A stretch of 64,000 bases of DNA, taken from a virus. The DNA is taken from positions 1-64,000 of the IMG/VR virus record IMGVR_UViG_3300043331_001086; one strand, given 5' to 3'. Both the position numbers and the translations under genes were made by a program. The number at the start of each line of letters is the position of its first letter. Within the stretch, counting starts at the first letter, position 1. This document shows, piece after piece, positions 1 through 64,000 of the stretch. The notes under the pieces are model-generated. The model ran no database searches and was not told the origin of the DNA. It saw only the letters and a program-made list of their open reading frames with translations.

Positions 1-2
1 TG

Positions 3-1130
3 GTGGCCCGCACCGAGGTGGTGTCCGCGGCCAACGCCGGCGCGGTCCACCGGATGTCGATGCTCGGCAAGGACGCGCTCCTGTTCAAGCAGTGGGTCGC
101 CACCCTCGACGCCCGGACCCGCCCGTCGCACGCCGCCGCCGACGGGCAGGTGCAGGAACGCAACGGCCGCTTCCGGGTCGGGGCGGCCTACCTCGAGTAC
201 CCGGGTGACCCGCTCGGCCCCCCGGGTGAGGTGATCAACTGTCGGTGCACGATCATCTTCACGGACCGGCTGGCCGGGGAGACCGACGTCGAAGGCCGCC
301 AGGAGGGTGGCGTCGAGCCGGTGGTCGAGACCGTCGCCGAACCCGAGACGATCACCGCCATCCCGGAGCCGGAGGCCTACCCGGGTGGGCTCACCCAGAA
401 GCAGGCCGAGTCGTGGCTCCACGACCGGCACGGACTCGACGCCGACGGCAACCGCCGGGCCCTGTACGTGGACGGGCTGGGACCTCGCGCGGCGAACGAG
501 GTGGCCGAGACCCTCCACGACCTGTTCACCCGCTACCCCCACGTCGCCCGCCGGATCCGGGTCGCGGGCACGTCCTCGAAGGTCACGAACGCCATCAATC
601 AGGTGCCCGGGGTCCGCATCCGCAACGTGTCCCCCCGGGCCTACGCCGACGCCGTGCGCACGTTCGTCCCCGGCGACGTGTCCGGGTCGATCCGCATCAA
701 CGCGTCGAAGGCCCGCCGGTACGACGAGATGGTCGACTCGCTCAAGCGGGACAGCATGGCCGGGTTCCACCCGCCGGGCACCGACTCGATCGCGGGCATC
801 ACCCGCCACGAGTTCGGTCACCACCTCTACTGGGAAGCTCAGGACGCCGCCGCCGACCGGGGTGTCCTCGCGGACATGCGGCGCGAGCTCGAAGAGGCCA
901 TCCGCCGGGCGATCCGCCGGGTCGCGCCCAGCGCCGGGGAAGGCAGCGCCGAGTGGAACCGGGCCCGCTACGACGTCATCCGCTTCGACGTGTCGAAGTA
1001 CGCGCTCACGAACACCGACGAGCTCATGGCCGAGGCGTTCGCGTTCGTGACCTCCCACGACAAGCCGACCATCCTCGCCTCGGAACTCATCGAGATCCTC
1101 ACCCGCTACGCCCGACCGGGAGGTGCCTGA
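3..1130 (+). CDS. MuF-like head protein C-terminus with zincin metallopeptidase domain (5' partial)
   Basis: The frame is open to the left edge, so the N-terminus is missing. The first ~80 residues carry the Mu gpF head-morphogenesis signature: a W..TLDARTRPSH core followed by YPGDP and EVINCRC. After a Pro/Glu-rich linker the C-terminal ~240 residues form a putative zinc metallopeptidase with HEFGH at residues 269-273 and candidate third ligands E340 or E344 in DELMAE. MuF proteins are internal head proteins made beside the portal, and MuF-toxin fusions are a known polymorphic toxin family. Whether this domain acts on the host or during head maturation cannot be told from sequence. The stop overlaps the next ATG by one base. 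Family assignment is firm; toxin role is inferred. Confidence 0.8.
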   Translation: MARTEVVSAANAGAVHRMSMLGKDALLFKQWVATLDARTRPSHAAADGQVQERNGRFRVGAAYLEYPGDPLGPPGEVINCRCTIIFTDRLAGETDVEGRQEGGVEPVVETVAEPETITAIPEPEAYPGGLTQKQAESWLHDRHGLDADGNRRALYVDGLGPRAANEVAETLHDLFTRYPHVARRIRVAGTSSKVTNAINQVPGVRIRNVSPRAYADAVRTFVPGDVSGSIRINASKARRYDEMVDSLKRDSMAGFHPPGTDSIAGITRHEFGHHLYWEAQDAAADRGVLADMRRELEEAIRRAIRRVAPSAGEGSAEWNRARYDVIRFDVSKYALTNTDELMAEAFAFVTSHDKPTILASELIEILTRYARPGGA

Positions 1131-1372
1131 TGGCCACCTGGCTCATGCCCATCTGCGAGGCGTGCACCCGCCTCGGCCCCGCCGCCGACGGCACCGGGTA
1201 CGCGTGCGAGGCGTTCCCCGACGGGATCCCCGAGGCCATCTACCCCGAGGGGTTCGACCACCGCCAGCCCTACCCGGGGGACAACGGGATCCGCTTCGAG
1301 CTCGACCCGACCCAGGCCGATCAGCTGGCCCGCTACGACGCGTCGCTGATCGAGTCCTCGTCGCCGGAGTGA
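1130..1372 (+). CDS. small Cys-containing protein between MuF and protease genes
   Basis: An 80-aa protein whose ATG overlaps the stop of the MuF gene, so it is probably translationally coupled. It begins with a short CEAC pair and a third Cys near residue 25 (YACEAF), then a Pro/Tyr/Asp-rich section (GFDHRQPYPGD). The pattern suggests a small metal-binding or disulfide-stabilised fold. The position between portal/MuF and the capsid protease argues for a head-assembly accessory. No family function is recognised. Confidence 0.75.
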   Translation: MATWLMPICEACTRLGPAADGTGYACEAFPDGIPEAIYPEGFDHRQPYPGDNGIRFELDPTQADQLARYDASLIESSSPE

Positions 1373-1376
1373 CGCC

Positions 1377-3698
1377 GTGGCAGACTCACCCTCGATGAGC
1401 GGGATCCTGTTCGATGTCGCCCAGGCGATCACCGCCCAGGCCGTGAACGTCAACCCGGACGGCACGCCGCACACCGGGGGCATGGTCGCCCTGGTCCCCC
1501 AGGCCGACGACCTCGCCCGGCTCGCGGTCCCCGGCGCCGAGCCGAAGGACCAGCTACACACGACGCTCTACTTCCTCGGTGACGCGGCGGACATCCCCGC
1601 CGAGGTGCGCGCCGGGATCCTCGCACAGGTCGAGGAGGTGGCCGGACGCTTCCCGCCGGTGGAGGGGTCGGCGTTTGCGGTCAACCTGTTCAACCCGGCC
1701 GGCGCGGAACCGGCGTGGGTGCTCGGCGTCGGCGGCGACACGCTCGCCCCGTTCCGTGACGCCGTGTCCGAGGCCATCGCCCTCGGCGCCGGTGGCTGGG
1801 CCATGCCCGAGCAGCACTCGCCGTGGGTCCCGCACGTCACGATCGGGTACGGCGCGGCGGTCGGCGACGGGATGGCCGAACAGCTGGCCGACCGGACCGG
1901 CCCGGTCGTGTTCGACCGTCTGCGTGTCGCGTACGGCACCCAGGTGCGAGACTTCCCGCTCGAAGGTGACCCCGAGGCTTTGACCGCCGCGGCGGTCGTG
2001 GAGGAGGACGGAGCCATGCCCTACGGCATCCGCGCCGGCGGCGACGACTGCCCGCACGAGGTGTACGAGATCGAGACTGGTGAGCGGGCCCCGGGGGGGT
2101 GCCACGCCACCCACGACGAGGCCCTCGCCCATCAGCGGGCCCTCGAGGTGAACGTTCCCGACGCCGCGGTCGCGCCCGAGCTCGCACCACAGCCCGGCGA
2201 GCACTTCCACGCCATCGCCCACACCGAGGGGCAGTCGACGGGGTGGCGGACCTTCACGAACCTGGCGTGGCGTGAGCCGCCCTTCGCGTTCCACTGGCAG
2301 AAGGGGTCGTCGGCCCACTCGGGGACGCCACTCACGTTGCAGGTCGGGCTCGTGTCCCGGGTGGTCCGCGACCCGGCCAACCCGGCGGCGATCCACATGT
2401 TCGGGCCCGTGGACCTCGACGGCGCCGACGCCCGTGAGTACGCCCGGATGCTCGTGGCCGGGTTCGCCCGGTGGGTGTCCATCGGACTGGACGAGGAGCC
2501 GCCCGAGGTGGTCGAGGTGTGGCCCGACGACGCCGACGGCGAGGCCCCGATCGACATGCTCCTCGGGGAGCCCGACCAGGTGCTGATCGACGGGGGCCGG
2601 ATCGGGGAACTCACCGGCGTGTCGGTGCCCGCCCAGGCCGACGCCGTGATCGAACCGACCCCCGAGCTCGTCCGGGCTCTCGAAGCCCTCAACGGCGGCC
2701 TCGCCGCCGAGTCCGAGACCGTGCCGGAGATGGTGTGCCCCGACGGGAAGCACTGGGACCCGGACTCGGGGACCTGCGTGGACGACGTCCCCATGGACGA
2801 CATGGGCACCCGTCCCGGTGGGGCCCTGGTCGTCGCCCACAACGCCGGGCGGATCCGGGTGGTCCGTAACCCGTCCCGGGTGCCCGCAGCGGCCCAGGCG
2901 GCCACACAAGCGGAGTCGGAGGCCTCTGTCACCACCGCCGATGTGGTCCAGGCCCTGACCGCGGCCGCGTACCGCATCGAGATCCCGGACCTCCCCCCGG
3001 CCAGCTGGTACGACGAACCGAACGACGTCGACGTGCCGGGCGCGTTCTGCGTGAACGACGACGGCCGGGTGTGGGGCATCCTCGCCCCGCTCGGCACCGG
3101 CCATCGCGCGTTCGTCAACTCGGGCCGCCGGGTCACCGCCCCGCACGGCCGGGTCGACTACTCCCGGTTCCTCGGCGGCGAGGCGCTCACGACCTCGGGC
3201 CGGATCGGTGGGGTCGGGCCGATCACGATGGACTGCGGGCACGCCTCCCGGTTCCGGGCCAACGGGGACGAGGGGTTCGCCCACTACGAGAACGCGTGCA
3301 CCGTCGTCGCGAAGGTCCGGGTCGGTGAGACCGCCGAGGGGCTCCCGTGGGTGGCCGGCGCGCTCGAGCCCGGGGTCACGCCCGATGAGGTGTCCCGGAT
3401 GCTCGCCTGTCGGCTGTCCGGGGACTGGCAGCCCCATCCGGACAAGCCCGGGTGGGACGAGCTCGTGGCCGCGCTGCTCGTGCCCGCGCCGGCGTTCGCC
3501 GGGCCCCGCAGCGGGCCGACGGTCACCCACCGGGAAGGGGTGCTCGTCGCGTCGTCGGTCCCGGTCAGCTACGTGCCCCACCCCGAGGAGCGCGCCCCGG
3601 TCGGGCCCGACGACCTCGAAGCCGTCGCCGCGTCGGCCGGGCGGACCCCGTGGGCCCGCCGTGCCGCGCGGCTCAACCGCACGGGGGTGCTCCGATGA
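1377..3698 (+). CDS. capsid maturation protease with N-terminal 2H phosphoesterase domain
   Basis: A 773-aa multidomain protein. Residues ~35-200 look like a 2H phosphoesterase (2'-5' RNA ligase-like) domain with both HxT motifs, H61-T-T63 in HTTLYFLG and H153-V-T155 in PHVTIGY. Residues ~275-430 resemble the prohead protease of actinophages (WVSIGL and RIGELTGVSVPAQADAVI). Residues ~535-720 form the C-terminal domain often attached to that protease (PPASWYDEP, DDGRVWGILAPLGTGHRAF, LSGDWQP). The GTG at 1377 lies 4 bases after the upstream stop; an ATG at 1395 is an alternative. The role would be cleavage of scaffold and capsid precursors in the procapsid. The 2H fusion is unusual and may be a cyclic-nucleotide or RNA phosphodiesterase. 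Confidence 0.8.
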   Translation: MADSPSMSGILFDVAQAITAQAVNVNPDGTPHTGGMVALVPQADDLARLAVPGAEPKDQLHTTLYFLGDAADIPAEVRAGILAQVEEVAGRFPPVEGSAFAVNLFNPAGAEPAWVLGVGGDTLAPFRDAVSEAIALGAGGWAMPEQHSPWVPHVTIGYGAAVGDGMAEQLADRTGPVVFDRLRVAYGTQVRDFPLEGDPEALTAAAVVEEDGAMPYGIRAGGDDCPHEVYEIETGERAPGGCHATHDEALAHQRALEVNVPDAAVAPELAPQPGEHFHAIAHTEGQSTGWRTFTNLAWREPPFAFHWQKGSSAHSGTPLTLQVGLVSRVVRDPANPAAIHMFGPVDLDGADAREYARMLVAGFARWVSIGLDEEPPEVVEVWPDDADGEAPIDMLLGEPDQVLIDGGRIGELTGVSVPAQADAVIEPTPELVRALEALNGGLAAESETVPEMVCPDGKHWDPDSGTCVDDVPMDDMGTRPGGALVVAHNAGRIRVVRNPSRVPAAAQAATQAESEASVTTADVVQALTAAAYRIEIPDLPPASWYDEPNDVDVPGAFCVNDDGRVWGILAPLGTGHRAFVNSGRRVTAPHGRVDYSRFLGGEALTTSGRIGGVGPITMDCGHASRFRANGDEGFAHYENACTVVAKVRVGETAEGLPWVAGALEPGVTPDEVSRMLACRLSGDWQPHPDKPGWDELVAALLVPAPAFAGPRSGPTVTHREGVLVASSVPVSYVPHPEERAPVGPDDLEAVAASAGRTPWARRAARLNRTGVLR

Positions 3699-4840
3699 CC
3701 GGCCTGCAGCACGACCTCACCCGCACGAACGCGTACGGGCTCCTGCGCCAGCTGTTCTACGAGGGGGCCATCTCGTCGGTGTCCGCCGAGGTGCACACAG
3801 CCGAGGGTTGGACCACCGCCGAGGCCGACGCCGTGGGGGCCCTGTTCCCTGAGGCCCGCCACGCCGCGACCGCGCACCACGACTCGTGGCTCGCCATGGT
3901 CGACGGGGTGGAAGTGCTGGTCGAGCTCCACAGCAACGGCGACTGGGAAGCCCACGCCCGCGGCGAGGGCCCCCGGGCCGTGGCCGCGCAGCTGGCACGC
4001 GTCGCCGCCGCGCTCCCCGGGCCCACCTACGAGGAGGAGTCCGGGTCGGCGCTCGTGCGGTTCTGGTCGCTGGGCGCGTACGGCCCGGAGTCCACGACCC
4101 GCCGTCTCGCCGCTGGCGCGTGGGGTGACGTCGAGCCGAACTACCCCGGGCCCGTCGGCCGCCAGGTGAACGACCTCATGGCCCAGACCGCCGCGCCGGC
4201 CGGGCGCCTGGCCCTGTGGCACGGGCCCCCGGGGACCGGCAAGACACACGCCATCCGGGCACTCGCCGAGGCGTGGCAGCCCTGGTGCGACATCGACTAC
4301 GTGGTCGACACCGACGAGTTCTTCGGGAACGGCAACTACATGGCGTCGGTGCTCCTGCGGACCGACGCCTATGACCTCGGCGCCGACCGGTGGCGGCTCA
4401 TCGTGGTCGAGGACGCCGGGGAGTTCGTGAAGGCCAACGCCACCGGCCAGGGCCTGGCCCGTCTGCTCAACCTCGCGGACGGGCTGATCGGCCAGGGTCT
4501 ACAGGTGATGGTGCTGCTCACCACGAACGAGCCGATCGACAAGCTCCACCCGGCCATGACCCGCCGGGGCCGGTGCATGTCGAACGTCCGGTTCCGCCCG
4601 TTCGAGCCCGCCGAGGCCGACGCCTGGGTGAAGGCCCGGTTCCCGGACCTCGCGCTCGAGGCCACCGACCCGGTGACCCTCGCCGATCTGTACGCCATCG
4701 CCGCGGACGCCGAGGCCGCGCTCCGCGCCGAGCAACGCGACCGGGTGAACACGGCCATGGCCGCGTACCACCGGCACGTCGCCCGCCGCGGGCCCGCCGG
4801 GGTGTACGACTTCCCCGAGTTCACGGGGACCTCGGGCTGA
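3695..4840 (+). CDS. AAA+ ATPase in the head operon
   Basis: A 381-aa protein starting at an ATG that overlaps the upstream TGA. An N-terminal ~160-aa domain of unknown fold precedes a classical AAA+ module: Walker A GPPGTGKT at residues 177-184, Walker B LIVVED ending at D240, sensor-1 LLTTNEP, and an arginine-finger-like MTRRGRC. It resembles the actinobacterial AAA/DUF5925 type of ATPase. AAA+ proteins are not standard head genes, so this one may remodel the protease/MuF complex or act during packaging or ejection. Catalytic motifs are complete. The function is inferred from position only. Confidence 0.8.
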   Translation: MTGLQHDLTRTNAYGLLRQLFYEGAISSVSAEVHTAEGWTTAEADAVGALFPEARHAATAHHDSWLAMVDGVEVLVELHSNGDWEAHARGEGPRAVAAQLARVAAALPGPTYEEESGSALVRFWSLGAYGPESTTRRLAAGAWGDVEPNYPGPVGRQVNDLMAQTAAPAGRLALWHGPPGTGKTHAIRALAEAWQPWCDIDYVVDTDEFFGNGNYMASVLLRTDAYDLGADRWRLIVVEDAGEFVKANATGQGLARLLNLADGLIGQGLQVMVLLTTNEPIDKLHPAMTRRGRCMSNVRFRPFEPAEADAWVKARFPDLALEATDPVTLADLYAIAADAEAALRAEQRDRVNTAMAAYHRHVARRGPAGVYDFPEFTGTSG

Positions 4841-5049
4841 TGGCCGGAGGGTGCGGATGTGGCGGGGGCGGGGGGCTCACCGTGTCCACGAACGGGGACA
4901 GCGTGTCCGTCCAGCGGGCGACCACCGCCGTGCCGGGGATGCCCCGCTACGAGGTGACCGACCCCGACGGGTCGGTGCACGAGTTCGCCACGTACGCCGA
5001 CGCCCGGGTGCACAAGCACACCTCCGGCGGGAAGCTCCGGGCGGTCTGA
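4840..5049 (+). CDS. small Gly/Cys-rich head-region protein
   Basis: A 69-aa protein starting with ATG overlapping the ATPase stop. The N-terminus is MAGGCGCGGGGG, followed by a short domain (YEVTDPDGSVHEFATYADA). The next gene encodes a similar product with an N-terminal GCGTCG motif and a comparable F.(T/S)YA.AR segment, so the two look like tandem paralogues. Closely spaced cysteines could bind metal or anchor the protein. Function unknown; a structural-operon accessory is the best guess. Confidence 0.7.
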   Translation: MAGGCGCGGGGGLTVSTNGDSVSVQRATTAVPGMPRYEVTDPDGSVHEFATYADARVHKHTSGGKLRAV

Positions 5050-5252
5050 TGGGCTGCGGGACGTGCGGGTCCGGTCAGCCGGTGGACACGACACCGCTCA
5101 CGTCCGGGGACATCACCGCCCCTGGGGCCCGGTTCGCGGTCACGACCGTCGAGCGCACCGAGGTGTTCGGGAGCTACGCCGCGGCCCGCGCGTGGCAGGC
5201 CGAGCACGGCGGGCACCTCGGCGTGGTCCGGTCCGGTGGGGGTGTAGCGTGA
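5049..5252 (+). CDS. small Cys-rich paralogue of the preceding gene
   Basis: A 67-aa protein beginning MGCGTCGSG, with ATG overlapping the previous stop. The body (RFAVTTVERTEVFGSYAAARAW) matches the pattern of its upstream neighbour: a short beta-rich stretch followed by an YAxAR helix. No known family is recognised. A GTG at 5249 opens a further 38-codon frame to 5365, but its composition is not convincingly coding. Confidence 0.7.
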   Translation: MGCGTCGSGQPVDTTPLTSGDITAPGARFAVTTVERTEVFGSYAAARAWQAEHGGHLGVVRSGGGVA

Positions 5253-5364
5253 CCGGCGTCGACGGGGGTATGGCCCCCAGGCCCCCTGACCCCCGTATCG
5301 ACAGTCCGACGGTCGCCGAGACCCCTCCTGGCGGCCGTCGGCGCGTTCAACGAGAGGAGCCGTG

Positions 5365-5604
5365 ATGGAGTTCGTGCTCAAGCGCGACGTACAGGCCGCG
5401 GCAGGCGGGCAGATGGTCACCGTGCCAGCGGGGTCGTCCCTGGCGGACATCTCCGCTGAGGTGCGCGACCAGCTGGCCCCCGACCACTTCGCCGCGAGCG
5501 ACGGGTCGGACACCGTGCCCCCGGACTGGCGGCCCCCCGAGGCCGCGGAACGGGACCAGGCCCAGATCGACGGCCTGGTCGACCTCGGTGTGCGGGAGGC
5601 GTGA
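5365..5604 (+). CDS. small hypothetical head-region protein
   Basis: A 79-aa acidic protein preceded by a clear ribosome-binding site (AGAGGAG). A GTG three bases upstream is an alternative start. The N-terminal part (FVLKRDVQAAAGGQMVTVPAG) looks beta-rich, then comes an acidic Trp/Pro section and a C-terminal helix. It lies directly before the fibre-like protein and may be a capsid or connector accessory. No family recognised. Confidence 0.65.
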   Translation: MEFVLKRDVQAAAGGQMVTVPAGSSLADISAEVRDQLAPDHFAASDGSDTVPPDWRPPEAAERDQAQIDGLVDLGVREA

Positions 5605-5607
5605 CCG

Positions 5608-6027
5608 ATGCCCTACGTCGACTCGATCGAACAGGCCCTGCTCGACCATTTCTTCAACGACCCCGCGTACACTCCGGAGACGGCCGGGTCGCTGGACCTC
5701 GCGCTGTCGACCACCACGCCGACGGACTCGGGCTCGAACTTCACCGAGCCGTCCGGCAACGGGTACGCCCGGGTCGACATCCCGATCGCGAGCATGGGCG
5801 CCGCGGCCGGGACCGCGCCGGCCGAGAAGTCCAACAGTGCGGCGCTCACGTTCCCCACCGCGTCCGGGTCGTGGGGGACCGTCACCCACTACGGGGTGAT
5901 GAACTCGGGCGGCACGGTGCTCGCCTGGGCGGCGCTGGACACAGCGAAGGCCATCGGCAACGGGGACACCGCCTCGTTCGCGATCGGGGCCCTCGACTTC
6001 CGTCTCGGGAAGGGCACGCCCGGCTGA
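5608..6027 (+). CDS. phage fibre-like protein (Gp80-type)
   Basis: A 139-aa protein with the layout of a widespread actinophage fibre/decoration family: an N-terminal helix (DSIEQALLDHFFNDPAY), the phrase LALSTTTPTDSGSNFTEP, a YARVDIP strand, and FPTASGSWGTVTHYGVM. These proteins usually pair with large tail-fibre or repeat proteins, and here the next two genes encode such products. It is probably exposed on the virion and involved in host contact. The start is the ATG at 5608, four bases after the previous stop. Confidence 0.7.
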   Translation: MPYVDSIEQALLDHFFNDPAYTPETAGSLDLALSTTTPTDSGSNFTEPSGNGYARVDIPIASMGAAAGTAPAEKSNSAALTFPTASGSWGTVTHYGVMNSGGTVLAWAALDTAKAIGNGDTASFAIGALDFRLGKGTPG

Positions 6028-6042
6028 CCGGGGTGACCCCCC

Positions 6043-8265
6043 GTGGCGTTCCCCAGCCTCGTCGCTGAGGCGTCGTCCAAGACAGACACAGCGGGCACGT
6101 CGCACACCGTCGACATCCCCACCGGGTCGAACGGCCTGCTCGTCATGGCGTTCGGCACCCCGGGCAACTCGGCCCTGTCCGGCAACGACCTCGCGCTCTG
6201 GCGGCTCATCGGGACCGTGCAGGACTCGAACCCCGACGAGCGCCTCGCCGTGTACGCCCGGTCGGGGGCCGGGGTGTCCGGCACGATCACCGTCACCACC
6301 GCGGCGTCGGTCCGGTCGGCCCACCAGGTGTGGCGGTTCTCCGGCGCGACGATGCCCGAGCTCGTCGCGTTCGCGTCCGCCGCCGACGTGATCGACCCGC
6401 CCAACCTCGACCCGGCCGGGTTCGGGGCCGAGGACTTCGTGTGGCTCGCGCTCACGTGCCACACGAACGACGGCGCGGTCACCGACATCACCGGGTTCCC
6501 GTCCGGGTACACCGGCACCGGCGAGATCTCCACGGCGGGCACCGCGGCGGACGGGGTGGGGCTCGGGTGGGCCCGCCGGGACCTCAACGCGTCGGCCGAG
6601 AATCCGGGCGCGTTCACCGCGACACCGGGCGGGTCGCGGGCCACGGCCGTGACCCTCGCGATCCCACCCGCGGTCGCGGCGGCCCAGGTGACCCGCCTCG
6701 CAACCGGCGGCCGGGGCGCGGGCACGACCACGACGACGCCCACCTACCCGGCCGGGTCCACCGCGGCGGGGCGCCTCGCCGTCGCGCACCGGTCGATCAA
6801 GCCGTCGACCGCGACCGCCGCGGATGAGACCGGGTGGACGGATCGGCTCAACGTCACCGGCGGCACCGGCGCGTCGGCCGTCGACGCCGGGCAGACCCGG
6901 CTCAAGATCGACACCGACGAACTCGCCGGGGGTGAAGCCAACCCGACCTTCGACCAGGCGTCCACCCCGAACAGCGTGACGTCGGCCATCTGCGTGTTCG
7001 AGAAGGCCCCCTCGAGCGCGACGTGGGACATCGCCGTCACGAACGGCGACGACGCCACCCACGGGACCGGACGGTCGGCGACCGGCGGCACCCTCGCCTT
7101 GCAACCCGGCGACGTCGTGCTCGCCGTGTGCGCGTCGGACACCGACTCGGCGACCGCGTTCACGTCCCCGGCGATCACCGCGTCGGGCATCACGTTCGGC
7201 CCGACCACCCAGGCCCTTGCGCCTGGCGGGTCGGGCACCGGGAACGACGTCGGCTCGCATGTGTGGGAGGCCACCGTCATCGCCGGCACGGGCACGGTGG
7301 CCCCGTCCCTGTCGCTCACCGGCGGCGCGAACAACTGCGGGCAGACCGGGTTCGTCCGGCTCCGGGCCGTCGGCGGCGGGGCCGTGGACCTCGCGGGTTC
7401 CAGCAACGCCGTCGCCGCCCAGGCCGGGAACCTCGCGCTGGCGCTCCCCCTCGGCGGGGCGTCGGGCGCGGTCGCCGCGCAAGCCGGGGGCCTGGCCGTC
7501 GCCCGCCCGCTCGCCGGCGCGAGCTCGGCCGTCGCCCAGCAGGCCGGGGACCTCACCGTCGAGGAGGGGTTCACGACCCTGGCCGGCGCGGTCGAGGCCA
7601 TCGGCGCCCAGGCCGGGCACCTGATCGTCGCCCGTCCCCTGACCGGCGCGTCCGCCGCGGTCGCCGCACAGGTCGGCGCGCTCGCGGTGGCCCGTCCCCT
7701 GTCGGGCGCGGCCCTGGCCGTTGCGGCCCAGGCCGGTCACCTGCGCGTCGCCATCGGCCTGGTCGGCGCGTCGTCGGCTGTCGTCGCGATGGCCGGGGAC
7801 CTGTCCCTCGAGGGCGCCGTGGACCTCGAGGGGATCGTGGCTGTCGTCGCTGGTCAGGCGGGCGCGCTCGGCCTGGGCCGGTCCCTCGAGGGGCACGCGG
7901 AAGCGGTCGCTGCCATGGCCGGGGCGCTCACCGTCGACCGCGGGCTCGCGGGTCCGGTGCTCGTGGTCGCCGACCACACCGGCACCCTCACCCGGCAGCT
8001 GGGACTCGGCGGCCCTGTGGCCGCTGTGGCCGCCCTGGCCGGGGTGATGGGTGTCCAGTACCCCCTGACCGGTGCCGTGGCCGTGGTGGCCGACCTGGCC
8101 GGTCTGGTGGGCATCCTGCCCGCCGTCCTGACGGGGGAACACCTCGGCGCGGTGGGGGAGCGCGCCTACCTCGGCTCAAGCAACGGCACCGGGTACCTCG
8201 GCCGGGCCGGTGCCGGCACCCACCTCGGCGCGGTCACCACGCCACCCCCGATCGGCCCGGACTGA
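6043..8265 (+). CDS. large virion surface protein with twelve 20-aa repeats
   Basis: A 740-aa protein starting at a GTG. Residues ~1-215 and ~215-440 look like two beta-sandwich domains, each running from a SxxTDTAGTSHTV-like or TTTPTYPAG-like opening to a terminal strand. Residues ~447-690 are twelve imperfect copies of a ~20-residue unit with the core L.GAS.AVAAQAG.L.V. The C-terminus has short YLG/HLG motifs (GTGYLG, GTHLGAV). No enzymatic motif is visible. Position between the fibre-like protein and the SGNH esterase suggests an adhesin, fibre shaft or decoration protein. Repeat number is likely to vary between relatives. Confidence 0.7.
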   Translation: MAFPSLVAEASSKTDTAGTSHTVDIPTGSNGLLVMAFGTPGNSALSGNDLALWRLIGTVQDSNPDERLAVYARSGAGVSGTITVTTAASVRSAHQVWRFSGATMPELVAFASAADVIDPPNLDPAGFGAEDFVWLALTCHTNDGAVTDITGFPSGYTGTGEISTAGTAADGVGLGWARRDLNASAENPGAFTATPGGSRATAVTLAIPPAVAAAQVTRLATGGRGAGTTTTTPTYPAGSTAAGRLAVAHRSIKPSTATAADETGWTDRLNVTGGTGASAVDAGQTRLKIDTDELAGGEANPTFDQASTPNSVTSAICVFEKAPSSATWDIAVTNGDDATHGTGRSATGGTLALQPGDVVLAVCASDTDSATAFTSPAITASGITFGPTTQALAPGGSGTGNDVGSHVWEATVIAGTGTVAPSLSLTGGANNCGQTGFVRLRAVGGGAVDLAGSSNAVAAQAGNLALALPLGGASGAVAAQAGGLAVARPLAGASSAVAQQAGDLTVEEGFTTLAGAVEAIGAQAGHLIVARPLTGASAAVAAQVGALAVARPLSGAALAVAAQAGHLRVAIGLVGASSAVVAMAGDLSLEGAVDLEGIVAVVAGQAGALGLGRSLEGHAEAVAAMAGALTVDRGLAGPVLVVADHTGTLTRQLGLGGPVAAVAALAGVMGVQYPLTGAVAVVADLAGLVGILPAVLTGEHLGAVGERAYLGSSNGTGYLGRAGAGTHLGAVTTPPPIGPD
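7381..8112 (+). repeat. twelve tandem ~60-bp coding repeats
   Basis: In-frame degenerate repeats within the surface protein gene. Each unit encodes about 20 residues with a conserved AVAAQAG-like centre flanked by L.G and L.V. Units 1-6 are most alike and units 8-12 more diverged, as expected for repeats that expand and then drift. Confidence 0.75.
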
Positions 8266-8269
8266 GGAG

Positions 8270-8275
8270 TACGAT
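8270..8275 (+). promoter_or_regulatory. TACGAT -10 element, leaderless start candidate
   Basis: TACGAT lies six bases before the ATG at 8282. This is the TANNNT-to-start distance expected for a leaderless transcript. An upstream GAGGAG could also act as a weakly placed ribosome-binding site. Confidence 0.45.
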
Positions 8276-8281
8276 CCCGCC

Positions 8282-9955
8282 ATGCATCTCCCGGTGACGG
8301 TCATCCCCAGGGATGCGCTCCGGCTCGTGGTCACCCAGGGGGCGGAACTCCCGAACCGCACGCTCACCTGGCTGAACCCGGCCACCGGCGCACCGATCCC
8401 CTTCGCCAGCGACCCGCACACCTTCGAGCTCCGTGTTGCCGCGGGGGACACGATGTTCGTCAAGACCGGCGGGATCGTCGGTGTCGACGGCGACCCGAAC
8501 GTGATGATCAGCTTCGCGGCCGACGAGTTGCTGATGCTCGCGCCCGCCCACTACCCGGCCCAGCTGTGGGCCCGGCAACAGTCGACGGGTCTCGACCAGG
8601 ACCCCATCAACATCCGGCTCGTGGTCGAGCACGGCATCTCGTCCGAGGACATGGTGCCGTTCCCCGCCGCCGCGCCGGCCGAGGCGTTCAACGTCCTGGC
8701 CCCCGGGATGGTGGCCCGCACCCGGGCCCTGCTCGCCGAGGCCGCGACCCGGCGGGTGTTCGTGCAGGCGTGGGGCGGATCGGTCACCCAGGGCGACCCC
8801 GGCGCCTCGGATCCGCTCACGACCGCGTGGCCGTGGATCCTCGCCGCGGCCCTGCGCGACCGGTACGGCAACGGGGGGAGCGGCTACTGGAACGTCGGCT
8901 ACGCGGCCCGCACCGGCAGCTGGGTGATCCAGGGCTGGCCCGGGTTCGGGGCCGGGGAGTGGCGCGCCACCGCCGCGGCCACGATCACGTGGGCCGACGT
9001 CGTGGGCACCACCGTGCGGATCTACCACCGGAACGTCGGCGTCACCGGCAGCTTCCGGTGGCGGATCGACGGCGGCTCGTTCACGGTCGTGACCCCACCG
9101 ACCGGGTTCGGACTCGAGCCCGGCACCGTCGAGGTGACCGGGCTGGCCGACGGACCTCACACCGTCGAGGTGGAGTGGGTGTCCGGGACCGTCGGGATCA
9201 ACGGGGTCGAGGGCCGGCGCGCCACCGGCGTGATCATGCAGGTCTGCGCGGTTGGCGGCCGGGGGTTCACCGACTACGACCGGAAGGCCGTCCGCCGGGC
9301 CGCGATCGGCATCACCAACGCGTCGCAGACCATCACGTCCACCGCGCCCGGCCACTTCACGAGCTCGGACGTCGGCCGGTTCCTGCACACCTTCGCCGGG
9401 GGCGCCGGGATCCCGACGGACGCGTCGATCACCGCCGTGGCGTCGGCGACGTCCGCGACCATCTCCGCGCCGGCGACCGCGACCGGCACCCGCACTGTCG
9501 ACTTCTGCATCGGGCGCCCGTCCGACGAGGGCTGGCCGTCCATCACTCGCGGCAACGTGTTCGCCCCGGGCCTGCTCGACACCGGTACCCCCGGGGCCGA
9601 TCTGATGATCTGCGAGTTCGGGATCAACGACGGCGGCGGCGGGGACACGACCCTCGACCGGGCCGGGCGCGGGATCGACAAGGTGCTCGGCTCGGCCGCT
9701 GGACCTCGCGAGGTGGTCGTGATGGGCGGGCATCACGGCCTGTTCTCAGACCAGTCCGGGCCCTACATCATGCGCGGGCTCGGGCAGGCCGTGGCCGCCG
9801 CGTGCTCGGGTGCGTACGTCGACATCTGGGGGCGGGGCCGCCGGTCCTTCACGTTCTGGAACGACGCGGGCCACTTCTTTGACCCGGTGCACCCCTCGGA
9901 CTCGGGGCACGCCATCATGGCCGAGGCCCTCATCGACCTGCTGGTCGGAGCCTGA
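8282..9955 (+). CDS. SGNH/GDSL-type esterase tail protein
   Basis: A 557-aa protein. The first ~135 residues look like a beta-rich virion-attachment domain. An SGNH hydrolase follows: nucleophile block W164-G-G-S167-V-T-Q, oxyanion block F446-G-I-N449-D, and D534-P-V-H537 as the Asp/His pair. Between the first and later blocks lie a carbohydrate-binding-like region (~240-330) and a short tail-spike-like collar (TSTAPGHFTSSDVGRF). The likely role is de-acylation of host surface glycans or envelope esters during adsorption. The start is the ATG at 8282. Confidence 0.8.
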   Translation: MHLPVTVIPRDALRLVVTQGAELPNRTLTWLNPATGAPIPFASDPHTFELRVAAGDTMFVKTGGIVGVDGDPNVMISFAADELLMLAPAHYPAQLWARQQSTGLDQDPINIRLVVEHGISSEDMVPFPAAAPAEAFNVLAPGMVARTRALLAEAATRRVFVQAWGGSVTQGDPGASDPLTTAWPWILAAALRDRYGNGGSGYWNVGYAARTGSWVIQGWPGFGAGEWRATAAATITWADVVGTTVRIYHRNVGVTGSFRWRIDGGSFTVVTPPTGFGLEPGTVEVTGLADGPHTVEVEWVSGTVGINGVEGRRATGVIMQVCAVGGRGFTDYDRKAVRRAAIGITNASQTITSTAPGHFTSSDVGRFLHTFAGGAGIPTDASITAVASATSATISAPATATGTRTVDFCIGRPSDEGWPSITRGNVFAPGLLDTGTPGADLMICEFGINDGGGGDTTLDRAGRGIDKVLGSAAGPREVVVMGGHHGLFSDQSGPYIMRGLGQAVAAACSGAYVDIWGRGRRSFTFWNDAGHFFDPVHPSDSGHAIMAEALIDLLVGA

Positions 9956-10133
9956 ACAGGCGCAGCGCCCGGAACCCTCGAGCGCGGCACCGCGGGCAGT
10001 GCCCCTTGCCCCGCCGCCCACACGCCGGGCACGTCGCCGGCACCGCCCTGCGCACCGGCCCCAGAGCGCGCCCGTCTGACGTCCAGCACCACCGGCACCC
10101 CGACAGGCCGTGAGCACACCGGACCCCGGGCAC
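9930..10133 (-). CDS. zinc-ribbon mini-protein on the opposite strand
   Basis: A 67-aa minus-strand frame overlapping the end of the SGNH gene by 26 bases. Cysteines are arranged C6, C13-x2-C16, C35-x2-C38 and C46-x2-C49 (CPACGRRGKGHCPRC), a convincing zinc-ribbon layout. The GTG start lies six bases after TAGCCT (10145-10140), the leaderless pattern seen at other genes here. It probably binds DNA, RNA or protein. Sitting antisense between two structural genes, it may also affect their expression. No family is named. Confidence 0.5.
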   Translation of the reverse strand: MPGVRCAHGLSGCRWCWTSDGRALGPVRRAVPATCPACGRRGKGHCPRCRARGFRALRLFRLRPAGR

Positions 10134-10314
10134 GACACGAGGCTACCCGGCCAGGGTGCTTGACAGCCGGTCGCGCTCGTGGCGAGACTCTCCCCCGAGA
10201 CACCACCCGCGTCGGGAGCCTGGCCTAGCCGCCCCGCCGAGGGCCCGCTCGATCTGGTCGAGCCGTTCGGATGGCACGCGCCACGCGTGCCGGACCTGAA
10301 ACGAGGACCAGACG
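10134..10314 (+). promoter_or_regulatory. leader of the major capsid gene with hairpin
   Basis: A non-coding leader. It contains TTGACA at 10160-10165 with a weak GAGACT 18 bases further on, a perfect hairpin GGCACGCG/CGCGTGCC at 10273-10280 and 10284-10291 with a CCA loop, and a purine-rich ribosome-binding site (AACGAGGA) before the ATG at 10315. The hairpin has no T-tract, so it is more likely an RNA-stability or translation element than a terminator. Confidence 0.4.
10140..10145 (-). promoter_or_regulatory. TAGCCT -10 element for minus-strand zinc-ribbon gene
   Basis: Read on the minus strand, TAGCCT is followed after six bases by the GTG start of the 67-aa gene, matching the TANNNT-to-start spacing found elsewhere in the window. 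Confidence 0.4.
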
Positions 10315-12255
10315 ATGCGCGAGACCTTCACCCTGGCGACCGACAGCACGCACGGCATGGTGTGGCTCCACACCTCCGGTCGCCGCTACCCGGTCATCAC
10401 CGGTGGCGACGGCGAGCAGACCGAGGGCGAGCCGTTCCAGATCCCCGAGGATCTGACGACACTGGACGACGCCGACCTGGCGGCCATCACCGAGCGGGCA
10501 CAGGCCGCGCTCGACGTGCTGGTCGAGAACGCCGAGGCGGGCCGGGCCGAGGGCCAGCTGCCATCCCAGGACGACGTGCAGACGGCCCGGGACCTGGCCG
10601 GCGCGATCAACGACCTCAAGGCCGAGCGGGAGAGCCGCGACAACGCCGCGGCAGAGCGGGATCGAGAGTTCCAGGAGGCCGTCGCCTCGGCCCGTCCCAC
10701 CGCGTCCGACACCGGTGACGGTGGCGACGACGGCGGTGAGGGGACCGACGGGGGCGACGGCGAGGGCGCTGGGGAGGGCGGCGGTGACACCGGTGACGAC
10801 GGCGCCGGTGAGGACGGCGGGGCCGGTCAGGAGGCGAGCGAGGGGGAGCTCGTGAACGCCGCCGCTGGCCGGTCCCGTGGTCCGCTGCGTGTCGCGGTCA
10901 CCCCGCGCCGGCCCACGCTCAACCCGTCGCTGCGGGACATCGGGCGCAACGCCCCGGACCCCGGCGTCGAGGACCGGCGCCCGAACGTGGTGATCACCGC
11001 CGCGGCGGACGTGCCCCACTTCGCGAACGGGGAGACGATCGCCACGCTCGAGGACCTGGCGAAGGCCGCGACGGCGAAGGCCAACAGCCTCGGCGTCGGC
11101 AACGGCAACCCGCACTTCGTCCCGCTGGCGAAGATCAAGCGGGCGTTCCCGACGGTGTTCGACGCGGACCAGATGACCCCGCAGCAGGTGCGGGGCGCGT
11201 GGGACGACATGGTGGAGCCCTGGCTCAAGGCCGCCGGGGGCATGGAGGCCCTCGTCGCCGCTGGTGGCTGGTGCGCCCCGTCGGAGATCCGCTACGAGTT
11301 CTTCAACATCACCGACGTGGCGGGCATGGTCGACCTGCCCACCTTCGGCGTGAACCGCGGCGGGCTCAAGTGGCCCCAGTCGCTGAGCCTGTTCGACATC
11401 TTCGCCGCCGCCGGTGGCGCGGCGTCGGGCCTGGCGACGAACGCCACGATGCCGTGGGAGTGGACCGAGACCGACGACATCGCGGCGTCGACCGGCTCCC
11501 CGCAGAAGGCCTGCCTGCGTCCCGCGTGCCCCAGCTTCGATGAGGCCCGGCTCCGGGTGTTCGGCCTGTGCGTCACGGCCGGCAACCTCACCGAGGACGC
11601 GTTCCCGGAGCTCATCCAGGACTTCATTGCGAAGGTGGTCGTCGCCCACGCCCGGGTGATCAACCGGCGTCTGCTGCTGCAGATGGCCGCCGCGTCCACC
11701 GCCACGACCCCGACCGTCTCCGGTGAGACCGCGGTCACCGCGGCCATGGGCGGCCTCGAGCTCAACGCCATCGACTACCGGGAGAAGCACGGGATGGCCC
11801 CCGAGGCCGTCCTCGAGGTGGTCCTCCCGTCGTGGATCCGGGGCGTGTGGCGCTCGGACCTCGCGAAGCGCAACGGCGAGGCGAACCTCGAGGTGGCCGA
11901 CGCGCAGCTGATGGACATGCTCGACGTCCGTCGCCTGCGCGGCCAGTTCGTGCAGGACTGGCAGACCCGCCTCGCCACCGGCATCGCGCCCGTGGGCGGC
12001 GGCATCCCGACGAACTGGCCGACGACCGTCCAGGCGATGATGTACGCGCCGGCGACGTTCGGTCGGGGCAACGGGATGACCCTCGACCTCGGCGTGGTCC
12101 GCGACTCGGTGCTCAACCGGTCGAACGACCACACGGCCGCATGGTCGGAGGAGGCCACGATGCTGGCGAAGTTCGGCCACGAGTCCCGGCTCATCACGCT
12201 CAACTCGGTCGCCGGTGGTGCCACCGGTGCCCAGGCCGCCCACACCGGCGCCTGA
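10315..12255 (+). CDS. major capsid protein with fused N-terminal scaffold-like region
   Basis: A 646-aa protein. Residues ~35-125 are helical and coiled-coil-like (AAITERAQAALDVLVENAEAG). Residues ~130-185 are an acidic Gly/Asp/Glu linker. Residues ~190-646 have the length and composition of an HK97-fold capsid protein (PTLNPSLRDIGR, VDLPTFGVNRGGLKWP, DYREKHGM, VVLPSWIRGVWRSDLA). The N-terminal part probably serves as a built-in scaffold domain (like the HK97 delta domain) and would be removed by the upstream protease. It forms the head shell. The start is the ATG at 10315 after a good ribosome-binding site. Confidence 0.85.
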   Translation: MRETFTLATDSTHGMVWLHTSGRRYPVITGGDGEQTEGEPFQIPEDLTTLDDADLAAITERAQAALDVLVENAEAGRAEGQLPSQDDVQTARDLAGAINDLKAERESRDNAAAERDREFQEAVASARPTASDTGDGGDDGGEGTDGGDGEGAGEGGGDTGDDGAGEDGGAGQEASEGELVNAAAGRSRGPLRVAVTPRRPTLNPSLRDIGRNAPDPGVEDRRPNVVITAAADVPHFANGETIATLEDLAKAATAKANSLGVGNGNPHFVPLAKIKRAFPTVFDADQMTPQQVRGAWDDMVEPWLKAAGGMEALVAAGGWCAPSEIRYEFFNITDVAGMVDLPTFGVNRGGLKWPQSLSLFDIFAAAGGAASGLATNATMPWEWTETDDIAASTGSPQKACLRPACPSFDEARLRVFGLCVTAGNLTEDAFPELIQDFIAKVVVAHARVINRRLLLQMAAASTATTPTVSGETAVTAAMGGLELNAIDYREKHGMAPEAVLEVVLPSWIRGVWRSDLAKRNGEANLEVADAQLMDMLDVRRLRGQFVQDWQTRLATGIAPVGGGIPTNWPTTVQAMMYAPATFGRGNGMTLDLGVVRDSVLNRSNDHTAAWSEEATMLAKFGHESRLITLNSVAGGATGAQAAHTGA

Positions 12256-12298
12256 TCCGAGGGCGACGTGAACCCACGACCCACAGGGGAGGTGACCG

Positions 12299-13219
12299 GT
12301 GCCCGCTAACACGCCGTTCGTGGTGGTGGACGGGCCCCGGTTCACGCCCCTGGGGTACGGGCTCCTGGCCGCCGCTCAGGTGGTGGACGACCCGAACCCC
12401 CACTGGCAGGTCGGCACGAAGTTCCAGCCCGACGCCTGCGACGCGGGCAAGGCCGTCACGACGTTCTGCGTCGCGGGGGGCCCGGCCACCGGCACCGGCG
12501 AGAAGATCCCGACGGTCACCGGCGCCGGGTCCTCGGCGGCTGAGCCGTTCACTGTGTACGCGTTCCACAACTGCTCGCCGGTCGGGTGGGGGGACGACCT
12601 CACCGACTACCAGGCTCGGGCCACCCGGCAGCTGGACCGCGGCGAGGGGCGCGTGGTCGAGCGGATGTTCTGGACGGGGACGCCCGACGTCGGGCCGACG
12701 ATCTTCCCGCACCTCGCCCACGACGCGACGGTCACCGCGACGGCCGACGGCGCCTCGACCGTCACCCTGCAGACCGCCGCGAGCGTGGTCACCGGCGGGA
12801 CGGCGGTCACCCCGGTCGTCGCGCTCTCACTCCTCGAGGGGGCCCTCGCCTCGTGCTACGGCGGCGAGGGTGTGATCCACGTCCCGTTCGCCGCGGTCGC
12901 GCTCCTCGCCGAGCATGGCCTGCTCCGCGTCCAGGGACCCCAGCTGCGCACGCTCGGCGGGCACATCGTGGCCGCCCACGCGGCCGGGTCGACACACGGC
13001 CCCAACGGGTCACCGGCGTCGGCCGGGGAGGCCTGGTGGTACGCCACCGGCGCTGTGGTGGCCCGCCGGAGCGCGATCAAGCCGACCGGCGTGCGGTCGG
13101 CCCGGGACTTCCTCGGCCGGCGCGACAACTCGACGGTGTTCGTGGTCGAGCGGACCTTCGTCATCGACTGGGACTGCTGCCACTTCGCCGCCCAGGTGGA
13201 CATGGCAGGCGGGGCGTGA
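12299..13219 (+). CDS. conserved structural protein following the capsid gene
   Basis: A 306-aa protein with GTG start behind GGGGAGGTG. It contains a segment reminiscent of capsid/encapsulin-like proteins (EGVIHVPFAAVALLAEHGL, QLRTLGGHIVAAHAAG) and later AWWYATGAVVARRS. Such proteins commonly follow the capsid gene in actinophages. It is probably a minor capsid, cement or portal-proximal head component. Stop and next start overlap (TGATG). Confidence 0.65.
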   Translation: MPANTPFVVVDGPRFTPLGYGLLAAAQVVDDPNPHWQVGTKFQPDACDAGKAVTTFCVAGGPATGTGEKIPTVTGAGSSAAEPFTVYAFHNCSPVGWGDDLTDYQARATRQLDRGEGRVVERMFWTGTPDVGPTIFPHLAHDATVTATADGASTVTLQTAASVVTGGTAVTPVVALSLLEGALASCYGGEGVIHVPFAAVALLAEHGLLRVQGPQLRTLGGHIVAAHAAGSTHGPNGSPASAGEAWWYATGAVVARRSAIKPTGVRSARDFLGRRDNSTVFVVERTFVIDWDCCHFAAQVDMAGGA

Positions 13220-13644
13220 TGATCGGCGACCGCCTACAGGTTGGCGACAACCGCTTCGACTACGTGATCGGCCTGCTGATCGACGGGGGCCTGGTCCCAG
13301 ACGTGGACTTCATGCCCACCGGCGGCAACGAGGTGCTGATCGCCCAGGGGGCCTGGCCCCGCCTCGACGCCGACACCCAGCATGAGATCACCCGGTTCGT
13401 GCCGGGCATCAAGATCGTCCCTGAGCCTCCCGGTGGTGGGGACGACCCCGAGGCCCTGACGGAGCACGGGGGTTCGTCTCCGTCGGGCCGAGGGGACACC
13501 GGCGACGTCCCGGTGGCGCCGCCGCGGTCAGGGGCGGGCTCGGGGCGCGATGCCTGGGCCAGCTACGCCCGCGAGCTCGGCCTTGAGGTGACCCCGGACC
13601 TCAACCGTGACGACATCATCGCTCTCGTGGAGGAGTCACCATGA
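13219..13644 (+). CDS. head-tail connector-region protein with SAP-like C-terminus
   Basis: A 141-aa protein. The N-terminal ~70 residues form a compact domain (DNRFDYVIGLLIDGGLV). A Gly/Ser/Pro linker follows, and a C-terminal SAP/LEM-like helix pair (WASYARELGLEVTPDLNRDD, IIALVEE). This C-terminal motif recurs in small connector-region proteins of actinophages and may mediate protein or DNA contact at the head vertex. ATG overlaps the preceding stop; the gene overlaps the next by 4 bp. Confidence 0.6.
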   Translation: MIGDRLQVGDNRFDYVIGLLIDGGLVPDVDFMPTGGNEVLIAQGAWPRLDADTQHEITRFVPGIKIVPEPPGGGDDPEALTEHGGSSPSGRGDTGDVPVAPPRSGAGSGRDAWASYARELGLEVTPDLNRDDIIALVEESP

Positions 13645-14294
13645 CCGCTGAGTGCATCGCCCCGATCCAGGGGACCCTGGCCCGGATCATCCGGGAGAAC
13701 GTCTGCGGGCTGCCGGTCACCGGCGCCGGGTCGCTCCTCGTGTTCGAGGGCTTCGTGCAGGTGCAGGTGGAGCCCCAGTACGAGGACGGCACGGTCTACC
13801 GGAAGCGCAACGCCCAGGGCGTGAACTGCGTCAACCGGCGCGGCAACGACCAGTTCGAGCGCGACCAGCTGACCATCGAGTTCTGCGCCATCAACCCCGA
13901 CGGCGTGGCCATCACGACCGGCCAGTCGATCATCACGTCGGGCGCGCCGGCGTCGGGCCTGGGGTTCTGGGTGAAGGAAGGGCCCATCTCGGCCCGGTGG
14001 TCCCTCGAGGTGTGGCAGGCCGACTCCGAGACCTGCACCGGTGCCACCCCGCGGTACGCCTACCACGCGTGGCCCCACCTCGCCGCGGGGCGGCTCAACT
14101 CCTTCACGATCCAGGACGACAACATCGAGTGGTCGATCACGGCGTCGACGGAGAAGGCCAACACGGCGTGGGCGCCTCCACTCCCGTCGCCGATCCCACT
14201 GCCGGTCCCGCTCAACGCGCACCGCGGGTTCTACATCACCCGCGTCACGCCGCCAGCGGTCACGGGACCGGACTGCGGCGCGCAGACCCTGTAG
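13641..14294 (+). CDS. probable major tail (tube) protein
   Basis: A 217-aa beta-rich protein with an ATG overlapping the previous stop. The central part (EGFVQVQVEPQYEDGTVYRK, QLTIEFCAINPDGV, GFWVKEGPISARWSLEVW) has the length and alternating beta pattern of siphovirus tail-tube proteins, and the C-terminal NAHRGFYITRVTPP strand would close the fold. Gene order (capsid, connectors, tube-like, completion genes, chaperones, tape measure) is unusual because the tube normally lies just before the chaperones. A connector or neck function is therefore the alternative. Confidence 0.55.
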   Translation: MTAECIAPIQGTLARIIRENVCGLPVTGAGSLLVFEGFVQVQVEPQYEDGTVYRKRNAQGVNCVNRRGNDQFERDQLTIEFCAINPDGVAITTGQSIITSGAPASGLGFWVKEGPISARWSLEVWQADSETCTGATPRYAYHAWPHLAAGRLNSFTIQDDNIEWSITASTEKANTAWAPPLPSPIPLPVPLNAHRGFYITRVTPPAVTGPDCGAQTL

Positions 14295-14311
14295 CCATGG
14301 CCGCCTGAGCC

Positions 14312-15121
14312 GTGGAACCGGTCCCCCTCTGCCAGCCCTGGCCCATCTCGGGCTGCGCCACCCTCGAAGGGTTCAACCCGGCCGTCACCGGTGTCGGGAT
14401 GATGGCCGCCTCCGAGCTCCTGTGGGCCGCGTCGGGCCGCCAGTTCGGTACCTGCGAGGTGGTCATGCGGCCGTGCTCGCGGTCGTGCATGGACCAGCCC
14501 TTCGGCGGGTGGTGGTGGCGGTCCGAGGGGTTCCACGGCGGCTGGCCGTACGGCCCGGTCCACGGGGGCTGGGTGGCGGCTGTGTGCGGCTCCTGCACCG
14601 GGGGGTGTAGTTGTACCTCCGCGGCCCAGCTGGCCCTCCCTGCGGCCGTACAGGCGGTCTCAGAGGTGACCATCGACGGCGCGGTCCTGCCGCCGTCGGG
14701 TTACGCGTTCTACCCGGGGCCCGGCCTGCCGCGCCTCGTCCGGAGCGACGGGGGTGAGTGGCCGTTCTGCCAGGACTGGGGGGCGTTCGCCGGGGACGGC
14801 GTGTTCGAGGTGACGCCCGTGTTCGGGCAGGCCGTCCCTGCGCTGGGCGCGCTCGCCATGGGCGAGGTGCTTCCCGAGGTGCTCAAGGCCTGCAAGGGCG
14901 ACGACTGCCGTCTCCCCGCGGGCACCGTCCGGTCGAAGGTCCGCCAGGGGGTTCAGAAGGTGTTCGTAGACCCCGCGGTCCTCGAGAAGGGCCGGACCGG
15001 CCTGCCCCTCACCGACCGGTTCCTCCACGCGTTCAACCCCGACGGGTTGACCTCGGGCGCCCGGGTGTGGAACCCGGACGAGATCCTCGACGGGGGTCCG
15101 TGGCGAGAGGCCCCGACGTGA
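14312..15121 (+). CDS. head-to-tail adaptor-like protein, Cys-rich
   Basis: A 269-aa protein. The N-terminal part resembles actinophage head-to-tail adaptors: LCQPWPISGCATLEGF, AASELLWAASGRQFGTCEV, then a Trp/Gly section (GGWWWRSEGFHGGW). A Cys cluster (CGSCTGGCSC) and a beta domain (VSEVTIDGAVLPPSGYAF) follow. The C-terminus has a helical KVRQGVQKVFVDP segment. It likely forms the ring that joins portal to tail. The start is GTG at 14312; the end overlaps the next GTG. Confidence 0.65.
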   Translation: MEPVPLCQPWPISGCATLEGFNPAVTGVGMMAASELLWAASGRQFGTCEVVMRPCSRSCMDQPFGGWWWRSEGFHGGWPYGPVHGGWVAAVCGSCTGGCSCTSAAQLALPAAVQAVSEVTIDGAVLPPSGYAFYPGPGLPRLVRSDGGEWPFCQDWGAFAGDGVFEVTPVFGQAVPALGALAMGEVLPEVLKACKGDDCRLPAGTVRSKVRQGVQKVFVDPAVLEKGRTGLPLTDRFLHAFNPDGLTSGARVWNPDEILDGGPWREAPT

Positions 15122-15624
15122 TCCAGGCGTCGGCGCTGACCGCGCTCAAGTTCGGGATCCTCGACGCGGTGAGCTACCAGCTGTCCCTGACCCCGGCCGA
15201 GGCGCCGGCGCGGGCCGCGGTGTACCCGGGCGCGGTGGTGCCGTGGGACGACTGCGAGTGTGGGCTCCTGGCCGTCCACCACGCCTCGATCTACCCGTCG
15301 AAGTCGTTCCCCGAGGTGGACCGGACCGGCCCGTTCAACGGGCGCTGTGAGCCGACCTGGTGGGTCGTGGACATCCGGGTGACCGTGGCCCGCTGTGTGC
15401 CCGAGACCGACACCGAGGACCCACCCACGGTCGAGGCCGTGAACGACGCCGCGATCATCGCCGACCGGGACGTCGAGGCCATGCTCGCCGGGGTCGAGTG
15501 CGCGCTCGCCTCACACACCCGCCGGGTGGTCGCGGTCGCGCCCGGTGGGCCCGAGGGGCAGTGCGCCGCCCACGAGCTCTCGGTGCTGGTCGGGTTCCCG
15601 AACTGCCCGGCGGTGTGTCCCTGA
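15118..15624 (+). CDS. head-tail joining / tail terminator-like protein
   Basis: A 168-aa protein with GTG start overlapping the previous stop by 4 bp. A central WDDCECGLLAVHH and WWVVDIRVTVARC precede a helical DVEAMLAGVECALASH segment, the strand-helix pattern of neck or tail-terminator proteins of similar length. It lies between the adaptor and the HK97 gp10-like gene. Assignment rests on size and order. Confidence 0.5.
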   Translation: MIQASALTALKFGILDAVSYQLSLTPAEAPARAAVYPGAVVPWDDCECGLLAVHHASIYPSKSFPEVDRTGPFNGRCEPTWWVVDIRVTVARCVPETDTEDPPTVEAVNDAAIIADRDVEAMLAGVECALASHTRRVVAVAPGGPEGQCAAHELSVLVGFPNCPAVCP

Positions 15625-15986
15625 TGGCCAAGATCAACCGTGGCGAGCGCAACCGGATCGTGCTGTCCCCGACGGGGCCGGTGGCCCGGGACCTCGCGCG
15701 GCGCGCCGAGCGGGTCGTGTCCCGGGCGAAGGTGCTCTGCCCCGTGGACACCGGCCGTCTGCGCGCGTCGATCGTGTCGACCCGCCCCGCGCCGAAAGGC
15801 ACCGGCCTGTCGGTGAAGATCGGCGCCGGCCGGGTGGTCGGCACGAACGTCGAGTACGCGCTCGCCGTGCACGAAGGCGCGGCCGGGCCCGGGGCCCCCC
15901 GGTCGTGGCGGATCGCCGCATCACGCGGGGGTGGGCCCCCGGCTCGTAGATTCCTCACGAATGCACTCCCCGCGATGCGGGGCTGA
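15624..15986 (+). CDS. HK97 gp10-like tail-completion protein
   Basis: A 120-aa basic protein. It carries the characteristic CPVDTGRLRASI motif, followed by VEYALAVHEG and a C-terminal RRFLTNAL segment, matching the HK97 gp10/head-tail connector family in length and motif order. The family acts at the neck or in tail completion. ATG overlaps the upstream TGA. Confidence 0.75.
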   Translation: MAKINRGERNRIVLSPTGPVARDLARRAERVVSRAKVLCPVDTGRLRASIVSTRPAPKGTGLSVKIGAGRVVGTNVEYALAVHEGAAGPGAPRSWRIAASRGGGPPARRFLTNALPAMRG

Positions 15987-16000
15987 CACCGGGAGACGAC

Positions 16001-16498
16001 ATGGACATCGAGATCAAGGACCACTCAGACCTCAAGAGCGACAAGCGGGTACGGATCCCGCTCAACGGCGAGACCTACTACGCCCGGGCCTACGTCCCGG
16101 CCGAGGTGACCCTCGCCGCGGTCGGCGCGAACTCCGACCCGGCGGCGATGAGCGCGCTGGTCGAGGCCGTCGAGGCCAACCGCGAAGGCAAGGACGTCAG
16201 CCAGGAGGTGCTGATCGAAGCGGCGAAGGCCGGGAACACGGCGACGAACCGGGCCGTCATGTTCATGCAGGCCGCGCTCGAGCCCGAGTCCGCGGCCCGG
16301 TGGGCACAGGCCATGGCGTCGTCCGGGCCCGAGTGCATCACCCTCGCTCAGGTGATGGCCGTGTACCGGGACCTGATCGCGGCGTACTCGTCCCAGGACG
16401 GTGGTGAGCCCCGCCCTACTACGCCGCGGTCATCCTCGTCGGGTGGGCGCGGCGGTCGTGGGCGCGCTTCGACGGCTGGTGCGCGTCGAAAGGGGTAG
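16001..16498 (+). CDS. tail assembly chaperone G
   Basis: A 165-aa protein immediately upstream of the tape measure. The body (RIPLNGETYYARAYVPAEVT, AGNTATNRAVMFMQAALEPE, ECITLAQVMAVYRDLIAAY) is typical of tail assembly chaperone G. From about residue 135 the product becomes Ser/Arg/Gly-rich low complexity (PRSSSSGGRGGRGR), as usual where the zero frame runs through the frameshift overlap. It is thought to bind the tape measure while the tail tube assembles. Confidence 0.75.
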   Translation: MDIEIKDHSDLKSDKRVRIPLNGETYYARAYVPAEVTLAAVGANSDPAAMSALVEAVEANREGKDVSQEVLIEAAKAGNTATNRAVMFMQAALEPESAARWAQAMASSGPECITLAQVMAVYRDLIAAYSSQDGGEPRPTTPRSSSSGGRGGRGRASTAGARRKG

Positions 16499-16755
16499 AC
16501 CCGTGCGCCCTGCCCTTCGGTCGCTTCCTCAACCTGGTCTGGTACTGGGCCACCGCGGGCGCGACCGAGGAGCAGCTAGCCGAGCTCGAAGCCGCTCTCG
16601 TGGAACCCGAACCGGTCCCGGAGCGCGACCCCGAGCTCGACAACGTGGTGGCGCTCGCGCCGGCCGGGGTCCGGCCACCGTCGTGGTGGAAGGGTGACCG
16701 GGCGGCGTTCGCCAGCAACGTGAAGGCACAGGAGCAGATGTCGAAGCTGCCGTAG
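16001..16755 (+). CDS. tail assembly chaperone GT (programmed -1 frameshift product)
   Basis: In the -1 frame a well-coded segment runs from 16408 to the TAG at 16753-16755: PPYYAAVILVGWARRSWARF, then LPFGRFLNLVWYWATAG, ending KAQEQMSKLP. It has no start codon of its own, and a TGA at 16405-16407 closes that frame upstream, so expression by -1 slippage at or after 16408 is required. The best candidate is CCT read as CCC at 16414-16417. A textbook heptamer A AAG GGG at 16489-16495 lies just before the zero-frame stop, but the codon pattern has already changed frame ~75 nt earlier. The fusion is expected to be a minor product that recruits tail tube subunits. Confidence 0.7.
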
Positions 16756-16773
16756 ACCGGGGGAGGTGAGACC

Positions 16774-19700
16774 GTGGCAGGGCCCATCGAGGAAGCGTTC
16801 GTAGAGATCACGTCGCGGTCCACCTCCCTCGACCGCGACCTCGAACGCATCGAGGGTTCCCTCGAAGGCATCGAGGACCAGGCCGAGGAAGTCGGCGAGG
16901 GCATCGAGGACGCGTTCTCCGAGGCCGGTGAGGCCGTCGAGCGGGCGATGGTCGAGGCGGCCCGCCAGGTGGCCCGCACGTTCGAGGAGACCGACGGGGA
17001 CGCCGAGGCCGCGGCCGAGGGGATCGAACGGGCCTTCGAGGAAGCGGCCCGGCAGGTCGACCAGGCCCTGGCCGACATCGGCGGGGCCGAGGCGTTCGCC
17101 GGCATCGAGGACGGCGCGCAGCGGGTCGGGGAGACCATCGAGCGGGCGTTCACCGAGGCCCGTCGTGCCGCGGACCGTCAGCTGGACCAGATCGGTGGCG
17201 CGGGCGGGTTCGCGGCGCTGGGCGCGTCGGCCGAGTCCGCCGGTGAGGCCGTCGAGCGGGCGTTCTTCGAGGCGTCCCAGGGGGCCCAGGAGGACCTGCG
17301 GGACATCGGCGGCGCGGACACCTTCGCCCCCGTCGTCGTCGGCGCCGAGGCCGCCGCGGAGTCCGTGGAGCGGTCGTTCCGCGACTCCTCCAACGACTCG
17401 ATCCGGGCCATCGGGCGGATCGGCGCGACCGGGGCCGCGTTCTCGCTCGTCGGCACCGGGGCGGCCGGCGCGGCCATCGGGGTCGGGCTCCTCACCGCGG
17501 CGACGGTCGGGTTCGGCCTGTCGTCGGCCGCGACCCTCGAACAGACCCAGATCGGGTTCGAGGCCCTCCTCGGGTCGGCCGAGGAAGCCGACGCGTTCAT
17601 CCGTGAGATGCAGTCCTTCGCGGCCAACACCCCGTTCGAGTTCCAGGGGCTTGCCGACAACGCCCGGCGGCTCCTCGCCATCTCCGAGGCCGCGGGATTC
17701 GCCCAGGACGACATCATCCCCCTCCTCACGACGTTCGGGGACCTCACCTCGGTGCTCGGCGCCGGGCAGGAGTCCATCGACTCGGTGATCCGCGCGCTCG
17801 GCCAGATCGCGTCGCGGGGCAAGGTCTCCACCGAGGAGATGTTGCAGCTGGCCGAGGCCCTCCCGGGCTTCTCGCCGTTCCAGGCGATGGCCGACGGGCT
17901 CGGGCTCACGACCGCCGAGTTGCAGGAACAGATCAGCGCCGGGCTCGTGCCCGCCCAGGAAGGCATCGCGGCGCTCATCGCCGGGATGGAGGAGTTCCCC
18001 GGCGCGGCGGGTGCCATGGCCGCCCAGGCACAGACCCTCACCGGGATCTTCTCCACGTTCAAGGACACGATCAGCCTCGCGCTCACCGAGGCGTTCCAGC
18101 CCCTGATCCCGACCGTCAAGGACGCGCTCACCGGGCTGACCCCCGTGATCGGCGAAGCGCTCGGGGTCCTCGCGCCGGCGATGAGCGGCCTGGCCGCGCT
18201 GGTCCTCAACTCGCTCACCCCGATCATCGAGACCCTCGGCCCGGCGTTCGCCGTGTTCCTCGACGGGCTCACCGGCGGGCTTGAGATCCTCGGCCAGTCC
18301 GGCGGGCCCGTGCTCGAAGCGCTCGGGACCATCCTCGAAGAACTGGGCCCCGTGTTCCGCGAACTCGGCTCCGCGCTCGCCCCTGTGGCCGAGCTACTCG
18401 GCGCCCTGGTGTCCACCCTGGTCCCACCCCTCGCGAACCTCCTGGGCGGCCTGGTGCGGGCCGTGACGCCGCTCCTGACGGTCCTGTCCGAGCTCGGCGT
18501 GATCTTCCTCGAAACCCTCGAGCCCGCGCTGAACGACATCGTGCCGATCCTCGAGGACGTCGCCACGCAGTTCCTCGGCGCGTTCGTCACCGCGTTCGAG
18601 GCCATCAAGCCGGACATCCCCGAGCTCGCTGTCGCCTTCGGGGAACTGGCCGTCGCCCTGGCCGGGGTGCTGGTCGCGCTCACCCCCCTCCTGCCCGACT
18701 TCACGAAGCTGCTCACCCTCATCCTGATGGCCGAGGTCGAGCGGTCCATCACGATGATGAATCTGTTCGCCGACGCCATCACCTTCATCACCCCCCTCAT
18801 CGAGTTCCTCGCCGAGAAGATGGCCAGCCTCCACGACGTGATCATGGTCGTCGGGGGGGTGCTGAACTTCCTGTGGAACAGCATCCTCGTGCCCCTCGGC
18901 AACTTCCTCGTCGCCTCGTTCCAGACCGCCGTCGCCGCGGTCGCGGCCGTGTTCAACGGGGTGATCGTCCCGGCCATCAACGCTGTGGTGACCGCGGCCA
19001 GCTTCCTGTGGAACAGCATCCTCGTGCCGTTCTGGGAGTTCATCCGAGGGCCCCTCACCGTCGCGTTGCAGGTGCTGGCCGTCGTGGTCCTCGGGCCGCT
19101 CATCATCACGATCGCCTCGGTGTCCCGTGCCGCGATGTTCCTGTGGCGCAACGTCCTCGTGCCCCTCGGCAGCTTCGTGGGGGGCGTCCTCGCCGGCGCG
19201 TTCCGGATCGTCTCAGGGATCGTGTCCGGGGTGTTCCGCGCCGCGATCACCGGGGTCACCACCGCGGCCAGCTTCCTGTGGCGCAACGTCCTCGTGCCCC
19301 TCGGGTCGTTCCTGTCGTCGGCGTTCAACACGGCCGTCGCGGTGGCCCGAGGTGCCATCTCGTCGTTCCGGTCGATCCTGTCGTCGGCGACGTCGACCGT
19401 GACGAATCTCCTCACCACCGCGCTTAGCCCCGTCGTGTCGTTCCTGCGGGCCACGTGGAACGCCGTGTGGAACGCGGCGCGGGGCCCGGTGTCCCTGTTC
19501 CGGTCGGTCATCTCCGGGGCCGTGAGCGGCCTACAGAGCCTGCTGAACATCGCCGGGGACGTCATCTCGAAGATCGCGAGCCTCAAGGACGCGATCAGCA
19601 ACATCCCCGGCGCCGGGGTGCTCGGCGACATCACCGGCGCGATCGGTGGCCTGTTCGCGTCGGGCGGCATCTTCGATGAGCCCACCCTCGGCGTGATGGG

Positions 19701-20013
19701 CGAGGCCGGGCGCGAGGTGCTGTTGCCGCTCACGGACCCGAGCCGCACCCTGCGCCTGGCCCGCGAGTCCGGGGCCCTCGACGTCCTCGCCGCGCAGCTG
19801 GCCCGCGCCGGCGGGTCGTCCACCCCCGTCGGCACGACCGGTACCATCCCGGCGGCTGGGACCACGATCATCGTGCAGGAGGGCGCCGTGCAGATCATCC
19901 TCCCCCGGGGTGTCACCCGGGCCGAGGCCGACATGGCGGGCGAAGCCGCCGCGTCGGGGTTCATGCGCACCGTCCAGGAACGGCGCCTCGCCGCGATCGC
20001 GGGGACTCGGTAA
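16774..20013 (+). CDS. tape measure protein
   Basis: A 1079-aa protein with GTG start, the longest in the window, directly after the chaperones. Residues ~1-210 are amphipathic helical repeats (EAVERAMVEAARQVARTFEE, IGGAEAF). Residues ~215-440 are the conserved TP901-type core (ANTPFEFQGLADNARRLLAI, IRALGQIASRGKVSTEEMLQ). A long helical region with hydrophobic segments follows, including four copies of an FLWNSILVPLG-like unit. The C-terminus has FASGGIFDEPTLGVMGEAG, common in actinophage tape measures. It sets tail length and probably takes part in DNA entry. Confidence 0.9.
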   Translation: MAGPIEEAFVEITSRSTSLDRDLERIEGSLEGIEDQAEEVGEGIEDAFSEAGEAVERAMVEAARQVARTFEETDGDAEAAAEGIERAFEEAARQVDQALADIGGAEAFAGIEDGAQRVGETIERAFTEARRAADRQLDQIGGAGGFAALGASAESAGEAVERAFFEASQGAQEDLRDIGGADTFAPVVVGAEAAAESVERSFRDSSNDSIRAIGRIGATGAAFSLVGTGAAGAAIGVGLLTAATVGFGLSSAATLEQTQIGFEALLGSAEEADAFIREMQSFAANTPFEFQGLADNARRLLAISEAAGFAQDDIIPLLTTFGDLTSVLGAGQESIDSVIRALGQIASRGKVSTEEMLQLAEALPGFSPFQAMADGLGLTTAELQEQISAGLVPAQEGIAALIAGMEEFPGAAGAMAAQAQTLTGIFSTFKDTISLALTEAFQPLIPTVKDALTGLTPVIGEALGVLAPAMSGLAALVLNSLTPIIETLGPAFAVFLDGLTGGLEILGQSGGPVLEALGTILEELGPVFRELGSALAPVAELLGALVSTLVPPLANLLGGLVRAVTPLLTVLSELGVIFLETLEPALNDIVPILEDVATQFLGAFVTAFEAIKPDIPELAVAFGELAVALAGVLVALTPLLPDFTKLLTLILMAEVERSITMMNLFADAITFITPLIEFLAEKMASLHDVIMVVGGVLNFLWNSILVPLGNFLVASFQTAVAAVAAVFNGVIVPAINAVVTAASFLWNSILVPFWEFIRGPLTVALQVLAVVVLGPLIITIASVSRAAMFLWRNVLVPLGSFVGGVLAGAFRIVSGIVSGVFRAAITGVTTAASFLWRNVLVPLGSFLSSAFNTAVAVARGAISSFRSILSSATSTVTNLLTTALSPVVSFLRATWNAVWNAARGPVSLFRSVISGAVSGLQSLLNIAGDVISKIASLKDAISNIPGAGVLGDITGAIGGLFASGGIFDEPTLGVMGEAGREVLLPLTDPSRTLRLARESGALDVLAAQLARAGGSSTPVGTTGTIPAAGTTIIVQEGAVQIILPRGVTRAEADMAGEAAASGFMRTVQERRLAAIAGTR
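18860..19325 (+). repeat. internal tape-measure repeats (FLWxxxLVPLG)
   Basis: Four copies of an FLW(N/R)(S/N)(I/V)LVP segment occur within residues ~698-845, partly as near-identical DNA (cagcttcctgtggaacagc and cagcttcctgtggcgcaac forms). Hydrophobic stretches between them could form membrane-active helices. Confidence 0.6.
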
Positions 20014-20016
20014 CCC

Positions 20017-23000
20017 GTGCCCGAGTGGAACCCGTCGGCCCCAAAGGTGGTCGGCCTCGAGTGGCGCGGGCACTACCCGTACGCCGATGTCCAGCTGGGC
20101 GGCGGGCAGACCCGGAAGGGGCAGCGGATCCGGGCCACGGCCACCGAGACGATCGGGGGCCTGCAGCTGGGCATCGCCCCGACCGTGGCCGGGTCGGCGC
20201 CGCTGTTCGCGCTGGTCGAGGTGTACGACGAGGACGACCTCATCGTGCCCCAGGCCGACATCGCCGTCTCGAAGCACGCCCCTAACGCGCATGGGACCGG
20301 CACCGGGATCGGGCTGTGGCGCACCCAGGCCGGGGGGTCCACGAACATTCACCTCTCGATCGATGACGCCGTGGTGTTCCCGCCGATCGGGACCGACTAC
20401 ATCCGGAACCTCAACGCGTCATCGACCACGCACTTTCACATGGACACCGGGTCGTTCCCGCTCACCCGGCGGGTCGGGCGGCTGCGCCTGCGGATGGTCA
20501 CGAAGTGCGGGCCCGGCTTCCGGGACATCTACTTCCGGCTCCTGCACGTCCCGTCCTCAACCCAGTATTTCCCGCCCGGCGACAAGATCAAGACCCACGG
20601 GTTCGGGCTCCTCTCCGAGATCGACCTCGGCGAGATCAACCCCGTCACGCTCCTGCCGTGGACACCCCTCGACGTCCGAGGGTTCGGCTCGGCGGCAAAC
20701 GTCTGGCAGGTCCAGATCACGGGTGCCGGGTCGGCCGCGAGCCCCCTACAGGTGCTCAGCCTCGAGCTCGAAGTCCAGTACGTCGTCGCCGAGAACCGGC
20801 TCGCGGTCGGCACGTGGCGCCGCCCCCCCATGACGACGACCACCCTGCCGGACCTCATCACGCTCGACGCGCTTGTGCGTCCTGACGGGTCGGGCGGCTG
20901 GACGAACGGCTTCTCGAAGGTCAACGGGGTCGACCACATCTACGTCCCTCGCCGGGCCCATGACCTCATGGTCGGCGGCAACCTCGCGCCCGCCACCGAC
21001 ATCCGCTGGCACTTCGTCGGCGGCAACGACTCGGCGGGATCCAACCCTCCCCCCGTCCCCGAGATGCGCTCGGCCGACGTCACGATCGCGGCGAACTCCT
21101 CGATGGTCGGCGCGGTGATGACCGCGACCCCGTTCACCGGTCACCTCGCCGGCACCGTCGTCCCCCTGGTCTCCGGGTCCGGGGCGGCGTCGGTCGACAG
21201 CCAGCCGTACATGGCACCCGGCGAGGCCGGGATGCTCGCGGTCGGGGACGACACGTCGATCCTCACGACGTTCGTCGCGCCGGCCAGCGCCGCGTACCTC
21301 GGCATTCGCTTCGTGGTCCGCCCACCCGCCGACGGCGAGGGCACCCTACGGGTGACCGTCCACTCGTGGAACGGGACGACGCCCGCCCTGGCGAACCCGC
21401 AGATCGGTGGCGTGCTCGACATCAGCGCCGCGGACCTGCTCGCCACCGCGGCGATGCCCAACATGCCCGCCGGGTACCGGGAGGTGTCCGGGTTCCTCGA
21501 CCTGGCCGCGTCGCTCACCGCGACCGGGGACTATTACGTCAAGCTCAACAAGATCGATGGCACCGCGGGCACCACATGGGATCTGCAACCCGTCGACACC
21601 GACGAGAACACGTCCCGGTCGTTCCAGGGGACCGCCGACGGGTTCCTCTACGCGCTCGATGACATCGGCGGCGGATCGATCGCGGCGACGGACCTCAACA
21701 TCGGGCTCGTGCTCTACCAGCAGCCCCCGCCCCCCACCGGGCTGGCCGCGTCGGTGGTCACCGACCCTCAAGTGTTCTTCTACGGCGGGTGCGTTGTATC
21801 CGGCGCCGGGTGCGACGTCGAGGCCATCGACGGGATTCACCTCAGCTGGGGGAGTCCGACCACCGGGTACGGCTCTCTGTTCGAGGCGTGGAACGTCCAG
21901 CGCCGAGACTTCGGGTCGGACCAGTGGTGGCAGATCGGTCACGGCATCAGCGCGGCCAACAAGTTCTTCACGGACTGGGAGCTCACACGCAACCGGCCGG
22001 CGAAGTACCGCGTGCGCACGGAGCTCACCGACGGGTCGTTCTCGGCGTGGGTGGAGACCGCCCCGGTCGTGCTCGACTCACCCGGCGCTGTGGGGGACGG
22101 GGCGTCGACCCCAGATCATCCCGACTTCGCTCTCGTGGACCTCGACTTCCGGGCCTACGTCGCCGCCGACGACTGGACCCCGGGTGGGTTCGGATCGATC
22201 ATCGCGGGTCAGTGGATCGCGCCATCCCAGCAGCAGTGGTACCTCGGCATCGACACGACCGGGCGGCTGGTGTTCGGCTACTCCACGACCGGCGCGAATA
22301 CCACCACGCGCACGGCGACAGTGGCGACCGGCTTCGCCAACGGGACGCCGCACTGGGTGCGGGTCACCTTCGACGCGAACAACGGTTCGGGCCAGCACGT
22401 CGTGACCTTCTACGGCTCCGACGACGGGGTGACATGGACGACGATCGGGGCCCCGGTCGTCACCGCGGGCACCGTGACGATGTTCAACTCGACGTCGCCG
22501 CTACAAGTTGGCCCGCTCCTCGGCTTCGCCGGTCAGGTCCGGTCCCTTGAGCTCCGGCCCCTCATCGACGGGACGATCGCCACGAACCCGGACTTCACGA
22601 TCCAGCCCGTCGGCGCGACCTCCCTCGTGGACTCCACCGGCAAGACGTGGACCGTCGTCGGCGCCGCTCAGCTGGTCGGCACCGGGGAGGGCATCGCGCA
22701 GAGCTACGACGCCGAGGTGCTGTTCGTGTCGAACGCGCGCCCGGACCTGAACGTCGCCTACACCTACGACCCCGAGGTGCCCGTCGAGTTCCTCGACCAC
22801 GAGAACGACCATCTGATGGTCGTGCAGGGGGCCCCGTTCCGGGTGGCGTTCCTCGACCCCCACAACCGGGGCATGGGCATCACCTACCGGATCCGGCCCG
22901 TGTTCGGCGAGCCCCCGGTGGACGAGATCGGGTTCCCCCTGCCGATCGAGGAGGTGTACGCGCCGCTGGTCAACATCGCCCGGTCACGCGGCGGGCGCAC

Positions 23001-23163
23001 CATCCCCTACGTGTGCGTGTTGGACTACGAGGGCGGCCGGCGGTTCGGGTACATCCGCCTCGGCAACGGGGCCCGCGACATCCTCGACGTCAACGTGCCC
23101 GGCTACGAGCTCAACGTCGCGGTCACCCCCCTCACCGACCGCCCGGCCGTCGTGGAGTTCTGA
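20017..23163 (+). CDS. minor tail protein with FnIII-like and LamG-like domains
   Basis: A 1048-aa protein starting GTG four bases after the tape-measure stop. The N-terminal ~280 residues are a beta-rich tail domain (GLEWRGHYPYADVQLGGGQT). Residues ~570-690 resemble a fibronectin type III-like module (PPTGLAASVV to SAWVETAPVVL). Residues ~700-855 look like a concanavalin A/LamG-type lectin (QWYLGIDTTGRLVFGYSTTG, PHWVRVTFDANNGSGQHVV). The C-terminal ~190 residues (VEFLDHENDHLMVVQ, RPAVVEF) are another structural domain. Probably a distal tail or receptor-binding protein that contacts cell-wall sugars. Confidence 0.7.
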   Translation: MPEWNPSAPKVVGLEWRGHYPYADVQLGGGQTRKGQRIRATATETIGGLQLGIAPTVAGSAPLFALVEVYDEDDLIVPQADIAVSKHAPNAHGTGTGIGLWRTQAGGSTNIHLSIDDAVVFPPIGTDYIRNLNASSTTHFHMDTGSFPLTRRVGRLRLRMVTKCGPGFRDIYFRLLHVPSSTQYFPPGDKIKTHGFGLLSEIDLGEINPVTLLPWTPLDVRGFGSAANVWQVQITGAGSAASPLQVLSLELEVQYVVAENRLAVGTWRRPPMTTTTLPDLITLDALVRPDGSGGWTNGFSKVNGVDHIYVPRRAHDLMVGGNLAPATDIRWHFVGGNDSAGSNPPPVPEMRSADVTIAANSSMVGAVMTATPFTGHLAGTVVPLVSGSGAASVDSQPYMAPGEAGMLAVGDDTSILTTFVAPASAAYLGIRFVVRPPADGEGTLRVTVHSWNGTTPALANPQIGGVLDISAADLLATAAMPNMPAGYREVSGFLDLAASLTATGDYYVKLNKIDGTAGTTWDLQPVDTDENTSRSFQGTADGFLYALDDIGGGSIAATDLNIGLVLYQQPPPPTGLAASVVTDPQVFFYGGCVVSGAGCDVEAIDGIHLSWGSPTTGYGSLFEAWNVQRRDFGSDQWWQIGHGISAANKFFTDWELTRNRPAKYRVRTELTDGSFSAWVETAPVVLDSPGAVGDGASTPDHPDFALVDLDFRAYVAADDWTPGGFGSIIAGQWIAPSQQQWYLGIDTTGRLVFGYSTTGANTTTRTATVATGFANGTPHWVRVTFDANNGSGQHVVTFYGSDDGVTWTTIGAPVVTAGTVTMFNSTSPLQVGPLLGFAGQVRSLELRPLIDGTIATNPDFTIQPVGATSLVDSTGKTWTVVGAAQLVGTGEGIAQSYDAEVLFVSNARPDLNVAYTYDPEVPVEFLDHENDHLMVVQGAPFRVAFLDPHNRGMGITYRIRPVFGEPPVDEIGFPLPIEEVYAPLVNIARSRGGRTIPYVCVLDYEGGRRFGYIRLGNGARDILDVNVPGYELNVAVTPLTDRPAVVEF

Positions 23164-23166
23164 CCG

Positions 23167-24243
23167 ATGGCGTGGCCGCCGTCCACCGACGACCTCCTCG
23201 ACCTCGTTGCCGCCGACGTCTACCAGCGCGTCGACACCTACCGGTTCGACCTCACCGACCACGGCGGCGACGTGATCGGCCAGCTGACCCCGGACTTCGA
23301 GAGCGCCCCGCGCATGACGAACGACACGGGCCGGTCGGTGATGCGCACGATCGACAACCTGCAGCTGCCTGCCTCCGAGACCCGTCACATCGACGGGATC
23401 AAGGACCGGTGTGTTGTCCACATGGTCCTCGAGAACGGTGCCGAGGAGCGGCTCGGCGAGTTCCTGTGGGGGGACGACACCCACCCGGTCCGGGAGTGGG
23501 GCCACGAGCATCACAGCGTCCTCGTGGACCTCCTCCACCCGCTCACCTCGAAGTCCGGTCGGACCTCGGGGAGCAAGGTCGGGCAGAACGTCGTGCAGCG
23601 CGCCGTCGACCACGCCCGCCTGGTCGTGTCCGCCGTGGTGATCGACGCGGTGCCCGACCCGACCACCCTCGTGACACCGCTCGGGTGGACCCCGGACGAC
23701 ACCTACCAGGCCATCATCAACGACCACCTCAAGACGGTCGGCTACCTGCCCTGCTACTACGACCGGCACAGCCGCCTGCAGATCCGCCCGGTGCCCGACC
23801 CGGCGGTGAGCCAAGCCACCCTGTTCTACGGAGACGCTGGCCGGATCGAACGCGACTCGATCACCGAGTCCGACGACAACCTCAAGGCCCCGAACGAGTT
23901 CGTCGCTTACGACTCGTCCGCCCAGGGCACCCCCCGGATCGGCCGGTACCGGATCCCCGCCGACGCCCCCCACTCCGTCGAGAACCGGTCCTACGTGTGG
24001 CGGCACGTCGAAGGAATCCAGGGCCTGGCATCCCAGGCCGCCGCGGACAAGGCCGCCCGCGCCATGGCGACCCTCGACCGCGAATCCACCTACGCGTGGC
24101 GCACGTGGACCTCGGCAGCCGACCCCCGCCACGACACGTTCGACATCATCGACTTCTACGGGGAGAACTACCTCGAGGTGCGCTGGACGCTTGAGCTCGC
24201 GCCCGGCGGCCGGATGACACACCAGGCGAGGAGGGTCTACTGA
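23167..24243 (+). CDS. minor tail protein (tail hub/baseplate type)
   Basis: A 358-aa protein beginning MAWPPSTDDLLDLVAADV. Segments RFDLTDHGGDVIGQLTPDFE, VVHMVLENGAEERLGEFLWG and a C-terminal YLEVRWTLELAPGGRMTHQA fit the family of actinophage minor tail proteins that follow the large tail protein and resemble tail-hub proteins. No enzymatic motif is visible. Start ATG three bases after the previous stop. Confidence 0.7.
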   Translation: MAWPPSTDDLLDLVAADVYQRVDTYRFDLTDHGGDVIGQLTPDFESAPRMTNDTGRSVMRTIDNLQLPASETRHIDGIKDRCVVHMVLENGAEERLGEFLWGDDTHPVREWGHEHHSVLVDLLHPLTSKSGRTSGSKVGQNVVQRAVDHARLVVSAVVIDAVPDPTTLVTPLGWTPDDTYQAIINDHLKTVGYLPCYYDRHSRLQIRPVPDPAVSQATLFYGDAGRIERDSITESDDNLKAPNEFVAYDSSAQGTPRIGRYRIPADAPHSVENRSYVWRHVEGIQGLASQAAADKAARAMATLDRESTYAWRTWTSAADPRHDTFDIIDFYGENYLEVRWTLELAPGGRMTHQARRVY

Positions 24244-24244
24244 G

Positions 24245-25006
24245 ATGTCGGTCACCCAGTCCGAGCGCGACACCATGATCCAGGCCGTCATGGGAGAACT
24301 GGTCCCGATCCTCGAACGCGGCATCGGGAGCACCGTCGCCGCCGCCGTCGATCGGGCACCGACATGGGCCGTGGTCCCCGGCAAGATCCACGCCACGAAC
24401 GGGCCCGTCGCCGAGGTGGAACCCGACGACACGCCCGGGGAGACGATCGAAGCCATCCGGCTCGATGACTTCCAAGGGGTCTCCGGTGGGGTCATCGGCT
24501 CCCGGGTCCGGACGCTGCTGCTGCGCATCCCACCGTCAGGGATCTACTGCCTCGGCGCGATCCCCGAGGATCGGCCCGAGGTGGACGCCACGAACCCGTC
24601 GTTCTTCCGGTCGGTCAGCGACGACATCCCGCGGGGGGCAGGGGTGCTCACCGACATGACGACCACCGCGGACCTCACCGGCGGGTACCTCTACTCGGTC
24701 CACGCCCACGGCGAGGTGGGCTTCGGGACCGCGAACGTTCCCTACCGCGGGGAGCTCGACCAGGACGGCACCATCATCGGTAGCTTCTGGCGTTTCGCCG
24801 ATCCGGACATCGCCGGCGCGAGCAGCAACGAGGGATTCGACTCTCAGGTCCGCTTCGTCGCCGCCGAGGACATCGAGGGGTCGGTGTTCACCGTCGGGTT
24901 CGGCGCCGGATCAGGTGGCATTCAGCAACTCCTCGGCAGCGCCGGGGCGCCACGCACTCTCTCGGTCACCTGCCTCGGGCCGGCGCGCGGGGTCGCCGCC
25001 CCGTGA
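24245..25006 (+). CDS. minor tail protein
   Basis: A 253-aa protein. The N-terminal helix (TMIQAVMGELVPILERGIGS) is followed by an OB-like domain (VPGKIHATNGPVAEVEPDD, GVIGSRVRTLLLRIPPSGI). The C-terminal half is beta-rich and ends in AGAPRTLSVTCLGPA. This arrangement recurs in the last minor tail protein of actinophage tail operons. It is the last clear tail gene before the sugar cassette. Confidence 0.65.
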   Translation: MSVTQSERDTMIQAVMGELVPILERGIGSTVAAAVDRAPTWAVVPGKIHATNGPVAEVEPDDTPGETIEAIRLDDFQGVSGGVIGSRVRTLLLRIPPSGIYCLGAIPEDRPEVDATNPSFFRSVSDDIPRGAGVLTDMTTTADLTGGYLYSVHAHGEVGFGTANVPYRGELDQDGTIIGSFWRFADPDIAGASSNEGFDSQVRFVAAEDIEGSVFTVGFGAGSGGIQQLLGSAGAPRTLSVTCLGPARGVAAP

Positions 25007-25009
25007 CCC

Positions 25010-25024
25010 AGCGCGCAGTAGCGT
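25010..25024 (+). promoter_or_regulatory. GCGCGC box plus TAGCGT, leaderless promoter of the oxygenase gene
   Basis: AGCGCGC at 25010-25016 is followed after two bases by TAGCGT (25019-25024), and the ATG at 25032 begins seven bases later. Both themes of this genome, the GCGCGC box and the leaderless spacing, meet here, so the sugar cassette has its own promoter. Confidence 0.5.
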
Positions 25025-25031
25025 TGAGCCG

Positions 25032-25871
25032 ATGACCCTCACCCTCAACGACCTGTCGGTCCCGGCCCCGCCGCCGGGCCCCGCCGACTGGAACGACGAA
25101 GGGGTCGCGGTCCACCGAGGCCTGATCCCTCCCACCGTCATCGACCCCTACCGAGCCGCGTGGAAGGACGCGCACGGGTTCCGTGAAGTGGTGTACCCCC
25201 CAGACGCTGTCGGCGTCCCAGGGAGCCACACAGGCCGACTGGTGGCAACCCAGCCCCACGGGTGGAACTACGCGACGCCGTACCGGGATGTCCCGGAGCT
25301 CCTCGACCTCGTGTGTGACCCCGCGCTGGCCGAGATCCTCGAGGGGCTCCTCGGTGAACCGGCCGGGGTGCACCTCAACCTGTCGGGGTGGGTGACCACC
25401 GAGCGGGACTGGCACCAGGACACCTACCTGAACCCGCCCGAGGTGGGTGACGCCTACGCCGCGGTGTGGATCGCGCTCGGCCATGTCACCGTCGAGTCGG
25501 GGCCGTTCCAGTACGTGCCCGGGTCCCACCGCTGGCACACCCTCACCCGGGACCTCATCGCCCGCCACGTCGACACGACCGACCCGAACTGGCCCAAGCA
25601 CACCGAGACGATCCTCACCCCGCTGGTCGAGAAGGAGATCGCGGAGCGCGGCGACGAGGTGGTCAGCCACCTGCCCATGTACGGGGACGTGCTCATCTGG
25701 CACGGGCGGCTCTACCACCGCGGGTCGCGGGCCCAGCTGCCCGGCGCGTACCGGCCAGCGCTGATCGCCCACTACTCGGGGATTCACCACCGGCCCGACA
25801 TGCCCATGGCCGTCCAGCACCCGGCGGGCGGCTGGTACTTCCCCATTGACGGCCACCAGCCCGTGCGCTGA
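25032..25871 (+). CDS. PhyH-type Fe(II)/2-oxoglutarate dioxygenase
   Basis: A 279-aa protein of the phytanoyl-CoA dioxygenase superfamily. The metal triad is visible: H128-Q-D130 in WHQDTYLNP and H229 in WHGRLYHRG, with R241 in YRPALIAHY as the 2-oxoglutarate anchor. The segment GPFQYVPGSHRWH is typical of PhyH enzymes. It would hydroxylate or epimerise a small substrate using O2 and 2-oxoglutarate. It heads a cassette of sugar-related genes, so a glycan or nucleotide-sugar substrate is likely. A DNA-base substrate is a less likely alternative. The start is set by the leaderless promoter pattern. Confidence 0.8.
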   Translation: MTLTLNDLSVPAPPPGPADWNDEGVAVHRGLIPPTVIDPYRAAWKDAHGFREVVYPPDAVGVPGSHTGRLVATQPHGWNYATPYRDVPELLDLVCDPALAEILEGLLGEPAGVHLNLSGWVTTERDWHQDTYLNPPEVGDAYAAVWIALGHVTVESGPFQYVPGSHRWHTLTRDLIARHVDTTDPNWPKHTETILTPLVEKEIAERGDEVVSHLPMYGDVLIWHGRLYHRGSRAQLPGAYRPALIAHYSGIHHRPDMPMAVQHPAGGWYFPIDGHQPVR

Positions 25872-26134
25872 TGGGGTGGCGCGAGGACCGGGCCCGTCAC
25901 CTGTCTCCGGTGACGAGGGACCCGGACGGGTTCATCCGGGCCAAGGGCGCGACCGTCACCCCAGGGCGTCTGCGCGGGCTCCGGCGCCTGGTGCATGTCC
26001 ACCGGTGGGACGGGAGCACCGGGCCCGTCGACCCCGTGACCCGCGGGCCGGTGGTCGCGCCAGGCCGGTGCATCACGATCGAACGGTGCCGGTGCGGCGC
26101 CGAGAAAGAGGAGACCTCATGGGTGAGCATGTGA
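25871..26134 (+). CDS. hypothetical protein in sugar cassette
   Basis: An 87-aa basic protein with ATG overlapping the oxygenase stop and 16 bp overlap with the methyltransferase gene. It has a beta-rich body (RLVHVHRWDGSTGPV, CITIERCRCGAEKE) with three cysteines that could bind a metal ion. The coding pattern is consistent with its neighbours. No family recognised. Confidence 0.6.
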   Translation: MGWREDRARHLSPVTRDPDGFIRAKGATVTPGRLRGLRRLVHVHRWDGSTGPVDPVTRGPVVAPGRCITIERCRCGAEKEETSWVSM

Positions 26135-26700
26135 ACGTCGGCTGTGGACCGCACCGGGCCCCGCCCCCGTGGGTGAACCTCGACGTCCACGAGGGCGACG
26201 GGGTGTTCCCCGACGTGCTGGTCGAGGACGTCAGCCGCCCACTCGCCGCCTACGCCGACGGCACCGTCAGCCGGGTCTACATGGGCCACGTCCTCGAGCA
26301 CGTGCCCTGGCCCGAGGTGGGGGCGTTCCTGGCCGACATCGCGCGGGCACTCCACCCGGCCGGGGAACTCTGCGTGGTCGGCCCCGACCTCCTGCGCACG
26401 ATCGAGGGGTGGCACGGGGGCACCGAACCGTGGCAGCTGGTCGAGTCGGTGATGGAGTCCCCGTGGCCCTACGCGAACCCGGACCAGGACGGCGAGACGT
26501 GGGCGTGCGCGAACGCGTGGACGAACGCCCGGCACTGGTGGAACTGCTACGAGGCCCGGGTCGTGTGGGCCCTCGAAGCCACCGGGCTGTTCGCCGAGGT
26601 GAAGCCCCGCACCCTCGACGCCGAGAGCCTCGGCACGTGGCCGGTCGTCGCGTACACGCCATGGCAGTGCGCGGTCACCGGGGTCCGGGCCGATGCGTGA
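26119..26700 (+). CDS. class I SAM-dependent methyltransferase
   Basis: A 193-aa protein. Motif I is VNVGCGPHRAPPPWVNLD, with the acidic end of strand 2 in LDVHEGDG. MGHVLEHVPWPEVGAFL is the motif IV/post-IV region that small sugar or lipid methyltransferases share, and LHPAGELCVVGPD follows. Next to a cytidylyltransferase and glycosyltransferases it most likely methylates a sugar or other small moiety. It lacks an NPPY or PC motif, so it is not a DNA methylase of the usual kinds. Confidence 0.8.
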   Translation: MGEHVNVGCGPHRAPPPWVNLDVHEGDGVFPDVLVEDVSRPLAAYADGTVSRVYMGHVLEHVPWPEVGAFLADIARALHPAGELCVVGPDLLRTIEGWHGGTEPWQLVESVMESPWPYANPDQDGETWACANAWTNARHWWNCYEARVVWALEATGLFAEVKPRTLDAESLGTWPVVAYTPWQCAVTGVRADA

Positions 26701-27103
26701 ACCCCGCTCGGTGCTGACGATCGGGACCTTCGACGTCCCCCACCTCGGCCACGCCTACCTGTTCCGGGAGTGCGAGCGGTTCGGGGCCTTGACCGTCGGG
26801 CTCAACACCGACGCGTTCGTAGAGAGCTACAAGGGTCACGCCCCGGTGTTCCCATGGCACGCCCGCCGGGACCTCATTGCCCGCATGGGGTACCCCGTCG
26901 TCCCCAATCACACGGCGGGGCGCGACCTCATCGACCGGATGCGCCCGCACGTCCTCGTGATCGGCTCGGACTGGGCCCGCCGGGACTACTACGCGCAGAT
27001 CGACGTCGACCAAGACTGGCTCGATGAGCACCGGATCACGATGGTGTACGTCCCCCGGGTCGAGGGCCTGTCCACCACCGAACTCAAGGCGCGGCTCGGG
27101 TGA
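26693..27103 (+). CDS. cytidylyltransferase-family nucleotidyltransferase
   Basis: A 136-aa protein, the length of TagD-like glycerol-3-phosphate cytidylyltransferases. The nucleotide-binding motif GTFDVPHLGH spans residues 11-20 with the catalytic H17-x-x-H20, and the C-terminal LSTTELKARL corresponds to the ISSTxI signature. It would couple an alcohol or sugar phosphate to CTP (or ATP), releasing pyrophosphate. In this cassette it probably activates a building block for the two downstream glycosyltransferases. Overlaps both neighbours slightly. Confidence 0.8.
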   Translation: MREPRSVLTIGTFDVPHLGHAYLFRECERFGALTVGLNTDAFVESYKGHAPVFPWHARRDLIARMGYPVVPNHTAGRDLIDRMRPHVLVIGSDWARRDYYAQIDVDQDWLDEHRITMVYVPRVEGLSTTELKARLG

Positions 27104-27624
27104 CCGTCACCGCCGTGGTCGTCGGTCACGCGGACCCCGCCGGCATGGCCCGCCAGGTCCGGGACATGACGACCCAGACCCGCCCGGCCGACGAGGTGAT
27201 CGTGCTCGGGTGTTGCTTCGAGTCCACCGCGTTCCCGGGTGCCGACGCGGCCGTCGTCGCCGCCCACGTTGAGGACTGGGGCCACCGGCTCTGCGACATG
27301 GGCATCCGCCTCGCGTCCCAGCGGTACGTGCTCCTCGCCGCCTCCGACGACCTCTACGCCCCCACGTTCCTCGAGACCATGGCCGGGCGCGAGGCCGACG
27401 TGATCTACGGGGACTACTGGACGCACCTCCTGCCCGGCGTGATCGTGTCGCGGCCCGAGGTGGGCAAGATCACGCGGGGCAGCTTCCTCGTGCGCACCGA
27501 GCTCGCGCAGCGGGTCGGGTACCGGCACCGCGAGTACCACGCCGATGGCCTGTTCGTGGACGACCTCATGGCCGCCGGCGCGGTCGCCGAGCACGTCCCC
27601 GGCGTGCTCTACTGGCACCGATGA
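27100..27624 (+). CDS. glycosyltransferase family 2-like (GT-A) protein
   Basis: A 174-aa protein with GTG overlapping the previous stop. The N-terminal VVVGHADPAGMARQVRDM and DEVIVLGC strands are followed by a short DxD-like motif in LLAASDDLYAP, then YGDYW. This is the GT-A nucleotide-sugar fold in minimal form. It is short for the family (usually 230-300 aa), so it may be a reduced enzyme or a partner of the next glycosyltransferase. Confidence 0.7.
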   Translation: MTVTAVVVGHADPAGMARQVRDMTTQTRPADEVIVLGCCFESTAFPGADAAVVAAHVEDWGHRLCDMGIRLASQRYVLLAASDDLYAPTFLETMAGREADVIYGDYWTHLLPGVIVSRPEVGKITRGSFLVRTELAQRVGYRHREYHADGLFVDDLMAAGAVAEHVPGVLYWHR

Positions 27625-27634
27625 GGAGGGCGGC

Positions 27635-28738
27635 GTGAAGGTCTGGATCTACCCCCTCGACCCGTGGGGGTGCGGGCACTACCGGATGTTCTGGCCGGGG
27701 CACGCCGTCGCCGAGGCCGACGACCTCGACGTCGACGCGCTGGTGATCACCCCGGACCTCCGGAAGGTGACTCTCAACCTCGGCTTGCAGGGCGAGGTGT
27801 CCTCCGAGGAGTTCCCCGCGGTCGAGGGTGACGTCGTGGTGTTCCAGCGGCCGACCGGCGCGTTCATGCCCCGGGTCGTGCAGCTGCTACAGGCCCGGGG
27901 TGTCGCGGTGGTCATCGACATGGACGACGACCTCTCCTGCATTCACCCGCGCAACCCGGCGTTCGCACTCCACCACCCGCGCGACGGCCGGTCCCACCAC
28001 TCGTGGAAGCACGCCGCGGAGACGTGCCGGGTCGCCACGCTCGTGACCGTCACCACCCCCGCGCTCGCCCAGCGGTACGGGGCCCATGGCCGGGTGGCCG
28101 TGATCCCGAACTTCGTGCCCCGCAAGTACCTCGACGTCGACCACGAGGACTCGGCGGACATCGGGTGGGGCGGCGCCGTGTTCTCGCACCCCGACGACCT
28201 GCAACAGGTCGGCCACGCGATCCAGCGCCTGGTCGCCGAGGGGCATGTGTTCCGGACCGTCGGCGAGCCCGACGGGGTAGGGGCCGCGCTCGGTCTCGAC
28301 CGCGACCCACCGTCGACCGGCCCCGTGCCCATGGACCAGTACCCGGCGTCGATCGGCACGTTCGGGATCGGCATCGCGCCCCTCGCGGACACCCAGTTCA
28401 ACCGGGCGAAGTCCCGTCTCAAGCCCCTCGAATACAGCGCCGTGGGTGTCCCCTGGGTGGGCTCGGACCTGCCCGACTACCGGGCCTACCACACCCAGGG
28501 ATGCGGCGTGATCGTGCGCCGTCCCCGCGACTGGGAACGGGTGCTCCGGTCCCTGGCCCGCGACCCTGCCCGCCGGGTCGAGCTCTCCGCGGTGGGGCGC
28601 GAGGTGGCCGCCCGGAACACCCTCGAGGGGAACGCCTGGCGTTGGGCCGAGGCGTGGACCCGTGCCGCGGACCTCGCGCCGTCGGTCCGCCCGCCGGCAC
28701 CCACTCGCACCGAGTGGTCGCTGCCCGGTCTGCGGTGA
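27635..28738 (+). CDS. glycosyltransferase family 4-like (GT-B) protein
   Basis: A 367-aa protein with GTG start after GAGGAGGG. The N-terminal Rossmann domain opens with KVWIYPLDPWGCGHYRM, and VVIDMDDDLSCIH and VAVIPNFVP are typical of phage GT4 enzymes. The C-terminal donor-binding domain carries KSRLKPLEYSAVGVPWVGSD, where the E of the LEY segment corresponds to the second E of the GT4 EX7E motif. Expected to transfer a nucleotide-activated sugar to virion proteins or another acceptor. It closes the sugar cassette. Confidence 0.8.
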   Translation: MKVWIYPLDPWGCGHYRMFWPGHAVAEADDLDVDALVITPDLRKVTLNLGLQGEVSSEEFPAVEGDVVVFQRPTGAFMPRVVQLLQARGVAVVIDMDDDLSCIHPRNPAFALHHPRDGRSHHSWKHAAETCRVATLVTVTTPALAQRYGAHGRVAVIPNFVPRKYLDVDHEDSADIGWGGAVFSHPDDLQQVGHAIQRLVAEGHVFRTVGEPDGVGAALGLDRDPPSTGPVPMDQYPASIGTFGIGIAPLADTQFNRAKSRLKPLEYSAVGVPWVGSDLPDYRAYHTQGCGVIVRRPRDWERVLRSLARDPARRVELSAVGREVAARNTLEGNAWRWAEAWTRAADLAPSVRPPAPTRTEWSLPGLR

Positions 28739-28764
28739 TCCGTCCGCGCGCTGCGTCGAGAGCG

Positions 28765-28770
28765 TACGAT
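28765..28770 (+). promoter_or_regulatory. TACGAT -10 element, leaderless start of lysis operon
   Basis: TACGAT lies seven bases before the GTG at 28778. A CGCGCGCT box occurs 12 bases upstream (28745-28752). This site probably drives the lysis operon. Confidence 0.45.
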
Positions 28771-28777
28771 GCGTGCC

Positions 28778-29062
28778 GTGCCACCCACCGACGACCCCGG
28801 ATCCCCGTTCGGCCCCACCGTCACACCCGCCGACGCGGACGCCCTCGACGCGCTCGCCGACGCCGGGATCGGCGAAGGGGACTTCGGCGAGGATCACGCC
28901 ACCCCCGCAGACCTCCTCGAACTCCACGAGGTGCTCGAATGGGAGACCGCCGTCGGAGGGGGCATCGCGGTCCCGGCCGACGGCACCCTGTCCCCACCCA
29001 TCGTGGGTGACGGGACCGGCGAGGCCCTCCCCCCGGTCGAGGAGGACGACGATGCCTCGTGA
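28778..29062 (+). CDS. acidic hypothetical protein before endolysin
   Basis: A 94-aa acidic protein (frame could start at the ATG at 28769). GTG at 28778 is preferred because it sits seven bases after TACGAT. The protein is rich in Asp, Glu, Pro and Gly with one helix (ADLLELHEVLEWETAV) and no membrane segment. It overlaps the endolysin start by 11 bp. Function unknown; possibly a lysis or late-gene accessory. Confidence 0.6.
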   Translation: MPPTDDPGSPFGPTVTPADADALDALADAGIGEGDFGEDHATPADLLELHEVLEWETAVGGGIAVPADGTLSPPIVGDGTGEALPPVEEDDDAS

Positions 29063-29855
29063 CCTCGGCGGCGGTGTCCAGCTGATCCTGCGGTCGGAGT
29101 GGGGTGCCCGCGCTCCTCGGAGCCGTACCCCGTTCACTGCCGACCGCGGGTCCACGGCCCACTGGGAAGGGCCCCACATGGGTAGCTTCCCCCACACCAG
29201 TTGCGCGTCGAAGGTCCGAGGCATCCAGAACTTCCACATGGACGGCCAGGGATGGTCGGACATCGCCTACACGGCGCTGGTGTGCCCCCACGGGTTCGTG
29301 TTCGAGGGCCGGTGGGTCGGGATCCGCACCGCGGCCAACGGGACCACCGCCGGCAACGACGGCTGGTACGCGATCTGCTACCTCGGCGGCGAGGGCGACG
29401 TGTTCACGTCCGCGGCGAAGCGGGCGTTCGATGCGGCCTTCGACTACCTCGACGCCAGCGGCGGCGCCGGACCCGACGAGAACTGCCACCGCGACCACAA
29501 GCCCACCGCCTGCCCAGGCGACACGATCTGCGCGTGGGTACGCGCCGGGTCGACGCCACCCGGCTCGCTTCCCCCACCCGTTCCCGAGGAGGACGACATG
29601 CCCCGACCCGTGCTCTGCCGAGACAGCGCGAACAAGCTGTGGCTGCTCGACGGCCAGACCCGGCGCTTCATCCACGACGACGACGTGGACGAGGTGCGCC
29701 GGTTCTTCAACCCTCAGCAGGACTCCGACGGGCGTGCCTTCACGGACCTGCCCGACGGGTTCATCCACAATCACCCCGACATCGGCGTGATCGCGACCAC
29801 CTCCCTGATCCTCGGGGAGACCGCCGAGGACGTCGACACCCTCGTCGGCGAGTAG
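29052..29855 (+). CDS. N-acetylmuramoyl-L-alanine amidase endolysin
   Basis: A 267-aa endolysin of the amidase_2/PGRP fold. Zinc ligands are predicted at H37 (TAHWEGP), H146 and C154 (HRDHKPTACPGD); GWSDIAYTALVCPHG is the conserved core. It cleaves the amide between N-acetylmuramic acid and L-alanine in peptidoglycan. After a Pro-rich linker (GSLPPPVPEEDD) a C-terminal ~90-aa domain (LCRDSANKLWLLDGQTRRF) probably binds the cell wall. No signal peptide, so release depends on the holin-like proteins encoded next. Confidence 0.85.
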   Translation: MPRDLGGGVQLILRSEWGARAPRSRTPFTADRGSTAHWEGPHMGSFPHTSCASKVRGIQNFHMDGQGWSDIAYTALVCPHGFVFEGRWVGIRTAANGTTAGNDGWYAICYLGGEGDVFTSAAKRAFDAAFDYLDASGGAGPDENCHRDHKPTACPGDTICAWVRAGSTPPGSLPPPVPEEDDMPRPVLCRDSANKLWLLDGQTRRFIHDDDVDEVRRFFNPQQDSDGRAFTDLPDGFIHNHPDIGVIATTSLILGETAEDVDTLVGE

Positions 29856-29918
29856 GACCACACCCCCCTCGATCTGTCCGTGGGCGGCCAGGGACGTGAG
29901 GCCCAGACCAGGTGAGCC

Positions 29919-30137
29919 GTGACCCAGGTATCGGAATCGACCCGTTCATCAACGTGGCTGGACGTGGTAACGGTGCTGACGTGCCTCGGCTTGATCGCGT
30001 TCGAGGTGGTGGCCCGTACTGGTCGGACCTCGGTGCTGTTGGCACTCACCGGGCTGATCCTGTCTCTGGCGACCCGCCGGGTAGACCGGCGGCGCGATCG
30101 GGTAGAACGGGAAGCACGCGACGCGGAGGGCGAGTGA
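29919..30137 (+). CDS. small membrane protein, holin candidate
   Basis: A 72-aa protein with two hydrophobic segments (WLDVVTVLTCLGLIAFEVVA and VLLALTGLILSLA) and a highly charged C-terminal tail (RRVDRRRDRVEREARDAEGE). Small size, two membrane spans and a basic/charged tail right after an endolysin fit a class II holin. GTG start at 29919; stop overlaps the next GTG. Confidence 0.65.
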   Translation: MTQVSESTRSSTWLDVVTVLTCLGLIAFEVVARTGRTSVLLALTGLILSLATRRVDRRRDRVEREARDAEGE

Positions 30138-30247
30138 ACGTGCTGTCCCTGTGGGTGCTCGAGGAGCACCCTCTCACCACGCTGCTGTTCGTAGTCATGG
30201 CCGTGGCCGTCGTCGCCGCCGAGCTCGCGGGGGTCCGGTGGCGGTGA
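30134..30247 (+). CDS. 37-aa single-span membrane protein
   Basis: A very short gene with GTG overlapping the upstream TGA by 4 bp. The product has one membrane helix (LLFVVMAVAVVAAELAGV) after a short N-terminus. Tight coupling on both sides and membrane character suggest a lysis accessory, for example a holin modulator. Confidence 0.55.
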   Translation: MNVLSLWVLEEHPLTTLLFVVMAVAVVAAELAGVRWR

Positions 30248-30612
30248 ACGACCCGGACGCCGAGGCCGAGGAGCCGCCGGGGTGGGGCCGACGTGTCCTG
30301 CGGTCGGTCGGGCGGTTCCTCGGCCACGGCACCGTCGCCGTGGTGATCGTCGTGGTCGTCGGCGTGGCCGGGTTCTGGCGCATCGAGAACGAGATCCGAG
30401 ACCGGCAGGCCCAGGACTGCATTGACGACTGGGCCCGGGTCGACGGTGGCCGCGAGGCCGTGGCCGAGACGATCGAGGTGCTGATCCGGGTGTTCCCGGA
30501 CGCCGACCCCGAGGTGGTCGCCCGGGCCCGCCGCGAAGCCGAAGCGGCCGGGCGGGAAATCCCGCTCCCGGCCTGTGACCTCGACGCCGCCCTATCCCGG
30601 GACGGCGACTAA
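30244..30612 (+). CDS. membrane-anchored lysis-region protein
   Basis: A 122-aa protein. GTG at 30244 (4-bp overlap) is chosen; GTG at 30238 is in frame as well. One strong transmembrane segment (TVAVVIVVVVGVAGFW, residues ~30-48) is followed by an extended helical ectodomain with two cysteines (DCIDDW, PACDLD). The topology recalls spanins or other envelope-spanning lysis factors, but the family is not recognised. Confidence 0.55.
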   Translation: MNDPDAEAEEPPGWGRRVLRSVGRFLGHGTVAVVIVVVVGVAGFWRIENEIRDRQAQDCIDDWARVDGGREAVAETIEVLIRVFPDADPEVVARARREAEAAGREIPLPACDLDAALSRDGD

Positions 30613-30633
30613 CCCACCACGGGGAGGACCATC

Positions 30634-30981
30634 GTGGAACCGCTCACCCTTGTCGCCCTGGCGCTGCTGGCCGCGAAGGGCGTCAGCACCGTCAAGTACG
30701 CGCTCGCCCGCGACTTCGCGTCGACCTCGACACAGGTGCTGTCGTGGGCCTTCGGCGTGGCCGTGATCGCGCTCGCCGCCCAGGCCGACATCGCCGCCGG
30801 GCTCGACATCGCCGGCACGCCGCTCGGGCAGCTGGACTTCCCGTCGCAGATCTTCGTCGGCCTGAGCCTCGGCTCGGCGGGGTCGACGGTCGTGGACTTC
30901 CGGAAGGCCATCGACCAGTCCGATTCGGCCCGGGAGCCCGCGCTCGGCGGCGGGCCCGTTCCGCCTGCCCAGGCTGCCTAG
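30634..30981 (+). CDS. small membrane protein, holin-like
   Basis: A 115-aa protein with GTG start after GGGGAGG. Hydrophobic segments span residues ~4-20 (LTLVALALLAAKGV), ~35-53 (VLSWAFGVAVIALAAQ) and ~75-90. The C-terminus is Gly/Pro-rich. It is the last gene of the lysis operon before the terminator and is a second holin candidate. Confidence 0.6.
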   Translation: MEPLTLVALALLAAKGVSTVKYALARDFASTSTQVLSWAFGVAVIALAAQADIAAGLDIAGTPLGQLDFPSQIFVGLSLGSAGSTVVDFRKAIDQSDSAREPALGGGPVPPAQAA

Positions 30982-31043
30982 CGGCTACACTCGACCCCTG
31001 CCGCCGTCGTGCGGTGTCCTCAAGGGGTTGAGGGAGTCATGCG

Positions 31044-31072
31044 AGCACCCCCGGGTTCGTCCCGGGGGTGCT
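31044..31072. terminator. bidirectional intrinsic terminator
   Basis: A perfect 12-bp stem AGCACCCCCGGG/CCCGGGGGTGCT with a 5-nt loop sits between the end of the plus-strand lysis operon and the end of the minus-strand operon, so it can serve both. The plus-strand sequence after the stem is GCGCGTCT, shared with the terminator before the terminase genes. Confidence 0.75.
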
Positions 31073-31078
31073 GCGCGT

Positions 31079-31252
31079 CTACTGGCCTGTCGCTCGCCGT
31101 CGTGAGGTGTCGCGGTTGGGGTGGTGGTGCCGGAACCGTTCGGCGCACTTGTTGCAGAGCCACGACCCGTTGGCCGCGATCCACCTGAGCCGACCTCGAC
31201 GTCGGCCGTTGCAGTGCTCGCACCTCGACGGACGCGCCGTCGGGGTGGGCAT
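31079..31252 (-). CDS. 57-aa zinc-finger protein
   Basis: A short minus-strand gene whose ATG overlaps the stop of the SGNH lipoprotein gene (TGATG). The product has two Cys pairs, C11-E-H-C14 and C33-N-K-C36, separated by a basic segment (NGRRRGRLRWIAANGSW), and a His-rich stretch (RHHHPN). This is a four-Cys zinc finger on a basic background, likely binding nucleic acid. It is coupled to the lipoprotein gene and ends just before the terminator. Confidence 0.6.
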   Translation of the reverse strand: MPTPTARPSRCEHCNGRRRGRLRWIAANGSWLCNKCAERFRHHHPNRDTSRRRATGQ

Positions 31253-31935
31253 CAGCACGCCTGGGTGGTGAGCGCGTGCCGGGCTTCGACGGTCCGGTGG
31301 TCCCCGGCGTGGATCCCGTCGACCAGGAACAGGCCCTGCCCGTCGACGGCTCCCCGCCAGTCGAGGGTGCAGTCCACCCGATCAGCCGGGAGGCCGGTGA
31401 GCCAGCTGCGGGCCTGGTCGACCTCGGCCAGCACGCCGGGGAACGTGACCTCGGCGGGCTGGGTGAAGTGGGGGAGGATCACGATGACGTCGGTGGTGCG
31501 GGGGACCGCGGCGATCACCCACGACCACACCGCCTCATCGGCGCTGTCCCATCCGCCAGTCCACGTGCCGGCGTCGTTCGACCCGAGGGCCAGGGTGATG
31601 GACCGGGGTCGGGTCTGCGCGGCGGTGATCACCTGGGACGCCCAGTGGGACAAGGGCGCGCCGGCGAGGGCGTGCCAGATGTGGCCGTCGCCCTGGGTGA
31701 GTCCCGCGGCGACGACCTGCGCGCCGAGGCTGTCGGCGAACACGTGCCGGTCGGGGGAGGTGGGCACCGCGGTCGTTGTGGTGGTCGGCCGGACCGTGGT
31801 GGTCGTCGGCCTGGGGACCGGGTTGGGGACCGGGGTGGGGCGGCACGCCGCGGCCCCGGTGAACAGGAAGGTGAGCACCAGGCCGAGGGCCAGGGCCACC
31901 AGTCGGGTGGGTCTGGGGTTGGGGTGTGTGGTCAT
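31252..31935 (-). CDS. SGNH hydrolase-like lipoprotein
   Basis: A 227-aa protein with a lipoprotein signal: basic N-terminus, hydrophobic core LVALALGLVLTFLF and lipobox TGAAAC with Cys31. A Pro/Thr-rich spacer (PRPTTTTVRPTTTTTAVP) follows, then an SGNH-like domain: FADSLG as the nucleophile block, LALGSND as the oxyanion block and DGIHAGD as the Asp/His block. It would be anchored outside the host membrane and hydrolyse esters there. The gene has its own promoter and leaderless ATG. A role in superinfection exclusion or envelope remodelling is inferred. Confidence 0.75.
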   Translation of the reverse strand: MTTHPNPRPTRLVALALGLVLTFLFTGAAACRPTPVPNPVPRPTTTTVRPTTTTTAVPTSPDRHVFADSLGAQVVAAGLTQGDGHIWHALAGAPLSHWASQVITAAQTRPRSITLALGSNDAGTWTGGWDSADEAVWSWVIAAVPRTTDVIVILPHFTQPAEVTFPGVLAEVDQARSWLTGLPADRVDCTLDWRGAVDGQGLFLVDGIHAGDHRTVEARHALTTQAC

Positions 31936-31943
31936 GGCGGACC

Positions 31944-31959
31944 ACGATACCAGCGCGCT
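31944..31959 (-). promoter_or_regulatory. AGCGCGCT box with TATCGT -10, minus strand
   Basis: Reading the minus strand, AGCGCGCT (31959-31952, inside the longer palindrome CCAGCGCGCTGG) precedes TATCGT (31949-31944), and the lipoprotein ATG follows after eight bases. A complete example of the box plus leaderless arrangement. Confidence 0.55.
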
Positions 31960-31991
31960 GGGGTCCCGAGCAGCCACCCGCCCGGGACCCC
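31960..31991 (-). terminator. hairpin ending the recombination operon
   Basis: A perfect 9-bp stem GGGGTCCCG/CGGGACCCC with a 14-nt loop lies directly after the stop of the 98-aa gene (minus strand) and directly before the lipoprotein promoter. It probably separates the two minus-strand transcription units. Confidence 0.55.
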
Positions 31992-32006
31992 AGCGTCCCC
32001 GGCTGG

Positions 32007-32303
32007 CTAGCCCGCCGACGGCGGGGGCGGGTCGAGTACGTACTCGGTCCGCTGGTGCCGGTACTGGCGGCGGCGCCCGATCTGTCGTAGCTGCCAGCGC
32101 TGCCCCGCCACGGCCACCGACAGGTCGGGCCCGTCGCACTCGAGGGGCTCGACCACGGTGAGCCGGATGTCGGCCAGCCGGTGCCGCAACTCCCGGATGG
32201 CGTCGGCGGCGTCGTCGCGGACCTCGCGCACCGCCTCGTCGGAGTCGACGCCGGTGACCGGGTCGAGACGGGCCAGGATGTCGGCGAGGGTCGCGGCGTC
32301 CAT
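32007..32303 (-). CDS. hypothetical protein downstream of RecT-like gene
   Basis: A 98-aa protein with ATG overlapping the RecT-like stop (TGATG). It has an N-terminal helical region (DAADAIRELRHRLADIRLTV) and a C-terminal beta/basic part (QRWQLRQIGRRRQYRHQRTE). The coupling suggests a recombination or ssDNA-handling partner. Family unknown. Confidence 0.6.
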   Translation of the reverse strand: MDAATLADILARLDPVTGVDSDEAVREVRDDAADAIRELRHRLADIRLTVVEPLECDGPDLSVAVAGQRWQLRQIGRRRQYRHQRTEYVLDPPPPSAG

Positions 32304-33862
32304 CAGAACGGCTCCTCGCCGCGATCCTCGAGAACGGGGTTGGGGGGCGGGGCGATGGCGTCGAGGCGGTTCCACGTGAGGAGCATCCGCCGGTAGTCGA
32401 TCGGTGACCCGGCGAGCATCTCGGGATCGACCCCGTGGTCGTCGGTCAGCGCCTTGTTGAGCTTCGAGTGATGGAGGCCCTTCACCTCGTCCGCGATGCG
32501 GGCGACGTCGGCCGGGTCGATCGACGCGGCCCGGTCCCGGACGGCCTGGCTCATGGCGGTCAGCCGCTCGCCCCAGTCCTCGGGGGCCGGGTCCTCGGGC
32601 GTCTCCGGATCGGGGGCCTGTGTGTCCGCTGGGGGATCGTCGGGGGTGTCGGTACCCTCCACCCCCTCCGCGGGGCTGTCCGGGCCGTGTGGCGGCTCTG
32701 GTGCGGTGTCTGTGGCAGTGGGCGCGGGCCCCTGCGCGCCACGGACCAGCGCGGTGACCGATTCGGCCACCTCCTCGAGCAGCCATGCCCGCTGGGCGTC
32801 CAGGTCCACGCCGCTGGCGCGGGCCTTCGCCTCGAACCCGTTGACCATCGACTTCGCCGTGCGCAGCTGGCGCGGGTTGAGGAGCCGCACCGGGATCGGG
32901 TTCCCGTCGCGGGTGAGCGCGGTCGTCGCCACCCACCGCTCGCGGACCTCGGCGCGCAACCCCTCGGGCAGAGCGTTGAGGCGCACCCACACGTCCCAGA
33001 GCTCGTCGGCCGGGGCCGGCGCGTTCGCGGCCGCCTCGTGCTCGGCGCGCTCGGCCTGCGGGTCGGTCCACCCGGCCGGGAGCGCCACGGTCCCCGGGTC
33101 GAGGGGGAGCCCCTCCTCGTCGGTGACCGCGCCGAGTTCGTCGGGGGAGTAGAGGCCGAGCCCGACCTCGGGGAAGTAGTCATCGACGCAGTACCCGCGA
33201 GCCCGCTGCCAGAGCATCCGGGCCGGGTAGTTCCGATAGTTGTCCTTGCACCCGCACGTGTCGACGGTCCACGACCGGCCGTCACGGCTGGTGCGCGTGA
33301 CCTTCTTGATGTCGTGCTCGAACGGGGTGCAAGTGTTGCCGGCGAGACCGGCCAGCTGCGCGTCCTGCCACGAGAAGATCGACGGTGGGCCCAGCTGCTG
33401 GCCGTCGGGTCCGTACGGCACCGCCCCGGCGGACTCGGGCCCGTTGTCGGGGTGAGGCACGATGTACCCCAGGCCCTTCCGACGGAGCAGGGCGTTGAGG
33501 AGCTTCGGCGCCAGGGTCGGGCGGCCGTCGACCACGTACACCGTGCGCAGCGCGCCGGCCGGGCCGATCCCGAGTTCCCGGGCGGTCATCAGGATGAGGA
33601 GGGCGTTGTACGGCTTGCCGCGCACACCGTCGGGGGCCAGGTCCGACAGGGACAGCATCCGGGCCTGCACGCACAGGTTGAGGAACTCGTCCCGTCCGGC
33701 CATGCCCGGGTCGGTGAGCGCGACCTCGGCGGCGGCTTCGATGGCCCGGGCCGCCGAGTCCCAGCGCTCGACGTCAGCCGGGGCGTCGGGCTGGTCGGGC
33801 ATCACCTCGGGGGTGATCGGGTCGTCGTCGGCGGGCGCGGGGGCCGCGTCGGTCGTGGACAT
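32303..33862 (-). CDS. RecT-like single-strand annealing protein
   Basis: A 519-aa protein; ATG at 33862 is preferred over 33898 because GAGAGGTG lies seven bases upstream. Residues ~60-240 follow RecT-type annealing proteins: ARMLSLSDLAPDGVRGKPYN, ALLILMTARELGIGPAGALR, then NYPARMLWQRARGYCVDDYF and PEVGLGLYSPDEL. The C-terminal half is Pro/Asp-rich linker plus a short helical domain. It anneals complementary single strands in phage recombination. It is longer than usual (250-350 aa). No dedicated partner exonuclease is recognised in this operon. Confidence 0.7.
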   Translation of the reverse strand: MSTTDAAPAPADDDPITPEVMPDQPDAPADVERWDSAARAIEAAAEVALTDPGMAGRDEFLNLCVQARMLSLSDLAPDGVRGKPYNALLILMTARELGIGPAGALRTVYVVDGRPTLAPKLLNALLRRKGLGYIVPHPDNGPESAGAVPYGPDGQQLGPPSIFSWQDAQLAGLAGNTCTPFEHDIKKVTRTSRDGRSWTVDTCGCKDNYRNYPARMLWQRARGYCVDDYFPEVGLGLYSPDELGAVTDEEGLPLDPGTVALPAGWTDPQAERAEHEAAANAPAPADELWDVWVRLNALPEGLRAEVRERWVATTALTRDGNPIPVRLLNPRQLRTAKSMVNGFEAKARASGVDLDAQRAWLLEEVAESVTALVRGAQGPAPTATDTAPEPPHGPDSPAEGVEGTDTPDDPPADTQAPDPETPEDPAPEDWGERLTAMSQAVRDRAASIDPADVARIADEVKGLHHSKLNKALTDDHGVDPEMLAGSPIDYRRMLLTWNRLDAIAPPPNPVLEDRGEEPF

Positions 33863-33919
33863 GGGGGGCACCTCTCGGGGTTGGGGGTCTGTGGACATTG
33901 TGCCAGGGGGGTGTGACAG

Positions 33920-34603
33920 CTAGGCCGGGGTGGCCTTGAACACCCGGCGGGTCGCCACCTGCATGACCATCTGCGGGAGCGGGGTCGTGTAGATCTCGCC
34001 GGTCTCCGGGTCGGGTTCCTCGACCGTGGCCTGCACGTATCGCCATCCCTCCTCGGGCGGCAGGGGGACCGCGGCGTCGTCACCGGGGACGGCGGCCGCC
34101 TTGATCGCGGCCTTCGGCACCTTCCGGACGGTCTCGATCTGCACGAACTCCTCGTGGCCGGTGTCGATGAGCGCGCCCGCCACGGCGTCGGTGTCGTCGG
34201 TGAGGAAGATCAACCGGGGCTGGCCGGGGCGCAACGTCACCTGCCCGGCGGGCAGCTTCCACGTCACCTGCCCGGTCGCGTCGTGGACCTGGCGGGCCCA
34301 CCCTTCGAGCAGCGCGCCCATCCGCTCGCGCTCCCCGTTGATGACCTCGAGCCGCTCGGCGGCCCACGCCTCGACCGCGGCCCGGCGGGCCTTGACCACC
34401 GAGTCGACCTCGGCGGCCTTCCGGTCGAGGCGACCGATGCGGGCGAGGAGACGATCTGCGACCTCGGCGTCGGGGGTGCCGGGCCCGAGCGTGTCGTCGT
34501 CGCCGGGGTCCGACAGGCCGATCAGCCAGTCGTCAAGATCGGTCTCAAGGGCCGGGTCGGTGACATACCCGACGTCCTGGTCGGGGTGGGGAACGACGGC
34601 CAT
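33920..34603 (-). CDS. Gam-like host-nuclease inhibitor
   Basis: A 227-aa protein with ATG after CCGGAGGTG. A long helical segment (RLLARIGRLDRKAAEVDSVV, RRAAVEAWAAERLEVINGER) is followed by the beta hairpin VTWKLPAGQVTLRPGQPRL, the arrangement of Mu Gam-type DNA-end-binding proteins. Such proteins protect linear phage DNA from RecBCD/AddAB-like nucleases. Pairing with the RecT-like gene supports this. The C-terminal ~50 residues are extra. Confidence 0.65.
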   Translation of the reverse strand: MAVVPHPDQDVGYVTDPALETDLDDWLIGLSDPGDDDTLGPGTPDAEVADRLLARIGRLDRKAAEVDSVVKARRAAVEAWAAERLEVINGERERMGALLEGWARQVHDATGQVTWKLPAGQVTLRPGQPRLIFLTDDTDAVAGALIDTGHEEFVQIETVRKVPKAAIKAAAVPGDDAAVPLPPEEGWRYVQATVEEPDPETGEIYTTPLPQMVMQVATRRVFKATPA

Positions 34604-34638
34604 GGGGCACCTCCGGGTGTCCGGATCGGGGGCCCACC

Positions 34639-34651
34639 ATGTTAGCGCGCT
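34639..34651 (-). promoter_or_regulatory. AGCGCGCT box with TAACAT -10, minus strand
   Basis: Minus-strand AGCGCGCTAACATGGTGGG matches the site at 54204 almost base for base. TAACAT (34644-34639) is the -10 element. The transcript would have a ~30-nt leader with CCGGAGGTG before the Gam-like ATG. Confidence 0.65.
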
Positions 34652-34772
34652 GGGCCACGGTGGGGGTGGGTGTCCGGCTCCGGCCGGCGCGGTACTGTCC
34701 CCAACCGCTACCACGCGAAGCACCCCCCCGGATGGGCCAGGGGGGTGATCGACCAATGGAGGTGCTGTCTCC
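34652..34772 (+). promoter_or_regulatory. plus-strand promoter and leader of replication operon
   Basis: The space between divergent operons holds TACTGT at 34693-34698, the same hexamer (in GGTACTGTC) that precedes the small terminase gene. Downstream is a 7-bp stem ACCCCCC/GGGGGGT (34722-34728 and 34740-34746), then GGAGGTG before a GTG-initiated leader peptide. Confidence 0.45.
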
Positions 34773-34826
34773 GTGGAACACTCTACTACCGCCGACCCTG
34801 TGACCTGCACCGGTCAACCGCTATGA
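34773..34826 (+). CDS. possible 17-aa leader peptide
   Basis: GTG at 34773 follows GGAGGTGCTGTCTCC and opens a 17-codon frame encoding MEHSTTADPVTCTGQPL. Its TGA (34824-34826) overlaps the ATG of the winged-helix gene as ATGA. That geometry is typical of a leader that couples translation to the downstream gene, which otherwise lacks a clear ribosome-binding site. Confidence 0.4.
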   Translation: MEHSTTADPVTCTGQPL

Positions 34827-35602
34827 CCGCCGGGGACGTGCAGCGAGTCCTCGACGGCTACCCCCACGGCGGCACCCGCAAGCTGATCCTCATCGGGATC
34901 GCGAATCACGACGGCGAGGGGGGCAGCTGGCCCGCGATCGAGACGCTCGCCAGCTACGCCGGAGTCACGCGCCGCAACGCCCAGAAGGCCATCCGGGTCC
35001 TCGAGGCCGAGGGGGTGCTGACCGTCGAGGCCAACGGTGGGGGCCACCGGAACACCCGGGCAGACCAGCGGTCGAACCTCTACGTGATCGACTACGACAG
35101 CCTCGGGGACGGGGTGTCGGTAGCGACACCTCGTACCGAACGGGGTGTCGCTGGCGACCCCAACGGGGTGTCGCTGGGGAGCCAACGGGGTGTCGCCACC
35201 GACGCGCGAACCCCCCAGAACAAGAACAGAACCCCCCTACCCCTCGCGGGCCTGCCACCCATCCCTGACCGCGAGGGGCCAGACGGCGGACCGTACGCGC
35301 TGCGGATCATCGCGGAGCAACGCTTCGAGAAGTGGTGGGAGGCCTACCCGAAACGCGACGGCAAACGCGTCGGTCGCGGAAAGTCCCACAAGATCTGGAT
35401 GAGCCTCACGCCCGAGGACCACGTGGCCGCGTGGAACGGCGTGCGCAACTACGCCCGGTCCGGGTGGCGGCCGAAGGACCCGGAGCGATGGCTCCGTGAC
35501 CGATGCTGGGAGGAGTGGCAGGAGGCCGCGGTCCCGGACGGGCCCACCGGCAACGGCACCCAGGCCGTCGGCTACACCGGGCAGGGGCACTCATGGGCGT
35601 GA
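34823..35602 (+). CDS. winged-helix replication initiator / replisome organiser
   Basis: A 259-aa protein. The N-terminal ~90 residues are a winged helix-turn-helix (AIETLASYAGVTRRNAQKAI, RVLEAEGVLTVEANGGG). A variable linker rich in RGVA/GVSL repeats follows. The C-terminal ~80 residues match the conserved tail of phage replisome organisers (FEKWWEAYPKRDGKR, KSHKIWMSL, PERWLRDRCWEEW). Probably binds the phage origin and loads the helicase encoded next. The ATG is set by coupling to the leader peptide. An origin inside this gene is possible but not demonstrated. Confidence 0.7.
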   Translation: MTAGDVQRVLDGYPHGGTRKLILIGIANHDGEGGSWPAIETLASYAGVTRRNAQKAIRVLEAEGVLTVEANGGGHRNTRADQRSNLYVIDYDSLGDGVSVATPRTERGVAGDPNGVSLGSQRGVATDARTPQNKNRTPLPLAGLPPIPDREGPDGGPYALRIIAEQRFEKWWEAYPKRDGKRVGRGKSHKIWMSLTPEDHVAAWNGVRNYARSGWRPKDPERWLRDRCWEEWQEAAVPDGPTGNGTQAVGYTGQGHSWA

Positions 35603-36822
35603 AGGACACGCTCCCCGGCGACGACGCGGTTGAGCTCGCGGTGCTCGGCGACATGTTCAACCTCACCGAGGTGATCCCCGACGTCGCCGCGCTCCTGTCC
35701 GGCTCGGACTTCCGGAACCCGCTCATCGGCGCCGCGTTCGACATCATCGTCGCGGCCCACCGCGAGGGACGGGTGCTGGACGGCCCGATGCTCATGCACG
35801 AGCTCGATGCCGTGGGACGTCCCCCGGGCCCGGGATGGATCGCGGACATGATGTCGTCCGGGTCGGGTGCGTGGGAGGCCCACGCCCGCACCGTGATCGA
35901 GTACCGCGTCCGCCGCGACGGGCTGGCCATCCTCCATGACGCCACCGTGGCCCTGCGCTCACACGCCGACCCCGAGGGGGTGCTCGGTGACCTCGTGACC
36001 CGCGTCGAGCGGATCGACCATCCCCTCGGCCGGATTCCCGCCGGATGTCTCACCCTTGAGGACCACCTCGCCCGCGACGAGGAACACCTCGATGAGTGGG
36101 TAATCCCCGGGCTCCTGCGGCGCGGCTGGCGCGTGCTGGTCGTCGCCGGGGAGGGCGGCGGCAAGTCCATGCTCCTGCGCCAGTTCGCGGTGCTCGCCTC
36201 CACCGGGATCCACCCCCTCGGCTACACCCCGATCGGCCACTGCAACCGGGTGCTTCTCGTGGACCTCGAGAATCCGATCGGCGGGATGCGCCGGTCCCTG
36301 CGCAACATCCGCGGCGCGGTCGGCGCCGACTTCGAGCCCGGGAACGTGTTCGTGTGGTCCGAGCCCCGCGGCATCGACATCAACTCACGGCAGGGCCGGC
36401 GCGACCTTGAGGCCGCGATCCAGAACGCGTCCCCGTCCCTGGTGCTCATCGGCCCGGCCTACAAGCTGTACCGCCGGCACGGCCGCCAGACCGACGAGGA
36501 GGCCGTCGCCGACGTGCAGGCCGTGCTCGATGACCTCCGGATCCGCTACGGGTTCGCGACGATGATCGAGCACCACGCCCCCCACGGCTACGCCGGCACC
36601 CGGGACATGCGCCCGGTCGGCACGTCGCTGTGGCTCCGCTGGCCCGAGCTCGGCTTCGGCCTGGTCCCCGAGAAGAAAGAGCGCCCGTACCCCGTGCTCG
36701 TCCAGCGCTGGCGCGCCGACCGCGACGCGAACAACTCATGGCCGTCGAAGCTGGACAAGGGGGACCGGTACCCGTGGCTCGGGATCTGGCCCGACGCGTC
36801 GTGGTCCCAGGAACAGTTCTGA
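35593..36822 (+). CDS. DnaB/RepA-type replicative ATPase
   Basis: A 409-aa protein overlapping the initiator gene by 10 bp. An N-terminal DnaB-like helical domain (DAVELAVLGDMFNLTEVIPD) precedes a RecA-fold ATPase: Walker A G186-E-G-G-G-K191-S, Walker B VLLVDLEN with D224, and SLVLIGPAYKLYRR plus MIEHHAPHG. This is the RepA/AAA_25 type of hexameric helicase ATPase rather than full-length DnaB (~450 aa). With its upstream neighbour it probably starts phage replication. Confidence 0.75.
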   Translation: MGVKDTLPGDDAVELAVLGDMFNLTEVIPDVAALLSGSDFRNPLIGAAFDIIVAAHREGRVLDGPMLMHELDAVGRPPGPGWIADMMSSGSGAWEAHARTVIEYRVRRDGLAILHDATVALRSHADPEGVLGDLVTRVERIDHPLGRIPAGCLTLEDHLARDEEHLDEWVIPGLLRRGWRVLVVAGEGGGKSMLLRQFAVLASTGIHPLGYTPIGHCNRVLLVDLENPIGGMRRSLRNIRGAVGADFEPGNVFVWSEPRGIDINSRQGRRDLEAAIQNASPSLVLIGPAYKLYRRHGRQTDEEAVADVQAVLDDLRIRYGFATMIEHHAPHGYAGTRDMRPVGTSLWLRWPELGFGLVPEKKERPYPVLVQRWRADRDANNSWPSKLDKGDRYPWLGIWPDASWSQEQF

Positions 36823-37001
36823 TGCCCATGCCCACCGGACCCCGGCTCGTCGTGGAGTGGGCCGACGGCCAGCTGACCCAGCCCCTGCCCCTCCCCGCGG
36901 GGATGACCCCCTGCGAGTGGGTCGCCCGGCTCGGCGAGGTGCTCGGGCCCGACCGCCGGGTCGCGGCCTGGTCCGTGCACCCCGGGAACCCAGCGCGCTA
37001 A
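36822..37001 (+). CDS. 59-aa hypothetical protein
   Basis: A short gene with ATG overlapping the helicase stop. The product has a beta strand pair (RLVVEWADGQLTQPLPLP) and a helix with CEWVARLGEVLG. The promoter box AGCGCGCT lies inside its last codons, so the next genes are transcribed separately. Function unknown. Confidence 0.6.
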   Translation: MPMPTGPRLVVEWADGQLTQPLPLPAGMTPCEWVARLGEVLGPDRRVAAWSVHPGNPAR

Positions 37002-37004
37002 TGT
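36992..37004 (+). promoter_or_regulatory. AGCGCGCT box with TAATGT -10
   Basis: AGCGCGCT (36992-36999) runs into TAATGT (36999-37004). A ~65-nt leader follows containing an imperfect GGTGGTCGGGGG/CCCCCTGGCCACC stem and a TCAACCCC...GTGGAGG start-associated sequence before the ATG at 37080. Confidence 0.55.
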
Positions 37005-37079
37005 GGGTGGTGGTCGGGGGGTGACGGGTTGCGGCCGAGCCCCCTGGCCACCTCAACCCCTCGACGCCGTGGAGGCACG

Positions 37080-37319
37080 ATGACCACCCGCACCCGCACG
37101 ATGCCCGACCCGACGCAACGCACCGTCGTGAGCGTGAACCTCGAAGCCCCGATCCACGCCGAGCGCGTGACCCTGGTCGTGCACGAGCGGCCCCTCGACC
37201 TCGGCGAGCCCCTCGAGCGCGTGGAGGTGGCCCTCACGTGGGGCCAGACCCGGGCCCTGTTCCACAACCTCGCGTCGATCCTCACGACCGAAATGTCCGT
37301 CCGCGAGGAGGAGGCGTGA
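37080..37319 (+). CDS. 79-aa hypothetical protein
   Basis: ATG preceded by GTGGAGG. The product is beta-rich at first (RTVVSVNLEAPIHAERVTLV) with a C-terminal helix (TRALFHNLASILTTEMSV). It is the first gene after a box-type promoter and overlaps the DNA methylase gene by 4 bp. No family recognised. Confidence 0.65.
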   Translation: MTTRTRTMPDPTQRTVVSVNLEAPIHAERVTLVVHERPLDLGEPLERVEVALTWGQTRALFHNLASILTTEMSVREEEA

Positions 37320-38035
37320 CCGACACCCAGGTCCGGCCCCTCACGAAACACCCGGCGAAGTTCTCCGTCCCCATCCTCGACGTCCTCGACGCGCTGGTCC
37401 GCCGTGAGCAGCGCCGCCTCGGCCGACGGATCACCGTGTTCGACCCCTTCGCCGGGGTCGGCCGGGTCCACCGGCTCAAGGGGCCCCGGGTCGACACGTA
37501 CGGCATGGAGATCGAGCCCGAGTGGGCGGCCTGTCACAGCGCCACGACGTGCGGTGACTCCCTCCGGTACATGCACCAGACCACCCAACGCTTCGACGTG
37601 GTGGTCACCTCCCCGTGCTACGGCAACCGGCTGGCCGACCACCACGACGCCCAGGACGGGTCGACGCGCCGGTCCTACACCCACGACCTCGGCCGGGCAC
37701 CCACCGAAGGGTCATCGGCCACGCTCCCGTGGGGCCCCCGGTACTGGGCGTTCCACGCCCACGCCTGGCGCCTCGTGCCCAACATCCTGCGCCCGGCTGA
37801 CCCCGAGGCCGACGACGACGGCGGCCTGTTCATCCTGAACGTCTCGGACTTCGTGAGCCGCAAGCAGCTGGTGCACGCGGCCGAGTGGCACGACGGCGCG
37901 TGCTGGGCCGCCGGGTTCGTCCGGTCCACCCGCGACCGCCGGTCCATCGAGACCCGGCGCCTGCGGGTCGGCCAGAACTACGAGGCCCGCGCCGCCTACG
38001 AGACCGTGCTCACCTACCGAGTGGGGGCCCTGTGA
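37316..38035 (+). CDS. DNA N4/N6-type methyltransferase
   Basis: A 239-aa protein with GTG start. SAM-binding motif FDPFAGVGR and catalytic motif TSPCYGNR (TSPPY-like, as in N4-cytosine or N6-adenine methylases) are present in the order motif I then IV. The Pro-to-Cys change in TSPCY is unusual. C-terminal FILNVSDFV fits later strands. It probably methylates phage DNA to evade restriction. A target-recognition domain is not obvious at this length. Confidence 0.7.
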   Translation: MTDTQVRPLTKHPAKFSVPILDVLDALVRREQRRLGRRITVFDPFAGVGRVHRLKGPRVDTYGMEIEPEWAACHSATTCGDSLRYMHQTTQRFDVVVTSPCYGNRLADHHDAQDGSTRRSYTHDLGRAPTEGSSATLPWGPRYWAFHAHAWRLVPNILRPADPEADDDGGLFILNVSDFVSRKQLVHAAEWHDGACWAAGFVRSTRDRRSIETRRLRVGQNYEARAAYETVLTYRVGAL

Positions 38036-38391
38036 TGGACGAGACCCGCGTCACCAGCCTGGTCCACGACCTCGTGGACAACATGTCGTCGGTGAGCCCC
38101 GGCGCCGAGGACTTCCTCGTAGACACCGAGTGGGCCCTCGCCCTCATCGACGCCGCGCTCAACTCCGACCCCGACCCCGCCGAGGACGACGACCCCCGGT
38201 GGACCTCCGGTGAGCACGCGGTCGTGGCCGTCCACGACCTCGAGCGCGAGCCCGCCGAGGTGGAGTGCCCCGAGTGCGGCGAGACCTACCCGGCCGACGA
38301 CGGCACCCTCGACCCGACCAGCCAGCTTGAGGTGTGCGTGCCCTGCGCCGACCGCCTCGGCCTACTCGAAGGGACACCTCCATGCGCCTGA
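38035..38391 (+). CDS. zinc-ribbon protein
   Basis: A 118-aa acidic protein; ATG overlaps the previous stop. The N-terminal half is helical (ALALIDAALNSDPDP). The C-terminal half has CPECG and CVPCADRLG, a four-Cys zinc ribbon separated by ~22 residues. Possibly an adaptor for nucleic acid or protein binding. Confidence 0.65.
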   Translation: MDETRVTSLVHDLVDNMSSVSPGAEDFLVDTEWALALIDAALNSDPDPAEDDDPRWTSGEHAVVAVHDLEREPAEVECPECGETYPADDGTLDPTSQLEVCVPCADRLGLLEGTPPCA

Positions 38392-38603
38392 CCATCGGAG
38401 CCCCCGGCGGGCTCACCGTCGGTCTCGATGAGTCCCGCAACGTGGTCATCGTGGAACCCCGCCTCGGGGGGACCGGGGAACACGTGATCACCGTCACCGA
38501 CGCCGCCGGGCTCGCGCGGGCCCTCGACCTCGCGCTCGTGCAGCGCGACTACCTCGACACCCTCGACGCCCTCGACCGGGAGACCACCACCCATGCCCCT
38601 TGA
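38382..38603 (+). CDS. 73-aa hypothetical protein
   Basis: ATG within the end of the zinc-ribbon gene, preceded by GGGACACCTCC. A short beta-rich protein (LTIGAPGGLTVGLDESRNVV, VIVEP) with a C-terminal helix (ARALDLALVQRDYLDTLDAL). Overlaps MazG by 11 bp. No known family. Confidence 0.6.
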   Translation: MRLTIGAPGGLTVGLDESRNVVIVEPRLGGTGEHVITVTDAAGLARALDLALVQRDYLDTLDALDRETTTHAP

Positions 38604-39066
38604 CCTCCACCAGTTCCAGCAAGAAGTCGGCGCCTGGCAGGCCGCCACGTTCCCCGGCCACAACTCGCCGCTCGTCAAGGCCGGGAAGGTGACCGAGGAA
38701 GCCGGGGAGGTGATGGGCGCGGTCATCAAGTTCCTCGACGGCCGGCGCGGTCTCGTGTCCGTCGCCGAGGAAGGGGCCGACCTCGTGGTCGCGCTCGCCG
38801 GCCTGTTCGAGCTCCTCGGCATCGACCTCGACGTCGCGGTCCACGAGCACTGGGCCACCGTGCGGCTCCGGGACAACGGGACGGCCATGGCCCGGTCCCG
38901 GACCATCCCCGTCGATGACACCGCGGGGTGGCTGGACGACCAGATCGTCTACTGGCGCCGCAAGGCCCTCGACACCCGCGACGCCACCGCCCAGGCCGTG
39001 TGCTCGGCGCGCGTCGACACCCTGCAGACGATCCGGCTGCGGGTCGTCGGGGTCACGCTGCCATGA
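38593..39066 (+). CDS. MazG-like nucleotide pyrophosphohydrolase
   Basis: A 157-aa protein. The MazG signature is visible: KVTEEAGEVMGAVIK (ExxE) and SVAEEGADLVVALAGL (ExxD), a four-helix all-alpha NTP pyrophosphohydrolase. Phage MazG proteins hydrolyse dNTPs or (p)ppGpp and adjust the host nucleotide pool. The C-terminal 60 residues are extra. Confidence 0.75.
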   Translation: MPLDLHQFQQEVGAWQAATFPGHNSPLVKAGKVTEEAGEVMGAVIKFLDGRRGLVSVAEEGADLVVALAGLFELLGIDLDVAVHEHWATVRLRDNGTAMARSRTIPVDDTAGWLDDQIVYWRRKALDTRDATAQAVCSARVDTLQTIRLRVVGVTLP

Positions 39067-39524
39067 GCCGCCTGTCCCGCCGCACCCCGCTGAGCCGCGG
39101 CGCGCCCCTGGCACGAGGGGCGGCCCCGGCCCGCCGGACCCCGCTGGCCCGCACCGGCCGGGTCAAGCCGGTCTCGGACAAGCGCGAACGAGACGCCGTG
39201 ATCCGCCAGTCGGTCACGACCTGGGTGCTCCGACGCGACCGTTCCTGCATCCTGCGGGTCTGGCCCCCCGGGACCGTCGTCCCCCCGTGCATGGGCCCCC
39301 TCACCCCCCACCACATTCGGAAGGCGAGCCAGGGTGGCCCGTGGTCCCTGGCGAACATCATCACCCTCTGCGCCCGGCACAACGACTGGCTCGAAGAGGC
39401 CGACGGCGCCCGGTTCGGCCGCCGGGTCGGGCTCGTCGCCCGCCGGGAGGACGACCTCCCCACGTGCTGGACACGGCTGACCTCGGCCGGGCTCGTGGAC
39501 TACGGCCCCGAGGAGATCCCGTGA
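39063..39524 (+). CDS. HNH endonuclease-like protein
   Basis: A 153-aa basic protein with ATG overlapping the MazG stop. The N-terminus is Arg-rich with repeated RTPLSRG/ARRTPLAR units. The nuclease core is TPHHIRKASQGG, SLANIITLCARHNDWL, matching HNH motifs (HH...N...H). It could act in recombination, packaging or as a small nicking enzyme. Confidence 0.7.
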   Translation: MSRLSRRTPLSRGAPLARGAAPARRTPLARTGRVKPVSDKRERDAVIRQSVTTWVLRRDRSCILRVWPPGTVVPPCMGPLTPHHIRKASQGGPWSLANIITLCARHNDWLEEADGARFGRRVGLVARREDDLPTCWTRLTSAGLVDYGPEEIP

Positions 39525-39655
39525 CCCGCGCGCTCGAGGCCGCCGCGTTGGGGGCCCTGGCGCTCCTGGTGGCCGCCGCCATCAACCTGGGGGTCACCGT
39601 CACCACCGATCCCGCGCCGGCCCCCCAGCGGGCCTACGGCGCCGCCCTGCCGTGA
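39521..39655 (+). CDS. 44-aa membrane peptide
   Basis: GTG overlaps the HNH stop by 4 bp. One membrane helix (ALGALALLVAAAINLGVTVT) forms almost the whole protein. The frame is strongly GC3-biased, supporting coding. Function unknown. Confidence 0.5.
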   Translation: MTRALEAAALGALALLVAAAINLGVTVTTDPAPAPQRAYGAALP

Positions 39656-39658
39656 CCC

Positions 39659-40120
39659 ATGACCCGCGCCAACCCCACGCCCGAGCGCGAATTCCAGCGC
39701 ACGATCGTGGACCTGCTCGACACGTTCGGCTACGCCGTCGACCATACCTACCCGCTCCGCACCCAGCACGGCTGGCGCACCGGATCGACGCTCGTGGGCA
39801 AGCCGGACCTCCTCGCGATCCGTCCCCCACGGATCCTGGCCATCGAGGTGAAGGGTGAACACACCCGAGTCGAACCGGAGCAGATCGCGTGCCTGAGCCT
39901 GTTCGCCGAGGTGCCGTGCGCCCGGGCGTGGCTCATCCGCCCGTCGGATCCCTGGTCCGACCTCGTGGCGTGGGTGCGCCGCCCGAAGCTGGCACCGGCG
40001 ACGTTCGGGTTCGACCCGATCACGGTGGGGGAGGCCCGCCGGGTGCTGCGCGAGGCCCGGCGCCGCAAGGCCGCCCGCCGGGACGCGCCACTCCCCGGGA
40101 AGCGGTCGCGGCGTGGCTGA
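39659..40120 (+). CDS. PD-(D/E)XK nuclease, VRR-NUC/resolvase-like
   Basis: A 153-aa protein with the nuclease core D50 (GKPDLLAI) and E63-V-K65 (ILAIEVKGEH), followed by a helix containing Q (EPEQIACLSLFAE). N-terminal EREFQRTIVDLLDTFGY is the usual first helix. The family includes VRR-NUC and Holliday-junction resolvase-like enzymes. It may be the structure-specific nuclease missing from the RecT-like operon. Confidence 0.7.
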   Translation: MTRANPTPEREFQRTIVDLLDTFGYAVDHTYPLRTQHGWRTGSTLVGKPDLLAIRPPRILAIEVKGEHTRVEPEQIACLSLFAEVPCARAWLIRPSDPWSDLVAWVRRPKLAPATFGFDPITVGEARRVLREARRRKAARRDAPLPGKRSRRG

Positions 40121-40326
40121 CATGGACCGAGGCCCGGCACGCGGCCCGTGTCACCACGGGCTCCCGGGACCCGCTACGTGCCGCCCTCGCGGCCTGGTGG
40201 GCCGAGCAGGGGTTCCCACCCCTCGACCGCCTCACCGACGCCCAGGCGCACGCCGTGCTGGACGAGATCGCACGCATCGAGTGGTCCACCCGCCCGTTCA
40301 CCCCCGACCCCGACCCCACCCACTAA
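40117..40326 (+). CDS. 69-aa hypothetical protein with non-standard start
   Basis: The frame shows strong GC3 bias and sensible residues (TWTEARHAARVTTGSRDPLR, AALAAWWAEQGFPPLDRLTD), but there is no ATG, GTG or TTG at its beginning. A CTG at 40117 overlaps the preceding TGA by the usual 4-bp coupling geometry and is the best start. The alternative ATG at 40122 lies in another frame with shadow-like composition. Confidence 0.45.
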   Translation: MTWTEARHAARVTTGSRDPLRAALAAWWAEQGFPPLDRLTDAQAHAVLDEIARIEWSTRPFTPDPDPTH

Positions 40327-40330
40327 CCTA

Positions 40331-40343
40331 AGCGCGCTGGTGT
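40331..40343 (+). promoter_or_regulatory. AGCGCGCT box with degenerate -10 (TGGTGT)
   Basis: AGCGCGCT (40331-40338) is followed by GGTGTG. The -10 match is weaker than at other sites. The downstream gene at 40372 has a strong GAGAGGAG ribosome-binding site. Confidence 0.45.
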
Positions 40344-40371
40344 GACCCCCCAGCCCGAGAGAGGAGCCCCC

Positions 40372-40734
40372 ATGGGACTGCAACCGTTCGAGAATCACGA
40401 CGTCATCTCGTCGGGAGTCGAGATGCCCGGCGCGTCCGGTGGTCTGAACAAGGCCCTGCGCGTCAGCGAGCTCGAACTCCACCACGGCGACCCGGTGACG
40501 CTGGTCCTCGACTGCGTGGTCAAGAAGGTCCGGTTCGACCCCCTGGGTGACACCGAGGCCCTCGACCGCGTGCACGTCCTCACCGTCGAAAACGCCGTGC
40601 CGATCGACCGGAAGGCCGTCGCCCAGGCTCTGGACAAGCAGCGCGAGTTGCAGGACCAGGCCGCCGGGGTGCACCGCCTCCCGATGGACGACCCCGACGC
40701 CCCGGACGACCCGGACGCGCCCGACCAGGAGTAG
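40372..40734 (+). CDS. hypothetical protein after box promoter
   Basis: A 120-aa protein. The central part is beta-rich (ALRVSELELHHGDPVTLVLD, DRVHVLTVENAVPID), then a helix (KAVAQALDKQRELQDQ) and a repeated acidic tail (DDPDAPDDPDAPDQE). Strong ribosome-binding site and its own promoter suggest high expression. Unknown family. Confidence 0.65.
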   Translation: MGLQPFENHDVISSGVEMPGASGGLNKALRVSELELHHGDPVTLVLDCVVKKVRFDPLGDTEALDRVHVLTVENAVPIDRKAVAQALDKQRELQDQAAGVHRLPMDDPDAPDDPDAPDQE

Positions 40735-40743
40735 CCCGCCACC

Positions 40744-41037
40744 GTGATGACCGAGATCCCAGCCGAACCCCATCCCCTCGCGGACGTCCCCGACGACCAG
40801 CTGTGGGCCGACCTCGCCGAGGTGTGCGCGCGCATCAACGCCCACGACGACGACCTGGCCCGTCGGCTGGACCTCTACGAGGCCCTGCGGGAACGAGGCG
40901 TGTTCGTGAAGGACATCGCCGAGGTGGCCGGGGTCACCCCCAACGCCGTCACGTGGGCGCTCACGAAGGCCGAGCGCGAACGGGCCGGCACATGGACCCG
41001 GAGCCCGGCGAAGCGTAAGCGGAAGCGTGCCGGGTGA
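40744..41037 (+). CDS. helix-turn-helix DNA-binding protein
   Basis: A 97-aa protein; the second ATG is also possible. A long N-terminal helix (DQLWADLAEVCARINAHDDD) precedes a helix-turn-helix (GVFVKDIAEVAGVTPNAVTW) and a basic C-terminal tail (RSPAKRKRKRAG). Size suggests a small transcriptional regulator. It ends just before a start-associated leader. Confidence 0.65.
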   Translation: MMTEIPAEPHPLADVPDDQLWADLAEVCARINAHDDDLARRLDLYEALRERGVFVKDIAEVAGVTPNAVTWALTKAERERAGTWTRSPAKRKRKRAG

Positions 41038-41074
41038 CATGGCCCCCTCAACCCCAACAGGAAGGACCAACCCC

Positions 41075-41398
41075 ATGAGCAAGCACACCACCGACGTCGA
41101 GGTGTCCGACCGCATAGCGGTCACCCGCGTCGGCCGCAACGGCTCCGAGTGGGCCCTCTACCCCGGCGCCGCCGGGACCGTCACCGAGGTGCTCCCCGGT
41201 GCCCTGATCGTGGCGTGGGACGACCCGGCCCTGGCCGCCCACGAGGTGCCGCTGTGTGTCGGGATGGGTGACGCCTGGGCGGTCACCGACCCGGCCGCCC
41301 CACGGCCCCCACGCCGCGGGTTCCTCGACCGGCTCCGGGGGTGGCTCAACCCCCCCGCCGAGGCCCCGTCGATGATCGAGACGGGGCTGACCCAGTGA
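41075..41398 (+). CDS. hypothetical protein with SH3-like fold
   Basis: A 107-aa protein whose ATG follows TCAACCCCAACAGGAAGG. Residues ~8-55 (DRIAVTRVGRNGSEWALYPG, AAGTVTEVLPGALIVAWDD) resemble a small KOW/SH3-like barrel. A basic Pro-rich tail follows. Unknown function. Confidence 0.55.
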   Translation: MSKHTTDVEVSDRIAVTRVGRNGSEWALYPGAAGTVTEVLPGALIVAWDDPALAAHEVPLCVGMGDAWAVTDPAAPRPPRRGFLDRLRGWLNPPAEAPSMIETGLTQ

Positions 41399-41514
41399 AC
41401 CGGCCCGTCGGCATCGCCCTCGGACTCGGCGCGCTCCTCGCCGCGGCGGCCGTCGGCGCCGTCGCCGGCGCGACGTACGTCATCGTGCGCGACTCCCTCG
41501 AGGGGCGGGGGTGA
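41395..41514 (+). CDS. 39-aa membrane peptide
   Basis: GTG overlaps the previous stop by 4 bp, and the TGA overlaps the helicase ATG. The product is nearly one membrane helix (IALGLGALLAAAAVGAVAGA) with a short charged end (VRDSLEGRG). Tight spacing on both sides supports it being a gene. Confidence 0.5.
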   Translation: MNRPVGIALGLGALLAAAAVGAVAGATYVIVRDSLEGRG

Positions 41515-43031
41515 TGGCAGTGGCCGTCCGCCCCATCCCCACCGCCGGACCACACCGGCCCACCGTCGAGCAGACAGCGGTGATGGACCTGTTCAAGTCC
41601 GGCCGGGACATGGTGATCCAGGCTGGCGCGGGCACCGGCAAGACCACCACCCTCGGGATGCTGGCACGCACGACCTCGCGGCACGGGTGCTACGTCGCGT
41701 TCAACAAGAGCGCCGCCCAGGACGCCGACCGCGCCATGCCGGTCACCGTCCAGTCCTCGACCATGCACTCCCTCGCCTACCGGGCCCTCAACGCCGAGCT
41801 CGGCATCTGGCAACGGCTCAACGACGCGAAGCGGATGCCGTCGGCCCGGCTCGCTAAGCGCCTCGGGATCGGGCCCGTCCACGTGACGATCCCCGGGGCC
41901 CCGGTGAAGGTGCTCGCGCCCGCGCTCCTCGCCGGGCACGTCATGCGCGCCCTGCGCCGGTTCTGCGAGTCCGCCGCCGAGTCACCCGGCCCCGAGCACT
42001 TCCCGTACCTCCACGGGATCGACGTCCACGACGCCGACGGCGTGCACGGGAACGTGAACAACCGCCAGCTGGCCTACCACCTCCTTGAGCCCCTCACGAA
42101 GGCCTGGGACGACGTGCGCGGCCCGGCGATGCTGGTGCCGTTCGCGCACGAGCACTACCTCAAGATCTGGCAGCTACGGAACCCCCAGCTGCCCGGCGAG
42201 TTCGTCCTGTTCGATGAGGCCCAGGACGCGAACGGCGTGATGCTCGCGGTCCTCGCCGCGCAGACCGGCAAGCAGATGGTCTACGTCGGCGACAGCCAAC
42301 AGCAGATCTACGAGTGGCGGGGCGCGATCAACGCCCTCGACCAGTTCGAGGGGGAACAGCGGTGGCTGTCCCAGTCGTTCCGGTTCGGGCCCGCCGCGGC
42401 CGAGCTCGCGAACGTGATCCTCGCCCGCCTCGACTCCCCCCTGCGCCTGCGGGGCACCCCGTCCCTGGCGACCCGCGTCGGCCGGTGCGACCGGCCCCGG
42501 GCGGTGCTGTGCCGGTCGAACGCCACGGCGGTGAACGTCCTCCTCGGCGTGCAGCGCGAGGGGCGCACCGGCCACCTGGTCGGCGGTGACCGGGAGTTGA
42601 TCCGGTTCGCGACCGCGGCCGCGAAGCTGCAAGCCGGCGAGAAGGTGACGCACCCGGACCTCGCGTGCTTCGACTCGTGGCGCGAGGTGCAGGCCTACGT
42701 CGACCAGGACCCCGCCGGGGACGACCTCCGGATGATGGTCAAGCTCCTCGATGACTACGGCGTGCAGATCGTCCTCGACGCGCTCGACGGCGCGATCGGC
42801 GAGGACGGCGCGGACGTGATCATCTCGACCGCGCACCGGGCGAAGGGGCGGGAGTGGCCGTCGGTCAGCCTGGCGACGGACTTCGACCCCCCACGCGACG
42901 GCGACGGGAACCGGCTCTGGGAGCTACAGGCCCCGGAGTGGCGGCTCCTCTACGTGGCCTGCACCCGGGCCCGGGAGGTGCTCGACATCACCCGGTGCGA
43001 GGCCGTGTCCGACCTGGCGGCGGGCCGATGA
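41514..43031 (+). CDS. UvrD/Rep-family SF1 helicase
   Basis: A 505-aa helicase. Motifs in order: Q-motif region RPTVEQTAVMDL, Walker A GAGTGKTT at ~38-45, motif II FVLFDEAQDAN, motif III YVGDSQQQIYEWRGA, motif V/VI STAHRAKGREWPS and LLYVACTRAREVL. It is shorter than UvrD (~720 aa) and lacks most 1B/2B insertions. Probably a 3'-5' DNA helicase used in replication or recombination. Confidence 0.85.
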   Translation: MAVAVRPIPTAGPHRPTVEQTAVMDLFKSGRDMVIQAGAGTGKTTTLGMLARTTSRHGCYVAFNKSAAQDADRAMPVTVQSSTMHSLAYRALNAELGIWQRLNDAKRMPSARLAKRLGIGPVHVTIPGAPVKVLAPALLAGHVMRALRRFCESAAESPGPEHFPYLHGIDVHDADGVHGNVNNRQLAYHLLEPLTKAWDDVRGPAMLVPFAHEHYLKIWQLRNPQLPGEFVLFDEAQDANGVMLAVLAAQTGKQMVYVGDSQQQIYEWRGAINALDQFEGEQRWLSQSFRFGPAAAELANVILARLDSPLRLRGTPSLATRVGRCDRPRAVLCRSNATAVNVLLGVQREGRTGHLVGGDRELIRFATAAAKLQAGEKVTHPDLACFDSWREVQAYVDQDPAGDDLRMMVKLLDDYGVQIVLDALDGAIGEDGADVIISTAHRAKGREWPSVSLATDFDPPRDGDGNRLWELQAPEWRLLYVACTRAREVLDITRCEAVSDLAAGR

Positions 43032-44527
43032 CCGCCACCGTGACCGACCTGTTCTGCGGGGCCGGTGGGTCGTCGCTGGGTGCCGAGGCCGCGGGCATGG
43101 AACTCGTGATGGCGGCGAATCACTGGCAGACCGCGATCGACGTCCACCAGGCCCATTTCCCCGAGGCGGGCCACGACTGCGCCGACGTGTCCCAGGCCGA
43201 CCCGCGCCGCTACCCGGTGACCGACATCCTGATCGCCAGCCCCGAGTGCACGAATCACTCACAGGCCCGCGGGGTGTCGCGCCGGGCCCAGCAGCCCTCC
43301 CTGTTCGAGGGCCCCGACCCCGCGGCCGAGCGGTCCCGGGCGACGATGTGGGACATCCCCCGCTTCGCCGAGCAGATCCCCTACACCGCGGTCATCGTGG
43401 AGAACGTGGTCGAGGCGACCCGGTGGGTCGGGTGGCGCGCCTGGTGCCTCGCCATGGCGGACCTCGGCTACGACCGCCGGGTGCTGTCACACAACTCGAT
43501 GCACCACGGGGTGCCCCAGTCCCGGGACCGGATCTACGTCGTGTTCACCCGGCGGGGCCTGGCCCCAGACCTCGACCTCGAGCTCGTGGCCCCGTGCCCG
43601 CGGTGTGGCGCGGACCGACCGTGCCGCCAGGCATGGAAGCCGGACCGGTGGGTCGGCCGCTACGGCCAGCAGTACCGGTGGGCGTGCACCACCTGTGGGG
43701 CCGAGGTGGTCCCCGCCACCGAGCCCGCCGCGTCGATCATCGACTGGGACCTCGACTGCCCACGGATCGGCCAGCGCACCCGCCCCCTCGCGCCGGCGAC
43801 CCGCGCCCGGATCCTCGCCGGTCTGCAACGCTACGGGTGGGCCCCGGTGATCACCGCCGGGGCGGGGCACGTCTACGAGACGACCCCCGGCAACCGGGCC
43901 CGCCCGCTCACCGACCCCCTCGGCGTCCAGCACGCGACCGCCCACCACGCGCTCGCCTCCCCGCCGGGGTTCCTGTTCCAGACCGCCCACGGGGGCCGGG
44001 TGTCCGACCTCGAGCGGCCCCACCCGACAGTGTGCGCGTCCGACGACCGGCAGGCCCTGGTGATCCCCCTGCGCCGCCACGGTCACGCCCAGGACACCGG
44101 CCGCCCGGTGCCGACAGTCACCGCGGGCGGGTTCCATCACGGCCTGCTGATGCGCAACAACGTCGGCGGCGCCGAGATGGTCACCCCGGTCACCGAGCCG
44201 GCGCGCACCCTCACGAGCAAGGGCCATCAGTCGTTGCTCGTCCCGTACAACGGGACCGGCCGGGCCATCCCCACCGAGCGGCCCCTCGGCACCCAGCCCT
44301 CACGGGATCGGTGGGCCCTGGTCGATCCCGACCGGGTGGTGGACGAGTGCGGGTTCCGGATGCTCGAACCCCACGAGATCGCGGCGGCCATGGCGTTCCC
44401 CGACGGCTACATCCCCGACGCGCTCACGAAGCGCGACCGGGTGAAGCTGGCCGGGAACGCCGTCACCCCACCGGTGATGGTGTGGATCGCCGGCCGTGTC
44501 CTACAGGCAATGGAGGCAGCAGCATGA
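43028..44527 (+). CDS. C5-cytosine DNA methyltransferase
   Basis: A 499-aa enzyme with motif I DLFCGAGGSS, catalytic motif IV SPECTNHS (Cys74, instead of the usual PPCQ), motif VI VIVENV, motif VIII QSRDRIYVVF and motif X KLAGNAVTPPV. An insertion with CPRCG, C and CTTCG (residues ~190-235) looks like a zinc finger in the target-recognition region. It transfers methyl groups to cytosine C5 in DNA. In a phage it would mask restriction sites or supply 5-methylcytosine for further modification. Overlaps the helicase by 4 bp. Confidence 0.85.
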   Translation: MTATVTDLFCGAGGSSLGAEAAGMELVMAANHWQTAIDVHQAHFPEAGHDCADVSQADPRRYPVTDILIASPECTNHSQARGVSRRAQQPSLFEGPDPAAERSRATMWDIPRFAEQIPYTAVIVENVVEATRWVGWRAWCLAMADLGYDRRVLSHNSMHHGVPQSRDRIYVVFTRRGLAPDLDLELVAPCPRCGADRPCRQAWKPDRWVGRYGQQYRWACTTCGAEVVPATEPAASIIDWDLDCPRIGQRTRPLAPATRARILAGLQRYGWAPVITAGAGHVYETTPGNRARPLTDPLGVQHATAHHALASPPGFLFQTAHGGRVSDLERPHPTVCASDDRQALVIPLRRHGHAQDTGRPVPTVTAGGFHHGLLMRNNVGGAEMVTPVTEPARTLTSKGHQSLLVPYNGTGRAIPTERPLGTQPSRDRWALVDPDRVVDECGFRMLEPHEIAAAMAFPDGYIPDALTKRDRVKLAGNAVTPPVMVWIAGRVLQAMEAAA

Positions 44528-44844
44528 CCTACCGGACCGGCGACCAGTGGATCGGCCGCATCGCCCGCTCGACCCCGCTCTCGTACGACGGGCTCACCGA
44601 CCGGGGCGGGACGGTGGTCATCACGTCGGACCTGTGGCCGAACATGCCCCTCCCCGGGAGCCGGGTGACAATCACCGTCGATGAGTTGCCCCCACGCTGG
44701 CAGACCGACACCGACTCGTCCGGGGACCTCTACCTGCTCTACGAGGGGACGCGCGTCGCCCAGCTGTATCTACCCCTCAAGGACGACGCCGCCGAGGTGC
44801 AGAAAGTGCTCGACGTCCTGAACGCGAAGGATCCCCGTGACTGA
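44524..44844 (+). CDS. 106-aa hypothetical protein in modification operon
   Basis: ATG overlaps the methylase stop. A beta-rich protein (GTVVITSDLWPNMPLPGSRV, DLYLLYEGTRVAQLYLPL) ending in a helix (AEVQKVLDVLNAKD). Overlaps the DUF3050 gene by 8 bp. No family recognised. Confidence 0.6.
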   Translation: MTYRTGDQWIGRIARSTPLSYDGLTDRGGTVVITSDLWPNMPLPGSRVTITVDELPPRWQTDTDSSGDLYLLYEGTRVAQLYLPLKDDAAEVQKVLDVLNAKDPRD

Positions 44845-45604
44845 CCTCCGCGACCACCTCGACGTCGCCCGGAAGGTGGTCGTCGGCCACCCCCTCTACG
44901 ACGACCTCACCGACCTCCACGCGCTCCGGATCTTCATGGACCACCACGTCTGGGCGGTCTGGGACTTCATGTCGCTGCTCACCGAGCTACAGCGCCGGGT
45001 CACCTGCACCACCGTCCCGTGGGTGCAACCCGCCGCGCCGGCGACCGCGGTCCGCCTGGTCAACGAGATCGTGCTCGGCGAGGAGTCCGACGACGTGCCC
45101 GGCTACGGGATCACCTCGCACGTGGACCTCTACCGGGCCGCGATGCACGAGGCCGGCGCGTCGACCACCCCGCTCGACGCGTTCCAGGCTGCCGTACGGG
45201 TCGCCACGTTGCGCCCCCTGCGGCTCGCCGCCCTCGCGGGGGTACTGGGGGCCCCCCTCGGTGCCGAGCGGTTCCTGGCGGCCACCATGGCCGTGGTGCA
45301 GGCCGGGACCCTGGCCGACATCGTGGGCGCGTTCGCGTTCGGCCGTGAGCAGCTGATCCCCGACCTGTTCCGCCCCCTCCTCGCGAACCCCGCCGCCCGC
45401 CTGTTCGGGGTGTACCTCGAACGCCACGTCCTCATCGACGCCGAGGAGCACGGCCCCGCGGCCGAGCACCTGGTCGACAGCCTGCTCGCGTCGGCCGACC
45501 GTGAGCGTGCCTATCAGGCCGGGCTCGTGGCCCTCGGGGCCCGGTCCGAGCTCTGGTCCAGCGTGCAGCGCGCGATCCATGACGCCCGCCGGGTGGGTCA
45601 GTAG
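44837..45604 (+). CDS. DUF3050-type heme-oxygenase-like protein
   Basis: A 255-aa mostly helical protein with GTG start. It matches DUF3050: HPLYDDLTDLHALRIFMDHH, VWAVWDFMSLLTELQRRVTC, VRLVNEIVLGEESDDVPGYG and HVDLYRAAMHEAGA. Conserved His and Glu residues in these helices would suit a di-metal centre in a heme-oxygenase-like bundle. The reaction is unknown. In this position it may act on a nucleotide, base or cofactor for DNA modification (inference). Confidence 0.75.
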   Translation: MTDLRDHLDVARKVVVGHPLYDDLTDLHALRIFMDHHVWAVWDFMSLLTELQRRVTCTTVPWVQPAAPATAVRLVNEIVLGEESDDVPGYGITSHVDLYRAAMHEAGASTTPLDAFQAAVRVATLRPLRLAALAGVLGAPLGAERFLAATMAVVQAGTLADIVGAFAFGREQLIPDLFRPLLANPAARLFGVYLERHVLIDAEEHGPAAEHLVDSLLASADRERAYQAGLVALGARSELWSSVQRAIHDARRVGQ

Positions 45605-45607
45605 CGT
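45602..45607 (+). promoter_or_regulatory. TAGCGT -10 element, leaderless start of ParB-like gene
   Basis: TAGCGT overlaps the DUF3050 stop codon and lies seven bases before the ATG at 45615. The stretch CAGTAGCGTTG is identical to the promoter of the PhyH-type gene at 25019. Confidence 0.5.
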
Positions 45608-45614
45608 TGCGGCG

Positions 45615-46307
45615 ATGACCGACACCGACCGGCCCCCGCGGTGGCAGGAGTACCTGTCGCTGGACGAACTCCTCGAACGGCGCGACCCGCGCAACCCGAA
45701 GGACCACGCCGACCGCGACATCCGGAAGTCGATGGGCCGGTTCGGGTACACCGAGCCGGTCATGGTCGATGAGCGCACCGGGTTCCTCGTCGCCGGGCAC
45801 GGCCGGGTCGACAACCTCGCGGCACGGCGCGCCGCCGGGGAGAACCCACCTGACGGGATCGTGGACCACCCCGAGCGCGGCTGGACGGTCCCCACGAACC
45901 GAGGCTGGGCGAGCCGGTCCGACGAGGAAGCCGCCGCCTACCTGGTGGCCGCGAATCAGCTGACCATCAAGGGCGGCTGGAAACCGGACCCCTTCGCCGC
46001 GATCCTCGCCGAGCTCCGGTCCACCGACACCGGGCTCGAGGGGATCGGCCTGTCACCCACCGAGGCCGCCGACATCCTCGCCGCGTACGGGCCCGTGCCC
46101 ACGCTGGACGAACTCGCCGACCAGATCGGTGACCCCGAGCCGGAGGACTTCTGGCCGGTCCTGCGGCTCAAGGTCTCACCGGAGACGAAGGCCGAGTTCG
46201 AGCGGTGGCTCGACACGACCGGGCAGGTGACCGCGGGCGACGACGCCGTGATGGCCGGTCTCCTCCGGATCGCGACAGCGGCCCTGGCCGACGCGGAGAC
46301 CTCGTGA
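45615..46307 (+). CDS. ParB-like N-terminal domain protein, possible DpdB-like partner
   Basis: A 230-aa protein. Residues ~10-110 form a ParB/Srx-like domain: RRDPRNPKDHADRDIRKSM, GYTEPVMVDERTG, and the phosphate-binding loop VAGHGRVDNLAARRA. AAYLVAANQLTIKGGW is typical of modification-linked ParB proteins. The C-terminal 100 residues are acidic and helical. It is followed by a DpdA-like gene; bacterial 7-deazaguanine systems pair DpdA with a ParB-fold DpdB. Partnership here is inferred from order. Alternatives: transcription regulator or methylase partner. Confidence 0.7.
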   Translation: MTDTDRPPRWQEYLSLDELLERRDPRNPKDHADRDIRKSMGRFGYTEPVMVDERTGFLVAGHGRVDNLAARRAAGENPPDGIVDHPERGWTVPTNRGWASRSDEEAAAYLVAANQLTIKGGWKPDPFAAILAELRSTDTGLEGIGLSPTEAADILAAYGPVPTLDELADQIGDPEPEDFWPVLRLKVSPETKAEFERWLDTTGQVTAGDDAVMAGLLRIATAALADAETS

Positions 46308-47242
46308 CGGCCCCGATCGCGGTCCTGCTCTCCTACCACTTCTGGCGGGACCTCGACCTCGATGAGGCCCTCGGCCTGTGGCCCGAGCACCCGCTCGTGT
46401 TCGCCGACTCGGGCGCGTTCTCCGCGTCGACCGTCGGCGCCGAGGTGGACGTGCACGCCTACGCCGAGTGGCTCGACCGGTGGCGCCACCACTTCGCCGT
46501 CGCCTGCACCCTCGACGTCATCGGCGATGAGGTGGCGACCGAGACGAACACCCGGATCCTCGAAGGCCACGGCCATCGGGTGCTCCCGGTGTTCCACACG
46601 AACGAGCCCTGGGACTACCTCGAACGCCTGGTGGCCGAGTACCGGTACGTCGGGGTCGGGGGCATGGTCCCCTACAAGATGCGAGAGAAGGCGCTCCTGC
46701 GCTGGCTGGTGCAGTGCTTCCGGGTCGCCGAGGGGACCGGCACCGTGTTCCACGGGCTCGGGCTCACGAACCCCCGGATGCTGGCCCCCCTGCCCTTCTA
46801 CTCGGTCGACTCGTCGTCGTGGTGCGCGGGCCTGATCTACGGCCGGATCCACCTCTACGACGGGCTCACCGGCAAGATCCGCCCGGTGCAGGCCGGGGAC
46901 CGCGGCGCGCTCCTGCGCGGCGACGAGCTCCGGGCCGTCGGCCTCGACCCCTACGAGGTGGCGACCCCGTACTACGGCCGCCGGGACCCCGACGGCGAGA
47001 AGCCCGCCGAGGTGTACCGCCGGCAACACACCGAGGAAGGCGCCGCGAACCTCGTGGCCGCCGCGGCCCAGGCCGAGTGGTGGCACGCCCGCCACGCCCC
47101 CGTGTCCGTCGACGGGATGCCCGACGGCCCGGTCACGTTCCTCGTCGCGATCAACCCGATGGACCTCGGCCGGATCCGCCAGCACTTCTACCCGACCACC
47201 GACCAGGAGACACCCGCACATGGGACAGCTGCCCCCGCATGA
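46304..47242 (+). CDS. dpdA: DpdA-like DNA transglycosylase (TGT family)
   Basis: A 312-aa protein with GTG start coupled to the ParB-like gene. It follows the TGT-fold DpdA pattern: LVFADSGAFSA with D35 as a candidate catalytic Asp, VACTLDVIGDEVATETN, VLPVFHTNEPWDYLERLV, YVGVGGMVPYK and VFHGLGLTNPRML, then PFYSVDSSSW. Family members replace guanine in DNA with a 7-deazaguanine such as preQ0. FolE is encoded immediately after. Zinc-site cysteines of bacterial TGT are not obvious, as is common in phage DpdA. The assignment is by motif reading only. Confidence 0.7.
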   Translation: MTAPIAVLLSYHFWRDLDLDEALGLWPEHPLVFADSGAFSASTVGAEVDVHAYAEWLDRWRHHFAVACTLDVIGDEVATETNTRILEGHGHRVLPVFHTNEPWDYLERLVAEYRYVGVGGMVPYKMREKALLRWLVQCFRVAEGTGTVFHGLGLTNPRMLAPLPFYSVDSSSWCAGLIYGRIHLYDGLTGKIRPVQAGDRGALLRGDELRAVGLDPYEVATPYYGRRDPDGEKPAEVYRRQHTEEGAANLVAAAAQAEWWHARHAPVSVDGMPDGPVTFLVAINPMDLGRIRQHFYPTTDQETPAHGTAAPA

Positions 47243-47834
47243 CCTCGACCCCTCGAAGCTCGAAGCCGGCACCCGGCTGATCCTCGAGGGGCTCGGCGTC
47301 GACCCCACCACCCACGACGAGGTGGTCGCGAACACCCCCCGCCGGGTGGCCGACCTCTACACCGAGATGATCAACCCCGCGTGGTGCGACGTGGACGAGG
47401 TGTTCAAGACCTTCGAGCCGCCCGAGGCCTGGCGCACCGGCGACATGGTGATGGTCCACGACGTCCACTACGTGTCGATGTGCGAGCACCACCTCGCCCC
47501 CAGCTTCGGCGTCGCGCACGTCGCGTACATCCCAGACCTCAAGGTCGTCGGCTACTCGAAGCTCAAGAAGGGGCTCAACTACGTCGCCCGCGGACCCCAG
47601 CTGAACGAGCGCATCCTCGCCGACACCCTCGACATCATCGAGAAGCAGGTCGAGCCGAAGGGGTGCGCGCTCGTGTTGCAGTCGACGCACTGCTGCATCG
47701 CGCTCCGCTCCTCGGCGCCGTCACAAGAGGTGGTGACGGTGCAAGGGTTCCGCGGTGACCTCGCCACCGACCCCTGGCGACGGGAGTTCACCGACACGCT
47801 GATCGGTCGGAAGCCCCTGTTCCTCGGGGCGTGA
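47220..47834 (+). CDS. folE: GTP cyclohydrolase I
   Basis: A 204-aa enzyme of normal family length. NTPRRVADLYTEMINP, VSMCEHHLAPSFGVAHVAYI (zinc Cys and His), GYSKLKKGLNYVARGPQLNE and STHCCIALR (second zinc Cys) are in order. The usual MxxRG after the last Cys reads IALRS here. It converts GTP to dihydroneopterin triphosphate, the first step toward folate or toward 7-deazaguanines (preQ0). Next to DpdA the second role is more likely. Overlaps dpdA by 23 bp. Confidence 0.85.
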   Translation: MGQLPPHDLDPSKLEAGTRLILEGLGVDPTTHDEVVANTPRRVADLYTEMINPAWCDVDEVFKTFEPPEAWRTGDMVMVHDVHYVSMCEHHLAPSFGVAHVAYIPDLKVVGYSKLKKGLNYVARGPQLNERILADTLDIIEKQVEPKGCALVLQSTHCCIALRSSAPSQEVVTVQGFRGDLATDPWRREFTDTLIGRKPLFLGA

Positions 47835-47992
47835 TGCCACATGGAGCGTCGAGTCAGCGCGCTGGGTAGCTTGCGCCCATTGGGGGCCACAGCGCTCTGT
47901 GGGCCGCTGGGGGGTCTCCCGGGTGTAACGACCCATCGGACACCTCGGGAGCGCATAAGTCCTGCCCAGCCCGGGTGTGGAGGGGGTCTGTG
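47835..47992 (+). promoter_or_regulatory. structured leader with AGCGCGCT promoter
   Basis: AGCGCGCT (47856-47863) is followed by TAGCTT (47867-47872). The leader contains a CCACAG/CTGTGG stem with CGCT loop near 47886-47901 and a longer CTCCCGGGTGT...ACACC(T)CGGGAG stem near 47917-47951, then GGAGGGGG before the ATG at 47993. Confidence 0.5.
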
Positions 47993-48280
47993 ATGGTCGG
48001 TGGCGGGTTCCTCCGGATCGGCGACAACGGCCAGGCCCAGCACCCCCACACGCTCGAGGACGCGCTCTGGCTCGCGCTCCGGCAGTGCGCCACCCACTCG
48101 GCCGGACCTCTCGCGACCGTCGCCCGGCTGATCGACGCGACCCACGAGGGGATCCTCGACCCGGCCGAGCTCGCGGCCGCGATCCGGACCCGGCTCGACG
48201 CCGCGGACATGCCCGCCGACCGTCGCCGGGTGGCCGAGGCGTTCCTCGAAGCCCTGTTCGATGGGACGCTCGCCCGATGA
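47993..48280 (+). CDS. 95-aa hypothetical protein
   Basis: ATG seven bases after GGAGGGGG. Mostly helical (TLEDALWLALRQCATHSAGP, LAAAIRTRLDAADMP) with a C-terminal VAEAFLEALFDGTLA helix. First gene of a new transcription unit that also carries the LOG-like and phosphoribosyltransferase genes. Unknown function. Confidence 0.6.
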   Translation: MVGGGFLRIGDNGQAQHPHTLEDALWLALRQCATHSAGPLATVARLIDATHEGILDPAELAAAIRTRLDAADMPADRRRVAEAFLEALFDGTLAR

Positions 48281-48735
48281 CGACCCGCTTCGGTCCCCTC
48301 GTCGCGGTCGTCGGCAAGGGACGCGACTGCCCGGCCGACGTTGTGAACGCCGCCGCGATCGTCGGCCACGAACTCGGCCGTGCCGGCGTCACCCTCCTCA
48401 CCGGCGGACTCGGCGGCGTGATGCTGTCGAGCGCGTGCGCGGCCCACGCCGTCGGCGGCCTGGTCGTCGCGCTCCTGCCGCTCGAGGAGGAATGCCTCCC
48501 CCCGGCCAACCTCGTGATCCGGACGGGCCTGTCCCACACCACCCGGAACGTGATCATGGGCACCGCCTGCGACGCGCTCATCGCGCTCGACGGTGGGCCG
48601 GGGACCATGCAAGAGGTGGCCGTCGCCTCCGAGCGCGGAGTGCCGGCCGTCCAGGTGGACACCGACCGGTGGCCACTCCCCCGCATCAGCTACTCGGAGG
48701 TGCAGTCATGGGCGAGCAAGGTCACGAGCAAGTAG
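48277..48735 (+). CDS. LOG/SLOG-family nucleotide-binding protein
   Basis: A 152-aa Rossmann-type protein. VAVVGKGRDC, TGGLGGVMLSSACAAHAVGG and the LOG-type loop DGGPGTMQEVAVASE (GGxGTxxE) place it in the LOG-like/SLOG superfamily, whose enzymatic members release free bases from nucleoside monophosphates. TLLTGGL and NLVIRTGLSHTTRNVIM agree. It precedes a phosphoribosyltransferase, suggesting a base salvage or nucleotide-signal function. Confidence 0.7.
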   Translation: MTTRFGPLVAVVGKGRDCPADVVNAAAIVGHELGRAGVTLLTGGLGGVMLSSACAAHAVGGLVVALLPLEEECLPPANLVIRTGLSHTTRNVIMGTACDALIALDGGPGTMQEVAVASERGVPAVQVDTDRWPLPRISYSEVQSWASKVTSK

Positions 48736-49259
48736 TCGTCGGCTGGGCCGAGGTGACCGTCCTCGCCAGGGCCGTCGCCGCGACCATCCGCGAGACCACC
48801 CGCGACATCGAGGCCGGACCCGTCGAGGGGATCTACGGCATCCCCCGCGGTGGGTGTGTCCCGGCCGCGCTCATCGCCGGCATGACCGAGATCCCCCTCG
48901 TGGAGGCCCCCGGCCCGACGGTGTTCGTGGTCGATGACCTCGTGGACTCGGGCCGCACCGCGAAGGACGTCCTGTCCGGCTACCCACAGGTGGCCGGGTT
49001 CCGGGCCCTCTACTGCAAGTCCTGGTCACCCCCCGATCTCACCGCCGGCGCGGTCGTCACCCCCGGCGACCCGTGGCTCGTGTTCCCGTGGGAGGCCCGG
49101 GAAATGGCCGCCCAGGACGCCGTGGTGCGCCTCATGCAGGCAGGGGGGGTGGACACCACCGACCCCGGCGTGGAGCCCGTAGCGGCCGCCCTGGCCGGTG
49201 TCCTGCCCAGCCACGTCGCATCCCTGGTCGGGGCGTGGCCCGGGGTCGCGATCCAGTAG
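48708..49259 (+). CDS. phosphoribosyltransferase
   Basis: A 183-aa type I phosphoribosyltransferase. The PRPP-binding motif VFVVDDLVDSGRTAKD spans residues 72-87, and GIYGIPRGGCVPAALIAG supplies the PPi loop. Such enzymes join a purine or pyrimidine base to PRPP. Overlap with the LOG-like gene suggests they act on the same base. If DpdA releases guanine from DNA, this enzyme could recycle it to GMP (inference). GTG/ATG choice: ATG at 48708 after GGAGGTG. Confidence 0.75.
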   Translation: MGEQGHEQVVVGWAEVTVLARAVAATIRETTRDIEAGPVEGIYGIPRGGCVPAALIAGMTEIPLVEAPGPTVFVVDDLVDSGRTAKDVLSGYPQVAGFRALYCKSWSPPDLTAGAVVTPGDPWLVFPWEAREMAAQDAVVRLMQAGGVDTTDPGVEPVAAALAGVLPSHVASLVGAWPGVAIQ

Positions 49260-49764
49260 CTATTGGACGTGCGTCGACCCTGCTAGTCGGCGAACTTCCC
49301 GGAACGCTTGCCACCCCAGCACAGCGCGCTTAGGTTGGTCCCCGTTAGGAAGTTCCCCCCCAGGAGTGGGGGAGCGAGGGACACGGTGGTAGGCCCCCAC
49401 GGGGAGCATGAGCCACCCCCGACCAGCACCAGGTGAGGGTAGCCTTCGGAGGGGCCCGGTGACCGCCACGGAAGTGGGTAGCGGTGGGCGGGACGAGGGG
49501 TCACATCCTCGCGAAACCGACCACTTCCGACAGACGCAAGCGAGCAAGCAGCGGTTCTCAACACTCCACCGCACGGGCCCGACCTCACCGTCGGGCCCTG
49601 CTCGCGCTCACCACCCCCCGAGCCTTACCTCGACCAGCCAGGCACCGGGCACCTACCACGCGCAGCGACCGTGGAGCGGCCCACCTGGTGTCCCGAGACG
49701 GCCGAGGTTGGGTGGTGGGCGCGAGCAGGGAGGTTCCCTGTGCATCAACCCCGTGGAGGACACG
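49260..49764 (+). promoter_or_regulatory. 505-bp non-coding leader region
   Basis: No convincing gene. AGCGCGCT (49323-49330) abuts TAGGTT (49331-49336), flanked by an inverted repeat GAACTTCC (49302-49309) / GGAAGTTC (49348-49355). Downstream are stems CCCCC/GGGGG (49357-49372), GGGCCCGAC/GTCGGGCCC with a 6-nt loop (49575-49598) and CAGGGA/TCCCTG (49726-49740), then the start-associated sequence. A frame open from 49408 has non-coding composition. A long 5' leader or a non-coding RNA is likely. Confidence 0.5.
49745..49759 (+). promoter_or_regulatory. start-associated sequence TCAACCCCGTGGAGG (copy 1)
   Basis: Contains the ribosome-binding GGAGG five bases before the ATG at 49765 plus the conserved upstream TCAACCCCGT. 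A CAGGGA ggt TCCCTG hairpin ends four bases upstream. Confidence 0.7.
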
Positions 49765-50223
49765 ATGAGCACCACGACGAAGTTCGCGACGATGGACGAG
49801 GCCCTCGAGGCCTACAAGGCTGGCGGCAAGGACCGCGGGCTGGTGATCGAGCAGGCGAAGGCCGAGCACGACGCCGTCAAGAAGGCGAAGGCCAGCAAGA
49901 AGCGGGCCCCCGCCACCCCGGCACTCGAGGCCGTCAACAAGGCCAACGAGCTCGGCCTGAACCGCACGAAGTCCAGCAAGGGCACCGGGTCCGGTGGCCG
50001 AGCGGTGCGGTTCTCCGACACCGAGTTGGTCGAGATGGTCAAGTCGGCCGTGCAGGCCGGCGAGGCCAGGACGGCCGGTGGGTGCGTCAAGCACTTCCGG
50101 GCCATCGGCAAGGGCTCGAACGAGAAGCGGGTCAAGCGTGCCTGGGATGCGGCGATCGCCGCGGGCATGACCGTCCCCGAGAAGCCCAGCCAGTCCACCG
50201 AGGACACCCCCTCGGAGTCGTGA
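49765..50223 (+). CDS. Lys/Ala-rich hypothetical protein
   Basis: A 152-aa basic protein. The N-terminal half is Lys/Ala-rich and helical (DRGLVIEQAKAEHDAVKKAK, ASKKRAPATPALEAVNKANE). The C-terminal half has a compact domain (VRFSDTELVEMVKSAVQAGE) with GGCVKHFRAIGKGSNEKRVK, which looks DNA-binding. The long structured leader suggests controlled, possibly strong, expression. Could be a nucleoid-type or regulatory protein. Confidence 0.6.
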   Translation: MSTTTKFATMDEALEAYKAGGKDRGLVIEQAKAEHDAVKKAKASKKRAPATPALEAVNKANELGLNRTKSSKGTGSGGRAVRFSDTELVEMVKSAVQAGEARTAGGCVKHFRAIGKGSNEKRVKRAWDAAIAAGMTVPEKPSQSTEDTPSES

Positions 50224-50338
50224 ACCGCCCGCCCTGCCCCCCTCGGGGGGCGGGGCTCGCGGGGCTCATCCGGTACCGCCGGGTGGTCCCCGCGAGCCTC
50301 CGAGGTTCGGAGTGACTCAACCCCGTGGAGGGAATGCC
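50224..50338 (+). promoter_or_regulatory. structured leader with start-associated sequence (copy 2)
   Basis: Stems CCCCCC/GGGGGG (50237-50250), GCTCGCGGGG/CCCCGCGAGC (50255-50264 and 50288-50297) and CTCCGA ggt TCGGAG (50298-50312) run one after another. TCAACCCCGTGGAGG (50317-50331) follows, seven bases before the ATG. Confidence 0.6.
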
Positions 50339-51316
50339 ATGACTGCTTACTTCGATTGCGGATTCTCAGTGCGTCAGCCCGCGTGGCACGGCGAAGCCAC
50401 CATCCTTGACGAGTACCCCGAGACGTGGGACGAGGCCAGGATGGCCGCCGGGCTGATGTGGGAACCGGCCGAGCAGAAGCTGTACGTGCCGGGGCCCGAG
50501 GGCACGTTCGTTCCGGTCGACGGCTTCAAGGCCATCACCCGGGATGACACGGGCGAGGTGTTGGCCACCACGACCGACACGTTCTCGCTGATCACCCACG
50601 CAATGATGGGGGAGATCATCGAGGCCGTCATCGGCGAGGCCAACGTCAAGTTCGAGACGGCCGGGTCACTCCGGTCGGGCAAGTCCGTGTGGGCGCTGGT
50701 CCGGCTGGACGAGCCCTACACGGTGCCGGGCGACGACAGCCCGATCTACCCGTTCCTCGCACTGCTCAACCCCCACGACGGTACCGGGGCCTGCAAGGCC
50801 ACCTTCACCGACGTGCGGGTGATCTGCTGGAACACCTGGCAGGCCGCCGAGCAGCGCGCCGAGCGGGACGGGACGTCGTTCTCGTTCCGACACGTGGGCA
50901 CCCCGGCCGACCGGATCGCTGAGGCGAAGGGCGCGCTGGCCCAGCTGCGGGACAACTCCCGGGCCCAGGCCGATACGTTCGCCGCCCTGGCGAAGGTGCC
51001 CGTCAACGACGAGCAGGTGCTCACCTTCACCGAGTTGTTCCTGCCGAGCCCCCGGGACACCGGCGAGCTCTGCTCGGACCGGGTGCAGGCCAACGTGGAC
51101 CACGCCCGAGGCGTGTTCCGCCGCCTGTACGACGAGTCGGTGACGACCGAGGGGATCCGGGGCAGCGCCTACGGACTCCTGCAGGCCAGCACCGAGTACC
51201 TCGACCACGTGCGCCGGTTCCAGACCCGTGACACCTACGTCGGCCGGACGGTGCTGCGCGCCGAGCCCCTCAAGGCGAAGGCCCTGGCACTCATCGGTGA
51301 GGTGACCGGCAACTGA
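50339..51316 (+). CDS. DUF932 phage/plasmid-like protein
   Basis: A 325-aa protein of the DUF932 (TIGR03299) family: PAWHGEATILDEYPETWDEA at the N-terminus, TTDTFSLITHAMMGEIIEAV, SLRSGKSVWALVRLDEPYTV, NPHDGTGACKATFTDVRVIC and NTWQAAE. The family is common in plasmids and phages; its biochemical role is unknown. The gene follows a strong start-associated leader. Length is normal for the family. Confidence 0.8.
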   Translation: MTAYFDCGFSVRQPAWHGEATILDEYPETWDEARMAAGLMWEPAEQKLYVPGPEGTFVPVDGFKAITRDDTGEVLATTTDTFSLITHAMMGEIIEAVIGEANVKFETAGSLRSGKSVWALVRLDEPYTVPGDDSPIYPFLALLNPHDGTGACKATFTDVRVICWNTWQAAEQRAERDGTSFSFRHVGTPADRIAEAKGALAQLRDNSRAQADTFAALAKVPVNDEQVLTFTELFLPSPRDTGELCSDRVQANVDHARGVFRRLYDESVTTEGIRGSAYGLLQASTEYLDHVRRFQTRDTYVGRTVLRAEPLKAKALALIGEVTGN

Positions 51317-51442
51317 GATCCCGCCGAAGCGTCGGGTCCGGGCGAGCCGCCCCTCGTCCGGACCTGGCGTGCGCCTCCCCGACCCCAGGCCGGGTGGGCG
51401 CACGCTGGGAGGTTCCCGGCAGTCAACCCCGTGGAGGGCACC
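51317..51442 (+). promoter_or_regulatory. structured leader with start-associated sequence (copy 3)
   Basis: Stems GGTCCGGGCGAG/CTCGTCCGGACC (51335-51346, 51353-51364), GCGTGCGCC/GGCGCACGC (51367-51375, 51397-51405) and GGGA ggt TCCC (51407-51417) lead to TCAACCCCGTGGAGG at 51423-51437, five bases before the ATG. Confidence 0.6.
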
Positions 51443-51676
51443 ATGCCCGCGAACACCCGCTACGTCCTGCTCAAGCGCCAGTGGCGCGCCGGCCGTTGGG
51501 TCACCGAGTACGAGGTGACCGACCGGCTCATCGACACGCCCGACTCGGCGCTCGCGTGCTACACCGTCGAGCATCACAGGGGCCGACAGGCTGACGTGGT
51601 GGCGACCGTGCTCGAGTGGGAGGCCCGAGGCCGCCCCCGGGACATGGCCGTCCGACGGCGGTGGCCCGCTGCGTGA
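51443..51676 (+). CDS. 77-aa hypothetical protein
   Basis: Starts at the ATG after copy 3 of the start-associated sequence. A small beta-rich, basic protein (RYVLLKRQWRAGRWVTEYEV, ALACYTVEHHRGRQADVVAT). Unknown family. Confidence 0.6.
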   Translation: MPANTRYVLLKRQWRAGRWVTEYEVTDRLIDTPDSALACYTVEHHRGRQADVVATVLEWEARGRPRDMAVRRRWPAA

Positions 51677-51864
51677 TCCCCAGTCAGGGCCCGGCCAGCG
51701 TTGCCCGGGCCCTGCACGGGGGGCTTGACCTGGTGGGGCGCCCGCCGGGTTGAGCCCCCCGTGCAGGGAGACTCCCTGCAACCCGCGCACGACGGTGGGG
51801 GGGCCCGGTCTGGCAAGTGCCGGACCTCCCCACCTCGTGAACATCAACCCCGTGGAGGACAGCC
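51677..51864 (+). promoter_or_regulatory. leader with mutually exclusive hairpins and start-associated sequence (copy 4)
   Basis: Hairpin A AGGGCCCGG/CCGGGCCCT (51686-51694, 51705-51713) shares four bases with hairpin B, a perfect 16-bp stem CCCTGCACGGGGGGCT/AGCCCCCCGTGCAGGG (51710-51725, 51753-51768). B in turn shares bases with hairpin C GCAGGGA gac TCCCTGC (51763-51779). A fourth stem, GTGGGG/CCCCAC around GGTC/GACC, spans 51795-51833. TCAACCCCGTGGAGG is at 51844-51858. The alternatives could form a switch. Confidence 0.55.
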
Positions 51865-52059
51865 ATGCCCCGACCCTTCTCGCCCACGGACCTCGACAGC
51901 CCGCTCATCGGGCTGCTCGACCAGACCGTCAGCTACAGCGACGACGGCCAGGTCCGAGAGGGCGTGCTCAAGAACGTCCAGCAGGACGGGATGGTGACCA
52001 TTGCCGACGACGACGGGATCGTCGTCGCGGTGGTCCCGGTCGCGAACGTGGTCACATGA
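51865..52059 (+). CDS. 64-aa hypothetical protein
   Basis: Small acidic beta-rich protein (SYSDDGQVREGVLKNVQQDG, MVTIADDDGIVVAVVPVANV) that looks like a small barrel such as SH3/KOW. Preceded by the most elaborate leader in the window. Overlaps the next gene by 4 bp. Confidence 0.6.
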   Translation: MPRPFSPTDLDSPLIGLLDQTVSYSDDGQVREGVLKNVQQDGMVTIADDDGIVVAVVPVANVVT

Positions 52060-52361
52060 CCACGCCCGTGATCGCCGAGTTCACCGACGACCAGCGCCGC
52101 ACCCTCGGCTACTGGTCCAACACCGTCCGACCCCCGCGGTCGGCGCGCCGGCTCGACGCCCGGACGTTCGTGTCCGAGTGCAAGTCCGTCGAGGTGACCC
52201 TCCACGAGGGCCACGCCTCGGACGGGTACAAGTCGGACTTCCGGCGGGTCGTCAAGTGGTGGGTGGTCATCTCGATCACCGATCACGCCACGACCTACCG
52301 GCGAGGCCGCCGGTTCTCGTCCGTGGCGAAGGCCCGCGCGTACTACGGGGAGGTGACATGA
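52056..52361 (+). CDS. 101-aa hypothetical protein
   Basis: ATG overlaps the previous stop. Contains RRTLGYWSNTVRPPRSARRL, then VVKWWVVISITDHATTYRRG and RRFSSVAKARAYYGEV. Aromatic and basic residues suggest nucleic-acid or protein binding; no family recognised. Confidence 0.6.
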   Translation: MTTPVIAEFTDDQRRTLGYWSNTVRPPRSARRLDARTFVSECKSVEVTLHEGHASDGYKSDFRRVVKWWVVISITDHATTYRRGRRFSSVAKARAYYGEVT

Positions 52362-52453
52362 CCTGCCCGATCTGTGGCGCCGAGCGGCCCGAGGAGGTGC
52401 ACCTCGACTGGTGCACCTACGACGGCCCCGAGCCCGACGAGGACGACGACTGA
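52358..52453 (+). CDS. 31-aa zinc-knuckle peptide
   Basis: ATG overlaps the previous stop by 4 bp. The peptide has C3-P-I-C6 and C19 with a His at residue 15 (EVHLDWCTYDG), a minimal metal-binding knuckle, and an acidic tail (EPDEDDD). Short, but coupling and codon pattern support it. Confidence 0.5.
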   Translation: MTCPICGAERPEEVHLDWCTYDGPEPDEDDD

Positions 52454-52596
52454 CGCGTTCGCGGATCGGAGGCGCCGTCCCCCTCCGGCACCTCCGATCC
52501 CGCGGTGGCTCGCCCGCCCGTACAAACTGCCGTGCGGCGGGACGGGCGGGCCACCGCGGGAAGGCCCCGCACTCAACCCCGTGGAAGGACAGACCG
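52454..52596 (+). promoter_or_regulatory. structured leader with start-associated sequence (copy 5)
   Basis: GGATCGGAGG/CCTCCGATCC (52463-52472, 52491-52500) is followed by a long two-part stem: CCCGCGGTGG/CCACCGCGGG outside (52499-52508, 52551-52560) and CCCGCCCGT/ACGGGCGGG inside (52513-52521, 52542-52550). The variant TCAACCCCGTGGAAGG is at 52573-52588. Confidence 0.6.
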
Positions 52597-52779
52597 ATGA
52601 CCACGAAGGCTCAGGCCCGCCGGAAGCACCGCCCCACGACGGGCCCGGTCGGCGCCCACACCATCACCCGCGACCGGTACATCGCCGCCGAGCTCCTGCG
52701 CGACGCGCAGCACCCCGGCCGGTACCGCCCCGAGTACGTCGCCGCGCTGCGACGGATCCAGAGTCGGGGCGGGCAGTGA
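52597..52779 (+). CDS. 60-aa basic hypothetical protein
   Basis: A small basic protein (KAQARRKHRPTTGPVGAH, RDRYIAAELLRDAQHPGRYR) with C-terminal RIQSRGGQ. Possibly nucleic-acid binding. Starts eight bases after the variant start-associated sequence. Confidence 0.55.
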   Translation: MTTKAQARRKHRPTTGPVGAHTITRDRYIAAELLRDAQHPGRYRPEYVAALRRIQSRGGQ

Positions 52780-52982
52780 GCCTCGCCTCGGACCTCGCGG
52801 ACGTGCTCGGCGAGGCCGGATGCGACGCGTCGACCGTCGACCACCTCGACGGTCGGGCGTGGCACACCGCCCTGCAGCTGGTGCAGGTCCGCCGAGGCCG
52901 GCGACCCAGCCATCACTACATCGTGCCGAGCGACTCGACCCAGGCCGCAGCGACCGCGATCTTGCGTCGAGCGCGCCCCTGA
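52776..52982 (+). CDS. 68-aa hypothetical protein
   Basis: GTG overlaps the previous stop by 4 bp. Helical N-terminus (LASDLADVLGEAGCDASTVD) followed by RRGRRPSHHYIVPSD and a C-terminal helix ending in Arg residues. Last gene before a terminator. Unknown function. Confidence 0.55.
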   Translation: MSLASDLADVLGEAGCDASTVDHLDGRAWHTALQLVQVRRGRRPSHHYIVPSDSTQAAATAILRRARP

Positions 52983-53009
52983 TCGCCCTTCCACGGGGGC
53001 GCAACCGTG

Positions 53010-53050
53010 GGAGCCCCCCAGGTCAGCCGGACAGGCGCCTGGGGGGCTCC
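53010..53050 (+). terminator. intrinsic terminator before terminase genes
   Basis: A perfect 13-bp stem GGAGCCCCCCAGG/CCTGGGGGGCTCC with a 15-nt loop. The sequence after it is TGCGCGTCT, as after the terminator at 31044, and it contains no T-tract. Confidence 0.75.
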
Positions 53051-53073
53051 TGCGCGTCTCCGGTCGGCCGGGG

Positions 53074-53079
53074 TACTGT
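53074..53079 (+). promoter_or_regulatory. TACTGT -10 element of terminase operon
   Basis: TACTGT within GGGTACTGTC lies eight bases before the ATG at 53088. No ribosome-binding site is seen between them, so a leaderless transcript is likely. Confidence 0.5.
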
Positions 53080-53087
53080 CACACCCC

Positions 53088-53762
53088 ATGGCGAAGCGTT
53101 CGGGCCCAGGGCGGCCACCCAGAGACCCGTACGGGATTGTGGACTACCGCGCCGTCCCCCAGGACGACGGGACCATCGTGCGGGAACCCGTCACCGTGAT
53201 CGACCGGGTGGAGGAGGCCCTGCGACAGAACGGGTTCATCCACGACGCGGCTGGTCGGTCGGGGCTCGCCGTCGAGACCCTCCGACAGTGGCGGGCGAAG
53301 GGGGTCCGGGCGAACGCCGACATCCTCGCCGGGCGCCGCCGGCGCGCCGACCTCGACACCCACGAACGCCGGTGCGCCGAGCTTGCGACCCGCATGGAAC
53401 GCGCCGAGGCCGACGCCCGTCTGTCCCTTCTCGCCGTCACCTCGGCCCTGGCCCGCGGCGGACTCGAGGTGGTCCACACCACCGAGAAGCAGAACGCCGG
53501 TGGCGACGTCCTCGAGAAGGTGGTCCGGACCTCGCGGTCGCTGCCCGACAGCCACGCCGCGACGTGGCTCCTCGCCCACCGGTACCCGGCGGACTTCGCT
53601 GGCCGGGTCGAGGTGACCGGGCCCGACCGGGGTCCGATCGAGGTGGCCGTGTCCCCCGTCGATCAGCTGCTCAACGCGATCAACGCGGTCCGCGAACGAC
53701 GGGACGGCGTGTCCTCGAACGGTGACACCCCGGCCCCGGCGGGCAACGGTGCACACGGGTAG
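53088..53762 (+). CDS. terminase small subunit
   Basis: A 224-aa protein. A helix-turn-helix (FIHDAAGRSGLAVETLRQWR) near the N-terminus is followed by a helical oligomerisation region (RCAELATRMERAEADARLSL) and a C-terminal part with SHAATWLLAHRYPADFAG, typical of small terminases. It binds the packaging signal and recruits the large subunit encoded 2.2 kb downstream. The N-terminal SGPGRPPRDPYG is AT-hook-like. Confidence 0.75.
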   Translation: MAKRSGPGRPPRDPYGIVDYRAVPQDDGTIVREPVTVIDRVEEALRQNGFIHDAAGRSGLAVETLRQWRAKGVRANADILAGRRRRADLDTHERRCAELATRMERAEADARLSLLAVTSALARGGLEVVHTTEKQNAGGDVLEKVVRTSRSLPDSHAATWLLAHRYPADFAGRVEVTGPDRGPIEVAVSPVDQLLNAINAVRERRDGVSSNGDTPAPAGNGAHG

Positions 53763-53789
53763 GTCCTCGAAGCGCAAACAGGAACCGGT

Positions 53790-53795
53790 TACCCT
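53790..53795 (+). promoter_or_regulatory. TACCCT -10 element, leaderless start
   Basis: TACCCT is followed after seven bases by the GTG at 53803, matching the leaderless pattern of this genome. It suggests the MerR-like gene can be expressed apart from the small terminase. Confidence 0.45.
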
Positions 53796-53802
53796 TGTGC
53801 CC

Positions 53803-54213
53803 GTGCGCACGATCGCCGTGACCGATCTTCTCGACCTCAGCTTCCGGCAGGTGGACTACCTGTGCCGGAGCGGCGCGATCGACCCTGAGCTCGTGGGCGG
53901 CGGCCAGGGGTGCGGCAGCCGCCGGGTCTGGCCCCCCGAGGTGGTGGCCCGGCTCGAAGTCGCGCTCGCGCTGTGGCGCGCCTGCCCGACCGTGGACACC
54001 GGCCAGCCGGGTGGCCCGGTCTGGACCAGCCTCGTGCGGGCCGTCATGGACAATCCCGTCGACCCCCCGTGGGCCGGGTGGGTGGTCCTCGATGACCTCG
54101 GCCAGGTCCACTACGGGTCCGACGACGCCGAGCGCGGCCGGATCCTCGGCCGGGTCGACGGCGCGCTCGTGGCCCGCTACGTGCTCCGCTCCCCCACCGC
54201 ACCAGCGCGCTAA
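53803..54213 (+). CDS. MerR-like DNA-binding protein
   Basis: A 136-aa protein. Residues ~3-60 form a MerR/excisionase-type winged helix (AVTDLLDLSFRQVDYLCRSG, GSRRVWPPEVVARLEVALAL). The rest (TSLVRAVMDNPVDPPWAGWV, VLDDLGQVHYGSDD) is a small effector or dimer domain. It may regulate late or terminase-region genes. The start is set by the TACCCT spacing. Confidence 0.7.
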   Translation: MRTIAVTDLLDLSFRQVDYLCRSGAIDPELVGGGQGCGSRRVWPPEVVARLEVALALWRACPTVDTGQPGGPVWTSLVRAVMDNPVDPPWAGWVVLDDLGQVHYGSDDAERGRILGRVDGALVARYVLRSPTAPAR

Positions 54214-54216
54214 CAT
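54204..54216 (+). promoter_or_regulatory. AGCGCGCT box with TAACAT -10
   Basis: AGCGCGCTAACATGGTGGGG overlaps the end of the MerR-like gene. The same sequence occurs on the minus strand at 34651-34639. A ~30-nt leader with CGGAGGTG precedes the ATG at 54253. Confidence 0.65.
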
Positions 54217-54252
54217 GGTGGGGCCCCATCGACCCCCTCGGAGGTGCCCGCC

Positions 54253-54510
54253 ATGTCCTACTCACAGACCCTCACCGACGCCGCGCTGATCAACCGGATG
54301 CGTCGGCTTGAGGCCTGGTCTCTCGTGGCCCTGCTCGTGTTCCTGGTCGCGCTGGCCGTCGCCTGGTACGCCTACTCGTTCGGCGCGCTGATCGCCGCGG
54401 TCATCGCGCTGGCGGTGCGCGCCGAGCTCGAACGCCTGGCCCGCGCCGGGCTCGCCGAGGCCCAGTCCCGCGGGCTGGCGCGACTCCTCGCCCGCAAGGC
54501 CGACGCGTGA
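54253..54510 (+). CDS. small membrane protein
   Basis: An 85-aa protein with one long or two short membrane helices (WSLVALLVFLVALAVAWYAY, SFGALIAAVIALAV) between charged ends. ATG at 54253 follows CGGAGGTG. First gene of a box-promoter operon. Unknown function. Confidence 0.6.
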   Translation: MSYSQTLTDAALINRMRRLEAWSLVALLVFLVALAVAWYAYSFGALIAAVIALAVRAELERLARAGLAEAQSRGLARLLARKADA

Positions 54511-54680
54511 ACGTCATCACGAACACGTGGACGCGCAAGCGTCGAGGCGCCACCCGCAAGATCACGGTCACCATCGAGTCGACCGCCGGGTTCGGCGACA
54601 CCGAGTGGGAGCTCCTGCGCGCCATCGACGCTCTCGCGAACGTCTACACCGACGCCCCGGCCGAGGCGCCGGAGACATGA
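54507..54680 (+). CDS. 57-aa hypothetical protein
   Basis: GTG overlaps the membrane-protein stop, and the TGA overlaps the next ATG, so the frame fills the space exactly. The product is basic at the start (TWTRKRRGATRKITVTIEST) and has a helix (WELLRAIDALANVYTDA). Codon use matches its neighbours. Unknown family. Confidence 0.6.
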   Translation: MNVITNTWTRKRRGATRKITVTIESTAGFGDTEWELLRAIDALANVYTDAPAEAPET

Positions 54681-54940
54681 GCCGGGGCCGCCTCCTCGAC
54701 TGCCCCGTCGAGGGGTGCACCCAGCGGTCCCCGGCCCGTGCCCTCCGCCGCCACCAGCGCGCCACCCACATCCGGTGCTCGTGCGGGTGGGTGGGCGTGT
54801 CCTTCACCCAGCACCGCGCCCAGCGCATCCGGTTCCGAGGGGAGTCCGCGCCACCCGGCCGGCGCGACGTCGAGATGGCCGCCGAACGTCTCGCTCATCG
54901 CGCCACGGCGCGGATCGTCACGCGGGCGAGGACGGCGTGA
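54677..54940 (+). CDS. two-finger zinc protein
   Basis: An 87-aa basic protein. The first finger is C2H2-like (DCPVEGCTQRSPARALRRHQ then RATH), the second CSCGWVGVSFTQHRAQRIR. Two adjacent Cys/His fingers on a basic chain strongly suggest DNA or RNA binding. ATG overlaps the previous stop. Confidence 0.65.
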   Translation: MSRGRLLDCPVEGCTQRSPARALRRHQRATHIRCSCGWVGVSFTQHRAQRIRFRGESAPPGRRDVEMAAERLAHRATARIVTRARTA

Positions 54941-55206
54941 GCACCCGCCGCCTCTACAACCGTAAGACGACCACGTTCGCGTTCCGGCTGTCCCCCGAGG
55001 CCCGGTCCCTGCTCGACTACCTGGCCGTCGAGGACGGGGTGTCCCCAGCCCACTACATGCGCCAGCTGTTCGAGGACCACCTGCGCAGCAAGGGGTTCAC
55101 CGTGGACCCCGGCGCCGAGGGGGTTACCGACCCGTTGCGTGGCACCCCGGCCGGGTGGCGCCGGGACCACACCTCGACCCTCGACCCCCCAGGAGACCCC
55201 CGATGA
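54937..55206 (+). CDS. ribbon-helix-helix-like protein
   Basis: An 89-aa protein with GTG overlapping the previous stop. RKTTTFAFRLSPEARSLLDY followed by AVEDGVSPAHYMRQLFEDHL is the strand-helix-helix pattern of CopG/Arc-type DNA-binding proteins. The tail is Pro/Asp-rich. Possibly a regulator. Confidence 0.6.
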   Translation: MSTRRLYNRKTTTFAFRLSPEARSLLDYLAVEDGVSPAHYMRQLFEDHLRSKGFTVDPGAEGVTDPLRGTPAGWRRDHTSTLDPPGDPR

Positions 55207-55400
55207 GGTTCACCGTCTGCGACTCGTGCGGCAAGAAGATCAACGGCCACAGCTACCTGCCCGACGAGACGTGGATCGCGGTCGAGGCCAACGAGGACGC
55301 CGACCACGGGCAGCTGTGCTCGTGGACCTGCCTGGCTACGTGGGCCATGACCCGAGCGATCGAACGTGAAGTCCAGCCCGCCCCCGAGGAGGGATCGTGA
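55203..55400 (+). CDS. zinc-ribbon mini-protein
   Basis: A 65-aa protein with two Cys pairs, CDSC near the N-terminus and C...C in LCSWTCLATW, separated by ~30 residues (KKINGHSYLPDETWIAVEAN). Resembles treble-clef or zinc-ribbon adaptors. Overlaps both neighbours by 4 bp. Confidence 0.6.
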   Translation: MRFTVCDSCGKKINGHSYLPDETWIAVEANEDADHGQLCSWTCLATWAMTRAIEREVQPAPEEGS

Positions 55401-55672
55401 CGACCTGGTATCGCTCCTGCCCCTGGGGGGCCGACGTGCCACGGGGGATCGTGCAGGTCGACTACCGGATGTACCGCCGGGGAGGTGAACGCCCGACCTT
55501 GCCCGAGGGCATCCTGCGACTCGCGCACGCCGAGTATGCGAAGCAACACCCCGGCCAGTCGTTCGAGCGGATCCAGGAGCGCGGCGGCTTCGGGGTCACC
55601 GAGGTGGTCGCGCTCCTGGCCGACGCCGCCGTTCGCGCCGGCGCCCCGGCCACCGAGGTGGACCCGTGGTGA
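55397..55672 (+). CDS. 91-aa hypothetical protein
   Basis: GTG start coupled to the previous gene. N-terminal beta part (GIVQVDYRMYRRGGERPTLP) and helical C-terminus (GFGVTEVVALLADAAVRAGA). No recognised family. Confidence 0.55.
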   Translation: MTTWYRSCPWGADVPRGIVQVDYRMYRRGGERPTLPEGILRLAHAEYAKQHPGQSFERIQERGGFGVTEVVALLADAAVRAGAPATEVDPW

Positions 55673-55923
55673 CCCACCGCCCCTACCCCCTCGAGCGCGC
55701 CGTGAACGGCACGGCGAAGGCCGCCATCGCCGGCGCGGTGCTCACCGCGGTGGCGGTCGGGTGGGCCGTCGACCAGGCCCCCACCGTCCGGGTCCTCGGC
55801 CTGATCGGGGCCCAGCGGCTACAGCAGCTGTGTGGCCGCCTGGTGACCGGGGCCTACCGGACACCCCCCAACCCCCCGTCAGGCGCCCAGGCGGCCGTAC
55901 AGCCGCTCTCCTGGGGCCTGTGA
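55669..55923 (+). CDS. membrane-associated hypothetical protein
   Basis: An 84-aa protein; GTG at 55669 (4-bp overlap) is preferred to 55666. A hydrophobic helix (AAIAGAVLTAVAVGWAV) and a second weak helix precede a Pro-rich end. Unknown function. Confidence 0.5.
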   Translation: MTHRPYPLERAVNGTAKAAIAGAVLTAVAVGWAVDQAPTVRVLGLIGAQRLQQLCGRLVTGAYRTPPNPPSGAQAAVQPLSWGL

Positions 55924-55964
55924 CCGTTCCCCCGTCCGCGGTCGGCGCGTAGGACACTGGGACC

Positions 55965-57389
55965 GTGGCCGAGTCGATCTTCGAGCGCCTCGCGTCGCTA
56001 CCCGACGACGAGCTCAAAGAGGCGATCGCCGCGCTCGATGAGGCCGAGGTTGCCCGGCTCCTCGTGTCGTGGGAGTTCTGGGCCCGACCCGAGCAGGTGG
56101 CCGAGTCCTGGGCGTGGCGGTTCTGGGCGATCATCACTGGCCGGGGGTGGGGGAAGAACCGGACCGCGGCCGAGTGGGTCCTCGACCGGTGCCAGGCATT
56201 CGCCGACGCCGGGGCCCCCCACCTCATCGGCCTGTTCGGCCGGATCAAGGACGACGTTCACGAACTGCAGCTGGGTGGCGAGTCCGGTCTGATCCGCTGC
56301 GCCGAGCGGCGCGGCTGGCGCGTCGACGCCCCGAGTTCGTCGGACACCTTCCGGGTGTACGTGCCCCTGCCCGACGGGGGCTGGCACGTCTCCGACGGCG
56401 AGGTGCACTCCTCGACCGACCCGGACTCCTGCCGAGGCCGGAACTTCCACACGGTCTGGGGTGACGAGTTCGCCTCGTGGTCCCACAAGACAGACCTCGA
56501 AGGCAACACGACGTGGACGAACATGGGCTTCGGCCTGCGGTCCCCGTGCCCCCCGGGGATGCACCCCCAGGCCGTCGTGACGACGACCCCGAAGCCGATC
56601 CCGGTCGTGAAGGAACTTCTCGCCGGGAAGTACGGGCCGACGGCCGTCACCCGCGGGTCGCTCCACGACAACGTGGCGAACCTCGACCCGACCTTCGTGA
56701 GCGCGATCGTCGGGGCGTTCGCCGGCACCCGGCTCGAACAGCAGGAGATCCACGGGGAGCTCGTCACCTCAGTCGAGGGGGCCCTGTGGAACATGGACCT
56801 CATCGCCCGCTGGCGGGTCAGCTGGGACCGGGTGCCGGACCTCGGGCACATCTGCATCGGCGTCGACCCGTCCGGTTCCGAGGCCGGCGACGAGTGCGGC
56901 ATCGTCGCGTCGGGCCGCGCGATCCAGCGGGACTCGAAGGACCGTCTCCACGGCTACGTGCTCGAGGACGCCTCGGTGCGCAACCGGCCATCGGTGTGGG
57001 GGCCCGCGGTCGTCAAGCTGTACCACGACCTCGCCGAGTTGTTCCCGAACGTCCGCATCGACGTCGTGGCCGAGACGAACTACGGCGGCGCCATGGTGGT
57101 CGACACGATCGCCATGCGCGACCCGAGCATCAACGTCGTCACCGTCACCGCGACCCGGGCGAAGCGGGTCCGCGCCGAGCCCGTCGCGACCCTCTACGAC
57201 ACGGGCCGCTGGCACCACGTCGGCGTGTTCCCTCAACTCGAGGAGCAGATGTGCTGGTGGACCCCGCTCGAACCGACCTCACCGGACCGGATGGACGCGC
57301 TCGCCTGGTCCGCGCACGGCCTGTTGCCCGAGCTCGCGCAGATGATGTCCGGCTTCTCGCCAGGCTTCTCCGAACGCACTCTGGACTGA
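55965..57389 (+). CDS. terminase large subunit
   Basis: A 474-aa packaging motor. The ATPase has Walker A G59-R-G-W-G-K64-N (Asn in place of the usual Ser/Thr after Lys) and Walker B TVWGDEF with D167-E168. The nuclease has D301 (GVDPSGSEAGDECG), E370 (VAETNYGG) and D444 (SPDRMDALAW). It powers DNA entry into the procapsid and cuts the concatemer. GTG at 55965 lies close after GACACT, another possible leaderless start. The portal gene is not nearby in the window. Confidence 0.85.
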   Translation: MAESIFERLASLPDDELKEAIAALDEAEVARLLVSWEFWARPEQVAESWAWRFWAIITGRGWGKNRTAAEWVLDRCQAFADAGAPHLIGLFGRIKDDVHELQLGGESGLIRCAERRGWRVDAPSSSDTFRVYVPLPDGGWHVSDGEVHSSTDPDSCRGRNFHTVWGDEFASWSHKTDLEGNTTWTNMGFGLRSPCPPGMHPQAVVTTTPKPIPVVKELLAGKYGPTAVTRGSLHDNVANLDPTFVSAIVGAFAGTRLEQQEIHGELVTSVEGALWNMDLIARWRVSWDRVPDLGHICIGVDPSGSEAGDECGIVASGRAIQRDSKDRLHGYVLEDASVRNRPSVWGPAVVKLYHDLAELFPNVRIDVVAETNYGGAMVVDTIAMRDPSINVVTVTATRAKRVRAEPVATLYDTGRWHHVGVFPQLEEQMCWWTPLEPTSPDRMDALAWSAHGLLPELAQMMSGFSPGFSERTLD

Positions 57390-57408
57390 TCCCGGCGGGC
57401 CGGTACCC

Positions 57409-57421
57409 AGCGCGCTAACAT
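57409..57421 (+). promoter_or_regulatory. AGCGCGCT box with TAACAT -10
   Basis: AGCGCGCTAACATGG begins 20 bases after the terminase stop. The leader contains TCAACCCCAGGAGG (57441-57454), a start-associated sequence variant, before the ATG at 57460. Confidence 0.65.
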
Positions 57422-57459
57422 GGCCCTTGCACCCCCGACCTCAACCCCAGGAGGACACG

Positions 57460-57702
57460 ATGCAGGGAGCCACCACCCACCAGGCCACGAACGACCTCGT
57501 GACCGCGCTCGCCGACCAGGCCACCGACCTCGGCTGGACGGCCGACGACGTGGCCGCGCTCAGCCCTGCCGAGTGGGTGTATCTCCGGTCCCACGCCGGG
57601 CACGGCTACGGCCCCGAGCCCAGCCACGAGGTGAAGGGCCAGGTCATCACCGTCCTGCGTGACCGGGCCGCGCACCCCGACCCGTTCGAGGGGCTCAGCT
57701 GA
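57460..57702 (+). CDS. 80-aa hypothetical protein
   Basis: First gene after a box promoter, with strong AGGAGG. Helical (HQATNDLVTALADQATDLGW, LSPAEWVYLRSHAGHGYGPE). Overlaps the next ATG by one base. Unknown family. Confidence 0.6.
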   Translation: MQGATTHQATNDLVTALADQATDLGWTADDVAALSPAEWVYLRSHAGHGYGPEPSHEVKGQVITVLRDRAAHPDPFEGLS

Positions 57703-57788
57703 TGCTGGTCCTCTACGGGCTCGTGCCCCTCACGGTCATGGCGATCGCTGCCCGGTGGATCGTGCAGGACTGGCGGTCCCGGCGATGA
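57702..57788 (+). CDS. 28-aa membrane peptide
   Basis: ATG overlaps the previous stop, and the TGA overlaps the next ATG. Product is one membrane helix (MLVLYGLVPLTVMAIAARWI) with a basic end (DWRSRR). Exact packing between two genes supports it. Confidence 0.5.
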   Translation: MLVLYGLVPLTVMAIAARWIVQDWRSRR

Positions 57789-58015
57789 CCTTCTACCGGT
57801 ACCGCGGCGTCCGCCGGTCCGGGGCCCCCATCGTGGGTCGCACCCCGGATCATCCCACCCGGTTCGTACCCGCCGAGTACGACGCCCGCCGTTGGGAGAC
57901 CCTCGAGGTGTACGCCGCCGACGCCGACCCCGACGACGAGGACTTCGAGGTGCTCGGCGCGATCACCCGTGACGACGCCGGCACACCGGTCTGGTGGGTG
58001 GACACCCATGGGTGA
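57785..58015 (+). CDS. 76-aa hypothetical protein
   Basis: ATG coupled to the membrane peptide. Beta-rich, with YRYRGVRRSGAPIVGRTPD and WETLEVYAADADPDDEDFEV, ending in TPVWWVDTHG. Overlaps the next gene by 8 bp. Unknown family. Confidence 0.55.
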   Translation: MTFYRYRGVRRSGAPIVGRTPDHPTRFVPAEYDARRWETLEVYAADADPDDEDFEVLGAITRDDAGTPVWWVDTHG

Positions 58016-58295
58016 CGTCGACCTTGTGTGGGACGACGACCTCATCTGGTGCCCGTCCCAGTGCTACGCCCCCGTCGAGTGGCCCGACGGCACCCCAGCG
58101 GTGCTCTACCTCCGCTGGCGCCATGACGACCCGTGGGGCGCGTCCATCGTCACCCTGCCCACCCGCGACACCCGGGTCGCCGACCCGGCGACCACGTGGG
58201 ATGACGTCGACATCGGCTGGTGGCGCGACGACCAGCTGGCCGAAGCGAAGGCCGCGTTCGTGGCCGTCTGGGAGGAGAAGCGCAATGCCCAGTGA
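58008..58295 (+). CDS. 95-aa hypothetical protein
   Basis: A Trp/Asp-rich protein (DLVWDDDLIWCPSQCYAPVE, AVLYLRWRHDDPWGASIVTL, GWWRDDQLAEAKAAFVAVWE). Two cysteines near residue 15-19. No recognised family. Confidence 0.55.
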   Translation: MGDVDLVWDDDLIWCPSQCYAPVEWPDGTPAVLYLRWRHDDPWGASIVTLPTRDTRVADPATTWDDVDIGWWRDDQLAEAKAAFVAVWEEKRNAQ

Positions 58296-58605
58296 ACGCC
58301 GCTGGTCCGTCATCGGCCACAGCGACAGCCTCTACGTGTCCCGCCTCGACAACGGTCCCGCCTACCGCGCGTTCGACAGCGACCAGGCCCACGCCCTCGC
58401 CGACACTCTCAACCTCGTCGCCGGGTTGCGCGGTGTCGTTCGCCGGCTGGACGAGGGGTGGCAGATCGTGGAGGACGAGGACGGGCAACCGTGCGGCTGG
58501 TACCTCGAATCCGGGATGGACGACATCGACATCAGCGGCGACGACACGATGACGCCCGACGAGGTGGCCGCACTCGTGAGCGTCCGGAGGGAGAACGATG
58601 GGTGA
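58285..58605 (+). CDS. 106-aa hypothetical protein
   Basis: ATG follows GGAGGAG. Contains RWSVIGHSDSLYVSRLDNGP, a helix (DQAHALADTLNLVAGLR) and an acidic C-terminus. Overlaps the DUF5131 gene by 8 bp. Unknown. Confidence 0.55.
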   Translation: MPSERRWSVIGHSDSLYVSRLDNGPAYRAFDSDQAHALADTLNLVAGLRGVVRRLDEGWQIVEDEDGQPCGWYLESGMDDIDISGDDTMTPDEVAALVSVRRENDG

Positions 58606-59620
58606 CCACACCGGCATCGAGTGGACCGACGCGACGTGGAACCCCGTCGTGGGGTGCGCGCATGTCAGCCCGGGGTGCGACCACTGCTACGCCGCCCGCG
58701 AGACCTCGGGGCGTCTCCGACACCTCCCGATCTACAGCGGCCTGGCCGAGGGCGGCCGGTTCACCGGCGAGGTGCGCGTCGTCCCCGACCGGCTCGATCA
58801 GCCCCTGCGCTGGCGCAAGCCCCGCCGGGTCTTCGTCAACTCGATGTCGGACCTGTTCCACGCCGGCATCCCCCACAGCTACGTCGCCGACGTGTGGGGC
58901 GTGATGCTCCTCGCCCAGCGGCACACGTTCCAGATCCTGACGAAGCGTCCACAGCTGATGGCCCAGGTGCTCGGCACCCGGACCTTCTACGACCTCGCCG
59001 CCGAGTCCGCGAACGAGTGGCCTGACCGGTTCTACGAGGACGAGCTCGCGCTCAACTTCGGTCTCGACGCCGGGCCGCCCGACATCCCGGGTCAGCCCCT
59101 CCCGAACGTGTGGCTCGGCACCTCGATCGAGAACGACCGCTACACGTTCCGGGCCGACCACGTGCGCGCCACCCCGGCGGCCGTCCGGTTCCTCAGCCTC
59201 GAGCCCCTCCTCGGCCCGCTCCCGTCCCTCAACCTCGACGGGATCGACTGGGTGATCGTGGGCGGCGAGTCCGGACCCGGCGCCCGGCCGATGCACCCAG
59301 GGTGGGCCCGCGACATCCGCGACCAGTGCATCGCCGCGGGCGTCCCGTTCCTGTTCAAGCAGTGGGGCGCCTGGCAACCCGTCGAGCCGGTGTACGCCGA
59401 GGACAGCCACGACGACGTGCTCATCGACGCGTACGACGTCGACGTGGTGTCCCTCAACCGGCAGGGCGAGATCGAGATGCGCCTGCCGCGGGCCAGTGAC
59501 CCGTCCGGCCACCAGCCCTCGCCGTCGTGGGCGTGCGACCCGTGGTGGCTGGCGAACGTCGGCAAGCACGCCGCCGGGCGCGAGCTCGACGGCCGCACCT
59601 GGGACGAGTACCCCTCGTGA
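58598..59620 (+). CDS. DUF5131 (phage Gp37/Gp68) protein
   Basis: A 340-aa protein of the Gp37/Gp68 family, related to radical-SAM/photolyase-like TIM barrels. The N-terminal signature is WTDATWNPVVGCAHVSPGCD followed by HCYA, giving a Cys cluster C-x6-C-x2-C able to hold an iron-sulfur centre. FVNSMSDLFH, FQILTKRPQLM, VWLGTSIEND and VIVGGESGPGARPM are the remaining family blocks. The reaction is not known; nucleic-acid repair or modification has been suggested for relatives. Confidence 0.8.
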   Translation: MGDHTGIEWTDATWNPVVGCAHVSPGCDHCYAARETSGRLRHLPIYSGLAEGGRFTGEVRVVPDRLDQPLRWRKPRRVFVNSMSDLFHAGIPHSYVADVWGVMLLAQRHTFQILTKRPQLMAQVLGTRTFYDLAAESANEWPDRFYEDELALNFGLDAGPPDIPGQPLPNVWLGTSIENDRYTFRADHVRATPAAVRFLSLEPLLGPLPSLNLDGIDWVIVGGESGPGARPMHPGWARDIRDQCIAAGVPFLFKQWGAWQPVEPVYAEDSHDDVLIDAYDVDVVSLNRQGEIEMRLPRASDPSGHQPSPSWACDPWWLANVGKHAAGRELDGRTWDEYPS

Positions 59621-60159
59621 CCGACCTCGTGCTCAAGGCCGGGGTGATCCTGCGCGACGCGACCATCTCCGAGGACGGCACCTACCGGTATCGCCTCTAC
59701 CGCCGCTGGGGTGGCGACGGGCCCGCGCTCCGGTGGGTGATGCTCAACCCGTCGACGGCCGACGGCGCGGCGGACGACCCCACCATCCGGGCCGTGATGC
59801 GCTTCTCGAACCGGGCCGGGTACTGGGCCGCTGTCGTGTGCAACCTCTACGCCCTGCGGGCCACGGACCCCCGGGACCTCGGCCGTCACGCCGACCCCCT
59901 CGGCCCGCGCAATCTCGACCACCTGCGCGTGCTGGCCGACGGCGCCCGGTTCTCCCGCACCCCGGTCGTCGTCGCGTGGGGCGCGAACGCTCCTCGAGAC
60001 TGGGCGGCCGACGTCCTGCGCAACGAACTCGGCGACGTGGACCTCGTGTGCCTCGGCGTGACCCGCGCCGGCCACCCGCGCCACCCCTGCCGCCTCGCCG
60101 CGAACACCCCTCTCGTCCCCTACCCCCGCAACCGGCTGGCACCCCCGCACCGGGGGTGA
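59617..60159 (+). CDS. DUF1643 protein
   Basis: A 180-aa protein with GTG overlapping the DUF5131 stop. RYRLYRRWGGDGPALRWVML then NPSTADGAADDPTIRAV, VVCNLYALRATDPRDL and VVVAWGANA are the DUF1643 family blocks. The family is frequent in phages and mobile elements, without a known activity. Coupling with DUF5131 suggests a joint task. Confidence 0.8.
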   Translation: MTDLVLKAGVILRDATISEDGTYRYRLYRRWGGDGPALRWVMLNPSTADGAADDPTIRAVMRFSNRAGYWAAVVCNLYALRATDPRDLGRHADPLGPRNLDHLRVLADGARFSRTPVVVAWGANAPRDWAADVLRNELGDVDLVCLGVTRAGHPRHPCRLAANTPLVPYPRNRLAPPHRG

Positions 60160-60172
60160 CAAACTAGATCCC

Positions 60173-60436
60173 ATGACCCGACCCCGTGAGTACCTCACCA
60201 GGACACCGGCCCCCGTGACCGAGACCCAGGCCCGGCTGATCGCGCTGGCCCGGTCGGTCCACGACCAGCTGATGGCTACCCCGAACACCGACTCCACGTA
60301 CCTGCGCCTCGTGCGTGACCGCCGCGAGGCCGTCATGGCGGCGAAGGCCGCCGGCGCGACTCTGGCCGCGATCGGCGAAGGGCTGGGGATCGCCCGCCAG
60401 ACCGTCGGCAAGATCGTGAAGGCGGCCGGGTCGTGA
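60173..60436 (+). CDS. helix-turn-helix protein
   Basis: An 87-aa protein. C-terminal AAGATLAAIGEGLGIARQTV then GKIVKAAG is a helix-turn-helix. The N-terminal half is a long helix (RLIALARSVHDQLMATPNTD). The start lies after AAACTAGAT, the only AT-rich patch nearby, so a promoter here is possible. Small regulator. Confidence 0.65.
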   Translation: MTRPREYLTRTPAPVTETQARLIALARSVHDQLMATPNTDSTYLRLVRDRREAVMAAKAAGATLAAIGEGLGIARQTVGKIVKAAGS

Positions 60437-60660
60437 GCGCGACCACGAAGCCCCTCAACGAGCTACAGATCGGCGACGTCGTGGCCGGGATCGTCCCCGC
60501 CGACGACCCCCGCGACCGGTCGAAGCCGGTCACCTTCACCCGGCCGTTCCGGGTCACGGACCTCACCACCCACAAGGGCCGGACCGTGATGGTGTTCGCC
60601 GAGGGGGGCCGGTTCTGGCCGTGCACCCACCCGGTGCAGCGACTGGCGGTCCTGGCGTGA
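60433..60660 (+). CDS. 75-aa hypothetical protein
   Basis: GTG overlaps the previous stop. Beta-barrel-like (KPLNELQIGDVVAGIVPADD, RPFRVTDLTTHKGRTVMVFA, EGGRFWPCTHPVQRLAVL). Unknown family. Confidence 0.55.
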   Translation: MSATTKPLNELQIGDVVAGIVPADDPRDRSKPVTFTRPFRVTDLTTHKGRTVMVFAEGGRFWPCTHPVQRLAVLA

Positions 60661-60869
60661 GCGCGGACGTCACCCGGATGGCCGGGTTCCCGTGGCGGCC
60701 CGGGACACCGGTCCAGCGAGCCGCCAGGGCCCACGCCGCGGCGGTCCGCCGTGTCCACCCGTGCCCGGTGTGCCGGACGCCTGTGGAGGCCGTGGGGGGC
60801 CCGGACGTCGACCGCCCCTACCTCGTGTGCCCGGGGTGCGGGTGGGACGAGCGTGAGGAGCCGTTCTGA
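60657..60869 (+). CDS. zinc-ribbon mini-protein
   Basis: A 70-aa protein with CPVC and CPGCG pairs 21 residues apart, a zinc ribbon, after a basic helix (RAARAHAAAVRRVH). GTG overlaps the previous stop; the TGA overlaps the next ATG. Confidence 0.6.
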   Translation: MSADVTRMAGFPWRPGTPVQRAARAHAAAVRRVHPCPVCRTPVEAVGGPDVDRPYLVCPGCGWDEREEPF

Positions 60870-61477
60870 TGGGCACCGCCGATCGGATCCTCGACATCAT
60901 CGACGGGGGTCTACAGACCTCGACCGAGCACGGCTACACCGACGACGGCTGGCCCGCGTTCCCGGTCGACCAGTCCCGGTGTCCGCGCTGCCAGCGCCAC
61001 CCGGCCGCCGACGGCGCGGACCTCTGCGAGGGGTGCCGTGCGTTCCTGCTCGAGGACACCGACGTCGACCCGGCCCGGTCGTGGGGGATGGCCGACGACG
61101 GCGCGCTCGTGGCCCCCGGTGGGTGGTGCGCGCCCCCATGCGCCCAGTACCACGCGGCGATCGGGGTCGACGGTGCCGTGTACCACCTCGTCGCCGCCCG
61201 GTACACCATCTCGGAGGAGGCCGCCACCCGGGCAGCCGAGACCATGGACCGCATCACCCGGGCCATCATCGAAGCGACCGAGGGAATGTTCGCGGACCTC
61301 GGCCCGGCGCTCACCCTCGCGGCCGAGACGATCGCGGACCTCGGGATCGTGGTCGACACCGAGCCCCCGTCTCCGGTCGAGGTGGCCCGGGAACGGAACC
61401 GGGCCGTCGTGGCCGAGCACCGCCGCGCTCACCGCCGTACGAACCGTCTACCCCCCAACCCCGGAAGGAACCGCTGA
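60869..61477 (+). CDS. hypothetical protein with zinc-binding N-terminus
   Basis: A 202-aa protein. CPRCQ and CEGCRAF (about residues 38-57) form a zinc ribbon, and another Cys pair is in GWCAPPCAQYHAAI. The C-terminal half is a long helical region (ITRAIIEATEGMFADLGPAL, VEVARERNRAVVAEHRRAHR). Unknown family. Confidence 0.6.
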   Translation: MGTADRILDIIDGGLQTSTEHGYTDDGWPAFPVDQSRCPRCQRHPAADGADLCEGCRAFLLEDTDVDPARSWGMADDGALVAPGGWCAPPCAQYHAAIGVDGAVYHLVAARYTISEEAATRAAETMDRITRAIIEATEGMFADLGPALTLAAETIADLGIVVDTEPPSPVEVARERNRAVVAEHRRAHRRTNRLPPNPGRNR

Positions 61478-61563
61478 TGTGCAAGCGACAGACCGGCCCG
61501 ATCATCCACCTGTGCCTCGTGGTCCTCGGCACCCTGCGACGGTGGAGCCGGGCTGATGGGTGA
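61477..61563 (+). CDS. 28-aa hypothetical peptide
   Basis: ATG overlaps the previous stop and GGAAGG precedes it. The product (MCKRQTGPIIHLCLVVLGTL then RRWSRADG) has a short hydrophobic middle. It overlaps the next gene by 8 bp. Plausible but small. Confidence 0.4.
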   Translation: MCKRQTGPIIHLCLVVLGTLRRWSRADG

Positions 61564-61885
61564 CCAGACCACCTGTGGGATCCACGGGCTCGACACGTCC
61601 CCTGACGCGGACGGCAACCGCCGGTGCGTCGAGTGCGACCGCGACGCCCACCGCCGCGCCGCCGGCACCGAGGACAAGTTCCGGGATGCGGTCCTGCGGG
61701 TCATCAACCGGAAGCGGCGCGCGTTCTACGCCGACGCCGTGGCCCGCCGGATCATCGACTCCCATCAGGCCGCCGCCCTGTACGACCTCCACCAGTTGCA
61801 CGACCAGGACAGCGCCGCGGCCGACCGTCGGGCGGCCCAGGTGGTCGCCGCGGTCCTCGACCCCGAGGCAGGCGACGATGAGTAG
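61556..61885 (+). CDS. hypothetical protein with Cys/His motif
   Basis: A 109-aa protein. CGIHGLDTSPDADGNRRCVE then CDRDAH looks like a small zinc-binding knot at the N-terminus. The rest is helical (RDAVLRVINRKRRAFYADAV, QAAALYDLHQLHDQDS). Possibly nucleic-acid binding. Confidence 0.55.
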   Translation: MGDQTTCGIHGLDTSPDADGNRRCVECDRDAHRRAAGTEDKFRDAVLRVINRKRRAFYADAVARRIIDSHQAAALYDLHQLHDQDSAAADRRAAQVVAAVLDPEAGDDE

Positions 61886-62309
61886 GCCCCGGGTGGACCT
61901 CCCCACGATGGAGCCCCTCATGCTCCGCGCGGACGGACCCGTCGGGGAGGTGTCGTGGAAGGTGACCCCCGACAACGGGCCCCGCCCAGCTGGCCCGCCG
62001 GGCCGGTGCTTCTACTGCGACCAGCCCGTCGGCGAGGACCACCTGCCGACGTGCGTGTGCCGCCGCCGGGTCGTGGTCGTGGACTTCACCATCCGCCTCG
62101 CCGTCGCGGTCCCGGACGCGTGGCCCCCGGACCAGATCGAGACCCACTACAACCTCGGCACGTGGTGCGCGGCGAACTTCCCCGAGCAGATCCACGACGT
62201 CACCGACGACGGGTGCGTGTGCCCGAACGCCCAGGTGGTCTACGTGTCGGAGGCCGACGGATCGGTGGCCCAGGGCCGCCACAAGGCCCGGGGGCGGTCC
62301 CGTGGGTGA
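61878..62309 (+). CDS. Cys-rich hypothetical protein
   Basis: A 143-aa protein. CFYCDQPVGEDHLPTCVCRR forms a probable zinc ribbon. A beta segment (VVVVDFTIRLAVAVPDAWPP) and HYNLGTWCAANFPEQIHDV follow, with CVCPNAQVVYV near the C-terminus. Unknown family. Confidence 0.55.
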   Translation: MSRPRVDLPTMEPLMLRADGPVGEVSWKVTPDNGPRPAGPPGRCFYCDQPVGEDHLPTCVCRRRVVVVDFTIRLAVAVPDAWPPDQIETHYNLGTWCAANFPEQIHDVTDDGCVCPNAQVVYVSEADGSVAQGRHKARGRSRG

Positions 62310-62733
62310 CAACTACTGGCACACCGTCGGGAAGGCCCCAGCGCCGCTGTGGGGGGACACGGGGGACGGTGGGCTCACCATCATCGGGGTGTTCGACCAC
62401 CTCCCGATCGAGGAGGCCCGCGCCGCGTACGCCGCGCTCGGCCAGTACGTCGTCGGCCAGAACCGCGAGCTCGAACGGCTCCGGGCCCAGCTGGCTGACC
62501 GGGCCCGGGACCTCGGCGCGTTCACGCAGTCCACCGTCACCCACACGAAGGCCCTCGAGCGCGCGCTCATCGACCTGGCCGCCGCCATCGAGTTCTACTC
62601 CGGGCTCGACCCACACCCAGACGAGGAGATCGACCCGGCCGAGGCCGCCCGTCACATCGCCGCGATTGAACGTGCCGCGCCCCTCGTGCGCCTCATCCCC
62701 CGACCCCCAACCCCAGGAGACACACCGACATGA
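62302..62733 (+). CDS. 143-aa hypothetical protein
   Basis: GTG start. Short N-terminal beta part, then a coiled-coil (VGQNRELERLRAQLADRARD, TKALERALIDLAAAIEFYSG). Ends in AIERAAPLVRLIPRPP. Unknown function; overlaps the Toprim gene by 4 bp. Confidence 0.55.
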   Translation: MGDNYWHTVGKAPAPLWGDTGDGGLTIIGVFDHLPIEEARAAYAALGQYVVGQNRELERLRAQLADRARDLGAFTQSTVTHTKALERALIDLAAAIEFYSGLDPHPDEEIDPAEAARHIAAIERAAPLVRLIPRPPTPGDTPT

Positions 62734-63647
62734 CCACCGTCACCGGCCGGACCTACACGGCCACCCGCCCCCGCGGACTCGCGTCGTGGAGCCCCCAGGC
62801 CCACACCCTCAACCTGCTCCGGCAGGTCAACGAGGTGCTCGCCGAGTACGCCGACCACCTCCCGCTCACCGCCCGCCAGATCTTCTACCGGCTGGTCGGC
62901 CGGTACGGCTACGACAAGACCGAGGCCGCGTACAACCGGCTCCTCGAAGCCCTCAACCGGGCCCGCCGAGCCGGGTACATCCCGTGGGACGCGCTGCGTG
63001 ACGACGGCACCGTGTCCGCCGAGCCGAACGCGTGGCGGGACCCGGACCACTTCTGGGCCGCGGTGCGTGGCACCGCCGACCGGTACGTCCATGACCTCCT
63101 CGACGGCCAGGCCACGATCGTGGAGGTGTGGGTCGAGGCCGCCGGCATGGTCCCCCAGATCGCGCGGGTCGCTCACGAGTACGGGATCACCGTGTTCTCG
63201 GCCGGGGGGTTCAACTCGGTGACCGAGAAGCACGACGCCGCGCTGCGGATGGTGCGCCGGTCCCGGGAGGGGCAGGACACCCTCGTACTCCACGTCGGGG
63301 ACCACGATCCGTCGGGGTGCGCGATCGTGGACTCGGCCGCCGAGGACATCACGGCGTTCTGCGAGGACTACGGCCAGCCCTTCGCTGTCGAGTTCGAGCG
63401 CATCGCGGTGACCCCCACCCAGATCGAGACGTTCGACCTCGCGACGGCCCCGCAGAAGCGGACCGACCAGCGCGGCGAGCACATGGCTGAGACCGTGCAG
63501 GCCGAGGCCCTCGCCCCCGACCAGATGGCCGACGCGGTGCGCGCCGCGATCGAGGACGCCATCGACGCCGACGCCATGCTCCACGCCCGGCACCTCGGGC
63601 AGACCGAACGCGACGCCATCCTCGAGCACCTCGACGGTGTGGCGTGA
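62730..63647 (+). CDS. Toprim-domain protein (Spo11/TopoVI-A-like)
   Basis: A 305-aa protein. An N-terminal winged-helix-like region (LTARQIFYRLVGRYGYDKTE, YNRLLEALNRARRAGYIPWD) precedes a Toprim fold: VEVWVEAAGM with Glu136 and GDHDPSG with D191/D193. AHEYGITVFSAGGFNSVTEK lies between. The layout (winged helix plus Toprim with DxD) resembles the A subunit of topoisomerase VI and Spo11, but the catalytic Tyr is not certain. It may cut or bind DNA in phage replication. The start-associated-like CCAACCCCAGGAG precedes it. Confidence 0.65.
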   Translation: MTTVTGRTYTATRPRGLASWSPQAHTLNLLRQVNEVLAEYADHLPLTARQIFYRLVGRYGYDKTEAAYNRLLEALNRARRAGYIPWDALRDDGTVSAEPNAWRDPDHFWAAVRGTADRYVHDLLDGQATIVEVWVEAAGMVPQIARVAHEYGITVFSAGGFNSVTEKHDAALRMVRRSREGQDTLVLHVGDHDPSGCAIVDSAAEDITAFCEDYGQPFAVEFERIAVTPTQIETFDLATAPQKRTDQRGEHMAETVQAEALAPDQMADAVRAAIEDAIDADAMLHARHLGQTERDAILEHLDGVA

Positions 63648-63679
63648 CTTCTCCCCACCATCAACCCGAAGGAGATCCC

Positions 63680-64000
63680 ATGCACAAGCTGTCATCCCCT
63701 GTCGCGCTCCTCGTGGGCGCGGCCGTCGCGGTGGCCCTCGCCCTGGCGGCGGTCACGTTCGCGACGGTGCCCACCTCGGCCGACGCCGCGCCCGCCACCG
63801 TCGCGGTGGCCGAGGGGTCCGGCAAGCAGGTGGCCGTCGCCGGGTACAACAACGCGCCGGCCAGCCTGATCTGCGCCTACCACGCCGCCAGCTTCGAGCG
63901 GTACAGCCCCTACGACCACGTGGTCACGACGTGCCGGGACATCAATTTCTTCGGCCACTTCGCCGTCCACATCGTGATCTTCGTGCCCGCCCTCGGCTGT
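63680..64000 (+). CDS. secreted protein with signal peptide (3' partial)
   Basis: ATG after ATCAACCCGAAGGAG. Residues ~8-37 form a signal peptide (VALLVGAAVAVALALAAVTF then PTSADA). The mature part has cysteines in LICAYHAAS, VVTTCRDINF and the last codon visible (ALGC). The frame is open to the right edge, so the gene continues. A small disulfide-bonded exported protein is likely; function unknown. Confidence 0.65.
   Translation, partial: MHKLSSPVALLVGAAVAVALALAAVTFATVPTSADAAPATVAVAEGSGKQVAVAGYNNAPASLICAYHAASFERYSPYDHVVTTCRDINFFGHFAVHIVIFVPALGC

Follow-up and report, generated by a model that had tools for sequence, protein, structure and literature searches.

Gene content and setting of the cassette

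The question raised by positions 25032-28738 of the window (the whole 64,000-nucleotide stretch that was analysed) is what a set of six genes, lying between the tail and lysis genes of a phage, makes and to what the product is attached. The original prediction was a sugar-decoration cassette. The virus that carries it is a bacterial virus from soil. Features of the region were as follows.

20017..25006, + strand: tailA, tailB (phrog_1887) and tailC, upstream genes that anchor the slot
25019..25024, + strand: TAGCGT, possible -10 element of a leaderless promoter, located 7 nt upstream of the ATG of PhyH
25032..25871, + strand: PhyH-family Fe(II)/2-oxoglutarate oxygenase (PhyH), 279 aa, with H128, D130, H229 and R241
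25871..26134, + strand: small protein, 87 aa, with no relative found in Pfam, PHROG or the locus comparison
26119..26700, + strand: class I SAM-dependent methyltransferase (MT), 193 aa, in a PhyH-linked clade
26693..27103, + strand: cytidylyltransferase-like nucleotidyltransferase (NT) of the TagD/RfaE-II superfamily, 136 aa
27100..27624, + strand: short GT2-type (GT-A fold) glycosyltransferase (GT2), 174 aa, assigned by fold from an AlphaFold2 model and Foldseek
27635..28738, + strand: GT4-type (phrog_7162) glycosyltransferase (GT4), 367 aa, the conserved member of the slot
28769..29062, + strand: acidic protein, 97 aa, between cassette and endolysin, with no match
29052..29855, + strand: amidase-type endolysin, matching phrog_1493 (E 9e-21) and phrog_822

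The six cassette genes were present, with the predicted ends, contiguous on the (+) strand and clearly coding, with GC3 values of 0.89-0.96 in all six frames vs 0.45-0.74 in the other two frames. The predicted position between tail and lysis genes was evident from a PHROG profile match of the preceding tail protein to phrog_1887 and of the following amidase-type endolysin to phrog_1493. The predicted oxygenase, small protein and SAM methyltransferase were all found, the first and last by matches to PF05721 and PF08241 above cut-off and the small protein by its coding frame. Coupling of the genes, also predicted, was confirmed by four stop/start overlaps calculated from the coordinates (1, 16, 8 and 4 nt, in order); GT4 is separated from GT2 by 10 nt that hold a ribosome site, GAGGAGG. 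The cassette gave no megablast match to the phage collection, in which tailB found just weak matches (Staphylococcus and unassigned). No tRNA genes were found in the window, and repeats within the cassette were merely chance-like imperfect matches.

The promoter ahead of PhyH, predicted as a GCGCGC/TAGCGT pair, survived in its second half. TAGCGT ends 7 nt before the ATG, which we take to be the position of a leaderless -10, and TANNNT stands 6 nt ahead of PhyH in three related loci (L003, L005 and L010), compared with a background of 43 in 3039 ATGs of high-GC loci. GCGCGC was rejected as a -35 element: it lies 2 nt from TAGCGT, so that no -35/-10 pair is possible, it is commonplace (76 copies vs about 99 expected), and a sigma-70 scan returned 0 sites. 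Judged from sequence, a leaderless start at PhyH may thus drive the cassette. The same register as that of TAGCGT recurs at 45602, before a gene at 45615.

Oxygenase and methyltransferase

Assignment of the first gene to the PhyH family was secure (PF05721, E 5e-18, 66.6 bits vs a cut-off of 22). H128, D130, H229 and R241 were invariant across 26 sequences; the first three are the HxD...H iron ligands and the last the arginine for 2-oxoglutarate, and the iron site is intact. In a phylogeny the window PhyH formed one clade with those of L003, L005 and L010 (support 100/99), while a tblastn search of the phage collection with PhyH gave no match. On one contig (L069) the major capsid gene is three genes away from PhyH, in the order capsid - MT - TauD oxygenase - PhyH. 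A general rule of proximity to capsid genes was not supported, as a capsid profile was present in 5 of 22 PhyH records and near PhyH in few.

The methyltransferase exceeded its PF08241 cut-off (24.4 vs 21.2 bits) and fell in a PhyH-linked MT clade (100/98, with a long-branch warning), the other members of which adjoin PhyH in aquatic phages. An MT was located at most 600 nt from PhyH in 11 of the 19 distinct PhyH loci that remained after looser removal of duplicates (L003 included; 17 remained after stricter removal). Linkage of PhyH to MT was thus evident from synteny. A limited literature search for PhyH together with a phage glycosyltransferase or methyltransferase yielded a giant-virus report alone.

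What the oxygenase acts on was less apparent. The nearest folds to the PhyH model were proline, leucine and ectoine hydroxylases (Z 18.5-18.0), followed by the carbocyclase SnoK (Z 17.4) and EvdO2 (Z 14.9), the last of which we take to be an oligosaccharide-acting enzyme. In addition, a PF00535 GT2 was missing from 18 of the 22 PhyH records (records of 21/26 PhyH loci plus L003), which indicates that the PhyH-MT pair can occur without such a gene and that the substrate of PhyH is not necessarily a sugar. The oxygenase of the original prediction is thus real, and its action on the sugar conjectural. Both observations would also suit a separate metabolic pair that lies ahead of the glycosyltransferase genes by chance, with an amino acid, a nucleotide or another small molecule as the target of modification, as would the frequent occurrence of a ribonucleotide reductase gene nearby (7/17 distinct PhyH loci). 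We nevertheless regard this explanation as unlikely, because gene overlaps tie PhyH and MT to the glycosyltransferase genes and because the reductase, in a search that covered 10 records, was not found in G000, G001, G003 or G005, in all four of which PhyH occupies the GT4 slot.

Nucleotidyltransferase and glycosyltransferases

The predicted cytidylyltransferase matched PF01467 (37.4 bits vs a cut-off of 21) but fell far below the NCBIfam equivalog cut-off for TagD (TIGR01518, 43.2 vs 165.4 bits) and missed the NCBIfam cut-off for RfaE domain II, heptose-1-phosphate adenylyltransferase (TIGR02199, 51.2 vs 181.5 bits). Its motifs include HLGH (an intact HxGH), RVEGLSTT and GxDW, and its best solved relatives are TarD/TagD, glycerol-3-phosphate cytidylyltransferases. 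According to the accessible text of PMC8262930, RTxGISTT is a CTP motif of cytidylyltransferases and two lysines of TagD have a substrate role; RVEGLSTT departs from this motif at two places. The NT therefore resembles TagD/TarD in fold family, HxGH, a near-complete R-x-E-G-x-S-T-T motif and GxDW, and differs in that Lys46, one of the two lysines so described, aligns with His in the window. On these sequence features a CDP-linked donor, as originally proposed, is plausible, with the two missed cut-offs counting against it.

Distribution of the NT was narrow. It was present in 1 of 39 GT4 records (this record and hand-chosen records of 38/61 loci, the choice omitting duplicates and most short contigs). 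As the other 38 lack it, NT does not belong to the core of the slot. Close relatives in viral contigs were confined to 3 loci, at none of which GT4 was matched; NT relatives of Streptomyces and Arthrobacter phages adjoin glycosyltransferase genes.

Both glycosyltransferases were recovered, though not through Pfam cut-offs. The AlphaFold2 model of GT2 (pLDDT 86.5) had as its top Foldseek matches the glycosyltransferases WrtF (E 1.5e-8, prob 1.00, TMq 0.75), TarP and SpsA, which we take to be of GT-A fold. GT2 hit no Pfam family at E 0.1 and nothing in the phage collection by tblastn, and was only weakly similar to the F3 GT2 family of the slot (best E 8e-5). GT4 matched the PHROG 7162 glycosyltransferase (E 1.3e-37), remained under the curated cut-offs of PF13524 (23.2 vs 25 bits) and PF13692 (17 vs 27 bits), and gave 0 matches by sequence to solved structures.

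The kinship of NT with TarD/TagD, together with the presence of TarP among the fold likenesses of GT2, brings into view a cassette that alters the envelope of the infected host, perhaps a surface glycan or a teichoic-acid-like polymer in it, and so blocks superinfection or keeps progeny from adsorbing to debris. Late expression beside the lysis genes would fit this alternative too, and we consider it possible, though improbable. The cassette proteins matched no membrane or flippase-type family among Pfam and PHROG profiles, the slot goes with the tail module, and genes that act against superinfection are more often expressed early.

A swappable slot behind the tail genes

Relatives of GT4 were found at 61 IMG/VR loci, 50 of them distinct after 11 were dropped as near duplicates (6-mer sharing >0.7). 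Among the 46 GT4 loci with at least 5 kb of upstream sequence, 35 had a tape-measure or tailB relative on that side and on the same strand; among the 40 with at least 5 kb of downstream sequence, 0 had one on the downstream side. Family F11, which carries no annotation, is left out of both counts. One or more annotated families of sugar or methyltransferase type occurred in 30 of the 50 distinct loci and two or more in 25, the partners including GT2 (21 loci), an NAD-dependent epimerase (19) and C-methyltransferase-type proteins (PF08421/PF08484; 11), whereas 20 loci had no annotated partner within the available flanks; these counts omit families F10, F17, F30, F31, F49 and F76, not all of which are annotated. 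Gene lists are approximate, as the locus genes were called by a simple GC-frame caller. These findings indicate that the 3' end of the tail module holds a slot in which "decoration" genes are swapped, a common swap location for such genes in phages that are apparently those of actinobacteria. Linkage of PhyH to GT4 and synteny of the slot were directly visible in L003, L005 and L010, in which tailB is followed by PhyH - P-loop kinase - methyltransferase - GT4; these loci share the slot, PhyH and GT4 with the window and differ in the interior. Comparative context thus supports a decoration cassette in a late-gene slot well, apart from oxygenase action on a sugar. A limited literature search for a hypervariable slot yielded no report.

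The same records bear on the competing idea that the sugar is placed on phage DNA through cytosine C5-methylation, oxidation and subsequent glycosylation. A C5-cytosine methylase (PF00145) is encoded in this genome along with an Fe/2OG oxygenase and glycosyltransferases, and oxidation of 5-methylcytosine by phage TET and DNA glycans made by glycosyltransferases have been reported (Burke 2021 and Pyle 2024, in the portions available). This idea was weakened to the point of being very improbable. TET_JBP was not matched in this record, which is possibly incomplete, and was found in 2 of the 39 GT4 records, so the search itself works; the C5-methylase was present in only 15 of the 39 and absent from the closest records with PhyH and GT4 (G001, G003 and G005, which may be fragments). 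Moreover, the oxygenase is a PhyH, the solved matches of which are mostly named for small-molecule substrates, and the cassette genes sit with tail rather than DNA genes.

Proposed function

We favour, with a probability of about 0.55, the reading that this phage has, in the cassette, its own form of a modular decoration slot, by which a modified sugar-like group is made and attached to the virion; attachment to the virion, the CDP-linked donor and the substrate of the oxygenase are what we infer. The genes would be expressed late, together with the tail genes. PhyH would hydroxylate, and MT then methylate, one building block, NT would activate a sugar or polyol phosphate, CTP being the most likely nucleotide, and GT2 and GT4 would build a short glycan and transfer it to a virion surface protein of the tail or capsid, in keeping with the linkage of glycosyltransferase genes to structural genes noted above (35/46 upstream, 0/40 downstream). 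The phage may gain by a change in adsorption or by protection of its particle. A more specific version, in which a polyol-phosphate or sugar that is CDP-activated, hydroxylated and O-methylated gives the virion a teichoic-acid-like coat and PhyH-MT is a mobile two-gene oxidise-then-methylate module that aquatic and soil phages share, is decidedly speculative and improbable. If decoration of the virion is correct, the glycans on these virions would go beyond plain sugars in their chemistry, a matter of relevance to adsorption, host range and the recognition of particles by antibodies.

Comparison with known systems

Virion glycosylation has been described for mycobacteriophage Che8 and relatives (Freeman et al. 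2023, via the accessible parts of PMC11256854 and PMC12619734). As far as these sources go, the Che8 system resembles the cassette in having phage-encoded glycosyltransferases in an actinobacterial phage and a virion protein acceptor (proposed for the cassette), and the cassette differs by its oxygenase and nucleotidyltransferase, the comparison being with the published descriptions of Che8. Mycobacterium phages were lacking in the organism counts of phage protein searches with GT4, PhyH, NT, MT and GT2. Phage TET/C5-cytosine DNA hypermodification likewise unites a C5-methylase, an Fe/2OG oxygenase and glycosyltransferases in one genome; in this record, by contrast, the oxygenase is a PhyH and TET was not found.

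Closer parallels exist in cultured phages. In Streptomyces phage KimJongPhill, relatives of MT (gp5; 29%, E 7e-14) and GT4 (gp6; 26%, E 4e-19) adjoin, in a UDP-glucose dehydrogenase - methyltransferase - glycosyltransferase group that, unlike the cassette, lies beside the terminase gene and shows neither PhyH nor NT in the annotation of that stretch. In Streptomyces Stanwilliamsviridae and Arthrobacter phage Racecar an NT relative directly follows glycosyltransferase genes (GT-GT-NT), and in Racecar a GT4 relative is also nearby. These NT groups differ from the cassette in lying between replication and terminase genes or elsewhere, rather than between tail and lysis genes, and PhyH found no match anywhere in the phage collection. 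Thus, the site is of a known swap type, recurring behind the tail genes of many uncultured, apparently actinobacterial phages with sugar-tailoring enzymes swapped there, whereas the gene combination, in which an oxygenase and a methyltransferase form a pair, is unusual, and parts of it are testable in the named cultured Streptomyces and Arthrobacter phages.

Gene content of the cassette

The interval 25032-28738 of the window, which belongs to an IMG/VR virus record of 68,819 bases with no close counterpart in a collection of 50,697 phage records, was filled by six genes, all marked as coding by codon-position composition:

25032-25871, PhyH-type oxygenase (PhyH)
25871-26134, 87-aa small protein
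26119-26700, methyltransferase (MT)
26693-27103, cytidylyltransferase-like protein (NT)
27100-27624, short GT2
27635-28738, GT4-like enzyme

Tail genes on the 5' side and an amidase-type endolysin gene on the 3' side completed the arrangement expected from the original prediction of a six-gene cassette between tail and lysis genes. The 87-aa protein had no relatives in anything searched. The GT2, which had no Pfam match, was assigned from slight similarity to GT2s of other loci (best E 8e-5) and from a model (pLDDT 86.5) with glycosyltransferases as its top solved-structure matches.

Position and conservation of the cassette

The best probe for the site 3' of the tail module was GT4, which identified 61 viral loci, or 50 once near duplicates were removed. 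Tail genes were counted only if related to the phrog_1887 tail protein 5' of the cassette or to family F6, identified as tape-measure through one member. Of the 46 loci with at least 5 kb upstream, 35 had such a gene there on the same strand; of the 40 with at least 5 kb downstream, none had one on that side. Thus, tail genes followed by decoration genes at the end of the module are a rule and no chance neighbourhood. Both the cassette genes and their slot are established. Contents of the slot, with families each named from a single scanned member, varied among the 50 loci and included GT2 (21), NAD-dependent epimerase (19), C-methyltransferase-type proteins (11), Methyltransf_24 (9), MT of the window's family (8) and PhyH (3); at least one such annotated family was present in 30 loci and none within the available flank in 20. 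A family that we called WhiB-like from sequence and not via a profile, present in 19 of 50 loci, suggests actinobacterial hosts.

In L003, L005 and L010/L011, the loci with both PhyH and GT4, the phrog_1887 relative was followed by PhyH, a P-loop kinase, a methyltransferase and GT4, and PhyH from these loci and the window formed one clade (100/99). PhyH and GT4 were thus kept together while the intervening genes were exchanged; the kinase of the relatives and the nucleotidyltransferase of the window could be alternative routes to an activated donor.

The predicted GCGCGC/TAGCGT promoter was ruled out as a pair, given hexamers 2 nt apart and no enrichment of GCGCGC, but TAGCGT itself, ending 7 nt 5' of the PhyH ATG, would sit at a candidate leaderless -10 position, since leaderless genes in actinobacteria are expected to carry their -10 at about that distance. 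TANNNT occurred 6 nt 5' of the PhyH ATG in L003, L005 and L010, which with the window are related loci and not independent draws; the background rate 6-7 nt before ATG was 43 of 3039 in high-GC loci. A second TAGCGT, at 45602 and in the same register (7 nt before an ATGACC start), preceded a gene at 45615 that we read as ParB-type and that had no Pfam match; hexamer and gene together span 45602-46304.

Predicted activities

Residues H128, D130, H229 and R241 of PhyH were invariant across 26 sequences, so the iron site is intact; Asp among the iron ligands argues against a halogenase, which is therefore an unlikely assignment. The PhyH model (pLDDT 88) matched proline hydroxylase H11 (Z 18.5), GriE (18.3), EctD (18.0), phytanoyl-CoA hydroxylase (18.0), SnoK (17.4) and EvdO2 (14.9), the last also being the best sequence match (E 3e-4). 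These matches would be compatible with an amino acid or a sugar substrate alike and do not choose between them.

The top solved relatives of NT were TarD and TagD (E 2e-9), followed by 5x3d, which we take to be FrbH, and ethanolamine-phosphate cytidylyltransferase. NT fell below both the TagD and RfaE-II cut-offs. It contained HxGH and, in RVEGLSTT, a close likeness to RTxGISTT, a motif described as unique to cytidylyltransferases (PMC8262930). As Lys44 and Lys46 of TagD align to K48 and H50 of NT (our residue count), glycerol-3-phosphate is uncertain as its substrate. Relatives of NT adjoined glycosyltransferase genes in Streptomyces and Arthrobacter phages, and PF01467 was found in 1 of 39 GT4-bearing records, the window's own.

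Proposed role and alternatives

Virion decoration is the best reading of the cassette product, at a probability of roughly 55%; the main rivals are host-envelope modification and a PhyH-MT pair that acts independently. In another group of viral contigs, tentatively called aquatic from moderate GC alone, PhyH was followed by MT; MT lay no more than 600 nt from PhyH in 11 of 19 distinct PhyH loci, one of the 19 stopping just past PhyH. The window MT fell in this PhyH-linked clade (100/98) for which the tree tool flagged long branches. A Rhodospirillales contig (L107) carried a methyltransferase gene and then a methyltransferase-PhyH fusion (6197-7840), and L069 had the order major capsid, MT, TauD oxygenase, PhyH. 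Counting against a sugar role, PF00535 GT2 was present in only 4 of 22 PhyH records, and 7 of the 17 distinct PhyH loci (L067, L069, L070, L079, L081, L087, L088) had a ribonucleotide reductase family gene nearby; no such reductase was found in the four GT4-linked PhyH records.

The cassette might instead place sugar on phage DNA through oxidation and glycosylation of C5-methylated cytosine, and the window has a C5-cytosine methylase gene at about 43.0-44.5 kb. However, a C5-methylase occurred in 15 of 39 GT4-bearing records and in 0 of the 3 closest PhyH and GT4 records. TET_JBP was present in 2 of the 39, those that contain L023 and L037, and absent from the window's own record, which also encodes:

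46307-47239, DpdA-like queuine tRNA-ribosyltransferase relative (phrog_887, E 1e-44)
47220-47831, GTP cyclohydrolase I (PF01227, E 2e-39), overlapping the DpdA-like gene

Enzymes of these two kinds act in 7-deazaguanine DNA modification, so that 7-deazaguanine rather than glycosylated cytosine is the probable DNA modification of this record; a search for phrog_887 in the three closest PhyH and GT4 records found none.

Elsewhere in the window were a DUF3050 protein (44837-45604, E 1e-63), weakly similar to Haem_oxygenas_2 and possibly a second metal-dependent oxygenase, and a DUF5131 protein (58598-59620, E 1e-96).

Among phage-encoded glycosylation modules, the cassette is a new variant.

Follow-up and report, generated by a model that had tools for sequence, protein, structure and literature searches.

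A ParB-DpdA-FolE gene run in an actinobacterial virus as a candidate reduced form of the Rosebush-type 7-deazaguanine operon

Genes for a ParB-like protein, a DpdA-like transglycosylase and GTP cyclohydrolase I (FolE) follow one another in the virus described here, which raises the question of whether a phage can modify its DNA with a 7-deazaguanine when the three middle base-synthesis genes, queC, queD and queE, are absent. The window, that is, the whole stretch of DNA analysed, runs from base 1 to base 64000 of a virus record that is 68,819 bases long, has a G+C content of 72% and encodes a portal protein resembling the portals of actinobacterial phages; the virus is actinobacterial. The three coupled genes recognized in the sequence-only reading are present, with family matches far beyond chance (Table 1), and neighbouring ORFs overlap by 4 bp (ParB/DpdA) and 23 bp (DpdA/FolE). 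They are best explained, with a probability of roughly 0.55, as a reduced form of the Rosebush-type ParB-DpdA-QueC-QueD-QueE-FolE operon that still constitutes a working module, dependent on the host for QueD, QueE and QueC and with FolE perhaps feeding the pathway. A C5-cytosine DNA methyltransferase and a DUF3050 protein are also encoded in this gene run, making a second DNA modification possible.

Table 1. Features of the virus record referred to in the text; position 1 is the first base of both the record and the window
Feature	Position	Strand	Product and start	Family match or location
C5-cytosine DNA methyltransferase	43028-44527			same gene run, just upstream of ParB-DpdA-FolE
DUF3050 (haem-oxygenase-like) protein	44837-45604			same gene run, just upstream of ParB-DpdA-FolE
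ParB-N-like protein, putative DNA-binding partner of modification enzyme	45615-46307	+	230 aa, ATG start	phrog_620, phrog_498
DpdA-like DNA-guanine transglycosylase (predicted)	46304-47242	+	312 aa, GTG start	phrog_887, TGT fold
GTP cyclohydrolase I, FolE	47220-47834	+	204 aa, ATG start	PF01227
SLOG/LOG-like nucleotide phosphoribohydrolase-type protein and phosphoribosyltransferase-like protein	48277-49259			downstream of FolE
DUF5131 protein	58598-59620			PF07505 (E 1e-96)
DUF6884 protein	65489-65965 (L002:5489-5965)			PF21818 (E 1e-36); outside the window

The middle gene has no Pfam match, and its product belongs to the PHROG queuine tRNA-ribosyltransferase families phrog_887 (E 1e-44) and phrog_7068 (E 4e-37). 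Searches with tblastn related it to the DpdA of Mycobacterium phage Nadezda (40% over 236 residues, E 3e-37) and to the experimentally supported DpdA proteins of Rosebushvirus (E 8e-24) and Enterobacteria phage 9g (E 3e-19). An AlphaFold2 model built from 38 window and contig sequences (mean pLDDT 93.3) had nothing but tRNA-guanine transglycosylases (TGT) among its best 50 VIA-align matches, led by the archaeosine TGT 1iq8 (Z 16.3, rmsd 3.4, 239 residues). The TGT fold, on which the sequence-only identification of this gene had been staked, was therefore found by structure comparison, whereas a search of solved structures by sequence with the DpdA profile returned no TGT; Foldseek alone placed other barrels first at E >0.01 and, being uninformative, was not relied on. 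The motifs DSGAFS, DVIGD, FHG and SVDSS are all intact, and residues D35, D71, H98, H150 and D169 are invariant in the 38-sequence alignment. By motif and order, rather than by residue-level superposition, D35 and D169 can be equated with the catalytic aspartates of TGT (D102, D280). The CxCxxC zinc motif of tRNA-TGT is not visible in the sequence. The gene product is assigned as a phage-type DpdA of the 9g/Rosebush type and is a predicted DNA-guanine transglycosylase.

Phage DpdA is reported to insert preQ0 into the DNA of phages that carry the four synthesis genes; deletion of dpdA from phage CAjan abolishes DNA modification, and in Rosebush DNA dPreQ0 amounts to about 28% of G (PMC6884629). 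By analogy, the enzyme of the window would exchange guanine in phage DNA for a 7-deazaguanine, most likely preQ0, and the ParB-like protein would probably help bring it to the DNA, a role that may be shared with other phage DNA modifiers.

The identity of this ParB-fold neighbour was borne out by matches to phrog_620 (E 3e-19) and to phrog_498 (E 1e-18), the latter covering the ParB portion at the N-terminus of a family of methyltransferases, and by matches of its family profile to ParB/Spo0J/Noc structures with E-values down to 3e-10. Its model (pLDDT 78.5) has the fold of the ParB/sulfiredoxin superfamily, to which DpdB belongs, with ParB-N and Noc leading the structural matches at a Z of about 7, sulfiredoxin at Z 6.2 and a Foldseek probability of 0.99 to ParB-N; because the structural Z is just about 7, the sequence match carries most weight. 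The more specific claim that the protein is DpdB-like found no support in profile searches: it matches no PADLOC DpdB model at E up to 1 and has no DndB domain in Pfam. The ParB proteins of Rosebush-type phages do not match the DpdB models either. The bacterial dpd islands (DpdA, DpdB, DpdC and restriction genes) resemble the window in that an enzyme with the TGT fold is accompanied by a protein of the ParB superfamily, but differ from it in both partners, the PADLOC DpdA models scoring just E 0.04 to the window DpdA. None of the genes scanned was recognized as one of dpdD-K.

In Microbacterium phage Terij, the nearest phage relative of the window (50% identity), the gene that follows has a match to the TET/JBP oxygenase domain (E 7e-7, below the Pfam cut-off). 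In the viral contig L140, which shares the window helicase at about 45%, a Mom-family gene (PF25680, E 2e-35) comes after a similar ParB gene (both at L140:4084-5387, adjoining the window-like helicase); here the Mom-family gene, another DNA modifier, takes the place of DpdA. ParB domains fused to or lying beside phage DNA modifiers have been described, with their role given as unknown (PMC12783734). As its kin precede TET/JBP and Mom genes, and in view of these published cases, we infer from a small number of examples that the window ParB is a recurring partner of phage DNA modifiers and not a proven DpdB. It may tentatively be proposed that such proteins are general clamp or loading partners for unrelated base-modifying enzymes (DpdA here, TET/JBP in Terij, Mom in L140, methyltransferase fusions elsewhere), with the DpdA of the window using a base derived wholly or partly from the host.

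How usual the arrangement is was assessed in 94 DpdA loci, some of them near-identical, taken from the window, from two phage records and from contigs of viruses and genomes. ParB lies directly upstream of DpdA on the same strand in 68 of the 84 loci with enough upstream sequence to judge, and directly downstream in several others. The suggestion that a phage DpdA with such a partner would be notable is therefore not upheld, the linkage being usual in this lineage and annotated in Rosebushvirus and Marvinvirus; a putative DpdB had already been proposed in 2019, when the upstream ParB was described as a dpdB homologue in mycobacteriophage CRB2 (PMC6392294). FolE occurs in 76 of the DpdA loci, 74 of which also have both QueD and QueE, leaving only the window and locus L078, in which QueD, but not QueE, was found. 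Whereas the DpdA enzyme and its linkage to ParB are already known, the reduction of the operon to FolE is new and unusual.

Two further features were seen among these loci. By an automatic count, DpdA genes occur as a tandem pair in 32 loci (L005, L007, L008, L010-L013, L022, L083, L084, L087, L090 and others); wherever such pairs were inspected, the active-site motifs are intact in each gene. Eukaryotic TGT is a heterodimer, and one possibility is that the tandem DpdA proteins form a heterodimer likewise. Operons of ParB, DpdA, QueD, QueE and FolE without QueC were found in L086-L092 (Streptomyces, Pseudonocardiaceae and Gordonia genomes), L003, L036, L038, L043, L044 and L063. Since seven genomes with such operons (G004-G010) match the QueC family only weakly (E 3e-5 or worse), QueC might have been replaced there, or 7-carboxy-7-deazaguanine might be the base that is inserted.

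Among known systems, the Rosebush-type operon (Rosebushvirus, e.g., Godines, KR997932) has the same overall plan as the window, with ParB and DpdA first, FolE last and overlapping genes, the annotated order in Godines being ParB, DpdA, QueC, QueD, QueE, FolE; its DpdA shares 38% identity with that of the window in the aligned part and 31% across the full alignment. It differs in the presence of QueC, QueD and QueE between DpdA and FolE, and in ParB and FolE being just 28% and 32% identical. The operon of Marvinvirus (Nadezda, Typha and Bipper) also has ParB, DpdA (40% over 236 residues) and FolE, and QueC is already absent from it; unlike the window, it has retained QueD and QueE, and where QueC would stand there is a 141-aa gene of unknown function. 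Phages with DpdA only (Orion, Salmonella phage 7-11 and Pantoea phage MED16) likewise have DpdA without the full preQ0 pathway, and their modification is host-dependent (PMC6884629, PMC8306585), but they lack FolE, while the window keeps both FolE and the ParB partner. Single-protein scans of viral contigs turned up nothing closely related to the DpdA, ParB or FolE of the window, and the nearest phage kin by terminase and helicase (just 31-46% identity) have no DpdA.

The absence of QueC, QueD and QueE, noted at first for the window, was found to hold for the 4.8 kb that follow it as well, and so for the entire record of 68,819 bases. There was no match to QueC (PF06508), QueD (PF01242) or radical SAM/QueE (PF04055) even at E 10, while the controls of these searches matched, and profiles made from phage operon proteins detected none of the three in the record either. 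The virus thus falls outside the group of phages that have the full preQ0 pathway (FolE, QueD, QueE, QueC and DpdA). A YhhQ-type preQ0 transporter was likewise not found in the record. Downstream of FolE, the SLOG/LOG-like protein and the phosphoribosyltransferase-like protein could serve base salvage.

The last gene, described as GTP cyclohydrolase I, proved to be exactly that (PF01227, E 2e-39), and its fold family is certain. With residues numbered as in the E. coli enzyme, the zinc ligands and catalytic histidines (equivalents of C110, H112, H113, H179 and C181) and the GTP-pocket residues S135, K136, E152 and R185 are kept. Two conservative changes are present, namely K at R139, which occurs in 1 of 105 relatives, and N at Q151, which occurs in 0 of 105, Q being invariant in the proteins compared. 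The window FolE is 40-42% identical to some chromosomal actinobacterial FolE proteins and 32-33% identical to the two mycobacteriophage operon FolE proteins compared. In a tree its branch is very long and lies close to chromosomal FolE, with a tendency to fall outside the operon FolE, a placement that is favoured by the choice of the chromosomal set, which was picked by similarity to the window FolE. A tree joining it to the operon FolE was not rejected (p-AU 0.41), and a separate origin could not be shown.

Because QueC, QueD and QueE are missing, the base would have to come from the preQ0 pathway of the host or from salvage, with the phage FolE raising the first intermediate of that pathway, and the modification status of this virus probably depends on its host. 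Supply of a 7-deazaguanine by the host is indicated by Pantoea phage MED16, which encodes DpdA but none of the preQ0 genes and yet contains dADG in its DNA, host supply having been proposed (PMC8306585). Of 296 sampled Actinomycetota genomes, 47 have QueC above the cut-off, and preQ0 could thus be available from some possible hosts, but most of those sampled lack QueC and the default host would not make it; host supply is thus possible, not the default. In favour of a host-dependent module were counted the TGT fold and family, the complete set of motifs, the linkage to ParB and Que genes and the gene order of Godines; against it, the lack of QueC in most sampled Actinomycetota, the lack of YhhQ, the two changes in FolE and the p-AU of 0.41. 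The rival is a silent module, in which QueC, QueD and QueE were lost, the host makes no preQ0, and DpdA is left without a substrate and the DNA without modification, the genes being remnants or used in occasional hosts. Phage Orion is a precedent: it carries DpdA, its host has no preQ0 genes, and its DNA contains no 7-deazaguanine (PMC6884629), and both the scarcity of QueC in the sampled Actinomycetota and the unusual FolE residues (R139K, Q151N) agree with it. All three frames are, however, open and overlapping with their motifs kept, which argues against a long-standing decay, and silence is considered possible though on balance unlikely.

Two other explanations overlap with both the working and the silent readings. 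FolE may have nothing to do with DNA modification and instead boost the synthesis of folate or other pterins, with its location after DpdA incidental or reused; phage FolE singletons were set aside in an earlier survey (PMC6884629), and the higher identity to chromosomal FolE and the position in the tree point the same way. Against this, the gene occupies the usual last position of the operon with its 23-bp overlap with dpdA, and common origin with operon FolE was not rejected; a purely folate or pterin role is regarded as rather doubtful. It could also be that QueC, QueD and QueE are encoded in a part of the phage genome outside the record, which is linear, without end repeats and with both ends inside genes. 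At its right end the record holds positions 12-244 of the 620 of the portal, and at its left end it begins within the neighbouring Mu F-like head gene, near position 190-200; if these genes are neighbours across the break, probably about 1.7 kb of the genome lies outside the record and is filled by the two of them. QueC, QueD and QueE of Godines alone take up 1.84 kb, and their presence in this gap is highly improbable. If the host-dependent module works, modification of the phage DNA is set by host metabolism, and one host could give the phage protection from restriction while another leaves it exposed. ParB, DpdA and FolE would then be a natural minimal set for asking what ParB does; the wide ParB-DpdA linkage makes the role of ParB beside phage DNA modifiers directly testable.

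The DUF6884 protein was considered as a DpdC-like maker of ADG, since DpdC of the bacterial dpd islands is reported to carry this domain (PMC11888242). Such proteins are encoded in 10 of the 29 DpdA-bearing records searched. The match to PADLOC DpdC is weak for the protein of this record (E 0.009) and better for that of Godines (E 4e-6), and phages with the nearest DUF6884 kin are not among the DpdA matches listed. Rosebush, of the same genus as Godines, from which DUF6884 is known in that genus, is reported to have dPreQ0 in its DNA and dADG in traces only. The candidate was left as a weak lead.

Outside the operon, the window also encodes a DUF5131 protein (Table 1). Over the whole record, the words CTAG, TGGCCA, CGCGCG and AGCGCT are under-represented, at 0.24-0.34 of Markov expectation, while GAGCTC and CAGCTG are over-represented.
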